Below, in pieces: positions 1 through 64,000 of a stretch of DNA of 64,000 bases (position 1 is the first letter of the stretch; every line of letters starts with the position of its first letter). The notes under the pieces are model-generated. The model saw nothing but the letters and a program-made list of their open reading frames with translations, did not search any database and had not been told where the DNA came from. Source of the stretch: Brachycybe producta (Eukaryota > Arthropoda > Diplopoda > Playtdesmida > Andrognathidae). A program made the translations under genes and the position numbers. The stretch covers positions 15,476,842 to 15,540,841 of the forward strand of contig JAUPFP010000001.1 of NCBI GenBank assembly GCA_036925085.1, given 5' to 3'.

Positions 1-1500
1 CCCCTTGGATACGGCAACTTCCGATACCAGTTACAAAGTATTCTTTTTGTTCCTTTACCGGAGCAGCTACTCCTATTTTTGCTAACTCCTGTTTCCTTAA
101 GGGCTTAGTTCCGACATCCTCCCGGAATGTCTCGACGGCCCCACTTTGCAGTGGCTTCTTGAGTTGACCTCCCCTTAGATGGTGCAACTTTCAATTCCAA
201 CTGCAATTTCCTCGCAATGTCAGTCTTATTGAGACTTCTTGTCGGGCTACACCTCGGCTTCTCTTTTGTATCTTTGCAGCCGCCGTATGTCGGTCCTATT
301 GGCACAGGTCTTTGGCTTCCCCTATAGATCCTCTTGTCGAACATCGATGCACATAATGCAGGGTAGCTCGGAGACTTCCTTTTGTTGCCGAATTGCAGCT
401 TGGACTCTTTGATGACTCCAAGTTGACTTTGTTCCTTCTATTATCCTCTTCCTTGGTTGTTTCGGCTTTGGGTGTCACTACTTTGGGGCTGAGTGGCGCC
501 CTTGTTAGTTTAAAGCCTTCTTTTGTACGTACGTACCCTGTGTAACGCCGTTTATGTGGACAGACCATTTTTATACCATTCGGTAAGATGTGAATTGCAT
601 CAACGTTAATGGTATCAGAAAATTCTGTTGCCGTCATTGCCAATGGTTTGTCAACTCTGCTTACAGGTGTCGGTGTAGCTGCAGCAACGCTCCTTCCTTG
701 TTCCGGTTTTGTCTTGTAGGATTTGGGCAGTCACGTCCCATGTGGCCCACCTCCCAACATTGGTCGCAGATAAGTGGCTCCTGGGGTTTATTCCAAGGAG
801 TTCTCTTGTCTGTTTTGATTTCCTGGTTTGTCTGTTTCGGTCTTTGGTTGTCGGCCTTTTCAGGTGGGTTCGACTTCTTGTCTTGTCCGTTTGATGCCTT
901 TGGTTGACCCTGATGGTTTGCTTGACTTCCTTATTTCGACTGGCTTGCGCCCATTTTGGTCGTAGGTCCAGCCCGATGTCTTATAAACCAACTTCTTTTC
1001 ATTCACGAGTTCACCTTCAGTTTGAGTAGTGAAGCGAATGAACTCATGGAATCGATCTTTTGGTGCCCCATATGGTTGTTTTCGAAGTGCTGGCTTTCAG
1101 CATAAACCCAAAATGTTTCGTGGTCTTGCTAACGCCTCTCAATCAATTTTCGATTCATGGAGACGTTTTGGTCCAGTAGGAGAAATTTGGCTATGATTCC
1201 CTCCATAATCGACCAAGTGATTTCTTCATCTTCATAAGCAGAGCGGAAGTGTGCGAGCCATTTGATTGCACGTTTCTGTAAGAGCCCTGTGAAGTGACTG
1301 CATCACTGCAGGGAGTTCCAGTTATGTGCGATAGCAATGTCTTCTAATTCTTCCACGTAGAGGAGAGGATGTTCTCGTCGAATTCGTATTTCGGGAATCC
1401 CTGTAGTGAATGTAGCGTAATCTCATGTTATGGAGTAGGTCCTAGGTCCAGTGTCCATGTCCTTGTTCCATCTGGACCAGGCTTGCGCCTGGGTTCAATC
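1..1500 (-). mobile_element. LTR-retrotransposon gag fossil (Gypsy-type)
   Basis: On the minus strand, at about 720-790, a CCHC zinc knuckle reads CDQCWEVGHMGRDC (C-x2-C-x4-H-x4-C), the RNA-binding motif of Gag nucleocapsid. Lysine-rich low-complexity protein lies on the low-coordinate side. On the high-coordinate side, up to about 1400, is capsid-like sequence. No LTR is recognised for it in the window and it continues past the left edge. It is an old, broken fossil with several breaks. It lies antisense to VPS18. Assignment to Gypsy rather than another LTR superfamily is by analogy with the other gag fossils here. Confidence 0.6.
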
Positions 1501-1537
1501 GATTCCTTTTCGCTTGTTGAACATATGTATATATGTA

Positions 1538-1540
<3 letters not shown>

Positions 1541-1578
<38 letters not shown>
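1541..1578. repeat. (AT)n microsatellite
   Basis: A pure alternating AT run. Open frames across it are only tyrosine/isoleucine repeats and are not coding. Confidence 0.95.
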
Positions 1579-1582
<4 letters not shown>

Positions 1583-1659
1583 GGTTTATCCTCAATGCAA
1601 TCAGTGCCATTGTCACTATTGGCCGAAGATTGGCTGACCGTGTCCATTTTAATGCCGCT

Positions 1660-1830
1660 GCTGTATTATCCCAATGGGCCACCATACAGTGTTCAAACAC
1701 GTTGAGTGTATAAAATACAACAGTACACGAGTATTTACCCCAATGGGCCACCATACAAAATGCAAGTTAGTTTATAAGGTCCAAAAAACAGGTATATTTA
1801 CCCTAATGAGCAGCTACCATAAAATAGTGT
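1660..1830. repeat. Degenerate minisatellite, unit about 70 bp
   Basis: The phrase CCAATGGGCCACCATAC occurs at about 1670 and 1740, with a decayed third copy (CCTAATGAGCAGCTACCAT) at about 1802. Spacing is about 65-70 bp. Confidence 0.6.
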
Positions 1831-2161
1831 AACAAGTTTAGCAAAGTTACACTAAACCAGTCAGCTTGAAAGGTGCTCACCAGGCCACTGTAAAACATTT
1901 ATATAGGCACCAAGCACTGAAGGGAACACTAGAAAAAAATGTCAGGTTAGCATATTGACACATGTGCATTTGGAGTGCTGTAAATTTCAAAAGCAAACAT
2001 GATGTCACATGACCACCACAGTACATGGTATATTTTGACAGTGATATGTTTTAAAGTAAACTGTATAGTAAAAAATTAAAAAATATCCTCTGCTCAGTTT
2101 GATCATTTTCAAACTGACATAAAAAGCTTACTTTGAAACATATCAACATGAAAATACAATA

Positions 2162-2250
2162 CATTACACGGAATGTATGTCCATTTCACAAAGTGGATCA
2201 ACTTATGCTGCAATAAAAATTTGAGAAATGGACATACGTTTCGTATAATG
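2162..2250. repeat. Imperfect inverted repeat (foldback)
   Basis: Arms of 26 bp at 2162-2187 and 2225-2250 are reverse complements with about four mismatches and a loop of about 37 bp. This could be the relic of a small MITE. No protein-coding content is seen nearby. Confidence 0.6.
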
Positions 2251-2259
2251 CACAATTAC

Positions 2260-4010
2260 GCAAAATGAATGCAACATATACACTACACGTAGCAGTTACA
2301 AATGCATTATTAGCACAATTTTGTACAAAATTAAGTTTAACGAAATTCATATATTTAAATTAAGGGATATTGTTTTCGTTTCTATTTCGTACTTTGATTT
2401 GACAAAGCAACCCTAAAAAACCAAAAAATGACGATTTGTGTGGTCATTTTTGACTAATTAATTGCTGCTAAACAAAGATTTGTTAACCTTTATTGTTGTC
2501 TGCACTTATTAGTCTCATGTTAATCGGAAGCTCACCGTATAGGGGTGGTTATTCCTTTAGAAACCACATAGTTTTCCATCAAAGCCATGGAAAAATGGCG
2601 TTGCAATCTAACTGCTAAAATGGGGTACGATGCTTGTGAACATGTGCGGGTATTTCATTTTATACGCATTCAAAATTCTCCAAATAATTTTATCGCTAGC
2701 CATTACCCAGCTGCCAAAAATAATTTCTGAGTCAGTTGCAGTCGAAAAAATGTTCTATATAACTTTACTTTTATGTAGTGGACATCATTCCTCATTGGGA
2801 ACGAGAAACTAAACAGGATTTATTTTTTATTCACAATAATTTTAAATTATTGGAACTTTAAAATTGAAATTTAGTCCAGTATCTTAAGAAATCAATTACT
2901 TTTTAATTTATTAAAGTTTTTATTTTTTTTGCAACTACTCGCCACAGATCAGCCGAATATCCAACAAATTATAGCCCAGCCGAACACCACCGGAGAAAAT
3001 GCGGCTAAGTCTGACTTCTGCCAAATTTTCTTAGAAACTTGATCATAAAAAATATGGCTGAGGTGATCTATGGTTAATGCTGTGCTCCACAGACATTACT
3101 AAAAAAATTCAAATTGTTATCAAAACTAGAATGGTAAATGATTATGTTAACATTCTTTCATGACAATATCTTAGAAAATAAACATTTTATAAGTCTGAAA
3201 GGGACAAGTTTTTAGTGTTTCCATTGACATTTCATGAAAAACTATTTTCAAACTGATCAAAAGTTTGTTTTGCCAGACATCATTATGAAAAACTTTTAAG
3301 CAGTATCACCAACTTCTAGTTTCTAAAAACACTGAATTTTTTTCATAATGTTGTTTCTACTGAAAAACGTTCGTCCAAAAAGTTTGTGAAAACCATGGTT
3401 GGGGGAAGAGATGTAATGTAGAACATAAATAGCCACACAAGTGCACCATCTGGAAGGCCAAAAACAAAATAGATATTTATAAAGTCACCTAAACAATTTT
3501 TTTGCAACAACCATTAGTTGAAAAAATCTTTGAAATTGATATAAAAAGTTGACTTTTAGAGATGTCCTCATGAAAATACTTTTTCTCAACTTTTGTACTA
3601 CTTCGATGCCACCGACCATGATGAGGCCTAATAATGAGGCATGTGGACACACCATTAATTCTATAACTATTCATTCTTGTAACATTTGTTTCAATGCAAG
3701 GATGAATAGTGTTTATAATATGAAACTACATTGTCTTTATGTTTGGTAACTAATCTTTCTATGGACAGGCTGGAGACAAGAAAACATGCAGATCCCTTAT
3801 GGAGCACTGAGTCAAGATAAAAGATGATTAAGAAAGAAGATGACGACCAGAAGTGAAAGGTAACCATCCTTCTGAGAGATTACACCCCTACTCAGGAGGA
3901 AGACTACAATCCATCACCATCCGTCTACTTTGGTAACTCAAATCGTTCTCGTGTGGCTACCACGCGATCGAGGGACGAAATGAGCTACAGAAACAGTTGT
4001 CACAGCAATG
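2260..4010. other. AT-rich stretch without recognised feature
   Basis: No exon, transposase, RT or RNA gene could be recognised on either strand. It is presumably VPS18 intron or upstream DNA, with only short chance ORFs. Confidence 0.5.
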
Positions 4011-4014
4011 CTCT

Positions 4015-4700
4015 TAATTTAGCCTACCCACCCTTATAAAATGTGTATTTTAATGTTTCCCACCTAGTATATAGCCTACCCGCCCTTAATTTAGCTTACC
4101 CGCCTTATTAAAATGTGTTTTTTTATTTTTTTCCACCTTGTAAATAGCCTACCTGCTCTATTAAAATGTTTTTTAATATTTCTCACCCTGTAAATTGCTT
4201 ACCCGCCCTATTAAAATGTGTTTTTAATGTTTCCCACCCTGTTAATAGCCTACCCACCCTGAATTTAGCCTACCCACCTTATTAAAATGTGTTTTAAATG
4301 TTTGCCACCCTGTATATTACTATATAGCCTACCCGCCCTTAATTTACCCTAAATGCCCTATTAAAATGTTTCACACAATGTAAATAGCCTACCAGCACTA
4401 TTAAAATGTGTTTTTTAATGTTTACCACCATATATATAGCCTACCAGCCCTAAACTTACCCTACCCGCCCTATTAAAATGTGTTTTTTAATGTTTCCCAC
4501 TTTGTAAATAGCCTACCCACCCTTAATTTAGCCTAGCCACCCTATTAAAATCTGTTTTTAATGTTTACCACCCTGTAAATAGCCTACCTGCCATATTAAA
4601 ATGTGTTTAATGTTTCACACCGCCAGCCTGCCCTTAATTTAGCCTACACGCCCAATTAAAATGTTGTTTTGTTTTTTCCACGCTGTATATAGTCTACCCG
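4015..4700. repeat. Minisatellite array, units about 50-90 bp
   Basis: About ten degenerate tandem units, each containing AGCCTACCCGCCC, then a TATTAAAATGTGTTTTTAAT-like segment, then CCCACCCTGTAAAT. Unit length varies because some copies carry an extra half unit. Nothing coding is seen. Confidence 0.85.
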
Positions 4701-5032
4701 CCCTCTAAGAAGACTTTAAAAATATACAGGCAAGTGGGGGCCACACGGTTAAATGTTATCATTGGGCCTACTTCCTCCATCATTTCCGTTATGAACGGAA
4801 GTTGATGGAGGGACACGATGCTTAATGAAAAGAGCAGCACAAGGTTCAAACGAAAAGGTGGTGCATACATTAAGAGACTATATTGCAAACTTACTTCGAA
4901 AAAACTCGACACAGCCTTAGCATCGTTGTTCTATTGAGTCCATAGAACCGATGTTAAAGAAAAAATATTAATTTTTAAATTAGTTTATTTTTCATATTTA
5001 AAGTTGTCCAATTTTGATTTTTCGAAGTCCAA

Positions 5033-5823
5033 TGTGCACCTTAAATATATGGGATAGAATGGGAGCAAAACTAAAACTCCTGTGTCGTCTGCTAGGCACC
5101 GGTTTGGCTGCCAGGCAGATGACAAAATGGCCAGCAAGGGTCACTGTCCTCCCTCAGGTGGAGCAGCCTGGGGGTGATATATAATGGCGGCGGCCATTAT
5201 TATCTGTACAGTGGAAAGTAAACCCTTATGCTTGGTGCATGTAAATTTTGAGCACTCCATCATTATTTCATCAGGTGGCCAAGATGGCCACCATCTCATC
5301 TTTTTATGTGGAGGTGACTGACCTCTCCTCCTGGCTGGATTAGCCAGGAGACTCGTTTCTTGACTTCATCTTAAGGCTCTAGTGAGTTTTTATTTAATTT
5401 ATTTACTGAATAAATATCAACGTTATTTTTCACTCCATACCACTGTGTCCATGTCCAATTATTTATTCGTACACACAATTACTGGGGAAGTAACCGCGGG
5501 GAGGGTGGGGGTTCCGGTGTGGGGGAACACCGTCATTCACCACCGTGACTGTCCATCATGTTTTCCGGCATGTTGGCCTGTTCTTCGCGCGCGGTTCCAC
5601 GGTAGGATTTATTGGGAATCTACCGTGGATTCTCCATCTTGTTCGGTGGCCTTTCATCCGTCGACTTGCGGTGTGGGAGTCGACCTCCAACCGGCACTAC
5701 CCGCGGGCACAGACGGGTGCAAGAGGGCTGGTTAGCACTTCGACCCGTCCCAAGGAGGTCAAGTGACGGTAAGTAATTCAAATTTACCGTGGGTCATTGT
5801 AGCGACCAAGTCGGGTCGTTACA
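5033..5823 (+). mobile_element. Solo LTR of the element-B family
   Basis: It resembles the LTR at 33770-34536 read in the opposite direction: shared GTCGTCTGCTAGGCACC, AAAATGGCCAGCAAGGGTCA, a TATATAATGG box and the terminal GGGTCGTTACA. It begins TGTG and ends TACA. No internal region is attached, so it looks like a solo LTR. A target duplication is not evident, and the 5' end is less certain than the 3' end. It is one of the few LTRs lying in the VPS18 sense orientation. Confidence 0.7.
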
Positions 5824-5986
5824 ACCTTAGACTATTACTTTACTAAAGACGTCGGGTACAGCTGCTGACAGGTCATTGCCCTTTTAATTGCTACTTCAAA
5901 TGCTTTCGGCTCACAAATACAAATGGCCAGTGTCCATGTGAGGCAGATGATCCTGACAATGTTGATCAAATCTTGTAACATTGCTT

Positions 5987-6150
5987 GCTTCCAGAGACAG
6001 TGACTGCTCGCTTCCAGAGACAGTGACTGCTCGCTTCCAGAGACAGTGACTGCTCGCTTCCAGAGACAGTGACTGCTCGCTTCCAGAGACAGTGACTGCT
6101 CGCTTCCAGAGACAGTGACTGCTCACTTCCAGAGACAGTGACTGCTCGCA
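5987..6150. repeat. Minisatellite, 23-bp unit, about 7 copies
   Basis: Near-perfect tandem copies of a 23-bp unit containing TTCCAGAGACAGTGACTGC. High identity between units suggests recent expansion. Because 23 is not a multiple of three, apparent peptide repeats here are meaningless. Confidence 0.95.
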
Positions 6151-6154
6151 ATCA

Positions 6155-7300
6155 TCTAGTTGTGGCAGTCAATAATGCTGGCTGGGACCAAAATGTGCTG
6201 TGGTCAGTTTCTGTTCGAGAACTTTTAAAGGTAGACCTGTTACAGTCATTTCGGTCTTTTGCAGCAAGTCGTTTTTCGCTATACAGTACATGAGGAACCC
6301 AGGAGCACATCTGCAAGTAGTACTGCTAAGGAAGAGTATAGCACAGAGGAAACTGACTAAATTTAAACTTCCTATGCTAGGAGTGTATATGTTGTAATAC
6401 TAGTTTGCAACATGCAGTGCAGACAACAAAACTAATGTGAATATTAGTTGAGAGATGGGTGTCATTTCATCATATCTCTCAGCTGGGAAATAACATTCAT
6501 TGGGAATACTTTGGGAATACTTCTTTAAGAGACAACCTGGGTGCCATCATGGCTACTTTTTGGCTGTCGGGTTGCCCAGTTGATGGATACTGGTTTGATG
6601 GGTGTGCCCATGGGCATGGGTGACCTAAAGCCTAACGGCAGGTGGGCCGGAGTCATATTTTATACACACTGCACACTAGTAAACACACACACATTTATTA
6701 CAACAATTATGAATTATTTGTGGTTTATTATAATTTTAATATATGTGGTACAAGAGCCAGTCGTGACGTTTGAATACTATTTAGATCAACCAATAATAAT
6801 GTTTTTTCAATAAAACAATGGTTAGATGATAATGTATGCTTACCATATTTTGGTAATTAGGGTTCTAGCCTCTAACCAGCTCTTTTTTATTAGAAAAAGC
6901 ATGATTGCATTTTTTCTAAAGTTTATTTTGAAAGATATTAGAATCAAAATACTCTTGAAGTAATTGAGCTACTCTTCGTAGTTTTTCTGGAAAAATCAAC
7001 TCACGTTTGAGTTGTGTAAAGATACAAACAAAAATCATATCTTCTGATAAGTTTTAATATCTGAAAACTAAAAATCTGGTAAGTTTCTAACTGCCATAAA
7101 AAGTTAATTTTTTTAAATATCGAAAAAATAAATAACTTTGACGTGATCGCTTGCTCTTCTAGTTTATACAAAACATTACCAGTACTGCTAGGATATTTAT
7201 GCAATATAACTCAAAGGTTAGAACTATTTTCTGCTGTGCCACAATTATGGTATGAGTTATTAGAAGTTATATGGGTGTTTTAGGTAAGAAGAGAGGAGGG
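6155..7300. other. Intergenic/intronic stretch, nothing recognised
   Basis: A short GC-richer patch at about 6540-6660 resembles repeat DNA but could not be assigned. The remainder is AT-rich with no recognisable exon. Confidence 0.4.
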
Positions 7301-8580
7301 GATTATGGGTGGGAAGAGAGATCTTAAAGATACTTCGCAATTACACTTGCCAATCGTCTGCTGGCCCCTACTGTCTTATGACAGACAGTTTAACTTGTGT
7401 GAAAGCCCATGTCACAATACTCACTATGCGAAATACTGAGTTAAATGGAGACACTTCCCACTTTTTTAAGCACACCAACAAGTTTCACAAAACATTGGTT
7501 TATTTTTAGAGAAATTATCTGTGACTTGTTGCATTTTGAAAAATATGAACAAAACATTTTGTTTGCAACAGATAGGGAGCAAGGAACTGTAAAAACAGTA
7601 AAAACATATCTCCCACATGCTGAGACAAATCTCGTCTTTTGCCAAAATCATAGTTTGTGAGACATAACATTTTGGCTCAAGAAAAAAAGGATAAAAGGAT
7701 AACATCTCTGGCTACACAAGCCATGTTAGAGATCTTTTGCTTTGTGAAACACCTGAAGCATTTGACGAGTTATATGAGATTTTCTCAAGATAATGGTCAG
7801 AATCATTTGTTGGTTATGCTGATGACCATTTACAAAAATACCTGCAGAAGCATGCAATTGCAGCAGTTACAAAGAGATCTGCTGTGTTTCATTTAAAAAC
7901 TTCTACAACAAATGCAAGTGAAAGTATGCATGCCTTTGTAAAAAGCTATCAAGGCAATGAAGAACTCCCAGTTGATGTCCAGGTTTTGACTTTGTTTTTT
8001 TGGAAAACATATTTTTAACAAATTTAATCGTGCATATACGAATAAAGGAATCTGGCATGTGAAGGAGCAATTCCAAAGAAAGGCCATGGAATTAGAAATG
8101 CCTAGTATAAAGCTTTAACAGAAGTAAAACGAGATGTCAACCCCAATGTTAACAAAGAAAAAAAAACAAAGCTGCAATATGTCACAGAAATGTATTGCTC
8201 GAATGTGTGTAGAGCAAGGAAGGGTATCACTTGATGTAGCCCATCATGTATATGTTGGCAGTCCATTCCAGGACAATGTTGTGGCTGTCAACATGAGAGA
8301 TAAACAACCATGTAAAGTACATAGAAGTTTTTGCTTTCATGTACTGGCTGTAAAAGCATATTCTGGTTCGGAACTTGGTTCCAACACCAATAAATATCAC
8401 CTTTCAGAACTCATGAAAATGAGGCCCAAGTCTGGAAGGAAGAAGCGAAGACCAAGTGATTTTGACTATACTGTGTATGAAGCAAATGATTCAGTGCTTG
8501 CACAGGCAATAAGGAAACATTCATGCCAATTTTCGGAACTTCATGTGAAGAATCTGTGGATCATAAAAAACAAAAGATAG
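7300..8580 (+). pseudogene. Decayed Mutator-like (MULE) transposase
   Basis: On the + strand around 7565-7680 the frame reads TDREQGTVKTVKTYLPHAET followed by an NLVFCQNHS-like stretch, the pattern after the second catalytic Asp of MULE transposases. Near 8310-8350, CFHVLAV with upstream cysteine resembles a SWIM-type zinc motif (CxC...CxH), common at MULE C-termini. The 8134-8580 frame is open for 148 codons and lysine/arginine-rich near its end. The frame between the two motifs is broken by stops and shifts, so this is a pseudogene. Terminal inverted repeats were not found. The MULE family call is inference from motifs; a hAT or other DDE origin is less likely. Confidence 0.5.
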
Positions 8581-8691
8581 CTTCATTTACTTTCTCTACA
8601 GCATCCCTTGACATTGATGACATGGGGTTATCTTTTATTTTGGTGCATGGATGCCCAAGCACTTTAGAAATAAGTGAGCTACCTAGCAAAG

Positions 8692-9471
8692 TGTAACGTC
8701 TCGCCGGACCGTTATAATACGCGGTAAATGAAACTTCAAAAATGCTCGCACTTACTGGTAACAGAGCTCCGACGACGGGGACGGGAACGTACCCGCAGCT
8801 GCCTCTCCTCACGATGCACCCCTTGGGTGGTGTCGACGTGGAGCTTCCCTCGACGGTGACACGACAGTGGCACGCCGCCTCGCCGAGAATATCGCAGTGA
8901 AACTCCTGTTTCACCGCGAGCCGACACGATTTACCGGCCGAAAGAGGTCGGAAAAGACGGTGGAGTTGACCCAAACCGGCAACCCACCCTCCCACGATAA
9001 ACCCCCAAGACAATACACGACACAAAGTATAAAATGACGAATAAGTGTTTTAATTTACACTTCGGTGATAAACGGTGGCAGTAATATGTACAAGAAGGGG
9101 CTGGTCCGTTTGACCAGCCCACAAGCACTTTATACAAATAAAGGCCAACAGGCCAAATGCAAAATAGAGATGAAGATGCTGGACAGTGGAGGTCTCCTTG
9201 ACCTCCACCCACAGGTCTAGTCAAGTCAGCCGCCTACAACCCACTGCCCAGATCCTGTGGTTGACTAGGCCACAGGACACCTCCAGGCAACTCCACCTGG
9301 AGGGGACAGAGGTCACATCTGACCTCTCACCCATAGACTTCATGGTGAGAGGTCTGCTGGCACCAAAATGGCATCCAACCTAACAGCCTACTGTAGCTGT
9401 CAGGCAGACCACCATATGGAAATTCGTCTACTCAATCAAAATTTAAAAATTGAGCAGACCAGGTTGCCACA
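8692..9471 (-). repeat. 3' LTR of element A1 (780 bp)
   Basis: It has TG...CA ends and the same length and sequence class as the LTRs at 30893-31670 and 59284-60065. It includes GGGCTGGTCCGTTTGACCAG and a polyadenylation-like AATAAA on the minus strand near the R/U5 area. Confidence 0.8.
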
Positions 9472-9796
9472 ATCCTCTCAACTTCCCTGTTCCGTCTCGG
9501 GAACAGGTCAGTCGAGCCAGCCAGGATTGCTCCCCGAACCAGACCTTCTTAGGTTCCGGATGGCTTTTCTGGCGGTGTCGCGAAATTGGAGCCCATCCAC
9601 TCCGCAGCCCACCGACGTACCCACCACAGGCACATCTGGGTGTTACGCCACCCAAAACCAGTGTCGAAGACCGTCCCCTAAGACGGCTTTCCTCCAGGGC
9701 TCGAAATTCCTCGAAAGGAATATCCTGGAGTTGCGGACGTGTGCGAAGCGTCCGACTTGTTAGGAGGTCCACCAGGGCAACCGCGGGCTCGGTCTC

Positions 9797-11770
9797 TCAC
9801 CCTGGTAGAGGCTCAGTAATGAACTGTCCAGCCATACCTCCTAGGTCGCATCCCAGCAAACGTTGGATGAATGGGGCTGCATGCCGGGCTAGACGAACTA
9901 TCCCGGCATCTAGTCCCACCACATCCAGAATTGCAAATGTTTGCTGGACCGGGTTCACGACCATTACTACCGGAAAACCTCCACAACCAAACGCCACCAC
10001 ATGGCGCATGTTGTACGGCGGTAGCCTTGCTACCCACGGCTCTGGAATTGGCTCATCCAGACGGTAGTAGCCGTGGTATTGGCAACCCTCCATTCCCGGC
10101 TGGTCCTGCCAAAGACCAAGTCGGTTATTCAGATACACCTCTGCATCTGAATACGGGGGCGCATTGCCCCCGTATTCAGATGCAGAGGTGTATCTGACGT
10201 CGTCCCTCAGCCTCAGGCCTAGGGAGGTTGAAGTTTCTGGTCCTAGGGTATCAAATACCCTGCCGCCATGGACCGGAGTGAAGGGTGTACCCCCACTGGG
10301 GGTCACGGGGTCATGTCTGGTGGGAACACTGATTCCTGCCACCGAGGTTCCTTCGCCCTTAGGTGAGGGCAAAGTCACACGGTGCAGGGTTCCCACTGCT
10401 TGAACCCACAGGTTCGAGACCGCATCCACCTTTGGGGAGGATGGAGGCGGGCCGACCAAAACATCGCACATCGACCTACCATCCATCCACGCCGCCTCAA
10501 TGGAATGGGTATGGACCGGTTGACTCCCGGCCGGCGTGCTTGCCTGAGCATGCCGGGACTCCTCCTTTTCCGCCACAACGCCTCCATTTTCGGCTCCCTG
10601 GCGCCTACTACTGGAGGGTGTCGGACTCCCCTTCCTCTCACGCTTGGACTTTTTAAGGTCCTTTTTCTTTTTCTTTTTCTTCCCGTGAGAGGAAGGTTGA
10701 CCACGCATCGTGTCAGACTTAACTGACCCCGACGACTTACTTTTCTGATCAGGCTTAGGCGGGTGGTTAGCCCCCTTCGCCTTTTCGGACTCCTTCGAAG
10801 GTTTTTCGGCCGGAGCCGTACTCTTATTCGTAGAAGTGCCCTTAGCCGAAGCGACAGTCGAGGATAACTGTCCGGAGACAAATCTTCCTCGACCATCCCG
10901 AAGGAGAGACTTCTCCTTCGGTGCAAGAGTCGGCTGACTCTTGCCACCAGTAGCTTTGGCTTCCGCACCATGGGCTGGTGCACTGGAAGCCTGCATCGCC
11001 TCCCTCTCGGCGATTCGCTTCTGGCCATTGGTGGTCGTGGCACTCGCAATAGGCGGGACGCCACGACCGACAGGAGGTTCCCCTGTTTTGAGCGTGCTCC
11101 GGGCGGGTATTCCCTGCAGGGGAGGGAACTCCGCAGCCCGGTGCTCAAACTCCTGTCGCTCACTTGCACCAACCGCACAAGCGATCTGTCGGTGCAAGCT
11201 CGCTGTTTGAGCTTGAAGCCGTTTGAGCTTGTCCTCCAAGCTCTCGGGCTTCCGAGGTTTGAAGGCCTTTCCTCGACCCGAGGACCTGGCCTTCTTGCCC
11301 CGTGAGCTTTCAGCCACTGGTGGGGTGTGAGGGCAGGACCTTTTTTGTCCCTTACCACCACCACCACCACTCACAGATTTCCCTGTTTTACCGGGAGCGG
11401 GTACTGGAGGCTGAGTAGCCTTCTTCTCCGCTTGCCGGTGCCTCTTCGGGTTTTCCAACTGCCAGCCGGAGGGACCAGCTACTGCCTCGGGCGGACCCGA
11501 TACAGCAGCCGGCTTCTCTGGCCAAGCAGCCCCTGGACAACCATCAGGGCGGGCGAGAGTCTCAGCTCGAAGCCCCACAGCAGGCGTGAACTTCTTCAAC
11601 GCCTCCTCCTTAGCTTTAAGCATTGCCTCTCTCTCTGCGAGAGCCTTGGCTCTAGCAGTGATCTGTGCGGCTCCGGACTTTTTCTTGCGCTTCTTTGCGC
11701 CGTCCTTCTTCGCCTGCACGGTCGGAATCTCCCCGATAAAGAATCGACGGTCCCCGACCAGGAAGCCACC
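9797..11770 (-). CDS. Lysine/serine-rich 3' ORF of the A-family LTR element (fossil)
   Basis: A frame of about 650 codons lies directly upstream of the 3' LTR, the position an env gene would take. No signal peptide, membrane segment or glycoprotein pattern is seen. The N-terminal two thirds is basic and low complexity (many K, R, S, P, with KKRKKK, GKKKKKKK and GSSRGKK-like clusters). The last 150 residues look globular, with aromatic and hydrophobic residues: PPYSDAEVYLNNRLG, GCQYHGYYRLDEP, FPVVMVVNPVQQ and DLGGMAGQFITEPLPG. The same ORF recurs at 60435-62885 and, decayed, at 38173-41880. I do not recognise the domain. It could be an accessory protein or an unusual Gag. Confidence 0.6.
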   Translation of the reverse strand, partial: GGFLVGDRRFFIGEIPTVQAKKDGAKKRKKKSGAAQITARAKALAEREAMLKAKEEALKKFTPAVGLRAETLARPDGCPGAAWPEKPAAVSGPPEAVAGPSGWQLENPKRHRQAEKKATQPPVPAPGKTGKSVSGGGGGKGQKRSCPHTPPVAESSRGKKARSSGRGKAFKPRKPESLEDKLKRLQAQTASLHRQIACAVGASERQEFEHRAAEFPPLQGIPARSTLKTGEPPVGRGVPPIASATTTNGQKRIAEREAMQASSAPAHGAEAKATGGKSQPTLAPKEKSLLRDGRGRFVSGQLSSTVASAKGTSTNKSTAPAEKPSKESEKAKGANHPPKPDQKSKSSGSVKSDTMRGQPSSHGKKKKKKKDLKKSKRERKGSPTPSSSRRQGAENGGVVAEKEESRHAQASTPAGSQPVHTHSIEAAWMDGRSMCDVLVGPPPSSPKVDAVSNLWVQAVGTLHRVTLPSPKGEGTSVAGISVPTRHDPVTPSGGTPFTPVHGGRVFDTLGPETSTSLGLRLRDDVRYTSASEYGGNAPPYSDAEVYLNNRLGLWQDQPGMEGCQYHGYYRLDEPIPEPWVARLPPYNMRHVVAFGCGGFPVVMVVNPVQQTFAILDVVGLDAGIVRLARHAAPFIQRLLGCDLGGMAGQFITEPLPG

Positions 11771-14740
11771 TTCTGTACACCTAGAATCACTTCGCCTTTT
11801 TTCTACCAGGGGCACCTCTCACTACCACAGCATCCAACATGGTGCTTGGTTTTGGAAACACCCAAATGGGTAATTTCTGGGTCTGCAGACATTTCCAGAG
11901 GCACCCCTGCATCCAGCAGGATTCTCACATACTTGGATACCACCTGACGGTAAGTCTCTTCATAAGCTAGCCACACTGTTGGACACATGAACTTTTTAGC
12001 ATGGCCAGTCATCTGCAACTCAACAGCAGCAACTGGCGTGAGTTTAATCCGGATTTTACTTCTTTATGCACCACGGGTCGATAGAAATTGACCATAAACG
12101 ATAGTGGTCGAGAACTCCCTGTCCCTGCAGTATGATCAGAGCTAACCCCAGTACATACTGCACTACCTGGCTTTTGCCAGGTTTTACCCAAGCAACTTTT
12201 CTCATGGTTGCAGTCTTAGGACAGTCCTGGTTAATGTGCAGTATCTCGCACAAAAACGACGGTCCCAGTTGCTTTGGGGCTTTTGCACCTACATCCATTT
12301 GACCACATCTCTGAGGCATTACCGATTGCTGTCTTCCACCCATGCTCTGATGTTTTTTACTTATTCCCTTTCTGTTTTTGTCCAGTGTACCATGCTGACT
12401 TGGACAGAGTAGTCACCTTTGCACCCGGTGGGTTAGAATACTTTGCAGAGCCTTTCGATGACACCGCACCACCGCAATTCTTGGCTGTGGCCTCTGTCTC
12501 CGGTACTTCAGTAATAGGCAAGCAATGCATCTTCTGGCGGCTGCTGTTCTTTGGCAGATGTGCTTTGTTGGCCAATGCCAGCACGTATTGGCCTTCTATC
12601 CCCATATTTCTTTTTGGCTCGCTGGCTGTTTTTTCCTAAATGGGTGATTTGGCAGCCTTCCCATTCATTGGGAGAAACACATTCTGCTAGCTCCACATAG
12701 TGCCTGTAGAATGATTAGACCGACTCAGTACATCCTTGCATTATTCTTTTCAGCTTGTAGTAAAGCACCTGAGCCTGGTCTTCAGAGCTGGAACAATAGA
12801 GCATCGTTTTTTTTCAGTTCGTACCAGGTCAAGTCTGGCTGAGCCTCTACCACCTGGGCGTTATACTCCTCAGCTGGGCCATTCAACATAAACGTAAATT
12901 AACTGCAGCTGGCATTATGTCACACCTCAGCTATAAGAATCGCACTACTAAAAAAAATTTTTTTGGGGGAAGATGAGTTTAAAGTTGCATTTTTTTTATC
13001 TCAATCTATTGTAGGGGAGCCGAATAAATGGATATTGTTTATAATCAAAACCTTTTTCTGCACTTGAAAAGCCCATCAAAGTAAGCCATGAATCTTTTAA
13101 CTTTAAACTCATTTTCCCAATAAAGTGTTTTTTGAGTTGTGCCACTCCTATAGCTGAGATGCGATATGTCCTGTGCTGAGCCCAGTCCATGGCTTTGAAC
13201 TGATGGAGGAATGGCACAATATCCTCCCATCTGTCATAATAGCCGAATGACTGGATAGGGTTATAGAACCCCACACCGGGATTTCTGTTGGAACTACAGG
13301 AGTGGGTGCCCAAACAGCAGTACTAACCATGCGAGGCAAGCTACTCAGGTACCCCTAGTTTGTCACAGACAACCTCTAATGGCTCTGCCAAGCAGACCCT
13401 TGGTTGCTGGACAGGTGGAGGAACTCCCTGGCCAACCCCCATAGGATTGTCCTGAGCTTCTCATCTTGGAGGTGCTCCACAAGCCACAGCATGTAGAACC
13501 TCTCTGTGTGCACCTTTATGCACTGGTGATAGTGAAAAGTGGGTATTGAGAACTGACTGGGTCAGATGCCCTTGTTACCGAAGGATGTCTATCCCATAGG
13601 TCACCTCCAATTGCTGCTCGGATTGTGCGGCCAAAAACGACCGGGCATCCCGAGCCAGATCTTCTGATTGCTTCACCAGATTTCTAAGAAGCCTAGCATA
13701 ACGTCCTTCCGGATGTGTGACAGTGGAAGCGAGGACTCCGGTTCTTAATTGGGCTCCTCTTCCCAGCAGACTTTGCACCATGATGAAGTCTCCACCCAGA
13801 ATTTCGGTGAGTGGGACTGCCCCCATGGCGCCATCCTCCATGGTGGTGTCACCATGTCTGCTGCCGTTGAGCACAAACCCACCCTGTTGAAGCTCTCCTT
13901 CCGCCCGTTCTGAATCATGATAGTGCAATTCCCACTTTGCTTTCCTACCAGTTCCTCGAGTCCTGGCATTTAACGTGCAAACACTGTCAAATACTGCTCC
14001 ATGCCTAAGTAATGGAATTCCAACATAGAAAATAGTAACGCCATGGACTAGAGCTTGTGAAATAATGTTTCCAATAGACAGAACCATAAACAACTGTAGT
14101 TCCATGGTTCAGCTGCATTTCCACTGACCAAGTGTTGTGCCCTGCAGCCTACTAACTGCTATGTCTTTGACCGAGACAGTGGTCAAACACATGGTTCTCT
14201 ACTGTGCGAGAAGCTGTTTATTGGTATGTGGTGCCTACACCAATTGGAACGACCCAACTGGCCCGCTAATATTCGAGTAAGATTGCAAATTCCACTTACC
14301 ATCCCGACTCCATCCAGGGACTGCATGTGAATTTGAATTTGAATTTGAAAAATTACTCTGCAAGCAGCCATAAAGGCCTATGGCAGAGGGACAAGAGTCC
14401 AAGTCCATGTGTAGCACATCTAAAAGAACCATTCGGTGACGGTAGTCACTGTGGAGTTTCTCGCTAAAGACAACAGACGAATTTAAGTGGCAAAGCGAGG
14501 AGTACAGCGAACACCAAGAGTGCCGTACACTGACACAAATTTACCGGTCATAGCAACGGCAGAAAAACGGTGATTTCTCGGCTTAAATTCCCTTTTCCCC
14601 CCGCAAAAAACTCCCCAAAAGATATGGCAGAGGTACAAGAATAAAAGGTGTTTAATAACGCTAATGTTATAAAGAATGAAATGTCTGAAGAATTGCCTGC
14701 CTATAGGCTAATATCATGTAATATCAGGCCCTGTGGCAAG
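11771..14740 (-). mobile_element. Gypsy-type LTR element C, gag and 5' LTR (fossil)
   Basis: Minus-strand parts: an LTR remnant at about 14245-14740 whose inner edge (CACCAAT then TGGAACGACCCAACT) matches element B at 33770; a gag N-terminal region at about 13575-14105; a capsid-like segment at 12996-13320 (FYNPIQSFGYYDRWEDI, like element B's NPVHSFIRYDGREDI); then nucleocapsid-proximal sequence down to about 11840. Pol and the 3' LTR are missing. It is old and broken in many places. It lies antisense to VPS18 and carries a short dispersed repeat at 14327-14419. Confidence 0.7.
14327..14419 (-). repeat. Short dispersed repeat (SINE/LINE-tail-like), copy 1
   Basis: It shares a GAATTTGAATTTGA tract, AATTACTCTGCAAGCA, a GCAGAGGG block and a GTCCAA block with 55097-55180, which lies in the opposite orientation. 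The (GAATTT)n-type end looks like a tail. It lies inside the LTR of element C, so it inserted later. Confidence 0.6.
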
Positions 14741-15061
14741 AAGTAATTTGTGTTTTAATTTGTTTTTTAAATTAATTAAATTAAACAAATACCTTTTTTC
14801 AGTGTGATTCGTAAGGGAAGGATCACACATACTGAAAAAATTAAAATGAATTTCACTTTGTAATGCATTAATCAGAAAGACCATATACAGTACATCTCTT
14901 GAGTGCTAAGAAATGCAAGGTTTGTTTGGATTTCTATTTTTGGTGGGTTTTCAGCATGTATGATTTTTACCTAACACAAAGTTGTGATCTTGATATACAA
15001 TGTGTGTTTTAAATGTAATGTAATTTATACTTTATGTATTTTTTTCTGTTTTTATTCAAAG

Positions 15062-15171
15062 GCCTACATCACCAGTTGTGTCTGTGGTTGTTTGCAATAA
15101 CCACTTAGTGATGGCACTGGCCAATAAAACATTATTGAAGCTGGACATTATGAATCCCGAGCAACAGGATG
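15062..15171 (+). CDS. VPS18: VPS18 exon, N-terminal propeller part 1
   Basis: The acceptor follows a T-rich tract ending TTTTATTCAAAG. The exon starts with one base completing a codon, then 36 codons (PTSPVVSVVVCNNHL...MNPEQQD), and ends in phase 1 before GTTAGT. The single leftover G joins the AA of the next exon to make Glu. The missing upstream exon must therefore end with two bases of a codon. Confidence 0.92.
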
Positions 15172-18100
15172 GTTAGTTTCATAATTTCATTTCTAGTGAG
15201 TAGTGAGAGAAGTTCAAAAGTTAAGCCCTTTACGTTCAAAGTTCCATTGTCTTTCCGTAGCAAAACAATGTCAACAAGAACCCAGCCACCTGCAATGACA
15301 TTTTGCAGTTGAACATGACCTTGCAAAATAGTTAGTCTTAAAGGGCTCCTTGGCACACTTGCCATGGAACATGTTCATGTGATTCACTATCACGATTTTT
15401 TTTGCTTCACGTGGTGATGAGTGCCAACCACTGCCTGCTTGTTATTCGTGAGCAGTCACACCAATAGACTGCATTGGAAAACATAGCCTTACATTTTTTC
15501 TTGTTAAAAAAGATCTCAAGTATATTTGTACTCATGGGACAAAAGTTTTTTTTTGTTAACTGATAATATATTTCACATTATCTTTCTTATGTTAACTGTT
15601 TCATGTTAAACGGTTGCCATTGCATTAGAACTATTAGAATTATCCAAGAACACTTTTCTGGGAATGGTTAATGAGGCACCAAAACACATTCACCAGATTA
15701 TGCCTCAAAATAAAAGATGGCAGAGTCCAGAACTATGTTAGAATGACACATAAATTCGGCTTTGTCAATGACGTCATTATATCAACCAAAACATTAGCTG
15801 CCATTGCACATGGATGCTTTTCTGTGCGATTACATGGTTTGCACGCTTTCACTCGAGAAAGTGTTAGTGTAAAGCCAGTGAATGGTAAAAGTAAAGATTG
15901 TGGCCAGTCACATAGGCAACTCCTTATGAGCATGCTGATTTTAACACCGCGTGCTTTACCAGACGTTAATTTTCTTTATGATTTGCACAGGATATAAAAA
16001 TGGAAGTAACTAAACCACGGTTACTAATTTGTTTCTCCTTATTGTCAGAAATTGACCTTTCCAAATATGCTGAGCATAAAGCAAAGATACAAAACTTATT
16101 TCTGGATTTCACTGGGCATCATTTGCTGATCGGAATAGTTGGTGCTGATGGTGAAATGCCTGTAGATGTCATTTATTTAAACTGGAACTCTAAGAAACCG
16201 AAATCTGCAAGTAAAATAAAGGTGAGAATGTCATACATATAATTTAAATAAGAGTGGAATGTGCTTCTCTGTGTCCTTAAGTGTTTCTAAGATAATTAAC
16301 TAGTGGGGTAACGGGGTAGCAAAATTCACTGGCAATTGTACCCATCAGTAGAATTTCTTTTCGTCCGCCCTTTTATGACGTCAGACCAAGTAACAAACCA
16401 ATTAGAAATTGATGACGTTCATAAAAGGGCTGAACAAAAGAAATTCTAATGCTGGGCACAATTGCCTATGATAAACTGTAGTTTAATTTTGCTACTATTA
16501 TCCCCTTCCGTTTTTTATATTTGAAAGAGAAAATGAGTTTTTCATTTTCTCTGGTGTGCACATGCGCGTCGTTTGTTCCTTTTTTTTACTCCTTTCATTT
16601 CAATTTCAGTCACCCCTTCCACGTTTTTCCCCTCTACATTTCTCTCTCTCTCTCCCCCTTTCTACACTTTCCAACCTTTTCCCCTCTCCAATTTTATATC
16701 ATGGGGTTCTTGGATGGGGAATGTGCAACATATAGTTGACCTTGAGAAAAAAAGTGGTTCATTTTAGGGCTGGGCCGGTTCTGCATTTTGGAATACTTGC
16801 GAGGAAGTATGAAGTCATCATTGAGTGTAACGAAGAAATTACAATTGCTAATAAACTCAGCTACATTAGTAAATACCTAAATTTGCTTTAAATAAAGGAA
16901 AATTGTCATTGGAATTTAAAATACAGTGCTCTAGTAAATGTAATTTTAGGTTCTGTATTGCACAGTCTCCACCATTTTATTTGCATGTTCAATTGAAATG
17001 TAAAATAATTTTTGCTTCTGGCAAGGGAAAAATATCTAAGCCCCCCCCCCCCCAACAATGAAATCCTGCCTATGCCCCTGCATAGACTTAAATACCGAAG
17101 AAAAGGATTCTGAAAAGAACTTTTCAGAATACTCTAATTGTTCCATTACAAAACAAAAAACAAACTTGACCAATCAATTAATTGACCATTGGTTGCAAAA
17201 CTTATTAGATATATGAATCATCTTCATCATTAGAAAAAAATATATAACCCCGTTGACTTAGTGTTGCTGCTTACCAGGGAGATCTTTTTATTTTAAGGGG
17301 TGGCACTGTGAAGAAAAGGACCACAAGCCCCAGCGAGATGTTTACATTGTGGTGATCAGCAGTTATTCGTTTTCTCCTTTAAAACCATTTTCAGTAACTT
17401 AGTGCATGACCGTGCATGTTTTCAACCGCGCACACGGGTTATTTAGTGTATATATCGTTATGTCTTAACTTGTAGATTATCTGGGTTATGATTATCTTGT
17501 TTAATTGTTTTTGACTATGTGTTTTCTGGTTGTGTATCATTTCATGTACTTTGCAGTTCATTATCATGTACCAATTATTTTATACTGCATATATAAAGCA
17601 TCCACATTCACCACGACAGTAATGGTCAGTAACCCAAGCCTCTGTGTTCACCACTACAGTAATGGTCTGTAACCCTCCATATCCTTCCAGCCTTTTCCTT
17701 GCAAAGGTAGCGTTTACGAGCAAATTTGGGGTGCCTTCAGCGGCTGCTATCAATGTGGACGGTTTGTCTTGCTAGTCATCTAACTCACGTTGAACCCCAG
17801 CGTTCCTCTGGATCGTAAACAGACACTTGATCATTTGGACAAGCTTAGGTGTTCTGCAGGTTTCGACCTCAGGCAATTCCTCTGGCAAATATAGTGGTGG
17901 ACCTCCTGGTCAATGCAAGTAAATAAATTGATGCATCAAATAAATAAAACTATTCAAAATGTAATTTGCAGTGTTTGTGTTGAGATTATTCAAATATTCA
18001 ATTTATTAATAAAAAAAGTTGTGCAATAACTACAACAGTTGTGTGTAGCAACCACAACAACATTCTTATCTATAATGAAAGAGAATTCAGCTGTGCATAA

Positions 18101-20555
18101 CTAGGTCAACTCTCTGTACAGTGGTACAGTGTGGAGACAAAGTTCTGCACGATACTCCAAAAAGAACCGTGCCGGGATCGCTCGTGCATTGATTGTTTAA
18201 ATTTCGTAAAAGAGAAAAATTCACTGTGTTTAAAAAATTAAGAAATATTCCTGGAAAACAATTTAGAAATTTGATTTAAATCATTTGCTGTTTTTTTTTA
18301 ATTGTTTGGAATGTCATATTGAATTGTAAACTTCATCATCATTTTGTCACTGTTCTTGTGGTGTTGTTTTGTGTTGTATCTGGTATTGTGGATTTTATAA
18401 CAGATATTAATACTTTTAGTAATGAGCAATTTTTTATTTGTTACAGGGTCATAATATAAGTGCTATTGCATGGGATGCAAGAGCAGCTGATGAAACTGCC
18501 ACTGGAGCTGTTTTAGTAGGAACTAAGAAAGGTAACATACAATAAAGTTAGTCAAAAGGTGTGGTTTTAAAGTGGAAAGACTCCTCAAATTCTCCCTTTT
18601 CTGTTTTTAAGAAGTAGAATTAAAAAGAACACAAAAGTATTCTAGAAACTAGAAGCGTGGTGTAATCACTTTAGGGTATTTTCATCTTGATGTCTTTTAA
18701 AATTATCTTTTTATGTTTAAAAATGAACGAACACAAAGCTAGAATATACTTATCAGACGATATTTTTTTAATTTTTGTCTATTGAAAGTTATTAGCAAGG
18801 ATTCTGAAAGATATCAACATAAAAATGCTATTAACGGATTCAGCTACTGTTTTAGTTTTGAACACACCTTCATTTTCTCCTTATAGCCTTCCTAGAGCTC
18901 AATAACTAAACTTCTGAACACTTAAATTCCAAAAAATTGAAATAATATTTTAACTGGTTGCCAGTAATCTGTTCAATAACTTTAGATTCTGAAAGTATCT
19001 TAAATAAATTTTCTTTCTGAGTAAAATATGAAAACTTTGAAACAAATTTTAGATTCTTATTTCAGAAAACGGAAAATTGAAATGTAACTCTGAAAATACA
19101 TATTCAAAACATTAAACATTTCAATTTTTATCTATATGGTGCTGATTTACATAGGAGTAGGTCTCCCCTATGGCCACCATAATTTTGAAATACCATGACC
19201 AACATTGTATGATCAGCTTAGTGTTTTCTGTGTCGTTTCCCCCTTATAAAGTAAATTTTTATGGCTTTAGAAATTGTTTTTGAATTTGTAAAACAGATGA
19301 TAAGTAATTTAAACATAATGAAATTCACACGTTGTTTAACGATTTAGTCTAGATATAAAATGTTTTCTCAAAACGTTTCAAGTGATAACATGGTTTTGGC
19401 ATTGGTTGGCACACTAAGGGTATGTGTTCACGGTCGAACAATAGGTTACAATACAGGTGTGTTCACTGGCACACAACAAAACTGTTTCACCAGTTGAAAG
19501 AGTTGTGGAGAGCCACAACATTGCAACAACCTTTTTGTCTAATGACTAGCATGTGCCAATGCAAATCCTGCATCCCTGCACCAAGCAGGATATCCACGTA
19601 CTTAGATGCCGACAATGTCGGACCGGCAACTGGCTGCGGTTTAACAAAGCCTTCCCTTCATCATCATCCATGAGTCAGTAGTAGAACTGGCCATCAATGA
19701 TCATAGCCAGAAACTATCGACCATCCAGCATTACCAGAGCAAAACCCGGTAAATAATGGAGCTCTGGCCTTCATCAGGTATCATCCGAGCGACCTGTCCC
19801 TTTGCCGCAGCAAAAGGGCAGTCATATTTCAGGTGTCCCATTTGATGGCACCCATAACAAGGACCTGACTGGAGTTGTGTCCCTCCTGATGCTTGGCCTG
19901 TACTTGGAGGCATTACTGGCAGATGTTCTCCACCAGAACCCGGCTGCTTTCGTTGCCTTGTCCAACTTGGACGGCACAGCGGCCTTTGCACCCGGTGCAT
20001 ACAGAGACAAAGACTTGCTAGAGGTCTTAGTGCTAGCCATGGTACCAGGGCTTTAGGCAACTGCCCGGTCTTCTGGTACCCCACGAGTACGGGCGGATAA
20101 TCTACTCACCCTTAGCTTATCGGCCTCGACGAGCTATGCCTCTTTGGAAAATGCTAATACTGTTCTCACTTTACAACCGAACATCTGTTTGGTTATTGAG
20201 GTCAAGAGTTTCCACTTGAAACGGATGAGCCGACAGGTCTCCCATTCGAACGGATACTTGTTTTGTCATCTCTCTAAAGCACGGGTAGAATGCCTGAACA
20301 AACTTGGTCTGACCCTGCTTCATTGTCTCAAAAGTCAAAAAGCAGATACGAGCCTGGTCATCAGAACATCTCCATTCAGGTGATGTCTGGACGAAACCAC
20401 CACATGAGAAAGTACTCTTCTACAGGAAAATCAAGTAGGTACATAAAGTAGCTGCACCTGGCTGCATCTGTCCAGCACTGAGCCTTAGCTTTGAACTTAC
20501 AGAAAACTGGCGCCAAATCCTCCTGGCCATTATAGCAGGTGAATGAGTGGACTGC

Positions 20556-20620
<65 letters not shown>

Positions 20621-23600
20621 AGCATATTCCATAATAGAGCATATATAGCAGGAATAAAGATTTACTTTAATTGCTACTGGTACATGCTTATATCTCAACA
20701 TCAGATATCAACAAATACCAAATAACTTGCGTTTAACAAAGGACAAATGGTATTTAAAGTTTAATTTAAAGTTTTTATTTTGTATCAATGTACAATTCCA
20801 AATAATTAAATTCATCTACAACCACTATTCGAGACCCATTTATATTTATTAAAACATCAAAACTTGATACCTTACCAAAACATGGTATCCTAGACTTATC
20901 CGGATTAATTTTCATTTTCAATGAGTGAAAATATCCAACTAGTGAGTCTATATCCTTTTGTAGATTAAATAAATCTTGTGGACTAGATGCATTAGCCAAT
21001 ATAGATACATCATCTGCATATAAGAAACAAGAGGAAAACTGTAAAAAGGACATCATCTTCCTTATATAAAATGTAAACAACGTGGGAGAAGACACAGTAC
21101 CTTGGGGTACACCTTTGTTAACTATAATAGATTCTGAATAGGAACCCCTTATATTAACAATTTGAGTGTGATCACGAATAAAATCTAAATAGAAATCTAC
21201 CAAATATCCTGGGATACCTTCTCTTCGCATATCATTGATCAACATTTTGTGATCTACATTATTAAAAGCAGAACTAAAATCTATAAAATATCAATAATTG
21301 TACCATGACCTATAAGAGATAATCTTGTAGCTATATTAAAATAAAAATCTTGTAATAAAAGTCTCACAAGAAAGATTTCGACAAAACCCATATTGTTCTA
21401 TCGGGAATAGATTATGTTCCTCAAGATATCGAATTAAATGTCCTGATATTAAACGTTCTAATAATCGAATAATATTACTGGTTATAGAAATAGGTCGATA
21501 AGATGAAACCAGACTAACATCTTTATTCTTTTTTAACACTGGAACTACCTCAGCCATTTTCAACTTTTTTGGAATACCAAATAACAGAAATTTTTCAAAT
21601 AAAGTAATTAAAACAATGGAGAATAAAGGGGCGTACCTTTTCAGTAAGCTATTAGGGATACTATTAGGGCCAGCTGCCTTGTTGACTTTAGTTTTTGTCA
21701 ATAAATTCAAAATATCAGTTACATTAAATAGATTGATATTATATATAGGATTCCTATCATATCCATTCAAAGAAATACCTGAAACATCACTATTACCAAA
21801 GAATCTACCAAAGGTTCCAGCAATAGCTACGTCATCTGTATGAATGGAACCCAATTCATCAATAATAGTATTTGGGAGATTAACTTTTCTATCAATTTTA
21901 ATCTGTTTACTAAGGTCCTGTAACGACTGCTTTTTACACTTGGCAATCACCATACTATAAAACTCACTAGTAACTTGTTCATCTAACTTAATTTGTTGTA
22001 ATTTATAATTAGCCATATCACCTAATGCATATATCTTCCTTAATTCCATCATTTTTTGTTTAACTTTTATACTTAAAAACTGATTAATAGACGCCGGAAT
22101 TCTTTTAATCTTTCTGCCAGCAAATATTATGGTATTGATTTCTAACATGAAATCAGCATAATTCAAAAGTGGATTCATACCTGCCATAATCAATAGATTT
22201 CTCAGTTTACAGACCTCAATACCTTTGTAAGTAATTATATTCTTATATTGTATATCAATTGGCTGAGAGATATTAACTACTAACTCTATGGCCTCATGAT
22301 CACATAAATAACTAATATTGGGGACAATTGCACATGCAACTTTATCACTCATATCAACTGGCTCCAAAATCAAGTCAAGATTATGATTCTTCCGAGTATT
22401 ACTCAATTGTATTTGTGAAAAACCATATAATCTTATAAAATCAAGAAAGGTTTCACCCTTCTTATCATCAGCAATCTCCGTATCGCAGTTTACATGAATA
22501 TTAAAATCTCCACCCAATAATACCCTAGAATACGAATCCACCTTAATGAATCCGAAAATATCATGAAATGTATTTTAACTCATCTACAGTAGTTTGTGGG
22601 GGAAGGTAGCAAGATCCCAAAAGTACTAGGTCATCTCCCATTTTTACTACAACCAAAACTAATTCAAAATTATTAGGTAGGTCTATATGTAACCTATAAG
22701 AGTTAAATTTCTTATTGACCGCCACCAACACACCACCTCCTCTTGAATCCCTATCTTTACGATATATATTAAAATTTTGCAAAAAGCATTGTCAGGTATA
22801 ATATGTGTTAACCACGTCTCACAAATCAATAAGAAATCATAATTATATGAATTTACATAAACATTCAATAAAGGTAATTTATTAACCAAACTACGGCTAT
22901 TAAAAGAAACTCCTCGTAAAAAACTCCACAAATTCAAGGGTCTTGGGGATTTAAATGTCATTAATTTGCCTCCCAGTGTTTGGTCCATATTGCGGTTTCT
23001 GGCACAAAACATGGTTCTTCACACTTGGTCCTCTCCATTCTCTAATGAAGATATTCGGTGGCCAGAAGCCCTCATACATTACACAAGTGCGATCCTTTGC
23101 GTCAAGAGCTACAAAGGAGGAGTCTCTAAAACTCCCATCTTTCGATACTTTTTTTACATCCAACACTTGTACTTTTCGTTGTACTAAAAACTCCTTAATC
23201 GAGTCGCTCAATGTTGGTATTGAGCCTCCGCCTTTTTGGCGGAGAGGTAGTGCAGAACCTCTTAACAGAGGTGTCGTAACTCCTTTTCCGGAAATAGTAA
23301 CCTTATGAAAAGGTTTACTCTGTACTTCTCCCCTTTCCATTGGTACAACCGTTTTCATTTCTGCACTTTTTGTTTGAACCCTTGCCTTCCTTTTATTAAC
23401 ACTGGATACAACCTTTTTCCATGGCTCCAATACTGACTGTGTAACAACTTCATTATGATTATTCAGCTTTGCTATCGGTTCCAATGATTTTGTAGCTTTA
23501 TTATTAGCTTTATTTTCCAAAATATCAAAACGGTTATTAGTTGTTTCAATAAAAGAAGTAAGCATTGATTGTAAAATTTCTATCTTCCCAGATATATTAA

Positions 23601-26600
23601 CATCATTATCATCGACATTACTCGAATCGTCAACATTTTCACCCATTACAGGGAAGTTCACATGTACTAGCACAGCCTCACTAGATTTTTTTAGCAGTAG
23701 CAAAATTTGTGACTTCAGCAACGGTGGAAGCAATAAGATCTAGATATACTGAACATTGTTCACTATCACTCACCCCAGTAGCCATTTTACTGTATAATAA
23801 GTACAGAATCTCACTAAAACTTTTATATTAAGAATGACTATTACAATTCCGAGTTTAAGAGAAAAAAAAAGCACAATAAACATGTAAATAACAGTGAAAC
23901 TTAATTTACACTGACACTACTATGGGCGCCGCCATCTTGGATCTCTTCTATAGATCTATATACGAACAGAGCAAGGAAAAAAACACGTCCTTCCTCTTGA
24001 GAAGCGAGAATTTATAGAACCAAAATGCCTGAATTTTTTTAACAGCTGGAGCGGGCGTCCTAGCAGCAGTACTTATCTGCTAGGTAGCCTACTCCGCTTC
24101 CCCGAAGTTTCAGTCTCGGATTCAGCTTCCAAGGGCTCTGCCATATTAGATCCTTGGCTGCTGTCCGGGTGGAGGAACTTTCCAGCCAATCCCGACAGGA
24201 TATGGTCGAATTCTTCCCTGAGGAGTTCGCTCACTGGTTTGCACTGGTGGTGCCTCTCTTCGTGTGCCTTTCTGTACGGGCAACGGTAAAAACCGTGGTA
24301 CTTATACCGACTGGGACAGACGTCCTTCCAACCGAAGAACATCTATCCCGTAGGCAATCTCTCTGAATTGCTGCTCGGGATGCATAGTCAATAAAGCCCT
24401 TGCCTTCCGAGCAGTCTCTACGGGGACCTCCACCGTCTCCTTCAGGAGTCTACCATCATGTTCCACCGTACGTGTGATGGTGGAAATGTGGACTCCTGGT
24501 CATAACTGAGTTCCAGGCCCTTATGGACTGCCTATGGCTTCACCATCAGGTGACAAGTTTGCCAGAGATCATGTCACTAGTGTGCCTCCACACTGACCCA
24601 ATCCTCCTGTGGAAGTTGGCCCCATAAAACACCATCTATGGAAATTTCTTCTACAGTGGACTCACCATTCACACCGCTGTTAAGTGCCACCACTTCCAGT
24701 GCCACCCCACCTTTTGCCCCACAGAGATGGTCAGCATTGCAATAGTGTAACACCCCGGTAACTCACCCAGCCGGACTCCGTAGGGGATGGGAGTGCAGCA
24801 ATAGCCACCCTCTTGCACTGCCATGTCCAGGGTGGTGCCGGCGAACCCAAGTCTGCTCTGCCGAATGTCGACGGCCGCATGATTGTCAACCCACGCTTGA
24901 AACCAGCACATGAAGTACCGGCCGACAAGATGGAAATGGGACGGTGAAGACACGGGGACTCCCAACCGTGAACGCCCACCCTCTTGGTGATTTCTCCACA
25001 AAATAAGGTGACACGACCACAGTGAAGTAAAATAATATAAATGAAGATTTATTCAAATATAAACACTTAGTTATAATATACATGAATCTGCTGGACCACT
25101 TGTCCGGCAGAGAACAACCCAAAACAGCAAACAAAGAAGAAAGCACATGGCAGGCCTCCTTGGCCTGCAGCATCTCGTTGAACTTTCCACTTCCAAGAGT
25201 CTACGCTACACTGCTCAGAATATAATGGTGGCTGCCATTATGAGGTTCATGTCGTCTGCTGGGCTGCCTACTATAGCAGACCTAGCAGACATCAGGATTT
25301 AGTCTGCTGCTTCTTCTGGGTCTTCACAATCCTCTCAACTTCCCTGATCAGCCCCGGGATCAGGTCAGTCAAGCAGCAAGGATTGCTCCTGTGAACCCTG
25401 CTCAGGCTTCTAGGATGACTTTGTCGGCGGTGGAACTACCGGAGCGCACGTACCCACCACAGGCACATCCGGGTGTTTCTCCACCCGACTCCAATATCAA
25501 AGTCAGTCCCCCTGAGTCTCGCCGCCACAGTATAAGGAGAGACAGTAGCTGCAGTTGGTGTCGTTGCCTTTGAAGTAGTAGGCGACCAACAATGGAGGCT
25601 GAAAAGTAGTTTTGAAGGGTGGCTCCATCTGGTAGTGTAGATGTCTCATTGTAAAATTGCAAAAAAAAGTTCATTTATTTGCGCTAGAGCAGTAAGACAG
25701 TAGGAAAAAGAAAATAAAATTTAATTATTCATAGGGTTGGATAAAATAAACAAAACTTTATCAATGTAGATTTAAATTAGAACTTTTTTAATTTTAACTT
25801 TTTACCTTTTTTAATATAAAAAATATAATTAATTAATAATTAACTCATTTTATTCATGTATTCAACTCATTATATAATTGCACAAATTAATTCTTACAAT
25901 TCCAAATTACAATGTGTAAAACAAAAAAAAGATTCTAGAATCCTAGTATTTATAGTTACAATCCAGTAATCTTAAGCAGCTTTCTATCTATTCTCTTAGC
26001 ATTTTTAATCTTACTGTTATACTTTTTCAAAGTATAATAGATAAGCATCCGTATGAAGTACACAAGGAAACTATGAAGTGGAAAATCTTTACAAAAGGGT
26101 ACATTGTTAATGTTGAGTTTTAAACGGCTCACAGTAGTTTCAACAAGGTTACTATTATGAAAATTGTTTAAAAAATCATTTTGTGTTAACGCCTCACACT
26201 GTTCAATAAAAGAAACAAAATAATGGGTAGGAACTGTTAGCCCTTCAAAATTACCCTTTTCATAAGAGTATGCTCGAAAGTGAGTGTAGAGCCTTGCAGG
26301 ATCATCTAGTTGTACATCATTTCCAACAGTGTTTTACTTACATTCTACACAATTAGAATGGTGTTTTATAGCATACATTGCTAAAAAGCCACAAACATAA
26401 AGAAAAGCATTTTTTCATCAGCATCTGGATTAAGAACATTCTGTGGTATTTCTTATAACAACATTTCTGATTCATAAAGTTCCTTTTGTTGGTCACCATC
26501 AGCTTCATTTTTAGGCAGAACTTCAATTGCTTTAACCAATGTCAATAATAGTTGGTTTCCATCATCAACACAATTAGATCCTTTGGATGGAGTTAGAAAA

Positions 26601-29600
26601 TTGTTCAAACAAGCTTGTTTATAGAAATGGATAAATTGTGCTGGTGTAGGGTTGTCAGAAAATCCTCCTCTTTGTCTCATAATACAAAAGAAATTCTCCA
26701 GCACATCTTGGTTAAGTCTCCTAAATGAAACAGCTATTATTTATTAATTTTGCTTTTTAGAATAAAAATTTACCTAGTTAAGAGAAACTGGAACCCATGG
26801 TTTTCTTGAAGAAATATCCATAGCTCCAAGAGTGCTGCAATAGAGACACCCAACCATAAAAGCACTTTATGAGTTTGCTTTTATTCCTGCCATTAATACT
26901 TGACACTTTCAATGTTTTCAGCCATGAAGCACATTCTTTCAGATAACTCACATGTAGAGAGCAATCTGAAATCCCAGAACTATAAATAATAATTAGTATG
27001 CATATTTAATGAAATTTCATACTTATATATTTCATGCTTGAGCTGTTGAAACAGTCATACAGTTTGTCAAACCTTTCTACAAAGTTTGCTGTTGCAGCAC
27101 AGTCTGAAGGCAAAGTTCCTGAAATATTAACAACAGCACTGATATAGCAAGGTATTTCTTGGATGAAACAAGTTATTTAACTACCATTAGCAATGTAAGG
27201 TGATATCCCAGAATTCACAGAATGGCTGAGAACTTGTGTTGCTAACTTCGCTTTCATTTTTGAGAAATTGTTCAGGTTGACATGCTGAATGGAGACCCTT
27301 GGAGCTTGTTTAAATTCCATTCCCATATCCATAGTAAAACATTTTTCTAAGTGCTCCCATTTAGCAGTTTGGTTGTCCCATGTTACATGATTGGCACGAA
27401 GGACATTACATGCACTTTTAATTAAGTGTGGGGGGTCAAAAAAATAAAATATTTTTTCTATCCTTCACAAAATAGGGGGTTTCGAAAGAGACATTCATTT
27501 TTTTTCGATAGTTTGAAGAAGTTACTTCCCTGACCGGTCACTACTGCAACTACTTCCAATGACACCTCATTGGCCCAATCGATGCATTTCATCATCATAT
27601 CTTTTACAGTAGATGATGCAGCGGTGGTAGAAGTAAGCACATAAGCAATAGGTTGGTGCCACTTTTTCTTTATTTCACTGAGCAGAAACGCCATTGCACT
27701 TCTGGCTGGATCATTAAATCTTGTACCATTTCCATAATCTTCAAATCCAACAATTTCATCTTTTTTCTTGCTGTAAAATTTGATTGCCATTTCATCAATG
27801 CATAGAGTGCATATCTTTTCTTTTGGGTCCATATTTTTTACTTTTTCATTAATGCTGTTTTCAAATCATCATTAAACCCAGGTTCAATTTTTATTTTGTC
27901 AATAAATCTGTGAAGGACTGTAAGTGATGGCAATTTAAAAATTTTCCGAGAAACTTATACGCTTTTGAAGAATTGGAACCAAATATCATATGAGCTATCT
28001 AATTTAAAAAAATTAACTAGAGAATTTCTTTGTACCCTGGTTTGCTTCTTCAGTAGAATTTCTTTTTTTCATTTCAGTTTGTGGGTGTCTTGTCAGAGGC
28101 CGTCGAAGCTTATTATTCTTTTTAGAATGTTTTATATGAAAAATTGTTGGGGCTGCATTCCATATAAAGCTTTTCTTTTGTCCATTCATGAACATGGAAT
28201 CTTCAAAGTCATTTTGGCATAAGAATAACTTCCTGTTCAGATCCGCTCCAATTTTCTTCAGCAAATCCTCTCTCCGGCAATTTATGACCCATAGCTTTGA
28301 TCTATAATTACTTTACACAACAATGAATTTAACTGCTATACTAACACCACATTAAGAAATAATTAGTACTGTTCATACGAATTATACATTTTTAAATATT
28401 TTTTATTTTACATTATGAAGTATTTTACATGTGTAATTGATGGCAACCTTGTAAAAACAAACCATTGTTTTTAAAGAAAAATTGATTTATTTATTTAATT
28501 ATATTTTTTCAATCAAATTCATTTCAAATCAAACAACTCTGGTTAAACATCATGTTTATCACAGCCATGTGTATCAAACTCACATTTGAAATTACACCTG
28601 TATTCTAGTCATGCAAACACAAATAATAAACAAATAAATTAAATACCTATTTGCATCCTTGGGAAATGTAAAAAATGACATATTTTTGTTTTCCTTTCTG
28701 TTCCCACACGGCACAATGACGTCCGTTGGACATCCAATGGGTTTAGTCAATGGATTATCATGATATCCAGTGGACCTCCATGAATATCCCAATTGCCTTT
28801 ATTAGATGTAATGTGGATGTCCGTATGTCCCACCTATGGATGTAGATAGAACATCCATTATGGATGACTGTGGATATCCAGTGTGCATGTCATGGATGTA
28901 GGTAGAACATCCATCATGGATGACTGTGGATATCCACTGTGCATGTTGTAACAACCCGACTGGGTGCTACAACAACCCCGGCAAGTTTTCCCCAACTTAC
29001 CTTCGCTGACTTCCGTTGGGACGGGCCTCAGCACGGGCCAGCCCTCCTCTCGTCCGTCAGTGAACACGGGCAACGTTAGATGGATCGTCCAGTCCCACCA
29101 CCAGGGCTGCCTCCACAGCTTGAGCTGTCGCCACACCCTCCCCTGTTTCCAGGGCAATGGGTACGTCGGCGATGTTCTCAAGCCATATCTTGTAAGAGCC
29201 TTCTTCTGTGGCTTCGGCAATTCCTGCCACCGCCAACAGACCCCGGCCACCTAAGGCTTTACGATGGGGCTCAATGAGAAGCAGCTGTCCAGGGCCAGCA
29301 TGCTCTATCAGACTCACGTGAACCACTTTCTGTTCATGAGCCGATAGCCAAACGTTCTCCAACAGTCGCAGGGAACAAACTTCCCCGCTCCTAATTGGAG
29401 AACTGGTCTCAGCGAGATTGGTCAACCCACCCATCCACCTTTTCAGGCTCCGCAGGCATTCCTTCCAGTAACCCGAAAGGAAGGAGTAGCAGAGGCTCTA
29501 CAGAATCGTGAAGCTTCGCCAACGCCTCCAACAACGAGTTGGGAAGTTGTACCGTTAGTACCCTGCAAAGCCTGATCGGCCAGTGCGGCAAGAAGAGCAT

Positions 29601-32600
29601 CCGGATGTGCATTCCAGATGTCTTCCCGGAAATAAACTTTCCGGCTCCCGATGTCCAACATCAACCCAAACCGGGAAGCCAGGTCAACACCTATTATGGA
29701 TTCCCCTTCACCCTCAATGAGAAGATGGGTTCGTATGGACCGTCCGTGGATTGCCATGCCCACGTACACAACTCCTATCGCGATGGAGTACCTGTTCATA
29801 CCCATCAGGCATGAGGGGAGGTTAACCTCCTGCACCGGTAACCCCATCTCCTGTGCCACCGACATGCTCATTACCGATACCTCGGCACGGTGTCGACGAT
29901 CGACTCAACCAGCCGACCCTCCATCGACACCAGAACACGCGGTGCCCCACGCAAATACGCACGGCTTTGCAGTTTGGGAATGGGCAACCGTCGTTGCCCG
30001 ACATCACTTTTTCGAGGCTCATTCGTTCTCAATTCCACATGGGATGGTCGTACCGGATGCTCTGGGGCCTGGCTTCTAGTCTCCACACCGGGAGACCCAC
30101 CAGGCCTCGGTTACAGCATGGGCGCACCAATGCTCGAAACCCTTGTAATGCCTGTACCGTTCGGACCTTCCTCCCCACTATCAGGGAAGAAAGGTGCCAC
30201 CCAGCTCTCCAGCTGGGCAAGCGCAGCTTCCAGTGTGGGCATTGCTCTGGAAACACCCAACGGGTAATTTCTGGGTCCGCAGACTTAGCCAGAGGCACCC
30301 CTGCTTCATGCAGGATACCCACATATCTGGAGACTGCCCGAAGGTACGCTCCTTCCTTACTTCGCCGGCATTGCCAGGCACCTGAGTTTTTAAGCAATAC
30401 CGGTCGACTGCAGCTCAGTTCTACAGTGACCGGTGCCGGTTTGACGAGGGCGGGCCCTCGTCTCTGGCAACAGGCAGATAGAACATCTGTATCAATTATG
30501 GTGGACAGATACTACCGGCCCTGCAGTACCATGGGTGCTAGACCCGGCATGTACCGCACCACTGGGCTTTCGCCCGGTGGTACTCGAGCAACCTGTCCTT
30601 GGGCAACTGCCTTCTGACAGTCCTTAAGGTGATCCATCTGGTTACACCGAAAGCACGGACCTGGTTGTCTACGAGTAGGACCTCCACCTCCACCTCCTGT
30701 GGACTTATTTCTACCCTGGCTCCGCCGCTTCATTTTTTTACCCTTCTGCCCTCCGGTCTTGGCAGTAGCTCCGTCCGATTTGGACGGTGCCGCTGCCTTT
30801 GCCCCCGAAGAGGTAGAAGCCGACAAAGCAGAGCTCTTGGGCTGTGCCACAGCACCAGAGGCCTTGGCCGCAGCCTGGGTTCCTGGTACCGTTGTGGCAA
30901 CCTGGTCTGCTCAATTTTATATTTTGATTGAGCAGACGAATTTGCCTATGGTGGTCTGCCTGACAGCTACAGTAGGCTGTTGGGATGGACGCCTTTTTGG
31001 TGCCAGCAGACCTCACCATGAAGTCTATGGGTGAGAGGTCAGATGTGACCTCTGTCCCCTCCAGGTGGAGTTGCCTGGAGGTTTCCTGTGGCCTAGTCAG
31101 CCACAGGATCTGGGGAGTTGGTTGTAGGCTTTGAATCTGACTAGACCTGTGGGTGGAGGTCTGGGTGACCTCCAATGTCTGGCATACAGTCTCTTTGTTT
31201 GCCTTTGGCCTTGTGGCCTTTTGTTTTATCTAGTGCCTGTCTGGTTGAATTAACCAGCCAGTGGTGTAAATAATACTGCCATCACCTTCGTTCATCGTAA
31301 GTGTAAATAAAACACTTAATTTTATTTCATCTTACTTTGTGTCCGTGTCGTTTATTTGGGGAGTACCGCGGAGGGTGGGTTTCCCCGGTTGGGGCAACAC
31401 CACCGTCTTCACCGACTTGTTTCGGCCGGTACTTGTGTCGGCTCGCGGTAGAACAACGGTTCTACCGCGATATTCTCGGCGTGGCGGCGTGGTTTTCGTC
31501 CGTGTCCGTCGAGGGTGGCTCCAAGGAGCCGACACGTCTCCAGGAACACCGTGGGAGAGGCGGCTACGGGTACGGTCCCGTCCCTGTAAGGAGCCGCTTA
31601 GCGGTAAGTTTTACGTCCGTTTTGGGATTGAATTTACCAGGGTATTGTAACGGTCCGGCGGGACATTACACCGTCAGGGTACGGGCAGGTGACGCTCCCG
31701 CTATCAGCATGTTGGCCTCGACCAACATTGCCTCAGTGGTAAAGTCCCTTTCTGTCTCGGCCTTCGATCCCCAAAGAGGTCTGAGAATCTCCGGCTGTAG
31801 TTTCTTCTTGTATCAGAAGAGTCGATAAGACATACTCACCAGGAGAAACTCGTTCCTCCAGCTGAACAAAGCGCCAGTAGAATGCCTGGAGTTACTCCGC
31901 AGGCCCTTGCTTCATGGCCTCGAAACGGTCAAAACAGGCCTGTGCCTGATTCTTAGTCCCAAAGCGGTGAAGCATAGCCTGGCAGGTTCGGCTAGAACTC
32001 CACCAAACAGGCGTAATGTTCTTCACCCGGACCATCCAGCAGGTACGTAAAGAAACTGCACCTGGCCTCATCCGTCCAGCGCTGAGCTTTGGCTTCGAAC
32101 TGTCGGAGAAGAGGCGTAATGTCCTCTCGTCCATCATACCGAATGAACGAGTGAACCGGGTTAAAAAACCCGAACGCCTGAATCTCCGACGGGACAGCTG
32201 GTGCAGGCATCCACAGCACGGTGCTTACCCGCCGTGGTGCCCTTCTCCGGTTCCCCGAAGTCTCAGCATCAGGATCAGCATCCACGGGATCCACCGGGCG
32301 GAGGATCTTTCAGACCACCTCCCGCAGGAGCGGTCCGGGTTCCCCCTCCTGGAGGCATTCGCCCGGCCTGAGCCGGCGGCGCCTCCCTCTGTGCACCCAC
32401 GGTGCACGGGCGACGGTGTGAACTCCGGTGGCCCCTCCATGGGAATTGCACCCTGCAACCGCAGGCGGTCAATCCCACGGGCAACCGACCGGAGTTGCTC
32501 TTCGGTCATCGACGCCAACCATGACGCTGTGTCCACCGAACTGGCACCCGACTGGGACCTCTCCTCTTCACGTAAGAGGCCACCTCCTGGTCCAACTGGA

Positions 32601-35600
32601 CGGGAGGCGGTAGAGGTTAACAGGCCGGCCTTTGGCCGTCCGCCTGTCCCAGCCGGGGTCATCGCAACCCCGTCTTCACCGTCTAATGGTGCTCCACCGA
32701 TGACACTGCCCCCACGGTGCGGCCACACCATCACAGTCTCCGGTTGGAGGTTGGTCCGTAGGGACACCCCCTACAGCACCTACCTCCGTGGAATCACCGT
32801 GTCTGTTCCCGCCCACAGCACCCCCAACCGGGTGCTGCCTCACCGGCCGACTACCACGGCCGACGGTGTGGGAACGCAACTCCAAACCTTCCAACAAACT
32901 GCTTCCCCGACCAGACATCGGGAAAACAGGGTCTTGGCCGATTTCGTCCGTGCGAACACAGGCAAAACTGGCCACCACTTGTCGAAAGGGTACCCTACCG
33001 TAAACTACGGTGAATTTAAAGACAAAAGTCTGCAAACACCAACAATTAATGGTAGAACCGTAAACTACCGCAGTTCCACGGACAAAAGTCCGTGTCTCAC
33101 GGTCAGATTTACGGTGGAGTCTCCTTTTTACCGTTTTCGACCGGTGATGTACGGACAACCGTTCGTTATTCACCGTCTATTTGCGGTAAACAGCCCTTCA
33201 CTATCCTCGAACGGAGATACATGGACGACGGTCCGTAATCTACCGTCCACCAATGGTGAGACCGCCTTCTTACCGTGTTCGAACGGTGATTAACGGATAA
33301 AAGTCCGTAATCCACCATCTACTTACGGTAAAACTTGACCGTAACCCGGTTTTACCACGGTATCACGGACAACGGTCTGTGTCCCACGGTATATCACCGG
33401 TAAACCTGGCCGTAGACGGGTTTCCGCCGTAGTCCTACGGACAATAGTCCGTGCCCTACGTTGTACCACCTGTCCACCGGACAAGCTATGATTAAGTACC
33501 GCTATCCCACGTGGGGACGGTCCTGCACGGTCAACCACCGTGCCCACTGCCCTACTTATGGATAGCCTAGGGCTTTCCCCGGTAACTACCGCAGTATCAC
33601 GGACAACTGTCCGTGTCCCACGGTCCTTCACCGGACTACTATGCCCTAAGCCACGTTCGGCCGTAGTTCCGTGGACAAATGTCCATGTCCTACCGGCACA
33701 CACATGACTCCGGTCGAACCGACCACACAAGAGAGACTGGCGGTAGCGCTACCCGGCGCCTCCACCAATTGTAACGACCCGACTAGGCGCTACAACAACC
33801 CCGGCAAGTTTTCTCCAACTTACCGTCGCTGACTTCCGTTGGGACGGGCCTCAGCGCGGGCTAGCCCTCTTCTCGTTCGTCCGTGAACACGGGCAACATT
33901 GGGTGGAAGTCTTTCCCGATGATCAACGGTCGAAGAACCACCGAACCGTACGGAGAAATCACGGTAAACCCCCGATGGATCTTACCGTGCTTTTCGACGT
34001 GAAGCACCGGCTGACATGACGAAACACATGCCGGAAACGGACTATGAAAGACAGCATAACCTCGCCGTAAACCCCCACCCTCCTCGCGGTAACTTCCCCC
34101 ACAATTATTACAAGAGTAATAAAGAAGACACAGACAACAGTGAAGTGAAAATATACAAGAATATAATTTATTCACACAAAAGCAAATGAATAAACACTTA
34201 CTCAATTAAAGCAATAAATCTCCTGGTTATTCCAACCAGGAGATAAGGTGCAGAACACCCACACAAGCACAAGGCAAAAGATGAATGGTGGCCATCTTGG
34301 CCACTTGATGAAAGAGCACTCAAAACAAACACCTGCACACAGCATAAGGGTTTAACTCACTGCCCATATAATAATGGCCACTGCCATTATATACACCCCC
34401 AGGCTGCTCCACCTGGGGAGGACAGTGACCCTTGCTGGCCATTTTGTTGTCTGCCTGGCAACCAATTTGAGGTGCCTAGCAGACGACAGCAGGTATTTTG
34501 TTTTGCTCTCCAAGAGAGCAAAACTGGGTCGTCACAATGTCATGGATGTAGGTAGAACATCCACCACAGATGACTGTGGATATCCAGTGTGCATGTTATG
34601 GATCTCTAAAGAATTTTTCCCAGAACATTGTTATTACATCCAGAAGATGCACAATGGATGTCCAAGGCTTCATGTAGAGCAGTGTTTCTGAAACTGTGGT
34701 CTGTGGCCCTCCAGTGGACCGTGAGGTTCCTTCAGGTGGGCTGCAAACAAATCCAAAAAATGATCAACGTAAGTTGAACAATTTTTGGATTCTTTTGCAG
34801 CCGAATGAATATATTCATTGTGAGTGTAAATTGTCAATGACAAAACATTTGATACATGAATTTCACACTATAGTAAAATTATTCACCTTATTATTTTTTT
34901 ATTTTCATATAAGAGTAAGAGCATAGATAAGTAGTTACAGCAAAGGACTTAATAAAGAAACTGAAATACAAATGAATAATGAATGTCAACTTACACATGA
35001 AATTAAGATTTTTTCCATGAACCATCAATATGTAAAACCATTTAAAATGCTTCTTTTTTAAAAGTTTTAAAAGTTTGCAAGTCTGTGCTCTTTTAGCTGT
35101 TAGTCGTTCTCTGGCTGTGTAGCTTTATTAATTGAGAAAAACCAACAGTAAAAGTTGATAAGGTTCGAAGGTCACTGAAGACCTGTACGTTAAACTCAAA
35201 TTGACTCAATAACCATTTATAAAAAATATTTTATTTAAACATAGCAATTGCAGTAGATTTAATATGAAAATGAAATAATATAAAATCCCAAATACCCATA
35301 AGCAAGATTCAAGAAAAATAACATGCCTGATTACATGCAAAAATATTCTTTATATTATATAAAAATGAGTACTTAAAATACATATTAAAGAAACAATTAA
35401 GAAGTGTAGTGACTTACAATACAAGTAGTAGAACCTTCATTGCAGATAGCTTCCAACTTTGACAAAGGGAGGCTTAGTACATTTTTCAGTTTTATTTCAG
35501 AGATACTTTCTAATAAAAAAACCAACAATCACAAAATTATGGTAACTTATGTGACTTCAGACAAAAAGACCGACAATCCAAAGATTATGGTAACTTATGT

Positions 35601-37200
35601 ACTGTGAGACACAAAGACCGACAATCCAAAGATCATGGTAACTTAAATGCCTGCTGACAAAAAGACCGACAATCCAAAGATCATGGTAACTTAAATGCCT
35701 GCTGACAAAAAGACCGACAATCCAAAGATCATGGTAACTTAAATGCCTGCTGGCAAAAAGACCAACAATCCAAAGGTCATGGTAACTTAAATGCCTGCTG
35801 ACAAAAAGACCGACAATCCAAAGATCATGGTAACTTAAATCAGAAAGACCATCCAGTTTCCAACTGAAATATACCAAGCTCCTCCTTGTCACTCCAGTTC
35901 AAGATTCTTCTGAGAGAAAGGTTGTTGGAGGCAGGTCATCTGCCACATTTCTTGCTTTTAGCCAAAATGTTGGCCTTTTCATATAAGTTTTTTTTTCATA
36001 GAGAATCATTGGCGCCTTGTGATTGGTAGATGAACTTTTAGCACTATTAACCTTATTTGCATATGAGCTCGACAATATTTTTTATACAAAAAGTTGACAG
36101 TAATAAATTTATAACCATGAGAAAATATATTTAAGTTGGGGTCTTAAATACATTCTCAAATGTGGATTGGGAGTATTTGAGAACATTTCCTTTTGGAGTT
36201 CTATAAGTTCTCATGCCCTCTTGTGACCCTAGTTGAAGAGTTTCTTTTTGAGAATGATTAAAAATTATTCAACTTGTGGCAACCCACATATAACTTCAAT
36301 ATCGCTAACATGAAGCAATGTGAGTATTAATACAAGATAAATGATGGTAATATAAATCAACCTAACTTCCTTTGAAAAGGCAACCACCAGTATTTTCATA
36401 AATAATGTAACAGGGCCTTTATTGAAAAAAGGAGGGACTTAATTGCAACTTTGGAAGTGTGAGAATAAACTTGAGCTCTATGCAATAAAAGAAATAAAAA
36501 GAATACATAAGTATAATCTGCATAGGCCTAAACTTTAAAAAACCAAACTGATAGCTAAACATTAAAACACATTATATCAGTTCAAAATTATTTATACAAT
36601 GCCTATGAAATGATTTAAAATAGTAGGAAAAAGCATAAGGACATTAGAAGAGTAAGATAACCACAATAAAACAACTTGAAGAATGTATAAAACATAAAAA
36701 CTAAAAAAAATGCATAAAACATGCAAAACTTCTAATGTGAATAAACATGGAATATGAATAACATGGTACTCAATACACCTTAAAAGGTTTTTGTAAAGAA
36801 CTAGGAGGGGAGAAAAATTACTTTCCTTACACGTTTCATAAGAGGGGAAGAGTTTTAACAATAGAGTTAAATGAGAAAAGAGGGTGAGAGCTAAATGTTT
36901 AAAAAGTCATGGAGAAATCCTGGCTGTGTAGGCCTATGTTACAGATAGGCCTATCTAGAATTGTGTCTGGTTTTCATATAAACATGCTGAGAGTAAATGA
37001 AGGCCAGGACTTTTTATATTTCCCTAGTTTGCTGGACTTCTGTTTATTGGCAGAGGGGATATAATACTGCAAACAGGGGCCATATGAAATGTTAAGAAAA
37101 ATACTTCTATAATATATAAACAAGTAAATAAAACCAAAAAGTAAAGTTCATCAATCATTATATAACATCCTAATAAGCTTGTAAATATAATAAAATAATG

Positions 37201-37258
<58 letters not shown>

Positions 37259-40200
37259 TAATAATAGTATTGATACTAAAAATAATAATTCAATTAGTGG
37301 TAGGCTTAGTAGACCAAAAAAATATGCATTTTGCATTCTGAAATTTATGCCTATGTAGAATGAAAAAAAATCTTCATTCTACATAGCAAACATACACCCT
37401 TTTATGATCCAACATTCCAAAAGCCTTACCCAAACCCTCATTGCTTTTCCAAAACAGGATTATAGGGTAGTACGGGTGGTACTTTTGCCACCCACTTAAT
37501 GAAAACTTCCTTTTACAATCCTATATTACCTTAGGCTATGGTCAAGTGAAATACATGTATATACACTATACTTGTATAAGCATTTGCTATACATATCCAT
37601 AAGACATCTTGTGGATATCTTCTAAAATGAATATTTAATATCCAGACGATGTCCTTTAGATATAACGATGTACACTTTTGATATTCACAGGATGTCCAGC
37701 GGACATGCTGTGGTACATACATAAAATTAGTGTAAAAGTTTAAATCACTATGATATAAATAGTTACATATTTTATTATAACCTTAAAATTCGTTAATAAT
37801 GATAAAATTAATTAAAAAATTTTAAAAATTGATTTTTTTGATGACATCAGTGAGCTGTCTTAAGGATGTCCAAATTATCCCAGGACGTCTTGGACTTATT
37901 GTGGACATAACAGGACGTCCTGTGGATATTTTGTGCTGTGTGGGTTGTTATGACAATTAATTGCTGCACAATAGCATCCACCAGTAATTCGAGGAAATTT
38001 CAATAAAAAATAAAGCTTTAATAAGTACGTGGCATAAGCAACTTGTTGATTTCAGGGACTGGTACACATCCACCACTAGGTGGTGAATACACATAGATGC
38101 GCATGCACATTGATTCTTTGTCGCCACTTTTCAGCTACTGGAGCTACTGTCTCTTCTTATACTGTGTTGCCACCTCTTGCTGTCAAAATTCATCAATGGC
38201 AAGATTGGCTAGTTGCGGACCCGTACGAAGGGTCCGACTTGTTAGGAGATCCACGAGGGTGGCTGCGGGGTCAGACTTGCGCCCTCTTGGTTGGGTAACA
38301 AAACTCAACCATCTCCTAAGTCTCATCCAAGGAGGCACTGGATGTATGGTGCCGCGAGGTGGGATAACCAAATTATCCCGTCTCCTGCCCCCATCATGTC
38401 GAGAACGGCATAGCCCCTCCTCACCGGGTTGACAGCCAACAACACCGGATAATCTCTACCACCAAAAGCAAGCACATTCAATTCAATTAGATACACCTGC
38501 AATCAGCTTGAAAGCCATGTGACAGGGGGGATTGCTCCCAATCATGAGTGATTTTCATTATTTAAAAATAAGATATCACGAAATTGAAATCGTCCTAACA
38601 AAGAACTATTCACAGGAAGAGAATTCTATAGTCTAACAACATTAGAAATAAAAGACCAAAAATATGCATCAGTCCTAGCCATTAATTCTTTGAAAGTCTT
38701 TGAATGCCAAAATCTACTTTACGAGGATTTCTAGTAAACCATTAAGCAGAGTAATGTTATCATCAGACAGCAAACATCCCAGAAGAGCGAGGCATTTCTT
38801 CAGACTGCTAATACTTCCCATTCTAGCTCTTGAAGCATAGATGATACGCTCTCAGTATATGCACACCATCCCTTTACAAATCTTGCAGCCCTACGCTGCA
38901 CCATTTCTATTTCTTTTAAGTTATTTCTAAATGGGCTCTAAATTGGGGAACAATATTCGAAGATAGGTCTAGCTAGGGTAAAGTAGCAGACCTTCTTTAC
39001 ATTTCCATTACAATTATTATTTTTTAGCTTTTGCAACTGCTTTGGTTATATGATCTTTCCAAAGCATGGACCATGTTAAGCCAAGATATTTAATGGTATC
39101 AACATGAGTTAGCTGAACATCTCCCATTGTATAATCTGCCATGCAAGATTCTCGCTTTCGGAAAACTTGCATAACATTGCATTTACTTCTATTGAGTTGT
39201 AAATGCCACTCAAGAGCACCATTCTTCAACACTGTCTAGATCTCTTTGGAGGACTTCACTATCCTCATTATTCCTAATTCTCCTGTACACAACAGCATCA
39301 TCTGCAAACAAGAGCATCATACTGTTGCATCTATCTGCCAGATCGTTAATGAACAGAAGGAAAAGTAGTGGTCCAAGAATGCTACCCTGAGGTACACCAG
39401 ATGTTACTTTAGCCCAGTCCGACACAGCACCATCAATTTGGACTCGCTGTTGTCTATTTGATAAGAATGATGATGTCTACGAAATTACTTGTTTATTTAA
39501 GTTAAGTCACCATTCTTTTAATTAGTAGTGAATACTTCACTGTATCAAATGCTTTTGCAAAATCTAAAAATACCAAGTCAAATTCGCCTTTACTATCCAA
39601 GCCAGATTGTATGTCTTGGATCAATAGTGCTAACTGGGTATCACATGATCTGCCTTTTCGAAAATCATGCTGGTTTTCATGAATTAATTTATGGGTTTTT
39701 AAATGTTTGATTGTATTAGAATAAATTATATGCTCGAGTCTTACATACAATGGAGGTTAGAGAAATGGGTCTATAGTTATCTCCTGTTTTAAAAATTGGG
39801 CAGATATTTGCTTGCCTCCATGCTATAGGCAGTATGCCTCTAACAAGGGAATCTTGGAAAAGTTTACTTAAAAAAGGGCTAACTTCTGTGGCCATCTCCT
39901 TTAGCAAACGTGGCGAAATTTCATCTGGACCAGCAGATTTATTAACATCTAGATTATAAAGCAAATTTTGTAATCCAGTGGAGTTTATAATTATGTGAGG
40001 CATGACATGAGATAAGGTGCCAAGTTGAGGTTCCTCATCACCATTATTAGCATGAAAGATACTTTGGAAATAGTCATTAAGTGTGTTTGCAATAACCTGC
40101 TTGTTTGTACAGACATCACCAAGTGGTGTTATAATGGAAGTTATATTATTTGGAATTTTGTTGAGAGATTTTACATATTTCCAGAACAACTTGGGATTTT

Positions 40201-43200
40201 TATGGAGTGATACCCTTAAGACATTATTAGTAAAGTTCAAGTGTTCCTTTTTAAGCAAATTTTTCACATGATGTCGCTGGGAATTAAATTGCAATTTAAT
40301 AGTGTCATCCATGTTCATCTTCATTTTAGATCTAAATTTGCGTTGATTACGAAGAGTGCGGTGTATCTCAGTGGTGTACCAAATTGGTTCCATTCTTGAT
40401 TTTACATTTTTGCATGGGATGAATTTATTTATGCCATCAAAAATGACAACAAACAGTTACCACTGTTGGTTTACATCTTTTGATGGTCCACTTTTATTGT
40501 TCAGTTCATTTGTTACAAAAAGCTTAAAATTAGCCCAATCAGCTTTATTGTACTGAAGGACTTTTCGGAGAGCTGACTGGATTTTTTTAAATTGGGTGAC
40601 AAATTCTAAGTAAATCATTTTGTGATCGCTTGTGCCATCAGCAATTTGACATTTTCTGGGGTGTTTGTAAAAACTAGATCTAGAATATTATTATATATAT
40701 TATTATTATATATAATTTATTGCTAGGGCACTGGGAGTCAACAGTATAATTTTTCCAATTTAGCATGATGGCAATGATGGTGCCCATGGTACTGGGGTGG
40801 CTCTCCCAATCAATAGTACCCATGGTACTGGAACCCCTCCATTTTTGGCTGGTCCTGCCACAGACCAAGTCGGTTATTCAGAAAGACCTCTTTCTGAATA
40901 CGGAGGCGTGGCTCCAAAACATCGACCCTCGTCCTCGGGCTGGGGAGACCTGGAACAATCTTCCGGTCCTAGGGTTCAAAGACACCATCGTCAGAACTCG
41001 GAGAGAAGGGTGTCCTTCCCAAGGAAGGCACGGGACCACGTTTGGTCGGAACACTACTTGACTTCGCCAGGCTTCCCCCACCCTTAGGTAAAGGCGAGCT
41101 GACCTGGTGGAGAGTTCTAACTGACTGAACGAACAGGTTTGGTACCCCGACCACCTGTGGGGAGGATGGAGGCATGCCAAGAACCACATCGGTCTGCACC
41201 GTCATTACCTGACGGGTATTGTCCAGTTGGTTCCCGGCCGACACGCCTACGTGTCGGGACTCCTCGTCCGTTCCGACCCATCTGCCACCAGTTCCCTGTG
41301 ACCCTTGCATAGAAGTTCTCGAACCTCCCTTTTTCCCATGCTTGGACTTCTTGTCCTTTTTCTTATGGGAAGAACGTTCACTGTGCTTTGAGCTGGATGC
41401 ACCTGAGCTCAAAAACTTACTGGGCCGGTCTCCCCCTTGAAGGGTGGTGAACCCCCTTGGTCTGACCAGACTTGCCAGCCAAAGACTTCCTAGCCGAAGC
41501 TGTACTCGTCTCCGAGTTGGCTCCCGTAGCCAAACTGATGGCCGAGGATGACTGTGTCACCACGAAACATCCTCGATCATCTCTAGGAAGATTCTTCTTC
41601 ACCAGTGAAAGGGTTAGCTGACGCTTGCCACTAACAGTTTCAGCTGCCGCACCTTGGGTGGGTGCCTTGGCAGCTTGTATTGCCCCCTCTGGGTGATATG
41701 CTGTTGGCTAGCGGCAGTGGTGGCACTCGGAACCGGAGTGACACCATGCCTGACAGGAAGCTCCCCTGTTATGAGCAGATTCCGGACTTCAGCTTTCTGC
41801 AGGGGTGGAAACTGAGCGGTCTGGAGCTCAAACTCCTGCCGGCATTCGGCATTCATAGCCCTTTTTTAGCCTCGAACTTTGCCACTTGCACCCTGAGTTA
41901 TACCTGATTGATACCTGATGCCATTTTCGTTAAAACATTGGGCCTGTTATCATAAATTTATTTATACCTGTGTTGTAATTGTCACAGAAGTAAAACCTTA
42001 TTACAGTTGTCTAAATTTTCTTCTTCAAAAATACTTTGATTTGCTTTTTCAATGTCTTTTAAAGTACACTGCACAGGTGCTTTATTTTCCTGCCTCTCGA
42101 TATTGATCTTTCCAAGATTCAGCGGGAGTTAGGATCATTTTTTGGCCATTATGTAATTAAACCCGTTAACATCGACAGTACTGTGAAAATTAACAGCCAG
42201 GCCCCTTTTTGTTTGACGAAAAAGTTTTTCTTTGACTTTAGAGATACTTTCATATTAAATAATTTATTCAGTACATGTATTTATTACCGTAACATTCTTT
42301 TTTCACATTCACTCAGTATAATGTTAGAGTTCTTAATATTATGCGCACATTCACACAATAAGTGAAAAAAATCTAAGTTGTCTTGTAAGTCTCCGGGATA
42401 TATATTCATTCTTAGTCGAGACTGGTCATCTGTGTTTTGCGTGAGATCAATCATCAAGTAACTATATGGATCACGTGTACTCTGATTAAAGGGGTTGATC
42501 ATGAATTTCAGTGTTGCCAGGATACATCTGATGTGATAAATGAGCAATGTGAGATTTATCATGAGGTTTTTTAAAGTAATTAAGGAGCGTTCAGAGAAGT
42601 GGTGTGCTGATATGGGTTATTGTCAAAAATATTTCGATGATGTGATTCACACAAAGAGTTGGGAAATGCCTCTATCCACATCTTGAAAGAGATCATCAAG
42701 TACAATAAGGTGATTTCTACCACAACTAAAAGTCTTCATGTGGGCATTACTTTTAGAAATACCGCTCGAGTCCCATAAACTTGATACTCAGTGTTCTTTT
42801 TTAGGCACATCATCTTCCAGAGTTAAGAGGCCTGTTAAGTAGGTTAATTTCTGAAAAATATTCATAGAGGGTGCTTGCATTGTTTATCATGTATATAGGA
42901 CGTTATGGTTATTCTCTAATATGATTTACAGCTTATGTATATATGGCAATTTTTTGTGGGGGATGTATTAGAGGCTACAATGGATGTATATTCTCTTATT
43001 ATGTTTTGTTATGAAAACTGTATGTTTTACCTGCAAAATGTTGACCCACCATGTTTGTTTTTGGTGGGTGTAAGTGCTGACAAAAACTTAATTTTCTCTA
43101 CTTCAATGCATGCTAGAAAAAATCTGTTCAATCCAACTAAAAGATCTGGTGGAGTTTTATAAGTATCTAAAATGCCATGCTGAAATATTCATACACTGTG

Positions 43201-46200
43201 AGTCAGTGAATCTGGCACCCTTTTTAAAAATTTAATAACTCGGTCAAAAATCATCCGATTATTATGAAATTTGGCACAACTGTAGATGAAATGTTAACTA
43301 ACATTTTGCCTATTTCAATTTGTGTTCAAAATGTCCACCGCCAGCTGCAACACACGCGTTTAGTCGGATCCGCCACTTTTGCACTGCAGCGTTTATGATG
43401 CTTTGGTCTAGCTCACTCCAAACCTGCGTTATCCGATTTTTCAGCTCATCAACACTTTATTTTGCTTTGGTAAACCTTTTCTTGCATGACGCCCCAAATG
43501 CCATAGTCCACGGGGTTGAGGTCGGGACTATTGGGTGGCCACAAAGTCGGTTCGATGAATTCGGGTGTTTCCTGGGTGAGAAACGCAACTGTATCCTTGG
43601 CAGTGTGAGCAGGTGCTCCATCCTGCTGGAAAATGAAGAATTCTGACATTTCCTTCATGTCAGGAAGGAGCTGGCACGTAGGGCGAGCAACAGTGAAAAC
43701 TTTTTCATCTGTGAAAAATATGAAGCTCACTTTGTGTTCTGGGAAACGACGCAAAAATTGTTTGCAGCGTGAAAGACGAGAGACTGTTACTTTCAGTTAA
43801 TTCCGTTGCCCGATGTTTTTTGAAACATTTTAAGTTGAGTTCCTTTTTGATTATTCTGGACACAGAACTTTGCGAAACACCTGGCAGACGAGCAATTTCA
43901 CGTTGGAAGTGATGTGTTTGCGGTTGTTCTTCCTAACTCAAAATGAGCTCATTAACGGCGTTGATGTTATTGTCAATGAGCGCAGTCCGGTTTCCCCGCT
44001 GCCTTTCCAACATAGAACACTGCTGGTTTCGTTTATCTTTTGAAGGTGGTTCTGTCCGCATAAACTCCATCCTTTGTTTGGAAATTCTTTAAGAATTCGT
44101 TTAGCACTATAATTTTTTTCACGAAGAAATTTGATGGCAATTTTGTCTTCAGTGAACGGCATTTTCAAGCTAGCAGACGAACCAATTGGTAATCGCGCCG
44201 CTGTGCTACAGCGCCCTCTGCAGACCAAAAAAACTATGTGGTGAGAAATTAAAGGCGCGCTTATTTAAATTCTAATAGAGGGCATTCTCATCTACAGTTG
44301 TGCTAAATTTCATAATAATTGGATGATTTTTGACCAAGTTATTAAATGTTTAAAAAGGGTGCCAGATTTCCTGACTCATGGTGTATACAGTGCGTTTCAT
44401 ATATATAGACGCACCCCAAAAATTGGTTATAACTCGAGTTATAGTCAATGGATTCACCTGAAATTTTCAGCATAAAGAGATCATCTTATATTCTAAACTT
44501 TCTGCTAGGCAGAAATTTTTTTCTTTAAAAGGTAAAAATTAAAAAAATTAAAAACTGGAAAATGACCGTTTCATAATTATAGACGCACTAATGAACTTTT
44601 CACTTTTATTAATTATTGTGACAAAATAACATGCTGAATCATTAAAAATAGTAATGTATACAGCTGTTATGATGTTTCAAAACTTAAAACATTCTTTTTT
44701 ACAGAATTAAACAATATTTATAAGCAAATTTGCAGAAATTCTACCCCGAAACAGCTAAAATGGGACTTTTCAACTCTGCTATTGTAGTATAATCATAGCA
44801 ATCTGTAAATCACTATTGTATGATGTTGTCCCGAAAGTTCTCTGTAAGATTTAAGTCCGGGGACACCCTGGCCTTTCGAGAGTGGTGATATTCTGGTTTC
44901 GTAACCATTGATTCCTTAGATTACTGGAGCGAACTGGTGCATTTTCTTGCTCGAATGCTAAGCTAACGCTAGGAAATCGACTTTGGCAGGTCAGTAAACA
45001 CTATCATAATATTGTCTGATAATAAACATTATTTTTTGGTTGGTTCAAATGCGCTAAATACTTTGCATATTGTTAGGCCACCACCACCGACATATCTGAG
45101 TGCGTGAAAAAATTCAATCTCGATGATTCTGACGGTTTTTTTTTCTTTCTTCATATTGGAAGGATGTTCCGAGAAAAGCACAATATTTTCCTAAACAAAA
45201 TTTCGGCAGTGGGGGAGCCTAATATTATGGGGAACATTTAGTGCCTTTCGAACGAGCAGCTTAGTTTTTGAAACGCGAGCTTAGCATTTATTTCAACCCA
45301 AATAAATATCAGTGATTATCAGACAATGTTACGAGGGTATGTACTGCCATATTACATCGCTTCTATAGCATTTGCTTAGTATTCCAGCAAGAAAATGGCC
45401 CAGTTTCCTCCAATAACCTAACGAAGGAATGGTTACGGAACCAAAATATCACCACTCTCGAATGGCCGGCGTGTCTCCCGGACTTAAATCCTGATGAAAA
45501 CGTTTGGGACATCATTGTACATGATGATTAAGCAGATTGCAGATCTTTAAAATGACTAACTTTTCAGGCAATGTGCAAAATAATTAATTTTCTAGGCAGT
45601 GTGCCAATTTTTTAACTTTTCAGGCAATGTGTTAAATCCAGAATTTCTCAGGCAACAGACAAAATTCAGTGTTGTAGGCAATGTGCAAAATTCCTAACTT
45701 CAGGCAATGTGTAAAATTATCGACTTTTCATAAAAGGTGTAAAAATCACAAACTTTCCAGGCAATCTTCAAAATGACTACCTTCAGGCACTTTGCAAAAT
45801 CACTAACTTTTCAGGCAATGTGTTAAATACAGAATTTCCTAGGCAATAGACAAAATTCAGGATGGCTTATGGAAAGGCTTGCAAACCATATGGAAAAGCC
45901 TGCAAACCTTACGGGATGAATTGCAAACCTTTGCGGAATGGCCTGCGAACCTTTGCGGAATGGCCTGCGAACCTTTGCGGAATGGCTTGCAAACCTCACT
46001 TCCAAGCACCCCCAATTTATGGTAAAATATGTAGAAAATGATTACAAATAATTACTAATAACACCAAAACAGACTACACAAGAGCAAGGCCATCAACGGC
46101 AGGGTCGTCTTTGACATCAGAACCAGTCATGACCTGTCATGTGTGCAACGAAGAGCTCTTCATCCCTCTTCATGTTAGTGAGCATCTGAGGAACTGATTT

Positions 46201-49200
46201 CATTGTATATATATGGGGGAAATGAGGAGGAAAATGAACAGGTGAAGAGACCCGAAAAGACCATTTACTGAACACCAGAAAAAATTATACCATACTCCTG
46301 CACATTGCAAACACCAAGCCATTCTGTAAGGTTTGCAAGCCATTCCGTAAGGTTTGCAAGCCTTTCCATAAGGTTTGCAAGCATTTCTGTAGTTTGCAAG
46401 GCTTTCCGTAAAGTTTGCAAGGCTTTCCGTAAAGTTTGCAAGCCTTTCCGTAAAGTTTGCAAGCTATTTCCCGAGGTTTACAAGCCTTTCCATGTGGTTT
46501 GCAAACCACCTCGTAAGGTTCGCAAGCCGTCCTGTGCGGTTCTCAAGCCGTCCCGTCCGGTTCTCAAGCCGTCCCGTCCCAAGCCATGTCTTCTTTTCTT
46601 GCTCTTGTTTTCTTATTTTTAAATTTACCCATCCCACCTTTTAAAAAAATGAGCACGTCCATTTCAAATTTGACAGTTGCCATTGAGATACTATAGACTC
46701 CATAATAACTCTATAGTAACTGTACAATTTGAAATTGGGTGTCCTTGCTATGCTCTATAGTACAGGACATAGCCGTAATTATTTGATGCCGATGGGGTTT
46801 TTCATGAACTTCAAGATAAGCATCTAAGGTTATAAATACATATTTATGCATGAAATTGTATATGTTTATAAAACTCCACCAGATCTTTTAGAGGAATTCA
46901 TCAAATTTCTTCTAGCATGCATGGAAGTAGAGTAAATGAATTTTTAGACATCACTTACACCCAGCAAAAACAAACATGGCGGGTCAACATTTTCTACCTA
47001 AAACAAAATATACACATAGTTTACATAATAGAATAGTATGTGTAATGTGATGTCATGTACTCTCTAGCCAGGCCTTGAATCAATCATTCTTAATGATCTA
47101 AAAAAATTGGCCCATTACGACTTTTACTTTAATATAAAATGTACACATGCAATTAGGTAATGAAATGTACTTGCTTTATAGAAAACAAATAAATCTACCA
47201 CCACATTTTTTTATTTTACTATTATCTCCTTTGTAAAAAAAAGATAATGAATACCAAATATGTAGCTTTTTTTTCCTATGAGATTTTGCATAGAAAAAAA
47301 AAACTTTTTAAATAATTAAATATATTTAAGGGCAGATTTAAAGTCTTTAAAATCTTTAACTATTCTATTAAACAATCTAATATTACAGTTTTAATCACAT
47401 TTTAAAAACATATGTCTCCAGATAATGGATACAAACCTAACTGTATATGTTTGAAATTTAAATTAGCATATGTCTATGCTAATTCAATACAAGTGGTGCC
47501 TCTGACGTCAGACACTGTAATCATAGTGTCGTCTGTCAAAAAAAAACGTCCGATGCTTCTGTAATCCTCTTAAACGTGATATTTCATCTTGCTCCAACAT
47601 TTTAGCGTCAAGAATGTAACGAGAATGAGTGTATAATATGATATTTATTCAATCCAAAAATATAAGCTTCATTTTTTGCACAATGTGTGCTATTTCATTT
47701 TTCTGTTTTTTTTATGGTGACTACATGTATAGTCGACTACTTCAGGGCCAAACAGTGTCATTAAGCTCATATTTTATATAAAGTCCAAGTTTCTCGAGGT
47801 TTATGCAAGGAATATTTAATCTGGTGCCACCCTTATAAGCAAATAAGGCATTTCAATTTTTCTCAGAGGCATGAATATACAAGCTATGTAAACATTTAGT
47901 AATGTTACAAATGTGGCATCATCGGTATCATTTTTATAAGGAAGACTATGAATGTATGCTGTCACGAATTGTATTGTTCTGACATTTTTGTCAGTAAACA
48001 TCCTATGTAGTATATTAGTTTTATTTCTTTTTTTCTGCTCAAACGAGGTAAGCAGATGTCCTGCATCGAAAATCACTCATAGGAACTATACTCTGGATGG
48101 CGAGAGTTTTGTAGTATGTGAACAGTGTGGATACAGTGAAACTATTGTTAATGTTTACATTAGCATCAAGTTTAGCGATTTTCTTTGGACATCATAGTAC
48201 TTTTTCTGTCATAGATGTGCCTCATGTAGATTGGCTTTTCGATGTCGATCTCTTTCTTGGCAACCACAGACGTTTCTGCAGGGTTTGAATTCATATTCTT
48301 TGGTAGAAGAGTTGCCCAGTTATCAATTGGTAGGCGGGCATCTCTTCCAAACATTAATTGATTTGTTGAGAACTTCGTTGAGGTGTGTATTGCAGTGTTG
48401 TATGCAAAGACGTCAGCTTGCAGATGGAAAAAGCAATCACGTTGTCCTTTCTCAGGTGTTAGAGCTCTCTTGATGTTCAGCATTATAGTTTTGTTCTTTT
48501 TGCAAGAAGTATGTTCACAGGCACATTATGTATACTACATATATACTGTTGGCTTATATGGTAGTTTGAATTTTACTCCTTGGTGACACATTTACAAGTG
48601 GAGGGCTCCCATTTGTCAAAAAGTTAGTAGCATTGTAGAATGAAGATTTTTTCATTCTACATGAATCTAAACATTTTTTATCACAATCTTATTATTGTTT
48701 GAATTTATGTTTATAAATCTTTTATTAGTTAGAATAGTATAATTGTCAATTTTTGTGAAATACATTTTTTTTGGTCTTCTTTACAATTCTCAAAGCCCCT
48801 TCTTTTTTATCAATATTGCTTCTGATTATGCCTGTAACAGCTGTACACATATTTTGTTTAGACCTTCCCCTAGTTGAGGATGACAATTAAAACTTTTGCC
48901 TTTTTTTCTTCCACCTTGTCTCTTTCCCAAATTAAAAGTTTAAAACTAGACACATAGCTAAGTAGGCGTATCTGCACAAGAGGCCTATACAGCCTGTTGT
49001 CACTTAAAATATATTCTTTTTTTTAATGTAGAAAAGAAAAATAAAGTTCCCATTCTCTTCTTTAAAACACAAACAACCACTCTTTTTTCCTGGTTTTATG
49101 AGAACATAGAGTATTTATGCCCCAACATAAATACTCCATGAAGGTTCTAATACAAATTAAAGTGTCTGAAGATTATGTAAATTATGTTATGTCACAGTGA

Positions 49201-52200
49201 CCAATGAAAATTCGCTGCTGTTAGTCTATGAAGGCTATTTTATATAAAAATGCCACAATATTGCTTAAAAAACAGAGAGGCTTTTTGGCTTTTAAGTCAT
49301 CTTCACTGAAGAATTCTCAACAGTGAACACTTCCAACAGTTAAAGGTACTTTGGAGCAGTACCTCAAAACTTAAACCACTCATCATCATCATCATCATTT
49401 CCTGTACCTTATCCCGCAAGCAGCAGGGTCGGCCTTGCTGGTTCTAACTCTCCACTCGTTCCGATTTTGCACCAAGCCCCCAGTGACCCCACATTCCACC
49501 ATATCCCGTTTTACTACCACATCCCAGGTTTGCTTGGGTCTTCCTCTACCCTGTTTTATTCCCAGGTCTTAGTTCATTGCCTGTCTCAGGAGCCCATCTT
49601 CTCCACTCCTGAGGACATGCCCAAACCACTGCAGCCTATTTTCCTGCATCTTTTCTACTATATTTGTTACCCCTACACTACCCCTAATAAAATCATTTCT
49701 GATCCTATCCCTTCTGGTCACCCCACTCATAAACCTTAGCATTCTATCCTCATGCATCTTCTTGATTGCATGACCCATACAACATAGCTGGTCTGACTAC
49801 TGTTCTATAAAGGTAACTTCCTGTCACATAAAACCCCACTAGCCTGCCTCCACCTATGCCAACCTGCTTTTATCCGGTTTGTGATGTCTAAGTCTAAGCT
49901 CCCATCATCTTGCAGCACAGATCCTAAATATTTGAAGTCATGTACCTGCTGCATTAAACTGTCCCCAAGTCTAATCCCCTCATTCAACTGTTCTTTCCCA
50001 TCCCACTGAAATTTCATGTACTCCGTTTTTGCCCTACTTATTTTCAACCCCTTTGATTCCAAGGCATTCCTAGTCTCCTCTAACCTTATCTCGAGTTCCA
50101 ATTTGGATTCCCCAACTAAGACTATGTCATCTGCAAACAGCATACACCAGGGGACCTCCTGCCTCACCCCTGCCAGTAACTCATCCAGGACCAAAATAAA
50201 TAGATATGGACTAAGTGCTGAGCCCTGGTGCACACCAATCCTAACACGAAAACTGTCAGAGAACCCCCAGGCAGTCTTAACGCTTGTCCGTGCATCCCTA
50301 TACATGTCCCTCACCATATCTATATAACTCTCACCCACCCCTTCTTCTGTAAGACCTCCCACAATAACGTCCGTGGTACTCTGTCATAGGCTTTCTCTAG
50401 ATCTATAAATACCATGTGTAACTCTTTCTTGGCAGCCCGAAACTTCTCAATAACTTGTCTTACGGCAAAAATAGGGTGCATTGTGGATTTTCCTGGCATA
50501 AACCCAAACTGACTTCCCCCAATTGCAGTTTTACCCCGTAGTCGAGCTTCAATTACTTTCTCCCAAAGCTTCATCGTATGACTGATCAATTTAATACCTC
50601 TATAGTTCCCACATTCCTGAACATCACTCTTCCCTTTGAAAATAGGCACTAACCAGCTGTCCCGCCATGCACCTGGCATTCTATCCCCCATAGCCAATCT
50701 ATTGAATAACTTTGTGAGCCAGGAAATGGCAACATTCCCCAAGACCTTCCACACCTCTACTGGTATCCCATCTGGCCCTAAAGCCTTCCCTAGCTTCATT
50801 TTTCGCAATGCCTGAACAATTTCCTCAGCCCTAACCGGCTCCACTTCTTCTCTATCATTATTTCTTCCAGTGAAAGGCTCCTGCTCTACCCCCTCATTCA
50901 TAAGCTTACTAAAATATTCCCCCCACCTGTTCCGTACTGGCTCCCTACCCCACAATACTTTGCCCCCATTATCCTTAACACACCACCTTTTCAATATCTC
51001 TGCCTTTATTCTCCCGAGCCCTAGCTATTCTATATACTGCCATTTCTCCTGCTCTGGTACCTAACTTGGCATACATGTCCGCATATTTCTTATGCTTTGC
51101 TAAGGCTACCTGCTGTTTGGCCTCTATCTTGGCACGCTTGTATTCTATCTGGGCCTCCCTGCTTCCATCGTGCCACCAAGTCTTGAAAGCATCTTTCTTC
51201 TTTTTAACTGCCATCTGTACCGCCTCATCCCACCACCACGTTTCTCTGTCTAATCGAGACCCCCCTACTCGTACTGTCCCTAGTACCTCGTTTCCACAAT
51301 CACGGATCTGTTGTGCTACCCTTGTCCACAGCTCTCCTGCAGTGCCATCTAAATCCCATGCTATCTTACCTGCCATTTTCTTAAACTCTTCCGCCTTGTC
51401 TGGTAATGCCCACCACCTAATTGCTGTCTCTCCTCTATGTCTGACCACCTGTTTTGCACCCCTAGGTTTTAGGTCTAACACTACTAGCCTATGTTGTCCC
51501 GCTAAGTTTTCACTCGGTATCACTTTACAATCCTTGCACTCGTTTCTATCCTCACTCTGAATCATGAAGAGATCAATCTGGGATTCTCCTGCCCTGCTCT
51601 TAAAAGTAATCAAATGTTCCTCTCGCTTCTGGAATAGTGTGTTTGCTGAAATTAACTTATGTGCCACTGCTGCCTCCAGGATACTCTCCCCTGCTTTATT
51701 TCGCTCTCCATAGCCCCACCCACCATGTACCTCTTCATACCCTTCCCTACCTCTACCTACATGTCCGTTAAAGTCCCCACCAATTATGACCCGTTCCTTC
51801 CTACTCAGGCCCAACATCAGGTCATCAAACTGTTCCCAGAATGCTAGCTTCCTGGCTGTATCTAATCCAACCTGGGGTCCATATGCACTAACTACATTTA
51901 TAACAATGCCACCCCAAACTACCTTTACTACTAACAGCCTACTATTTATCTGCCTAACCTCAACATCACCAACATCATATGTTTTGGCAAATCTTTACAA
52001 CCGGCTGCCAACCTGACGTCGACCCTCCACTTTTGCACCCGGGCTGGGGGACCGGCAATGGCGTGGTTTGGTTTTGGTCTGCCCTGAGTATTTTATGCCC
52101 TCAGTACCCTCCATATCTGGCGGGCATTCCCCTATCCGCCACCTGGGGAGGCACCCGATAGGGGACCAACTACCCCCACGGGGTAGGGGTACGTGGCTAA

Positions 52201-55200
52201 GTTTTGATGGTTGCTCCTGAGACCATAGTTTAACTTGCTTTGAAATAGTCAGCCTGAGTTATCTGAATAAAGCATTAGGGTACCATAGATTCCTGCTAGT
52301 TTCCATGTTATTGGAGTACTGCAGATCTGTTGGTTCCTAGTGACAAAACTAAAGGGTGAATTCAGCATAACTGATTCAAAGAGAGGCAGCTTGAGCTGGC
52401 TTTATTTAAGTACACTCAGAGGGTACCACTAATCTAATAGTCTCCATTTAAATGGAGTACTGTAGCCAGTTTCTTCTAAAGAGAAACAAGAGTAAACTCA
52501 GTCAGAGCTAGTTTGGAAGTGTTCATCCTCATTGGATGCTGTAGGTGGTTTGCTGTTGTTATGTAAGTGTAACATTGTATTTTTTTATATTTTGATTGTA
52601 TTAAGGATTCGTTTTTATAAACAATACTGAAGCTACCATTTTTGCTTGTACCATTTCATACTCTATTCTAGCACATATATGAATGTATTTTGAATTTTTG
52701 GTTTTTATTATTTAGTAATAACTACCTAGTTACTCACTTTTTCACATATTGTAAGCATAGTAGATGAATATAATCATTAATCAATTATTATTTTCTTTTA
52801 TTTGCCCTTGTTTATTTGCCCTTCAGGCATATTATATTACTTTATATTAAAATTTATTTCTATATTTAAATAAAATCTTGTTAACATAAATTTGTTGTTG
52901 AGTCAATTTGATTTGAAACTTTACAGGTTTTCATTGACCTCGAACCTTTTCAGTTTTTTTCTCAGTTGGGTTTTCTCAAAAAATAAAGTTCTCTTGCCAG
53001 AGAACAACCAACAGCATATCTGTTAACTATCAACCTTGTGATGAGCTTGGTTTTATAGAGGTTGTTAATGTGAAACTCAGCTCATTCTTTTGATTGATGA
53101 CCTACAAAAAAACTTTAAACAAGGGCGATTTTACTTTTTGTCCATTTCTATAAAGCATTTGACACAGTCCCATGCTCCAAGTTGTTGGTTAAAATTAGTC
53201 ATTGTCGTTTGTGTGATGTGGTCTATAAATTGGTATATTCTTTTTTGAGCGATATGAAACAATGGGTTTGTTATGTGTATCTGAATCTGATTGGATACAA
53301 GTTACATCAGGGTAACTCCTCCCAGTGTGGTGTGTTGGGTCCATTGTTTCTTTGAATCCCCTCAACATTTGTGCAAGCTATTCATTGATGATAAAATGAT
53401 TTATCGGGAGGTGATATATATCAGGGCATGATGATTGTCATATTATTGAAAGTGGCCTGAAAACAATAGTAGTGTGACATCCCGATGGGACCATCACAAT
53501 ACCCCCCCCCCCCGGTAGTTTTTCCTGAAATTCACCATGCCAGGTTCCGATTTGGGGCCGGGGCCGTATACATAGCTGCTCTAAAAATTTGTATGGAAGC
53601 ATCGGCCGTGACGGAGCCTTCCTCGCCAGAGACAATGGACGAATGGCGGCATCCGGACGAGCAATTGCAGGGAACACCATGGTTTACCCACTCACCGTGA
53701 TGCATTACCGGCCAAACATGATGGACGAAGGACGGCGATTACCCATGTTAATCCCCTCCTTCTCAGGGCAAACTTTCCCAGTGATGGACACGGACACAGA
53801 GTGGTTGATGGTAAATAAAACGATATATATATATATATATATATTTATTCACTTAGTAAATAAGAACCAATACAGGTGGGCTGGAATGTTTGGCCAGCCC
53901 AAACAAACATTACATAAACAAAAAGGCCAATGGCCAAAACACAAAACACCAAATGCGTGGTTAAACCTGGAGGCTGCCCTGGCCTCCAGCTCCCAGCCTC
54001 CATCTCTCCAGGCAACTCCTAGAGGGAGACAGTGGTCACTCCTGACCTCTCATCCATTGAATCCAATGGAGAGAGGCCTGCTGGCACCAATATGGCGTCC
54101 AGTTAGCTGCCTACTGTATGCAGCCGGGCAGATGACCATCAGGAATTTGTCTGCTCCTTCCAAATTAAGATGGAGCTAAACCAGTTTGTCACAGAAGCAT
54201 TGTGTATTAAATGACAATTTCAACTTAATAAAAAAAAAGGTTTTAATTAGGGTAATATTATTAAAACTTACTAATTAGGTTATGATAGGGTTTTATGCAT
54301 GAAAATAAACTTGTATTATGGGGCACTTAATTTTCTGTTGTCATATTTTAGCTTCACTAGAATACATTGCAATTGTTTCAGTTTGTATTTTGTAATGACC
54401 CGGCTGCTCTGCTACAACACTCTGGGCTTGTTTCCCCAAAACTTATCCAGCCAGACTCCGCACGGGAGGCGGGATTGCAGCATTAGCTGCCCTCTTGCAC
54501 GATGTGTCGTGGTGGCACCAGTAAACCCGAGTCTGCCTCGCTGTAGATCGCCGAACAGATGTCCAACAAGAAACCCACGACAAAATCCCACGGAGGTTTC
54601 ACCGTGAAACCGGCACACTTGAAGTACCGGCCGCCAAGCCAAACCAAGCCCACCCTTCCCGCAGATAAACTTACCCAAATAACGTGGACACGACACAGTG
54701 TAGATAAAACTAAATAAATAGATTTAATACAACACTTACTTATAGTGATGATATTTATTTACAAGAATCTCCTGGACTACTTGTCGAGCAGAGAACACAA
54801 TAATCAAACAAACAACAAATAGATGAACATGTGGCATCTCTGGAGGCCTCCAGCATGAAGTTGATGAATCCAGGGTCTCTACTACACTGCCCCGAGTATA
54901 ATGGCGGCTGCCATTATGTATCTCCCAGGCTGCTCCACCTGGGGGAGGACAGTGACGCTACCTGGAGTTCATGTCGTCTGCCGGGCAGCCTACTATAGCC
55001 ACCTAGCAGACAACATAGGATTTAGTCTGCTCCTCCTGTTTCCAAAAGGAGCCAAACTGGGCCGTCACAATTTTTAGGTTTTGACAAAGTATTTTGCATG
55101 CTACAATTGGACTTTTGGCCCTCTGCCCACAGACCTTCTAGGATGCTTGCAGAGTAATTTCTCAAATTCAAATTCAAATGTCATTAACAGGACATTTGAA

Positions 55201-58200
55201 GGAGATCTGCCAGTAAACCAGGACTGAATGTGATTACATGCAACAAATCGGTTTAATCATTCTACTCGCAATTTACAAGATGTTACCTTGGTTGCGATTA
55301 GAGATTAGAAAATCTCCAAATGATCAAGAAGGCATGTTTAACTTATATGTTATCACTGCTGTTTTTTTTAGTTCAGCCGGTTCATTGCACTTGTTCATTT
55401 GCAATGTTTAATTAGATTAACATTATTTTGACCAAAATGGGGCTAGCTGGTCATGTACTATTGTTTGATCATTTTCAAGAAGTGTATGGCAAGTGCCAGC
55501 TATGTTTTATTCGAATCCTAGTAAACATATTATACGTTTACTACTTCTTGTGACAGTGGAATTTGTCATTATTTTAGTGATTAAGAAATTAAAATGTAGA
55601 CATAAATTATATTATCATAATATATACTAGCATGTTTATTGGTAAGAATATGATACTAAGCATTCAGCAGAATAGAAATAGTCAACATATTACTGTCACA
55701 TCAGCTCAGCAGACAGTTTTTTTTGCCGTCATTTGGCTGCTTTCACAGGGCTAAAACTGTAAAGCCCGTATCCACGAACAATTTAGACTTGAATTTTGTG
55801 TCAATTACAAGATGAATGTTTTCATGAATGATTTGGTACATAAAATGTATAACTTAATTTATAAATGTCAATCGGCGGTTATACACTTGTAAAACCATTG
55901 AACATTTTTGTCTAAAATGTGCGCAGAACAATGCCTAGTGTGACAGTTTATCGTATATCTAACCTTGTGACCTTATAGGAAAGAGAACTTTGGATAAGTT
56001 TGCTAAATATGTTGCAGAGCGCATTGTATATAGCTTTGTAAGTTACATAAGAATGATGGTGATCCTGAGAAAGCGCTCTAGGTAGATGTGATTATTTAAG
56101 AAATTTAGAACATCTTCTAAATTAATGCAACTGTGAACAAATAATTTAACATTCACGTCGTTATACACATTCAATGTCACATTTATAAATTTATACATTT
56201 ATTTAAGAACTAATTATAGGTGTGTATAACGGGCTTAAAGATAGTAACTTCACAGCTTTTGTGGGGGACCTCTTCATTTATTTTTAAATGATCTAAAACT
56301 TTACAGCTGATATAATAATATCAACATGAAAGTTTTTAAATGTTAAGACTAATTTTCAACATTTTCGGGGACACTTTAATGTTGATTATGAGAAATGTAG
56401 TCTGAAAAGTGTGCCAACCAACTATGATTACAGCTACTTTTTTAGAAGTTTAAGCTTTTAGGGTATTTTTATTGAGCTCTAGGATGGCCTTTAGTGTTGA
56501 TTCCAAAATGCAGAATAATTATCATCCTGAATCAATATTATAATATGGGTTGTGGTTCTTGCTGGTTCTGTAGGCATGATTTTCGAGACGTCGTTGAGGT
56601 CGTACGAAGACAGATATCATGCTATCAGCAATGTGGAACATTACTGGAAACAGGTTTTTTCTTTTAAGTTTGTATCATGAAGTTTATTGAGTAAAAACGT
56701 GGGGGATTTGTATCGTATTTATGAATCGTATTTTAAACTTTTCGTTAAATATAAATTCTTAATTTCATAAACCAAAACTTTATTTGTGTCATGCACATTC
56801 ATTTTGCAGCAATATGTGCCAGTGAAAAATAACCTGTATATGCAATGTCAAAGGAGGGGCTTGTTATTATTCAAGGCTAAAGCTTGTATTTTTATTGAAT
56901 TCTCACACTCACCAAGAGTGTCTTTCCACTAATCTCTTATTACAAAAATAGCGTATAGCTTGCCATATTCTTACACAAACTAATCATTCATCAAAAATGA
57001 TTTGAACTGTTTTTTTATTGATTTATCTATGGTGTTTGTGCATGAATTTTATTTACACTTATGTATTTTTAAAATTCTAGTTGTTCGATTTAAGCCAAGA
57101 TGGCCCCACTTCCATTACTGGACTTGAATATCACCTTGTTTCTGGATCAGACAATAAGTGTTTCGTTTTAGTTACGACTCCAACGTAAGTATGATACAAA
57201 TTTTGATTTCGAAGTATTCATTACTGAAGATGTAGCAAAGTTGTATATGTTAACATTTTTTGTTGTTGCTAAAAAGAACCCTGTCATCTGTATTTCAGTG
57301 GGCTTTAAAACCTGGCAAAACTTTGTAGATGCAACGTTAATTAATTGTCAATAATTGTACATTCTCTAAACTTAGATATTTTGTGTACAAAAATTACCTT
57401 AGGTTAGATTTGGCAATAAACATTGGGTGGTATGAATAAAACAAGAGTAATTACTATTTACTATGAGCATGAGAAAAAGGTAAAAAAAATGTCATTGCTC
57501 GATGCAACTAGAAGGAGCAGGAGTATTTCCTCATTTTTATATGAATAATATTTTAATAACACTGAGCTTTTACTCGTAGGAAAGAGTACTTGCTCAGAAC
57601 ATTTCTCATCATAACCAGATACAGGCTATTCATATTTTATGAACTTTGTACTTTTCCTCTTCAGCATTCACATAAAGTATGTGAGAGATTACTGTCAAGT
57701 GTTAACAAATAAAATACGAAAAGATGACCACCTCAGGGTGCGTTCAGACTACTAGTGCTTGTACTCGTAGTTGGGCTCGGGCTTGTGCCCTTGTTGCCTT
57801 GTTTTACTCAGCCTCGTGCCTTTGTTGATTTGTTTTACTCAGCCTCGTGCCTTTGTTGACTTGTTTTACTCAGCCTCGTGCCCTTGTTGACTTGTCGGGC
57901 TCTTTTCATTACATGGTTCAGAGTTCAGTTATTTGAGAAGCTTTGACTTCTGCGGATCCGATTAGCAATGACGATGTCGTTGATTACCAGTGCAAGTTTT
58001 ATCATCATGCACTCATTGTTTGGAGAAACGCCTTGAGTACAGCAAGTGAATTAAACTGTGCTTGTCTGCGTCAAATGACTTGCATGTCTTGATGAGCAAC
58101 TCTTTGATGCACCAACACCAAGCGGAGCCAGACAATCCTCTGGCTTGCATTACTCGTGTTACTTGTATCACGGCTTGCAAATTTGTTCACAAAACTAGGG

Positions 58201-58656
58201 TCTTGTCCACGAGCCACCTCACCGAGCCCGAATACGAGCACGAATGCATCTTTATAGATTAAATTTTAAAAACGAGTCATTTCTGTTGTGAAACATGTGT
58301 TTTTATAAAAGTTGAGTCTAGGCCTACTCCTGATGCTCGGTTTTTGATCATATGATGCAATATTTCATATTACAAAAACGATATTTGAAATTTGTAGTAC
58401 TTAATTGCATTTTTTATAATTAAAAGCAGTTTGAATTGATACATTTTAGGAGTCAAATTTAAAACTTAATTTTTTGTTTTCTAGATAGACAGATGTACTT
58501 TGTTATATAGTGATATATTTTTCGGTTTGTTGCTTAACATGTGTACTATTTTGTTTGTTGTTTGCAGGAGACTTTACCAATTTGTTGGACAAATACCATC
58601 TTTTAAAGATCCACCACTCTTTCAGAACGTTTTCAACAATTATCCAGATTTATCGA
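15062..58656 (+). CDS. VPS18: VPS18, HOPS/CORVET core subunit (six internal exons)
   Basis: VPS18 is a core subunit of the class C/HOPS and CORVET complexes, which tether late endosomes, lysosomes and vacuoles before SNARE fusion. The six exons encode part of the N-terminal beta-propeller. In order they read PTSPVVSVVVCNNHLVMALA, then EIDLSKYAEHKAK with NLFLDFTGHHLLIG, then GHNISAIAWDARAA with VLVGTKK, then GMIFETSLRSYEDR, then SGSDNKCFVLVTTPT, then RLYQFVGQIPSFKDPP. These match in order the human segments SLVVSSNQLCMSLG, KMFLDHTGSHLLIAL, VGTAQGHIFEAEL and TTRQRLFQFIG. All acceptors are AG, all donors GT, and phases agree across every junction. The C-terminal clathrin-repeat and RING parts are outside the window. 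The first roughly 60 codons were not found. The gene is extraordinarily spread out by transposons in its introns. Confidence 0.93.
15172..16048. other. VPS18 intron (877 bp)
   Basis: It contains a 108-codon open frame on the + strand (15671-15997) with no recognisable family and no splice support. Nothing else stands out. Confidence 0.7.
16049..16221 (+). CDS. VPS18: VPS18 exon, propeller part 2
   Basis: Acceptor CTTATTGTCAG and donor AAG|GTGAGA. It is phase 1 in and phase 0 out. It encodes EIDLSKYAEHKAKIQ and FLDFTGHHLLIG, then a VDVIYLNWN segment matching the EVLYVN strand of other VPS18 proteins. Confidence 0.95.
16303..16505. mobile_element. Palindromic MITE (about 200 bp) in VPS18 intron
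   Basis: The two halves are reverse complements. The outer parts are GGGGTAACGGGGTAGCAAAA and its complement TTTTGCTACTATTATCCCC. The inner parts are GAATTTCTTTTCGTCCGCCC / CCCTTTTATGACGTCA and TGACGTTCATAAAAGGGC / AAAGAAATTCTAATG. It is non-coding. The superfamily was not determined. Confidence 0.75.
16506..18446. other. VPS18 intron remainder with short repeats
   Basis: CT-rich sequence lies at 16560-16700 and a run of about 13 C at 17041. CACCACNACAGTAATGGTC is tandemly duplicated at about 17609 and 17651. A TATATAAAGC box at about 17590 and an AAATTTGGGGTGCC stretch at about 17720 are weakly LTR-like, but no partner repeat was found. Confidence 0.4.
18447..18531 (+). CDS. VPS18: VPS18 exon, propeller part 3
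   Basis: Acceptor TTTGTTACAG and donor AAAG|GTAACA. It is phase 0 in and phase 1 out, 28 codons: GHNISAIAWDARAADETATG then AVLVGTKK. It matches the ESVGWN...GPILVGTAQG segment of vertebrate VPS18. Confidence 0.95.
18532..19564. other. Start of the 38 kb VPS18 intron, nothing coding
   Basis: AT-rich sequence. At about 19415-19560 a GGGTATGTGTTCACGG-like segment resembles a MITE end, but no partner end was found. Confidence 0.45.
20556..20617. repeat. (ATT)n microsatellite at the 3' end of the LINE
   Basis: About 20 ATT units. On the minus strand this is an (AAT)n tail directly after the LINE reading frame, so it probably grew from the LINE tail. Confidence 0.9.
20640..23012 (-). pseudogene. 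LINE ORF2: endonuclease and reverse transcriptase
   Basis: Endonuclease signatures, in order: GVSFNSRSLVNK, LLICETWLT, SRGGGVLVAV and LLGGDFNIHVN. Reverse-transcriptase signatures: AAGPNSIPNSLLK, SSYRPISITSNI, GVPQGTVSSPTLF and the catalytic FLYADDV. The frame is broken into at least three pieces (about 22561-23012, 21336-22541 and 20775-21245). APE-type endonuclease plus this RT places it in the Jockey/CR1 group. Confidence 0.8.
22951..23733 (-). pseudogene. LINE ORF1 protein
   Basis: 260 codons upstream of ORF2 on the same strand. It has an acidic region (DDSSNVDDNDVN), a short helical stretch (SMLTSFIETTNNRFDILENK) that could form a coiled coil, and a basic C-terminal half. This layout is typical of LINE ORF1 chaperone proteins, but no RRM or zinc knuckle could be identified. 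It overlaps the endonuclease frame by about 60 bp. Confidence 0.55.
24746..25328 (-). repeat. 3' LTR of element E (583 bp)
   Basis: It has TG...CA ends and resembles the solo LTR at 54391-55069 (shared CCAGCCGGACTCCG-like, CTCTTGCAC and ATAATGGTGGCTGCCATTAT-like blocks). It is flanked on the left by ATAG. Confidence 0.7.
25956..28702 (-). pseudogene. P-element transposase, THAP second half to C-terminus
   Basis: Minus-strand exons by splice sites and frame: 28647-28702 (NMSFFTFPKDANR), 27185-28301, 27023-27118, 26774-26979 and 25956-26720. The protein runs from a THAP DNA-binding domain (SKLWVINCRREDLLKK... LCQNDFEDSMF, where the usual CxxH is CxxD), through LPSLTVLHRFIDKI and CTLCIDEMAIKFYSKK, the RNase H-like core of P/THAP9 transposases. 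It continues through AVVTGQGSNFFKL, then LLTRRLNQDVLENFFCIMRQ and GGFSDNP, to a cysteine pair CVEC. Visible lesions: stops near 27955, 26452 and 26335, and frameshifts near 27850, 27460 and 26413. A stop codon at 25956-25958 ends a clean 120-codon tail. Confidence 0.85.
28836..28946. repeat. Subterminal minisatellite, unit about 55 bp
   Basis: Two tandem units containing ATGGATGTAGGTAGAACATC and GATGACTGTGGATATCC. A third unit is at 34537-34590 on the other side of LTR element B, which inserted into the array. Confidence 0.85.
28947..29086 (-). repeat. Truncated 3' LTR of element B
   Basis: About 140 bp matching the outer end of the LTR at 33770 (both carry CTACAACAACCCCGGCAAGT). The remainder is lost. 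Confidence 0.85.
29440..29940 (-). pseudogene. Retropepsin-like protease region of element B (fossil)
   Basis: Minus-strand VLVSMEGRLVESIVDT is the strand leading into a retroviral aspartic protease active site. Downstream are MSVAQEMGLPVQEVNL and IIGVDLASRFGLMLDI, the latter a retropepsin flap/second-half ILGxDxL-like motif. It lies after the CCHC knuckle, the usual Gag-Pro order of Gypsy elements. It is a decayed fossil. Confidence 0.7.
30500..32770 (-). pseudogene. Gag region of element B (fossil)
   Basis: On the minus strand the capsid-like segment FNPVHSFIRYDGREDITPLL, then RQFEAKAQRWTDEARCSFFT (about 32000-32200) resembles Ty3/Gypsy Gag. A CCHC-like knuckle CFRCNQMDHLKDC with basic flanks lies at about 30620-30680. 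A solo LTR (30893-31670) interrupts it. It is broken in several places. Confidence 0.75.
30893..31670 (+). mobile_element. Solo LTR of the A family (778 bp) with CCGT duplication
   Basis: It begins TGTGGCAACCTGGTCTGCTC and ends GGCGGGACATTACA. It is flanked by identical CCGT at 30889-30892 and 31671-31674. It matches the LTRs at 8692-9471 and 59284-60065 in reverse orientation. No internal region is attached: it is the product of LTR-LTR recombination. AATAAA lies at about 31310. It is the innermost layer of the nest. Confidence 0.92.
33752..33767 (-). promoter_or_regulatory. Primer-binding-like site of element B
   Basis: Two bases inside the 5' LTR, the minus strand reads TGGTGGAGGCGCCGGG. 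It would pair with a tRNA 3' end of CCCGGCGCCTCCACCA. Which tRNA this is was not determined. Confidence 0.6.
33770..34536 (-). repeat. 5' LTR of element B (767 bp)
   Basis: TG...CA ends. On its own strand it begins TGTGACGACCCAGTTTTGC and ends GGGTCGTTACA. It includes a TATATAATGG box. A related solo LTR is at 5033-5823. Confidence 0.88.
34541..35555. other. Interior of the unclassified TIR element, AT-rich
   Basis: After the third minisatellite unit there is no recognisable coding sequence, only AT-rich DNA. Confidence 0.5.
35560..35840. repeat. Minisatellite, 48-bp unit, about 6 copies
   Basis: Tandem units containing AAAAAGACCGACAATCCAAA and ATGGTAACTTAAATGCCTGC. Because 48 is divisible by three, a peptide repeat appears in open frames, but nothing supports translation. 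Confidence 0.92.
35841..37190. other. AT-rich interior of the TIR element
   Basis: No coding sequence was recognised on either strand. Confidence 0.5.
37198..37256. repeat. (TAA)n microsatellite
   Basis: About 19 TAA/ATA units. Confidence 0.93.
37351..37386. repeat. Hairpin, copy 1 of a shared palindrome
   Basis: Arms CTATGTAGAATGAA and TTCATTCTACATAG with a short A-rich loop. A near-identical palindrome is at 48634-48663. Confidence 0.7.
37945..37990 (-). pseudogene. P-element THAP exon, first half
   Basis: On the minus strand CAAINCHN matches the start of THAP domains (CxAxxC, cf. human THAP9 CSAVGC). It continues across the 28703-37944 insertion into RKENKNMSFFTFPKD at 28702. The only nearby ATG is one frame off, suggesting a small indel just before the domain. 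Stop-free reading across the removed insertion supports a single interrupted exon. Confidence 0.75.
38545..40690 (-). mobile_element. CR1-type LINE, 5'-truncated, decayed
   Basis: On the minus strand the endonuclease is cut near its C-terminus (DLVFTNTPENV at about 40670). The reverse transcriptase follows: SAGPDEISPRLLK, NYRPISLTSIVCK, FDLVFLDFAKAFDTV, GVPQGSILGPLLFLLFINDL and LLFADDAVV, then KCNVMQVFRK and IKYLGLT. The frame is broken near 39716, 39450 and 39220. 5' truncation is usual for LINEs. It is inserted in the internal part of element E, which resumes at about 40730. Confidence 0.85.
42280..43175 (-). mobile_element. Polinton/Maverick fossil fragment (packaging-ATPase part)
   Basis: Minus-strand protein patterns match the C-terminal half of Polinton packaging ATPases: NHLIVLDDLFQDV, then an AHLSHQMYPGN-like stretch, then DPYSYLMIDLTQNTDDQSRL. 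A short CECAHNI region common in the next Polinton ORF follows. It is an isolated old piece with several breaks. No terminal repeats, polymerase or capsid gene could be assigned with confidence. The adjoining 43030-43175 segment recurs inverted at 46855-47010. Confidence 0.6.
43194..44383 (-). mobile_element. mariner-type transposon, full length, decayed
   Basis: 1190 bp bounded by TA at 43192-43193 and 44384-44385. Inverted ends of about 100 bp start CACTGTGAGTCAG on the left and CACCATGAGTCAG on the right (minus strand), both followed by AATCTGGCACCCTTTTTAAA. The minus-strand transposase starts MPFTEDKIAIKFLREKNYSA (about 44163), has an HTH-like GVSQSSVSRIIKKELNLK (about 43840), then IFFTDEKVF, FQQDGAPAHTA and PPNSPDLNPVDYGIWGVMQ. 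These are the catalytic region signatures of mariner. At least two frameshifts and a stop break the frame, so it is inactive. Confidence 0.9.
43449..44163 (-). pseudogene. mariner transposase
   Basis: About 240 codons in pieces: N-terminal HTH region (43938-44163) and DDE core (43449-43754). The first Asp lies in FFTDEKVF and the second in QQDGAPAHT, with the third position following PDLNPVDYGIW. Frame breaks occur around 44060, near 43930 and at about 43755-43800. Confidence 0.85.
44388..45540. mobile_element. Two Tc1-type transposon fragments, head to head
   Basis: The left end starts CAGTGCGTTTCATATATATAG next to TA, and an internal direct repeat TTTCATAATTATAGACGCAC lies about 176 bp in, an IR/DR arrangement as in some Tc1 elements. 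Transposase C-terminal sequence appears twice in opposite orientation. On the minus strand at about 44835-44970 it reads FEQENAPVRSSNLRNQWLRN. On the + strand at about 45375-45515 it reads FQQENGPVSSNNLTKEWLRN and WPACLPDLNPDENVWDI. The two halves, including the spacer, form a large imperfect palindrome. Both are decayed. Confidence 0.7.
45545..45860. repeat. Minisatellite, units about 30-35 bp
   Basis: Degenerate tandem copies of CTAACTTTTCAGGCAATGTG plus CAAAAT, about ten units. Confidence 0.85.
45861..46000. repeat. Minisatellite, 24-25-bp unit, inverted partner of 46310-46575
   Basis: Units of the GGAATGGCTTGCAAACCTT type. The reverse complement AAGGTTTGCAAGCCATTCC is the unit of the array at 46310-46575. 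Confidence 0.88.
46310..46575. repeat. Minisatellite, 24-bp unit, about 11 copies
   Basis: Tandem AAGGTTTGCAAGCCATTCCG-type units, the reverse complement of the array at 45861-46000. The 24-bp period gives an open VCKPFRK-type peptide frame that has no support as a gene. Confidence 0.92.
46651..46755. repeat. Foldback repeat, about 105 bp
   Basis: Arms of about 45 bp (GAGCACGTCCATTTCAAATT... and its complement ending GTCCTTGCTATGCTC) meet around CTATAG / CTATAG. Possibly a MITE remnant. Confidence 0.65.
46855..47090 (+). repeat. Inverted copy of 42950-43175
   Basis: It shares AAAACTCCACCAGATCTTTTAG, the CTAGCATGCATNGAAGTAGAG block and the AAAACAAACATGGNGGGTCA block in opposite orientation to the segment beside the Polinton fossil. 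Confidence 0.7.
47800..48590 (-). mobile_element. Retroelement-type integrase fragment (fossil)
   Basis: On the minus strand DVFAYNTAIHTSTKFSTNQL followed by MFGRDARLPID is the region after the third catalytic residue of retrovirus-type integrases, then a basic YDRK stretch. It could belong to a Gypsy element or to a Polinton, whose integrases are related. Nothing further identifies it. It is broken. Confidence 0.6.
48634..48663. repeat. Hairpin, copy 2 of a shared palindrome
   Basis: Arms TGTAGAATGAA and TTCATTCTACA around a T-rich loop, matching 37351-37386. Confidence 0.7.
48664..49380. other. AT-rich intron stretch
   Basis: Only a small hairpin (GAGTATTTATG / CATAAATACTC, about 49108-49137) is seen. 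Confidence 0.5.
49381..52200 (-). mobile_element. RTE-type LINE, nearly full length, decayed
   Basis: On the minus strand the 3' end carries a short trinucleotide tail (complement of (CAT)n at 49381-49398), typical of RTE. The 5' UTR-like GC-rich sequence starts near 52200 (ACCCCTACCCCGTGGGGG). The single ORF is split into pieces: 50975-51817 (endonuclease and linker), 50320-50994 and 49805-50362 (RT), and 49569-49778 (C-terminus, ENRLQWFGHVLR). The first part of the endonuclease, before RFAKTYDVGDVEV, is missing. Confidence 0.88.
49569..51990 (-). pseudogene. RTE endonuclease/reverse transcriptase
   Basis: Signatures in order: VIIGGDFNGHVGRGREGYEE (endonuclease), ESQIDLFMI, ALGPDGIPVEVWK, NYRGIKLISHTMKLWEKVIE, SQFGFMPGKSTMHPIFAVRQ, HMVFIDLEKAYDRVPR, GVHQGSALSPYLF and the catalytic CMLFADDIVLVGES, then FKYLGSVLQDDG and WFGHVLR. 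Two or three frameshifts separate the blocks (near 50985, 50340 and 49790). Confidence 0.88.
52210..53070. other. Intron stretch with a degenerate tandem pair
   Basis: GGGTACCA...TAGTTTCCATG...GGAGTACTG at about 52280-52325 recurs as GGGTACCA...TAGTCTCCATTT...GGAGTACTG at about 52425-52460. No gene was recognised. Confidence 0.4.
53080..53460 (+). pseudogene. LINE reverse-transcriptase remnant (CR1/Jockey-like)
   Basis: On the + strand, in shifting frames: FYKAFDTVPCSKLL, then a GNSSQCGVLGPLFL block corresponding to the GVPQGSVLGPLLF motif, then a damaged DD region. Very old. Opposite orientation to the other LINEs. Confidence 0.55.
53473..54193 (-). mobile_element. Solo LTR, A-family relative (721 bp)
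   Basis: Starts TGTGACATCCCGATGGG and ends CCAGTTTGTCACA on the + strand. Flanks are GTAG (53469-53472) and GAAG (54194-54197), a near-identical 4-bp duplication. It includes a poly-C run at about 53503, a GGCTGGAATGTTTGGCCAGCC block as in the A-family LTR, and an (AT)n run at 53822-53842. Confidence 0.75.
54391..55069 (-). mobile_element. Solo LTR, element-E relative (679 bp) with ATTT duplication
   Basis: TGTAATGACCCGGCTGC...GGGCCGTCACA, flanked by ATTT on both sides (54387-54390 and 55070-55073). It resembles the LTR at 24746-25328. Confidence 0.88.
55097..55180 (+). repeat. Short dispersed repeat, copy 2
   Basis: Inverted relative to 14327-14419. Ends in CAAATTCAAATTCAAATG. Confidence 0.6.
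55181..56573. other. End of the 38 kb VPS18 intron
   Basis: AT-rich, no element recognised. It ends in the acceptor GGTTCTGTAG. Confidence 0.6.
56574..56653 (+). CDS. VPS18: VPS18 exon, propeller part 4
   Basis: Starts with GC, which completes Gly with the G left by the exon ending at 18531, across a 38 kb intron. 26 codons follow: MIFETSLRSYEDRYHAIS then NVEHYWKQ. The donor CAG|GTTTTT is weak. The G-x-IFE motif is the hallmark strand of VPS18 (human GHIFEAEL). Confidence 0.92.
57081..57184 (+). CDS. VPS18: VPS18 exon, propeller part 5
   Basis: Acceptor AAAATTCTAG and donor AC|GTAAGT. It is phase 0 in and phase 2 out: LFDLSQDGPTSITGLEYHLV then SGSDNKCFVLVTTP. The split Thr codon (AC|G) is completed by the next exon. 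Confidence 0.95.
57736..58262. mobile_element. MITE-like element with internal minisatellite
   Basis: The outer ends are inverted: TGCGTTCAGACTACTAGTGC and a partner ending CACGAATGCATC. TCGTAGTTGGGCTCGGG on the left matches the complement of CCCGAATACGAGCACGA on the right. At 57784-57900 a 31-bp unit (CAGCCTCGTGCCTTTGTTGA core) is repeated three times. A GGTGCGTTCAGACTA-type end is common in hAT-derived MITEs, but the family is not established. Confidence 0.5.
58568..58656 (+). CDS. VPS18: VPS18 exon, propeller part 6
   Basis: Acceptor TTGTTTGCAG and donor GA|GTATGT. It is phase 2 in and phase 1 out: RLYQFVGQIPSFKDPPLFQN then VFNNYPDLS. It matches QRLFQFIGR and the FREFPSNLG region of human VPS18. 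The next exon is beyond the window. Confidence 0.95.
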
Positions 58657-59283
58657 GTATGTAACATCAAAAGTTTTTTTCTACTTTGTAGAACTTTTTG
58701 TATTGAATAAAATTGTTTTGTTTTTTTAGTCTTTCCTGATAATAAAACTCAATTTACTGCACTGTTTTTGACAAATTGTGAGCAAAATACTGTATTACAC
58801 TAATATGAGAAACTAAACAATGTAATGAACACATACGTGAGCAATTTCTAGTGACGTTAGTTAAGATCGTGGTTAGAGCATGGCGGGTATTCAGATGAGT
58901 ATCATTTTTAGGAAATTTATTAGTCAATATTATATGTACAAAATAAATAGAATGTTTTATATGATTAATCAGCGTTTTAACGTCATATTTGGTAATTTGT
59001 CCAATTTTAAAGATATTATTTTAAAAATCTCCCGCCCTACTATTCTAAATTTTTTTAAAAAAAAAAGTTAAGTATTTCTACATGATACTTCTGTAAATGT
59101 TAAAACTTATGTGTTATCGGAACAGAGTAATCGCAGGTCACTAGATGACCTACACTTCAGAACTGTATGTCACCTTGTGACCTACGATTAATCTGTTCCT
59201 CATGTATATTCAGTTTTGTATACGCGTATGCATTATTTGGTATGCCATCAAATGAAGCCACTAGGCGGCGGCATTTGCCATTT
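58657..59283. other. VPS18 intron start
   Basis: AT-rich. Holds only the hairpin at 59119-59199. Confidence 0.6.
59119..59199. repeat. Foldback repeat, 81 bp
   Basis: Arms of about 37 bp beginning GGAACAGAGTAATCGCAGGT and, on the other strand, GGAACAGATTAATCGTAGGT. Possibly a tiny MITE. Confidence 0.75.
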
Positions 59284-60065
59284 TGTAACGTTCCTCCGGA
59301 CCGTTACAATGCGCGGTAAATAAAAACGCGAAACGCTCTTACTTACCAGTGACAGAGCTCCGACGACGGGGACGGGACCGTACCCGCAGCCGCCAATCCC
59401 ACGGTGCACCCCTCGGATGGTGTCGGCGCGGAGCTTCCCTCGACGGTGACACACGACGATGAAACGCCGCCTCGCCGAGAATATCGCGGTGAAACTCCGG
59501 TTTCACCGTGAGCCGACACGATTTACCGGCCGAAAGAGAACGGAAATGGACGATGGAGTTTCCCCAAACCGAAAACCCACCCTCCCGTGGTAAACCCCCA
59601 AGAAAAACACACGGACACACAAAGTAAGTGATGAACAGTGTTTTATTTACACTTACGATGATTAGAAGCAGTGATGATTATATACAAGAAGGGCTGGTCC
59701 GTTTGACCAGCCCCAAAAGCACTTTATACAAATAAAGGCCAAAAGGCAAAACAAAGAGATGAAGATGCTGGTCAGTGGAGATCTCCTTGACCTCCACCCA
59801 CAGGTCAGCTCCAGTCACTTCCACAGCCTACAACCAACTGCCCCAGATCCTGTGGCTGACCAGGCCACAGGAAACCTCCAGGCAACTCCACCTGGAGGGA
59901 ACAGAGGTCACATCTGACCTCTCACCCATAGACTTCATGGTGAGAGGCCTGCTGGCACCAAAATGGCGTCCGTCCTAACAGCCTACTGTAGCTGTCAGGC
60001 AGACCACCATAGGGAATTCGTCTGCTCAATCAAAAAATTAAAATTGAGCAGACCAGGTTGCCACA
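59284..60065 (-). repeat. 3' LTR of element A2 (782 bp)
   Basis: TGTAACGTTCCTCC...GACCAGGTTGCCACA. Same family as 8692-9471 and 30893-31670. Confidence 0.85.
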
Positions 60066-60434
60066 ATCCTCTCAACTTCCCTGTTCCGTCTCGGGAACGG
60101 GTCAGTCGAGCCAGCCAGGATTGCTCCCTTGAACCTGACCTTCTTAGGTGCCGGACGGCTTCTCTGGCGGTGTCGCGAAAGTGGAGCCCATCCACTCCGC
60201 AGCCCACCGACGTGCCCAGCACAGGCACATCTGGGTGTTACGCCACCCAAAACCAGTATCGAAGACCGTCCCCTAAGACAGCTTTCCTCCAGGGCTCGGA
60301 ATTCCTCGAAAGGAATATCCTGGAGTTGCGGACACGTGTGATGCATCCGACTTGTTAGGAAGTCTACCAGGGCGGGTTCGGTTTCGCACCCTGGTAATGG
60401 CTCAGTAATAAACTGTCCAGCCATACCTCCTAGC

Positions 60435-62885
60435 TCACATCCCAGCAAACGTTGGATGAATGGGGCTGCACGCCGGGCTAGACGAACTATCCCGGCATCT
60501 AGTCCCACCACATCCAGAATTGCAATCGTTTGCTGGACCGGGTTCACGACCATTACTACCGGGAAAACCTCCACAACCAAACGCCACCACATGGCGCATG
60601 TTGTACGGCACTAGCCTTGCTACCCACGGCTCTGGAAGTGGCTCATCCAGACGGTAGTAGCCATTGTATTGGCAACCCTCCATTCCCGGCTGGTCCTGCC
60701 AATGACCAAGTCGGTTATTCAGATACACCTCTGCATCTCAATACGGGGGCAATGCGCCAATATGCCGTCCCTCGGCCTCAACCCTAGGGGGAGGCTGACG
60801 TTTCTGGTCCTAGGGTATCAAATACCCCGCCGCCATACACCGGAGAGAAGGGAGTACCCCAACTGGGGGTCACGGGGTCATGTCTTGGGGGAACACTGAC
60901 TCCTGCCACCGAGGTTCCTTCGCCGTTAGGTGAGGGCAAAGTCACACGGTGAGGATCCACCTCCACCTTCGGGGAGGATGGAGGCGTGCCGACCACAACA
61001 TCGCGCATTGACCTATTATCTATCCGCGCCACCTCAACGGGACGGGTATGGATCGGTTGACTCCCGGCCGGCGTGCTTGCCTGAGCACGCCGGGACTCCT
61101 CCTTTTCCGCCACGAAGCCTCCAGTTTCGGCTCCCTGGCACCTACTACTGGAGGGTGTCGGACTCCCCTTCCTCTCACACTTGGACTTTTTACGGTCCTT
61201 TTCTTTCTTTTTCTTCCCGTGAGAGGAAGGTTGACCATGCGTCGTGTCATACTTAACTGACCCCGACGACTTACTGGGCCGATCAGGCTTAGGCGGGTGG
61301 TTAGCCCCCTTTGCCTTCTCGGACCGCTTCGAAGGTTTTCCGGCCGGAGCCGTACTGTTCTTCGCAGAAGTGCCCTTAGCCGAGGTGACGGCCGAGGATA
61401 ACTGTCCGGAAACAAATCTCCCTCGACCATCCCGAAGGAGAGGCTTCTCCTTCGGTGCAAGAGTCGGCTGACTCTTGCCCCCAGTAGCATTGGCTTCCGC
61501 ACCATGGGCTGGTGCACTGGAAGCCTGCATCGCCTCCCTCTCGGCAATTCGCTTCTGGCCAGCGATGGTCGTGGCACTCGCAATAGGTGGGACGCCACGA
61601 CCGACAGGAGGTTCTCCTGTTTTGAGCGGGCTCCGGGCGGGTATCCCCTGCAGGGGAGGGAACTCTGCAGCCCGGCGCTCAAACTCCTGTCGCTCACTTG
61701 CACCAACCGCATGAGCGATCTGTCAGTGCAAGCTCGCTGTTTGAGCTTGAAGCCGTTTGAGCTTATCCTCTAAGCTCTCTGGCTTCAGAGGTTTGAAGGC
61801 CTTTCCTCGAATCGAGGACCTGGCCTTCTTGCCTCTAGAGCTTTCAGCAACTGGTGGGGTGTGATGGCGGGACCTCTTCTGTTCCTTGCCACCAGCACCA
61901 CCCACAGATTTCCCCGTTTTACCGGGAGCGGGTACTGGAGGCTGGGTAACCTTCTTCTCCGCTCGCCGGTCCCTCTTCGGGTTGTCCGACTGCCAGCTGG
62001 AGTGGCCAGCTACTGCCTCGGGCGGACCCGATCCAGCAGCCGGCTTCTCTGGCCAAGCAGCCCCTGGACAACCGTCAGGGCGGGCAAGAGTCTCTGCTCG
62101 AAGCCCCACAGCAGGCGTGAACTTCAACGCCTCCTCCTTAGCTTTAAGCATCGCCTCTCTCTCTGCGAGAGCCTTGGATCTGGCAGTGATCCGTGCGGCT
62201 CCTTACTTTTTCTTGCGCTTTCTTGCGCCGTCCTTCTTCGCCTGCACGGTCGGAATCTCGCCGATGAAGTATCGACGGTCCCCGACCAGGAAGCCACCTT
62301 CCGGGACCATGTCCTGTCTAGCTTCATCTAACCGATCCAAGCGGCCTTCTTCTTCAGCCAAGGACTCAGCCACGGCCTCCAAAAAATTGGATCGGCGGGA
62401 AGAACTCCGGGGGATCCCGTCCCAGACGGTTTACCCTCGGAGGCCGAAATACTCCCGTCAGACTCTGAAGAGCCCTCTGAAGAGGAGTCGCGACTCCGCC
62501 ACTGCCTGGAGGCATCAGCCACCGAATCAACGGTGGTTTCGACCTTCATCTCCGTGTCTATGACTAAGGATGCTCCCAAGGAGACGTCCTCACTGTCGTC
62601 GACCACCCTAGACCAATCTATTAGGTCTCGAACAGCCGGAGACCCGGGTTCCGGGGTACTAGCGGTTACCACACCGGTAGCCGCTTTCCCACCATCAACA
62701 CCCGCTTCTGCAGGCTCTCCAACCGGGGAAACTACCGCCGCCACCGACTGAACGGTGGTAGCAGCCGTATCCCTGGGGCGAGACTGCAGGTATCTGCCCC
62801 AGAAGGCTCCGACACCGGTCGGAGTCGACTGGGCAGACTCTGAACCTTCCACGGCCTCTGCCGCCGGGGAATCAACTGATTCCAC
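60435..62885 (-). pseudogene. 3' ORF region of element A2 (fossil)
   Basis: Second copy of the ORF at 9797-11770. The same globular C-terminal blocks are kept (AEVYLNNRLGHWQDQPG, GCQYNGYYRLDEPLPEP, GLDAGIVRLARRAAP). Here the protein continues further N-terminally with an acidic, serine-rich stretch (about 62400-62885). Frames are interrupted. Conservation of the C-terminal block between copies suggests it was under selection while the family was active. Confidence 0.65.
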
Positions 62886-64000
62886 GGTAGCGTCAGCCGT
62901 TTCTGGTTCGCCAGATGATGGGGAACCCTCCGACCCCGACTCCAGCAGCCTTGCATCCCCAGGATGCAGCGGGCTGAGGGAGGGGGACCGTCGGACACTC
63001 CCGTCGCCTTCCTCCTTCTCCTTCTCTGTGGTGGACCCATCAAACAGGGAAAGCCGTTAAAAATAAGTTTTCACCGTGGAAAAGTGAATTCCACGGACTT
63101 TCACCATGAGAATTCCCGTTCTCACCGTCCAAAGTCGGTAATTCATGGTCAAAACCGTGTTTTACCACCTTCGTACGGTGAAAACCACTTTTCCCCCTTT
63201 CGGATCCGGCTGAAAGGGTATTCCACGGGATTTCACCGTGCGAATCGCGGTTTCTGCCGTCCAAAGTCGGTAAACCACGGTAAAACCCATGGCTAACCAC
63301 CTTCGGACGGTGGAAAACACTCTTTCACCGAGTTCCGACGGTTGGAAAAGGCATTGCACGGACTTCTACCGTGAAAAATGCCGTTATCACCGTCCAAAGT
63401 CGGCAATTCACGGTCGAAACCATGTTTTACCGCCTTCGATCGGTGAAAACCACTCCCTGGCGGGCTTCTACCGTCTAAACACTGTCGAACTTGGGCCTTC
63501 CCAAGCGAAACGGCGCTCGGACGGGCTGAACCCGCCGGAAAAGTGATTTCCGTAGTGGTTGGGCCACCATGACAACAGTCATGGTGGCGAAACCACTCCC
63601 ACCACGTGTGTATACGGTCATTGACCGTAAAACACACTGTTAATACAAAAAAAAGAACTGCCAACAGGCAGGAGAAGGAAATTCCCTTAGAGGGACTTAC
63701 TTTGTCAATGTTTTTTCCTTTTTCCAGGCTTGCGCAGCTTTTTAGACGGTGAATTTGTGGTTTATTCAACCCACGTACGGCCGGCGTTCTTTGTTTGTTA
63801 GATTTACAAACAATATGGCGCCTAGCCGCCAAATTCACCGTCTTAGCGGCTAGTGGCCGTGCAGTAGCGGCTAAAACATCATCAGCCGCCTCATGCATGG
63901 TCACCATTAAGATTTCACCGTCGTCTACCTTTTTAGGGGCAGACACAGGGTGAATTCTCCTGCACCAAGTCTGGAACTGGTGAGTAGAGACATTTACCGT

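Follow-up and report, generated by a model that had tools for sequence, protein, structure and literature searches.

The window (the whole 64,000-nucleotide stretch of Brachycybe producta DNA analysed here) holds a nested stack of mobile elements with VPS18 exon matches on both sides, all on one strand. The second upstream match is weak and the downstream one lies outside the window, where the next PF05131 match (C1:15549673-15550032, 40.3 bits) is found about 9 kb beyond its end. Both PF05131 matches exceed the cut-off, and a single in-frame TAA lies inside each of them; the tblastn query was a human VPS18 sequence. Taking the block in its entirety, these tblastn and PF05131 matches support the VPS18 intron that an earlier analysis of the letters alone (the sequence-only reading) had named as host. 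The features are as follows.

16027..16221, forward strand: VPS18 exon match (tblastn E 3e-4; PF05131, 31.5 bits at C1:15492886-15493086)
18444..18539, forward strand: weak VPS18 exon match (tblastn E 0.019)
24746..25328, reverse strand: 3' LTR of element E, which lies on the minus strand, 583 bp, TGTAAC...TTCACA (sequence; partial homology to E relatives L011-L028)
25329..25525, reverse strand: E internal part 1, ending at the P insertion (homology to E relatives, empty-site alignment)
25519..25525, no strand: left copy of the P target-site duplication (TSD), TCGCCGC (empty-site alignment)
25526..38166, reverse strand: P-superfamily element, 3397 bp without inserts, terminal inverted repeat (TIR) CACAGTATAAG(G/A)AGAGACAGTAGCT (TIRs; THAP, RNaseH_N, GBD and RNaseH_C matches)
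26456..26740, reverse strand: RNaseH_C (PF21789) piece of the P transposase (E 1.6e-12)
27180..27464, reverse strand: GTP-binding insertion (PF21788) piece of the P transposase (E 8e-12)
27461..27865, reverse strand: RNaseH_N (PF21787) piece of the P transposase (E 1.5e-25)
28016..28312, reverse strand: later part of THAP (PF05485, profile 29-87) of the P transposase (E 7e-5, 24.0 bits, cut-off 23.9)
28646..28702, reverse strand: THAP exon after the TIR-element insertion, NRKENKNMSFFTFPKDANR (sequence)
28703..37944, no strand: TIR element, 1358 bp without inserts, ends CCCACAC(G/A)GCACAA, TSD TT at 28701-28702 and 37945-37946 (ends, TSD, empty sites)
28947..34536, reverse strand: LTR retrotransposon B with an internal deletion, of Gypsy type judging by gag; TSD ATGT at 28943-28946 and 34537-34540 (TSD, empty sites; gag, CCHC and protease of L040)
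28947..29084, reverse strand: remnant of the left (3') LTR of B, its last 14 bp also matching internal B sequence (deletion junction)
30893..31670, forward strand: A-family solo LTR, 778 bp, TSD CCGT at 30889-30892 and 31671-31674 (TSD, empty sites; strand taken from that of the A element at 8691)
33770..34536, reverse strand: right (5') LTR of B, 767 bp, then inward a primer-binding-like TGGTGGAGGCGCCGGG (sequence)
35098..37383, no strand: element X, 2286 bp, TGTTAG...TCTACA, TSD TAGC at 35094-35097 and 37384-37387 (L061, L062 and L063 read through the site)
37947..37982, reverse strand: THAP exon before the TIR-element insertion, GGCYCAAINCHN (sequence; unbroken homologue L064)
38167..38173, no strand: right copy of the P TSD, TTGCCAC, two CpG-position differences from the left copy (empty-site alignment)
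38167..38477, reverse strand: E internal part 2, which separates P from the LINE and starts with P's right TSD copy (basis as for part 1)
38478..40764, reverse strand: LINE copy in E, cut at its 5' side (absent from E copies L011-L028; genomic relatives, many from query base 1)
40765..41888, reverse strand: E internal part 3, truncated at 41888 (where the match to E relatives ends)

The outermost element, E, is a remnant with one LTR, which a purine-rich tract adjoins. Homology to E relatives runs to 41888, slightly past the right end of 41880 given previously, and because the remnant stops there this layer has no TSD. None of the 18 E loci gave a match between 41889 and about 53.8 kb; past that point there are 80 E-locus matches, and the first 25 consist almost entirely of simple repeat, with one further match near 54.0 kb. 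From about 41915 onward, the sequence to the right of E is repetitive too.

In the empty-site tests, each insert was removed, the flanks were joined and the product was compared with relatives of the container; the empty sites are paralogous copies in the same genome and not the same locus in another individual. In E joined across the LINE, a 12-nt gap is seen at 14 of the 18 loci and gaps of 4-18 nt at the other four, which places the loss of target sequence at the LINE insertion at about 12 nt. No TSD was found for the LINE, with no direct repeat of at least 7 bases between 38455-38500 and 40735-40790.

For the P element, all 18 loci read cover the joined empty site. A 7-bp cut leaves no gap within 20 bases at 17 of these 18 loci and an 8-bp cut at none, and the flanks of other copies agree, a second P copy (L033) having an exact 7-bp TSD, ACAGGGT; the eight-base TSD proposed earlier is thus rejected and the ends move to 25526-38166. 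The two TSD copies of the window element match at 5 of 7 positions, both mismatches being CpG transitions, and its TIR ends (CACAGTATAAG) match at 31 of 35 positions. PF21787, PF21788 and PF21789 all score over their cut-offs, giving an RNase-H-like catalytic domain with a GTP-binding insertion, which together with THAP, the TIRs and a TSD in the 7-8 bp range places the element in the P superfamily; a solved-structure match was sought for the RNase-H piece and none was found. Set against an unbroken homologue, the two exon pieces show that the TIR element split the THAP zinc-finger exon of the transposase. The homologue (L064:3263-3451) matches THAP with an E value of 9.6e-5 and 23.5 bits against the cut-off of 23.9.

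The empty site of the TIR element is present in one close P copy (L029 and L064 being the same place) and in four distant relatives. The close copy fits a 2-bp cut without a gap and the previously assigned 5-bp cut only with 3 nt, and three of the four fetched copies of the TIR element, those with both ends in the stretch, are flanked by 2-bp duplications (aa, gt and ca). We therefore reject the five-base TSD, while noting that the distant relatives do not favour the shorter cut (the 2-bp cut leaves them with gaps of 2-3 nt, the 5-bp cut with gaps of 0-3 nt). The family has subterminal 56-bp repeats and a TSD of no fixed sequence. No coding frame was found in the copies read, and a 7 kb relative (L065), tried as an autonomous partner, was rejected, since inspection by eye of its frames of at least 80 aa revealed no ORF resembling a transposase. 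Transib, whose 5-bp TSD had made it a candidate, and hAT are both ruled out by TSD length.

Within the TIR element, the empty site of B was found at 7 of 7 loci. It falls inside a 56-bp tandem repeat, whose unit number varies; with longer flanks the seven loci show extra or missing units nearby, and L005 is gapped across the site. B has TG...CA LTR ends and a 4-bp TSD, and the gag of a relative (L040, which also matches CCHC and protease) suggests that B is of Ty3/Gypsy type. Pol, whose order RT-RNaseH-integrase separates Gypsy from Copia, was not found in the window copy, nor did its two scanned ORFs give a Pfam match. Of 1089 candidates 39 other rows were scored, and none of them extends beyond 29071 to the left, where the LTR side of the deletion junction lies; the deletion of B was not seen in the relatives scored. 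Inside B, the A copy is a single LTR without an internal region, flanked by one TSD, as expected of a solo LTR, and all 20 loci read cover the joined empty site. A-family matches were found among the 40 rows scored out of 1778 candidates, the copy itself included, and it is 12-15% diverged from the 7 best-matching relatives read.

The TIR element also carries element X, a discrete repeat family in the genome with same-strand matches that include C1:16664090 and C1:16677573. X is absent from the site in L061, L062, L063 and L065, and at all four loci a gap of 4-13 nt within 20 bases reflects an indel beside the junction, not at it. Its TGT...ACA ends and TSD fit a solo LTR, which X probably is. 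That X is instead a DNA transposon or another element with a 4-bp TSD is somewhat unlikely. In favour of that reading, X is long (2286 bp), holds a minisatellite and was nowhere seen as a pair flanking retroelement genes; against it, no longer terminal inverted repeat is visible by eye, and the combination of such ends and a 4-bp TSD is the usual mark of an LTR.

Collectively, these results demonstrate the insertions, their ends and their order along each branch. The four inner insertions are backed by element ends, by TSDs (exact for B, A and, at 2 bp, the TIR element, as also for X) and by relatives of every container that, elsewhere in this genome, lack the interruption. The order E, P, TIR element, B, A is well supported and agrees with the sequence-only reading, as do its coordinates for the TIR element, B and A and its 4-bp TSDs for the latter two; its five-layer count overlooked the LINE in E and X in the TIR element, and the nest amounts to seven insertions on branching lines, richer than first described.

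We consider, with a probability of about 0.95, that ordinary insertions, one after another, built the stack on an old retrotransposon remnant within a VPS18 intron. Under this reading, E was the first target, entered by the P-superfamily transposon (7-bp TSD) and, in a separate event, by the LINE copy. The TIR element (2-bp TSD) then landed in the THAP exon of the P transposase, whose DNA-binding domain it broke in two, and itself received two inserts with 4-bp TSDs, LTR retrotransposon B and the probable solo LTR X. An A-family LTR element entered B (4-bp TSD) and was cut down to its solo LTR, and a deletion removed from B its pol region together with most of one LTR. The reduction of A and of X, we infer, took place by LTR-LTR recombination.

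Next to this order, a naive LTR clock makes B older than its container. Between the B LTRs 13 of 138 sites differ, as compared with 33 of 1121 when the TIR copy is set against one of its sisters (p = 0.0008); once junction bases are left out, the LTR count is 10 of 124 (p = 0.007). Such an excess would be expected if B had arrived or become chimeric, with LTR ends unlike from the start or one of them overwritten by conversion from another B copy, its LTR divergence then predating the TIR insertion. Among plant nests, LTR divergence was higher in the inner element for 1042 of 4126 pairs (PMC7251063). However, 11 of the 13 differences are transitions, and when CpG sites and junction bases are removed from the LTR side the count falls to 5 of 96 (p = 0.17), so that the apparent inversion loses significance. 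A chimeric B seems quite improbable. An assembly chimera, in which the assembler joined unrelated repeats at repeat boundaries, is extremely improbable even for a region that is almost wholly repetitive and known from the assembly alone, because the window lies within a 22-Mb contig and is without N (including 28700-38170), and five insertions with TSDs (P's imperfect), with containers resuming after each insert, are unexpected for misjoins.

The claim that the layers can be dated one by one does not survive: family divergence gives upper bounds only, the sole LTR pair, that of B, looks older than its container, and clock dating of A fails for want of a partner LTR. Moreover, the A copy, though 12-15% diverged, must postdate the TIR copy that contains it, and that TIR copy differs by only about 3% from most of the sister copies read; family divergence is therefore not insertion age. 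Taken together, the successive insertions form an ordinary kind of genome fossil, for whose inner layers the sequence clock gives no dates. The nest nevertheless offers a clean worked example of a deep mixed stack in which each container firmly limits how old its contents can be, and in which paralogous empty sites correct TSD lengths misread by eye.

Among known systems, the P element shares with the P superfamily (P element, 1360/Hoppel, Galileo) short TIRs, beginning CA in that superfamily, and a THAP and RNase-H-like transposase with a GTP-binding insertion. Its TIR sequence presumably differs from those of the Drosophila members, and unlike these relatives the present copy is split by another transposon, with its frames interrupted. 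The TIR element resembles CACTA/EnSpm (CMC), a family with 2-bp TSDs, subterminal repeats and CACTR ends, in its subterminal repeats and in a TSD within the 2-3 bp range of that family; it ends in CCCACAC instead and no transposase was found, hence we do not file it as a member. That a transposase from an as yet undescribed superfamily mobilizes this family (ends CCCACAC(G/A)GCACAATGA) is highly unlikely. The 7-bp TSD of the P element is also that of most D. willistoni Galileo copies (PMC4168063). Nested clusters and clock inversions are both already in print. The inner element having more LTR divergence than its container implies is common to the plant nests (PMC7251063) and to ours, which is one case, with a DNA transposon as container and an excess not significant after CpG and junction trimming. 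In REANNOTATE clusters, order is likewise read from nesting and age bounded by overlapping elements (PMC2672092); compared with those, our nest adds nothing new in principle and mixes DNA transposons, a LINE and LTR elements in one stack.

Five insertions, with one further LINE copy, could be placed within the remnant of an LTR element, E, on C1, a 22-Mb contig of the 295-Mb genome that contains the window; no N bases occur in the window. The features with both ends placed are as follows.

24746-41888, minus strand: E, of which one LTR (24746-25328) and the adjoining ORF region are left
25526-38166, minus strand: P, a P-superfamily element
28947-34536: B, a Gypsy-type LTR element in a TIR element of unassigned family, itself nested in P
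30893-31670: A, a solo LTR in B
35098-37383: X, a 2286-bp insert in the TIR element, with target-site duplication (TSD) TAGC
38478-40764: a LINE copy in E

A VPS18 query matched an exon at 16027-16221 (+ strand, E 3e-4) and, weakly, a second at 18444-18539 (+ strand, E 0.019). PF05131 scored above cut-off near the first match and at C1:15549673-15550032, ~9 kb beyond the window end, each time with one in-frame TAA within the matched stretch. The block is therefore most likely inside a VPS18 intron, the host named by the sequence-only reading.

The likeness of E to its relatives ends at 41888, 8 bases beyond the 41880 proposed earlier, with no hits of E relatives from there to ~53.8 kb, and both a second LTR and a TSD are absent. 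Its right flank, from ~41915, is another repeat (41915-42380), for which the 40 listed matches (40 of 470 candidates scored) include 38 others at 82-84%; this repeat may mark what truncated E. When the LINE is removed and its flanks are joined, a gap of 12 nt is found in 14 of 18 E loci, and of 4, 9, 16 and 18 nt in the other four, which points to an insertion accompanied by a small target deletion; a TSD was sought for this LINE and not found. Its relatives in the genome reach 92% over almost full length (40 of 1897 candidates scored). Two more LINE remnants, on the minus strand at 20778-22574 and 49808-51994, have matches to reverse transcriptase and endonuclease, the latter falling below cut-off in the first remnant.

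For P, the ends first read (25528-38164, 8-bp TSD) produce a 3- or 4-nt gap in each of the 18 E loci. With ends at 25526 and 38166, a TIR beginning CACAGTATAAG... and a 7-bp TSD, the gap is gone in 17 of them and is 1 nt in the remaining one. Apart from their two CpG dinucleotides, the TSD copies (TCGCCGC and TTGCCAC) are identical, and an exact 7-bp TSD (ACAGGGT) flanks a second P copy, L033. On the minus strand, matches to THAP, RNaseH_N, GBD and RNaseH_C occupy separate open frames, set apart by frameshifts or introns.

The termini of the TIR element are CCCACACGGCACAA and CCCACACAGCACAA. Its supposed 5-bp TSD is contradicted by the close P copy (L029 and L064, one place counted once), which has no gap under a 2-bp TSD and a 3-nt gap under 5 bp, and by three of the four other TIR copies fetched, those with both ends, which carry 2-bp TSDs (aa, gt, ca); in one copy, L063, the first bases are altered. 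Four distant P relatives that span the site, however, do not favour 2 bp: the 2-bp cut gives gaps of 2-3 nt and the 5-bp cut 0-3 nt. The insertion interrupts the exon encoding the initial part of the THAP domain, with GGCYCAAINCHN on one side and NRKENKNMSFFTFPKDANR on the other. In L064 this exon is unbroken and matches THAP positions 1-33 with 23.5 bits, slightly below cut-off; the window P copy would no longer be able to make the whole domain. Elsewhere, at C64:709033-717664, four same-strand TIR ends spaced ~2.8-2.9 kb form a tandem-like array of a relative of the TIR element.

The boundaries given earlier for B and A hold, with exact 4-bp TSDs (ATGT and CCGT, respectively). The A site is covered gap-free in 20 of 20 B loci read, and all 40 matches listed for B with A removed cover the query end to end (40 of 634 candidates scored). 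With 100-base flanks, the B site is gap-free in 7 of 7 TIR loci. It falls in a 56-bp tandem repeat, and with longer flanks six TIR loci have one or two extra repeat units within 40 bases and L005 aligns with a gap across the site. The X site is read straight through in L061, L062 and L063; four loci have gaps of 4-13 nt within 20 bases, due to a neighbouring indel visible in the alignment. X belongs to a discrete family with at least 69 matches (40 of 173 candidates scored), and, judged by its TG...CA ends and 4-bp TSD, it is most likely a solo LTR; it contains a 48-bp minisatellite (35455-35888). Exact matches are expected by chance at this composition with probabilities of 0.0044 (4 bp) and 0.066 (2 bp), and given these odds, the defined ends and the resuming containers, a chance origin of the nest is not credible.

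At 29084 the left LTR of B breaks off and internal B sequence follows, the two overlapping by 14 bp. All 39 other matches listed stop at or right of 29071 (40 of 1089 candidates scored), which makes this deletion look private to the window copy. One B relative, L040, retains gag, CCHC and protease matches. The relatives L040-L059 are mostly nearly identical to one another (recently active); against these the window copy shows a difference of ~9% (53-55 of 600), marking an old or separate B lineage. Two A-type elements, at 8691-11773 and 59284-62301, are 89% identical over 3.1 kb; a minus-strand ORF of 673 aa (9800-11818) with no Pfam match adjoins the LTR of the former. At C1:14344201-14345241 an A-family LTR lies within another TIR-element copy, with flanking matches overlapping by 4 bases, and looks like an independent insertion.

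The layers had been thought datable one by one. Differences from the nearest copy are upper bounds on age, nothing more: 15-18% for E against its relatives over the joined query, 5.5% for P against L064 (158 of 2896 sites) and 2.9% for the TIR copy against one sister place, L003/L061 (33 of 1121). The window TIR copy is 2.2-3.7% per segment away from other sisters (6.3% from L065 in the left segment) and carries 12 private changes in 960 columns. For B, X and A, which are nested in that copy, its insertion sets the maximum age; the 12-15% separating A from the 7 relatives read therefore reflects family history, not age. Between the two B LTRs 13 of 138 sites differ (11 by transition), an inversion relative to the TIR pair (p = 0.0008). 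It weakens when the 14 junction bases are dropped (10 of 124, p = 0.007) and is not significant when CpG sites, masked on the LTR side only, are also removed (5 of 96, p = 0.17). CpG decay and a small sample are the simplest account; the rival is a chimeric or converted B LTR.

In plants, 1042 of 4126 nested pairs are reported to show an inversion of this kind (PMC7251063). Inferring the order of insertions from their nesting is well established and has been automated, REANNOTATE being one example (PMC2672092). The nest adds one more case, its anatomy now corrected, to a known phenomenon. A 7-bp TSD like that of the window P copy is on record in the P superfamily, where most Galileo copies described in D. 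willistoni have 7 bp and three have 8 (PMC4168063).
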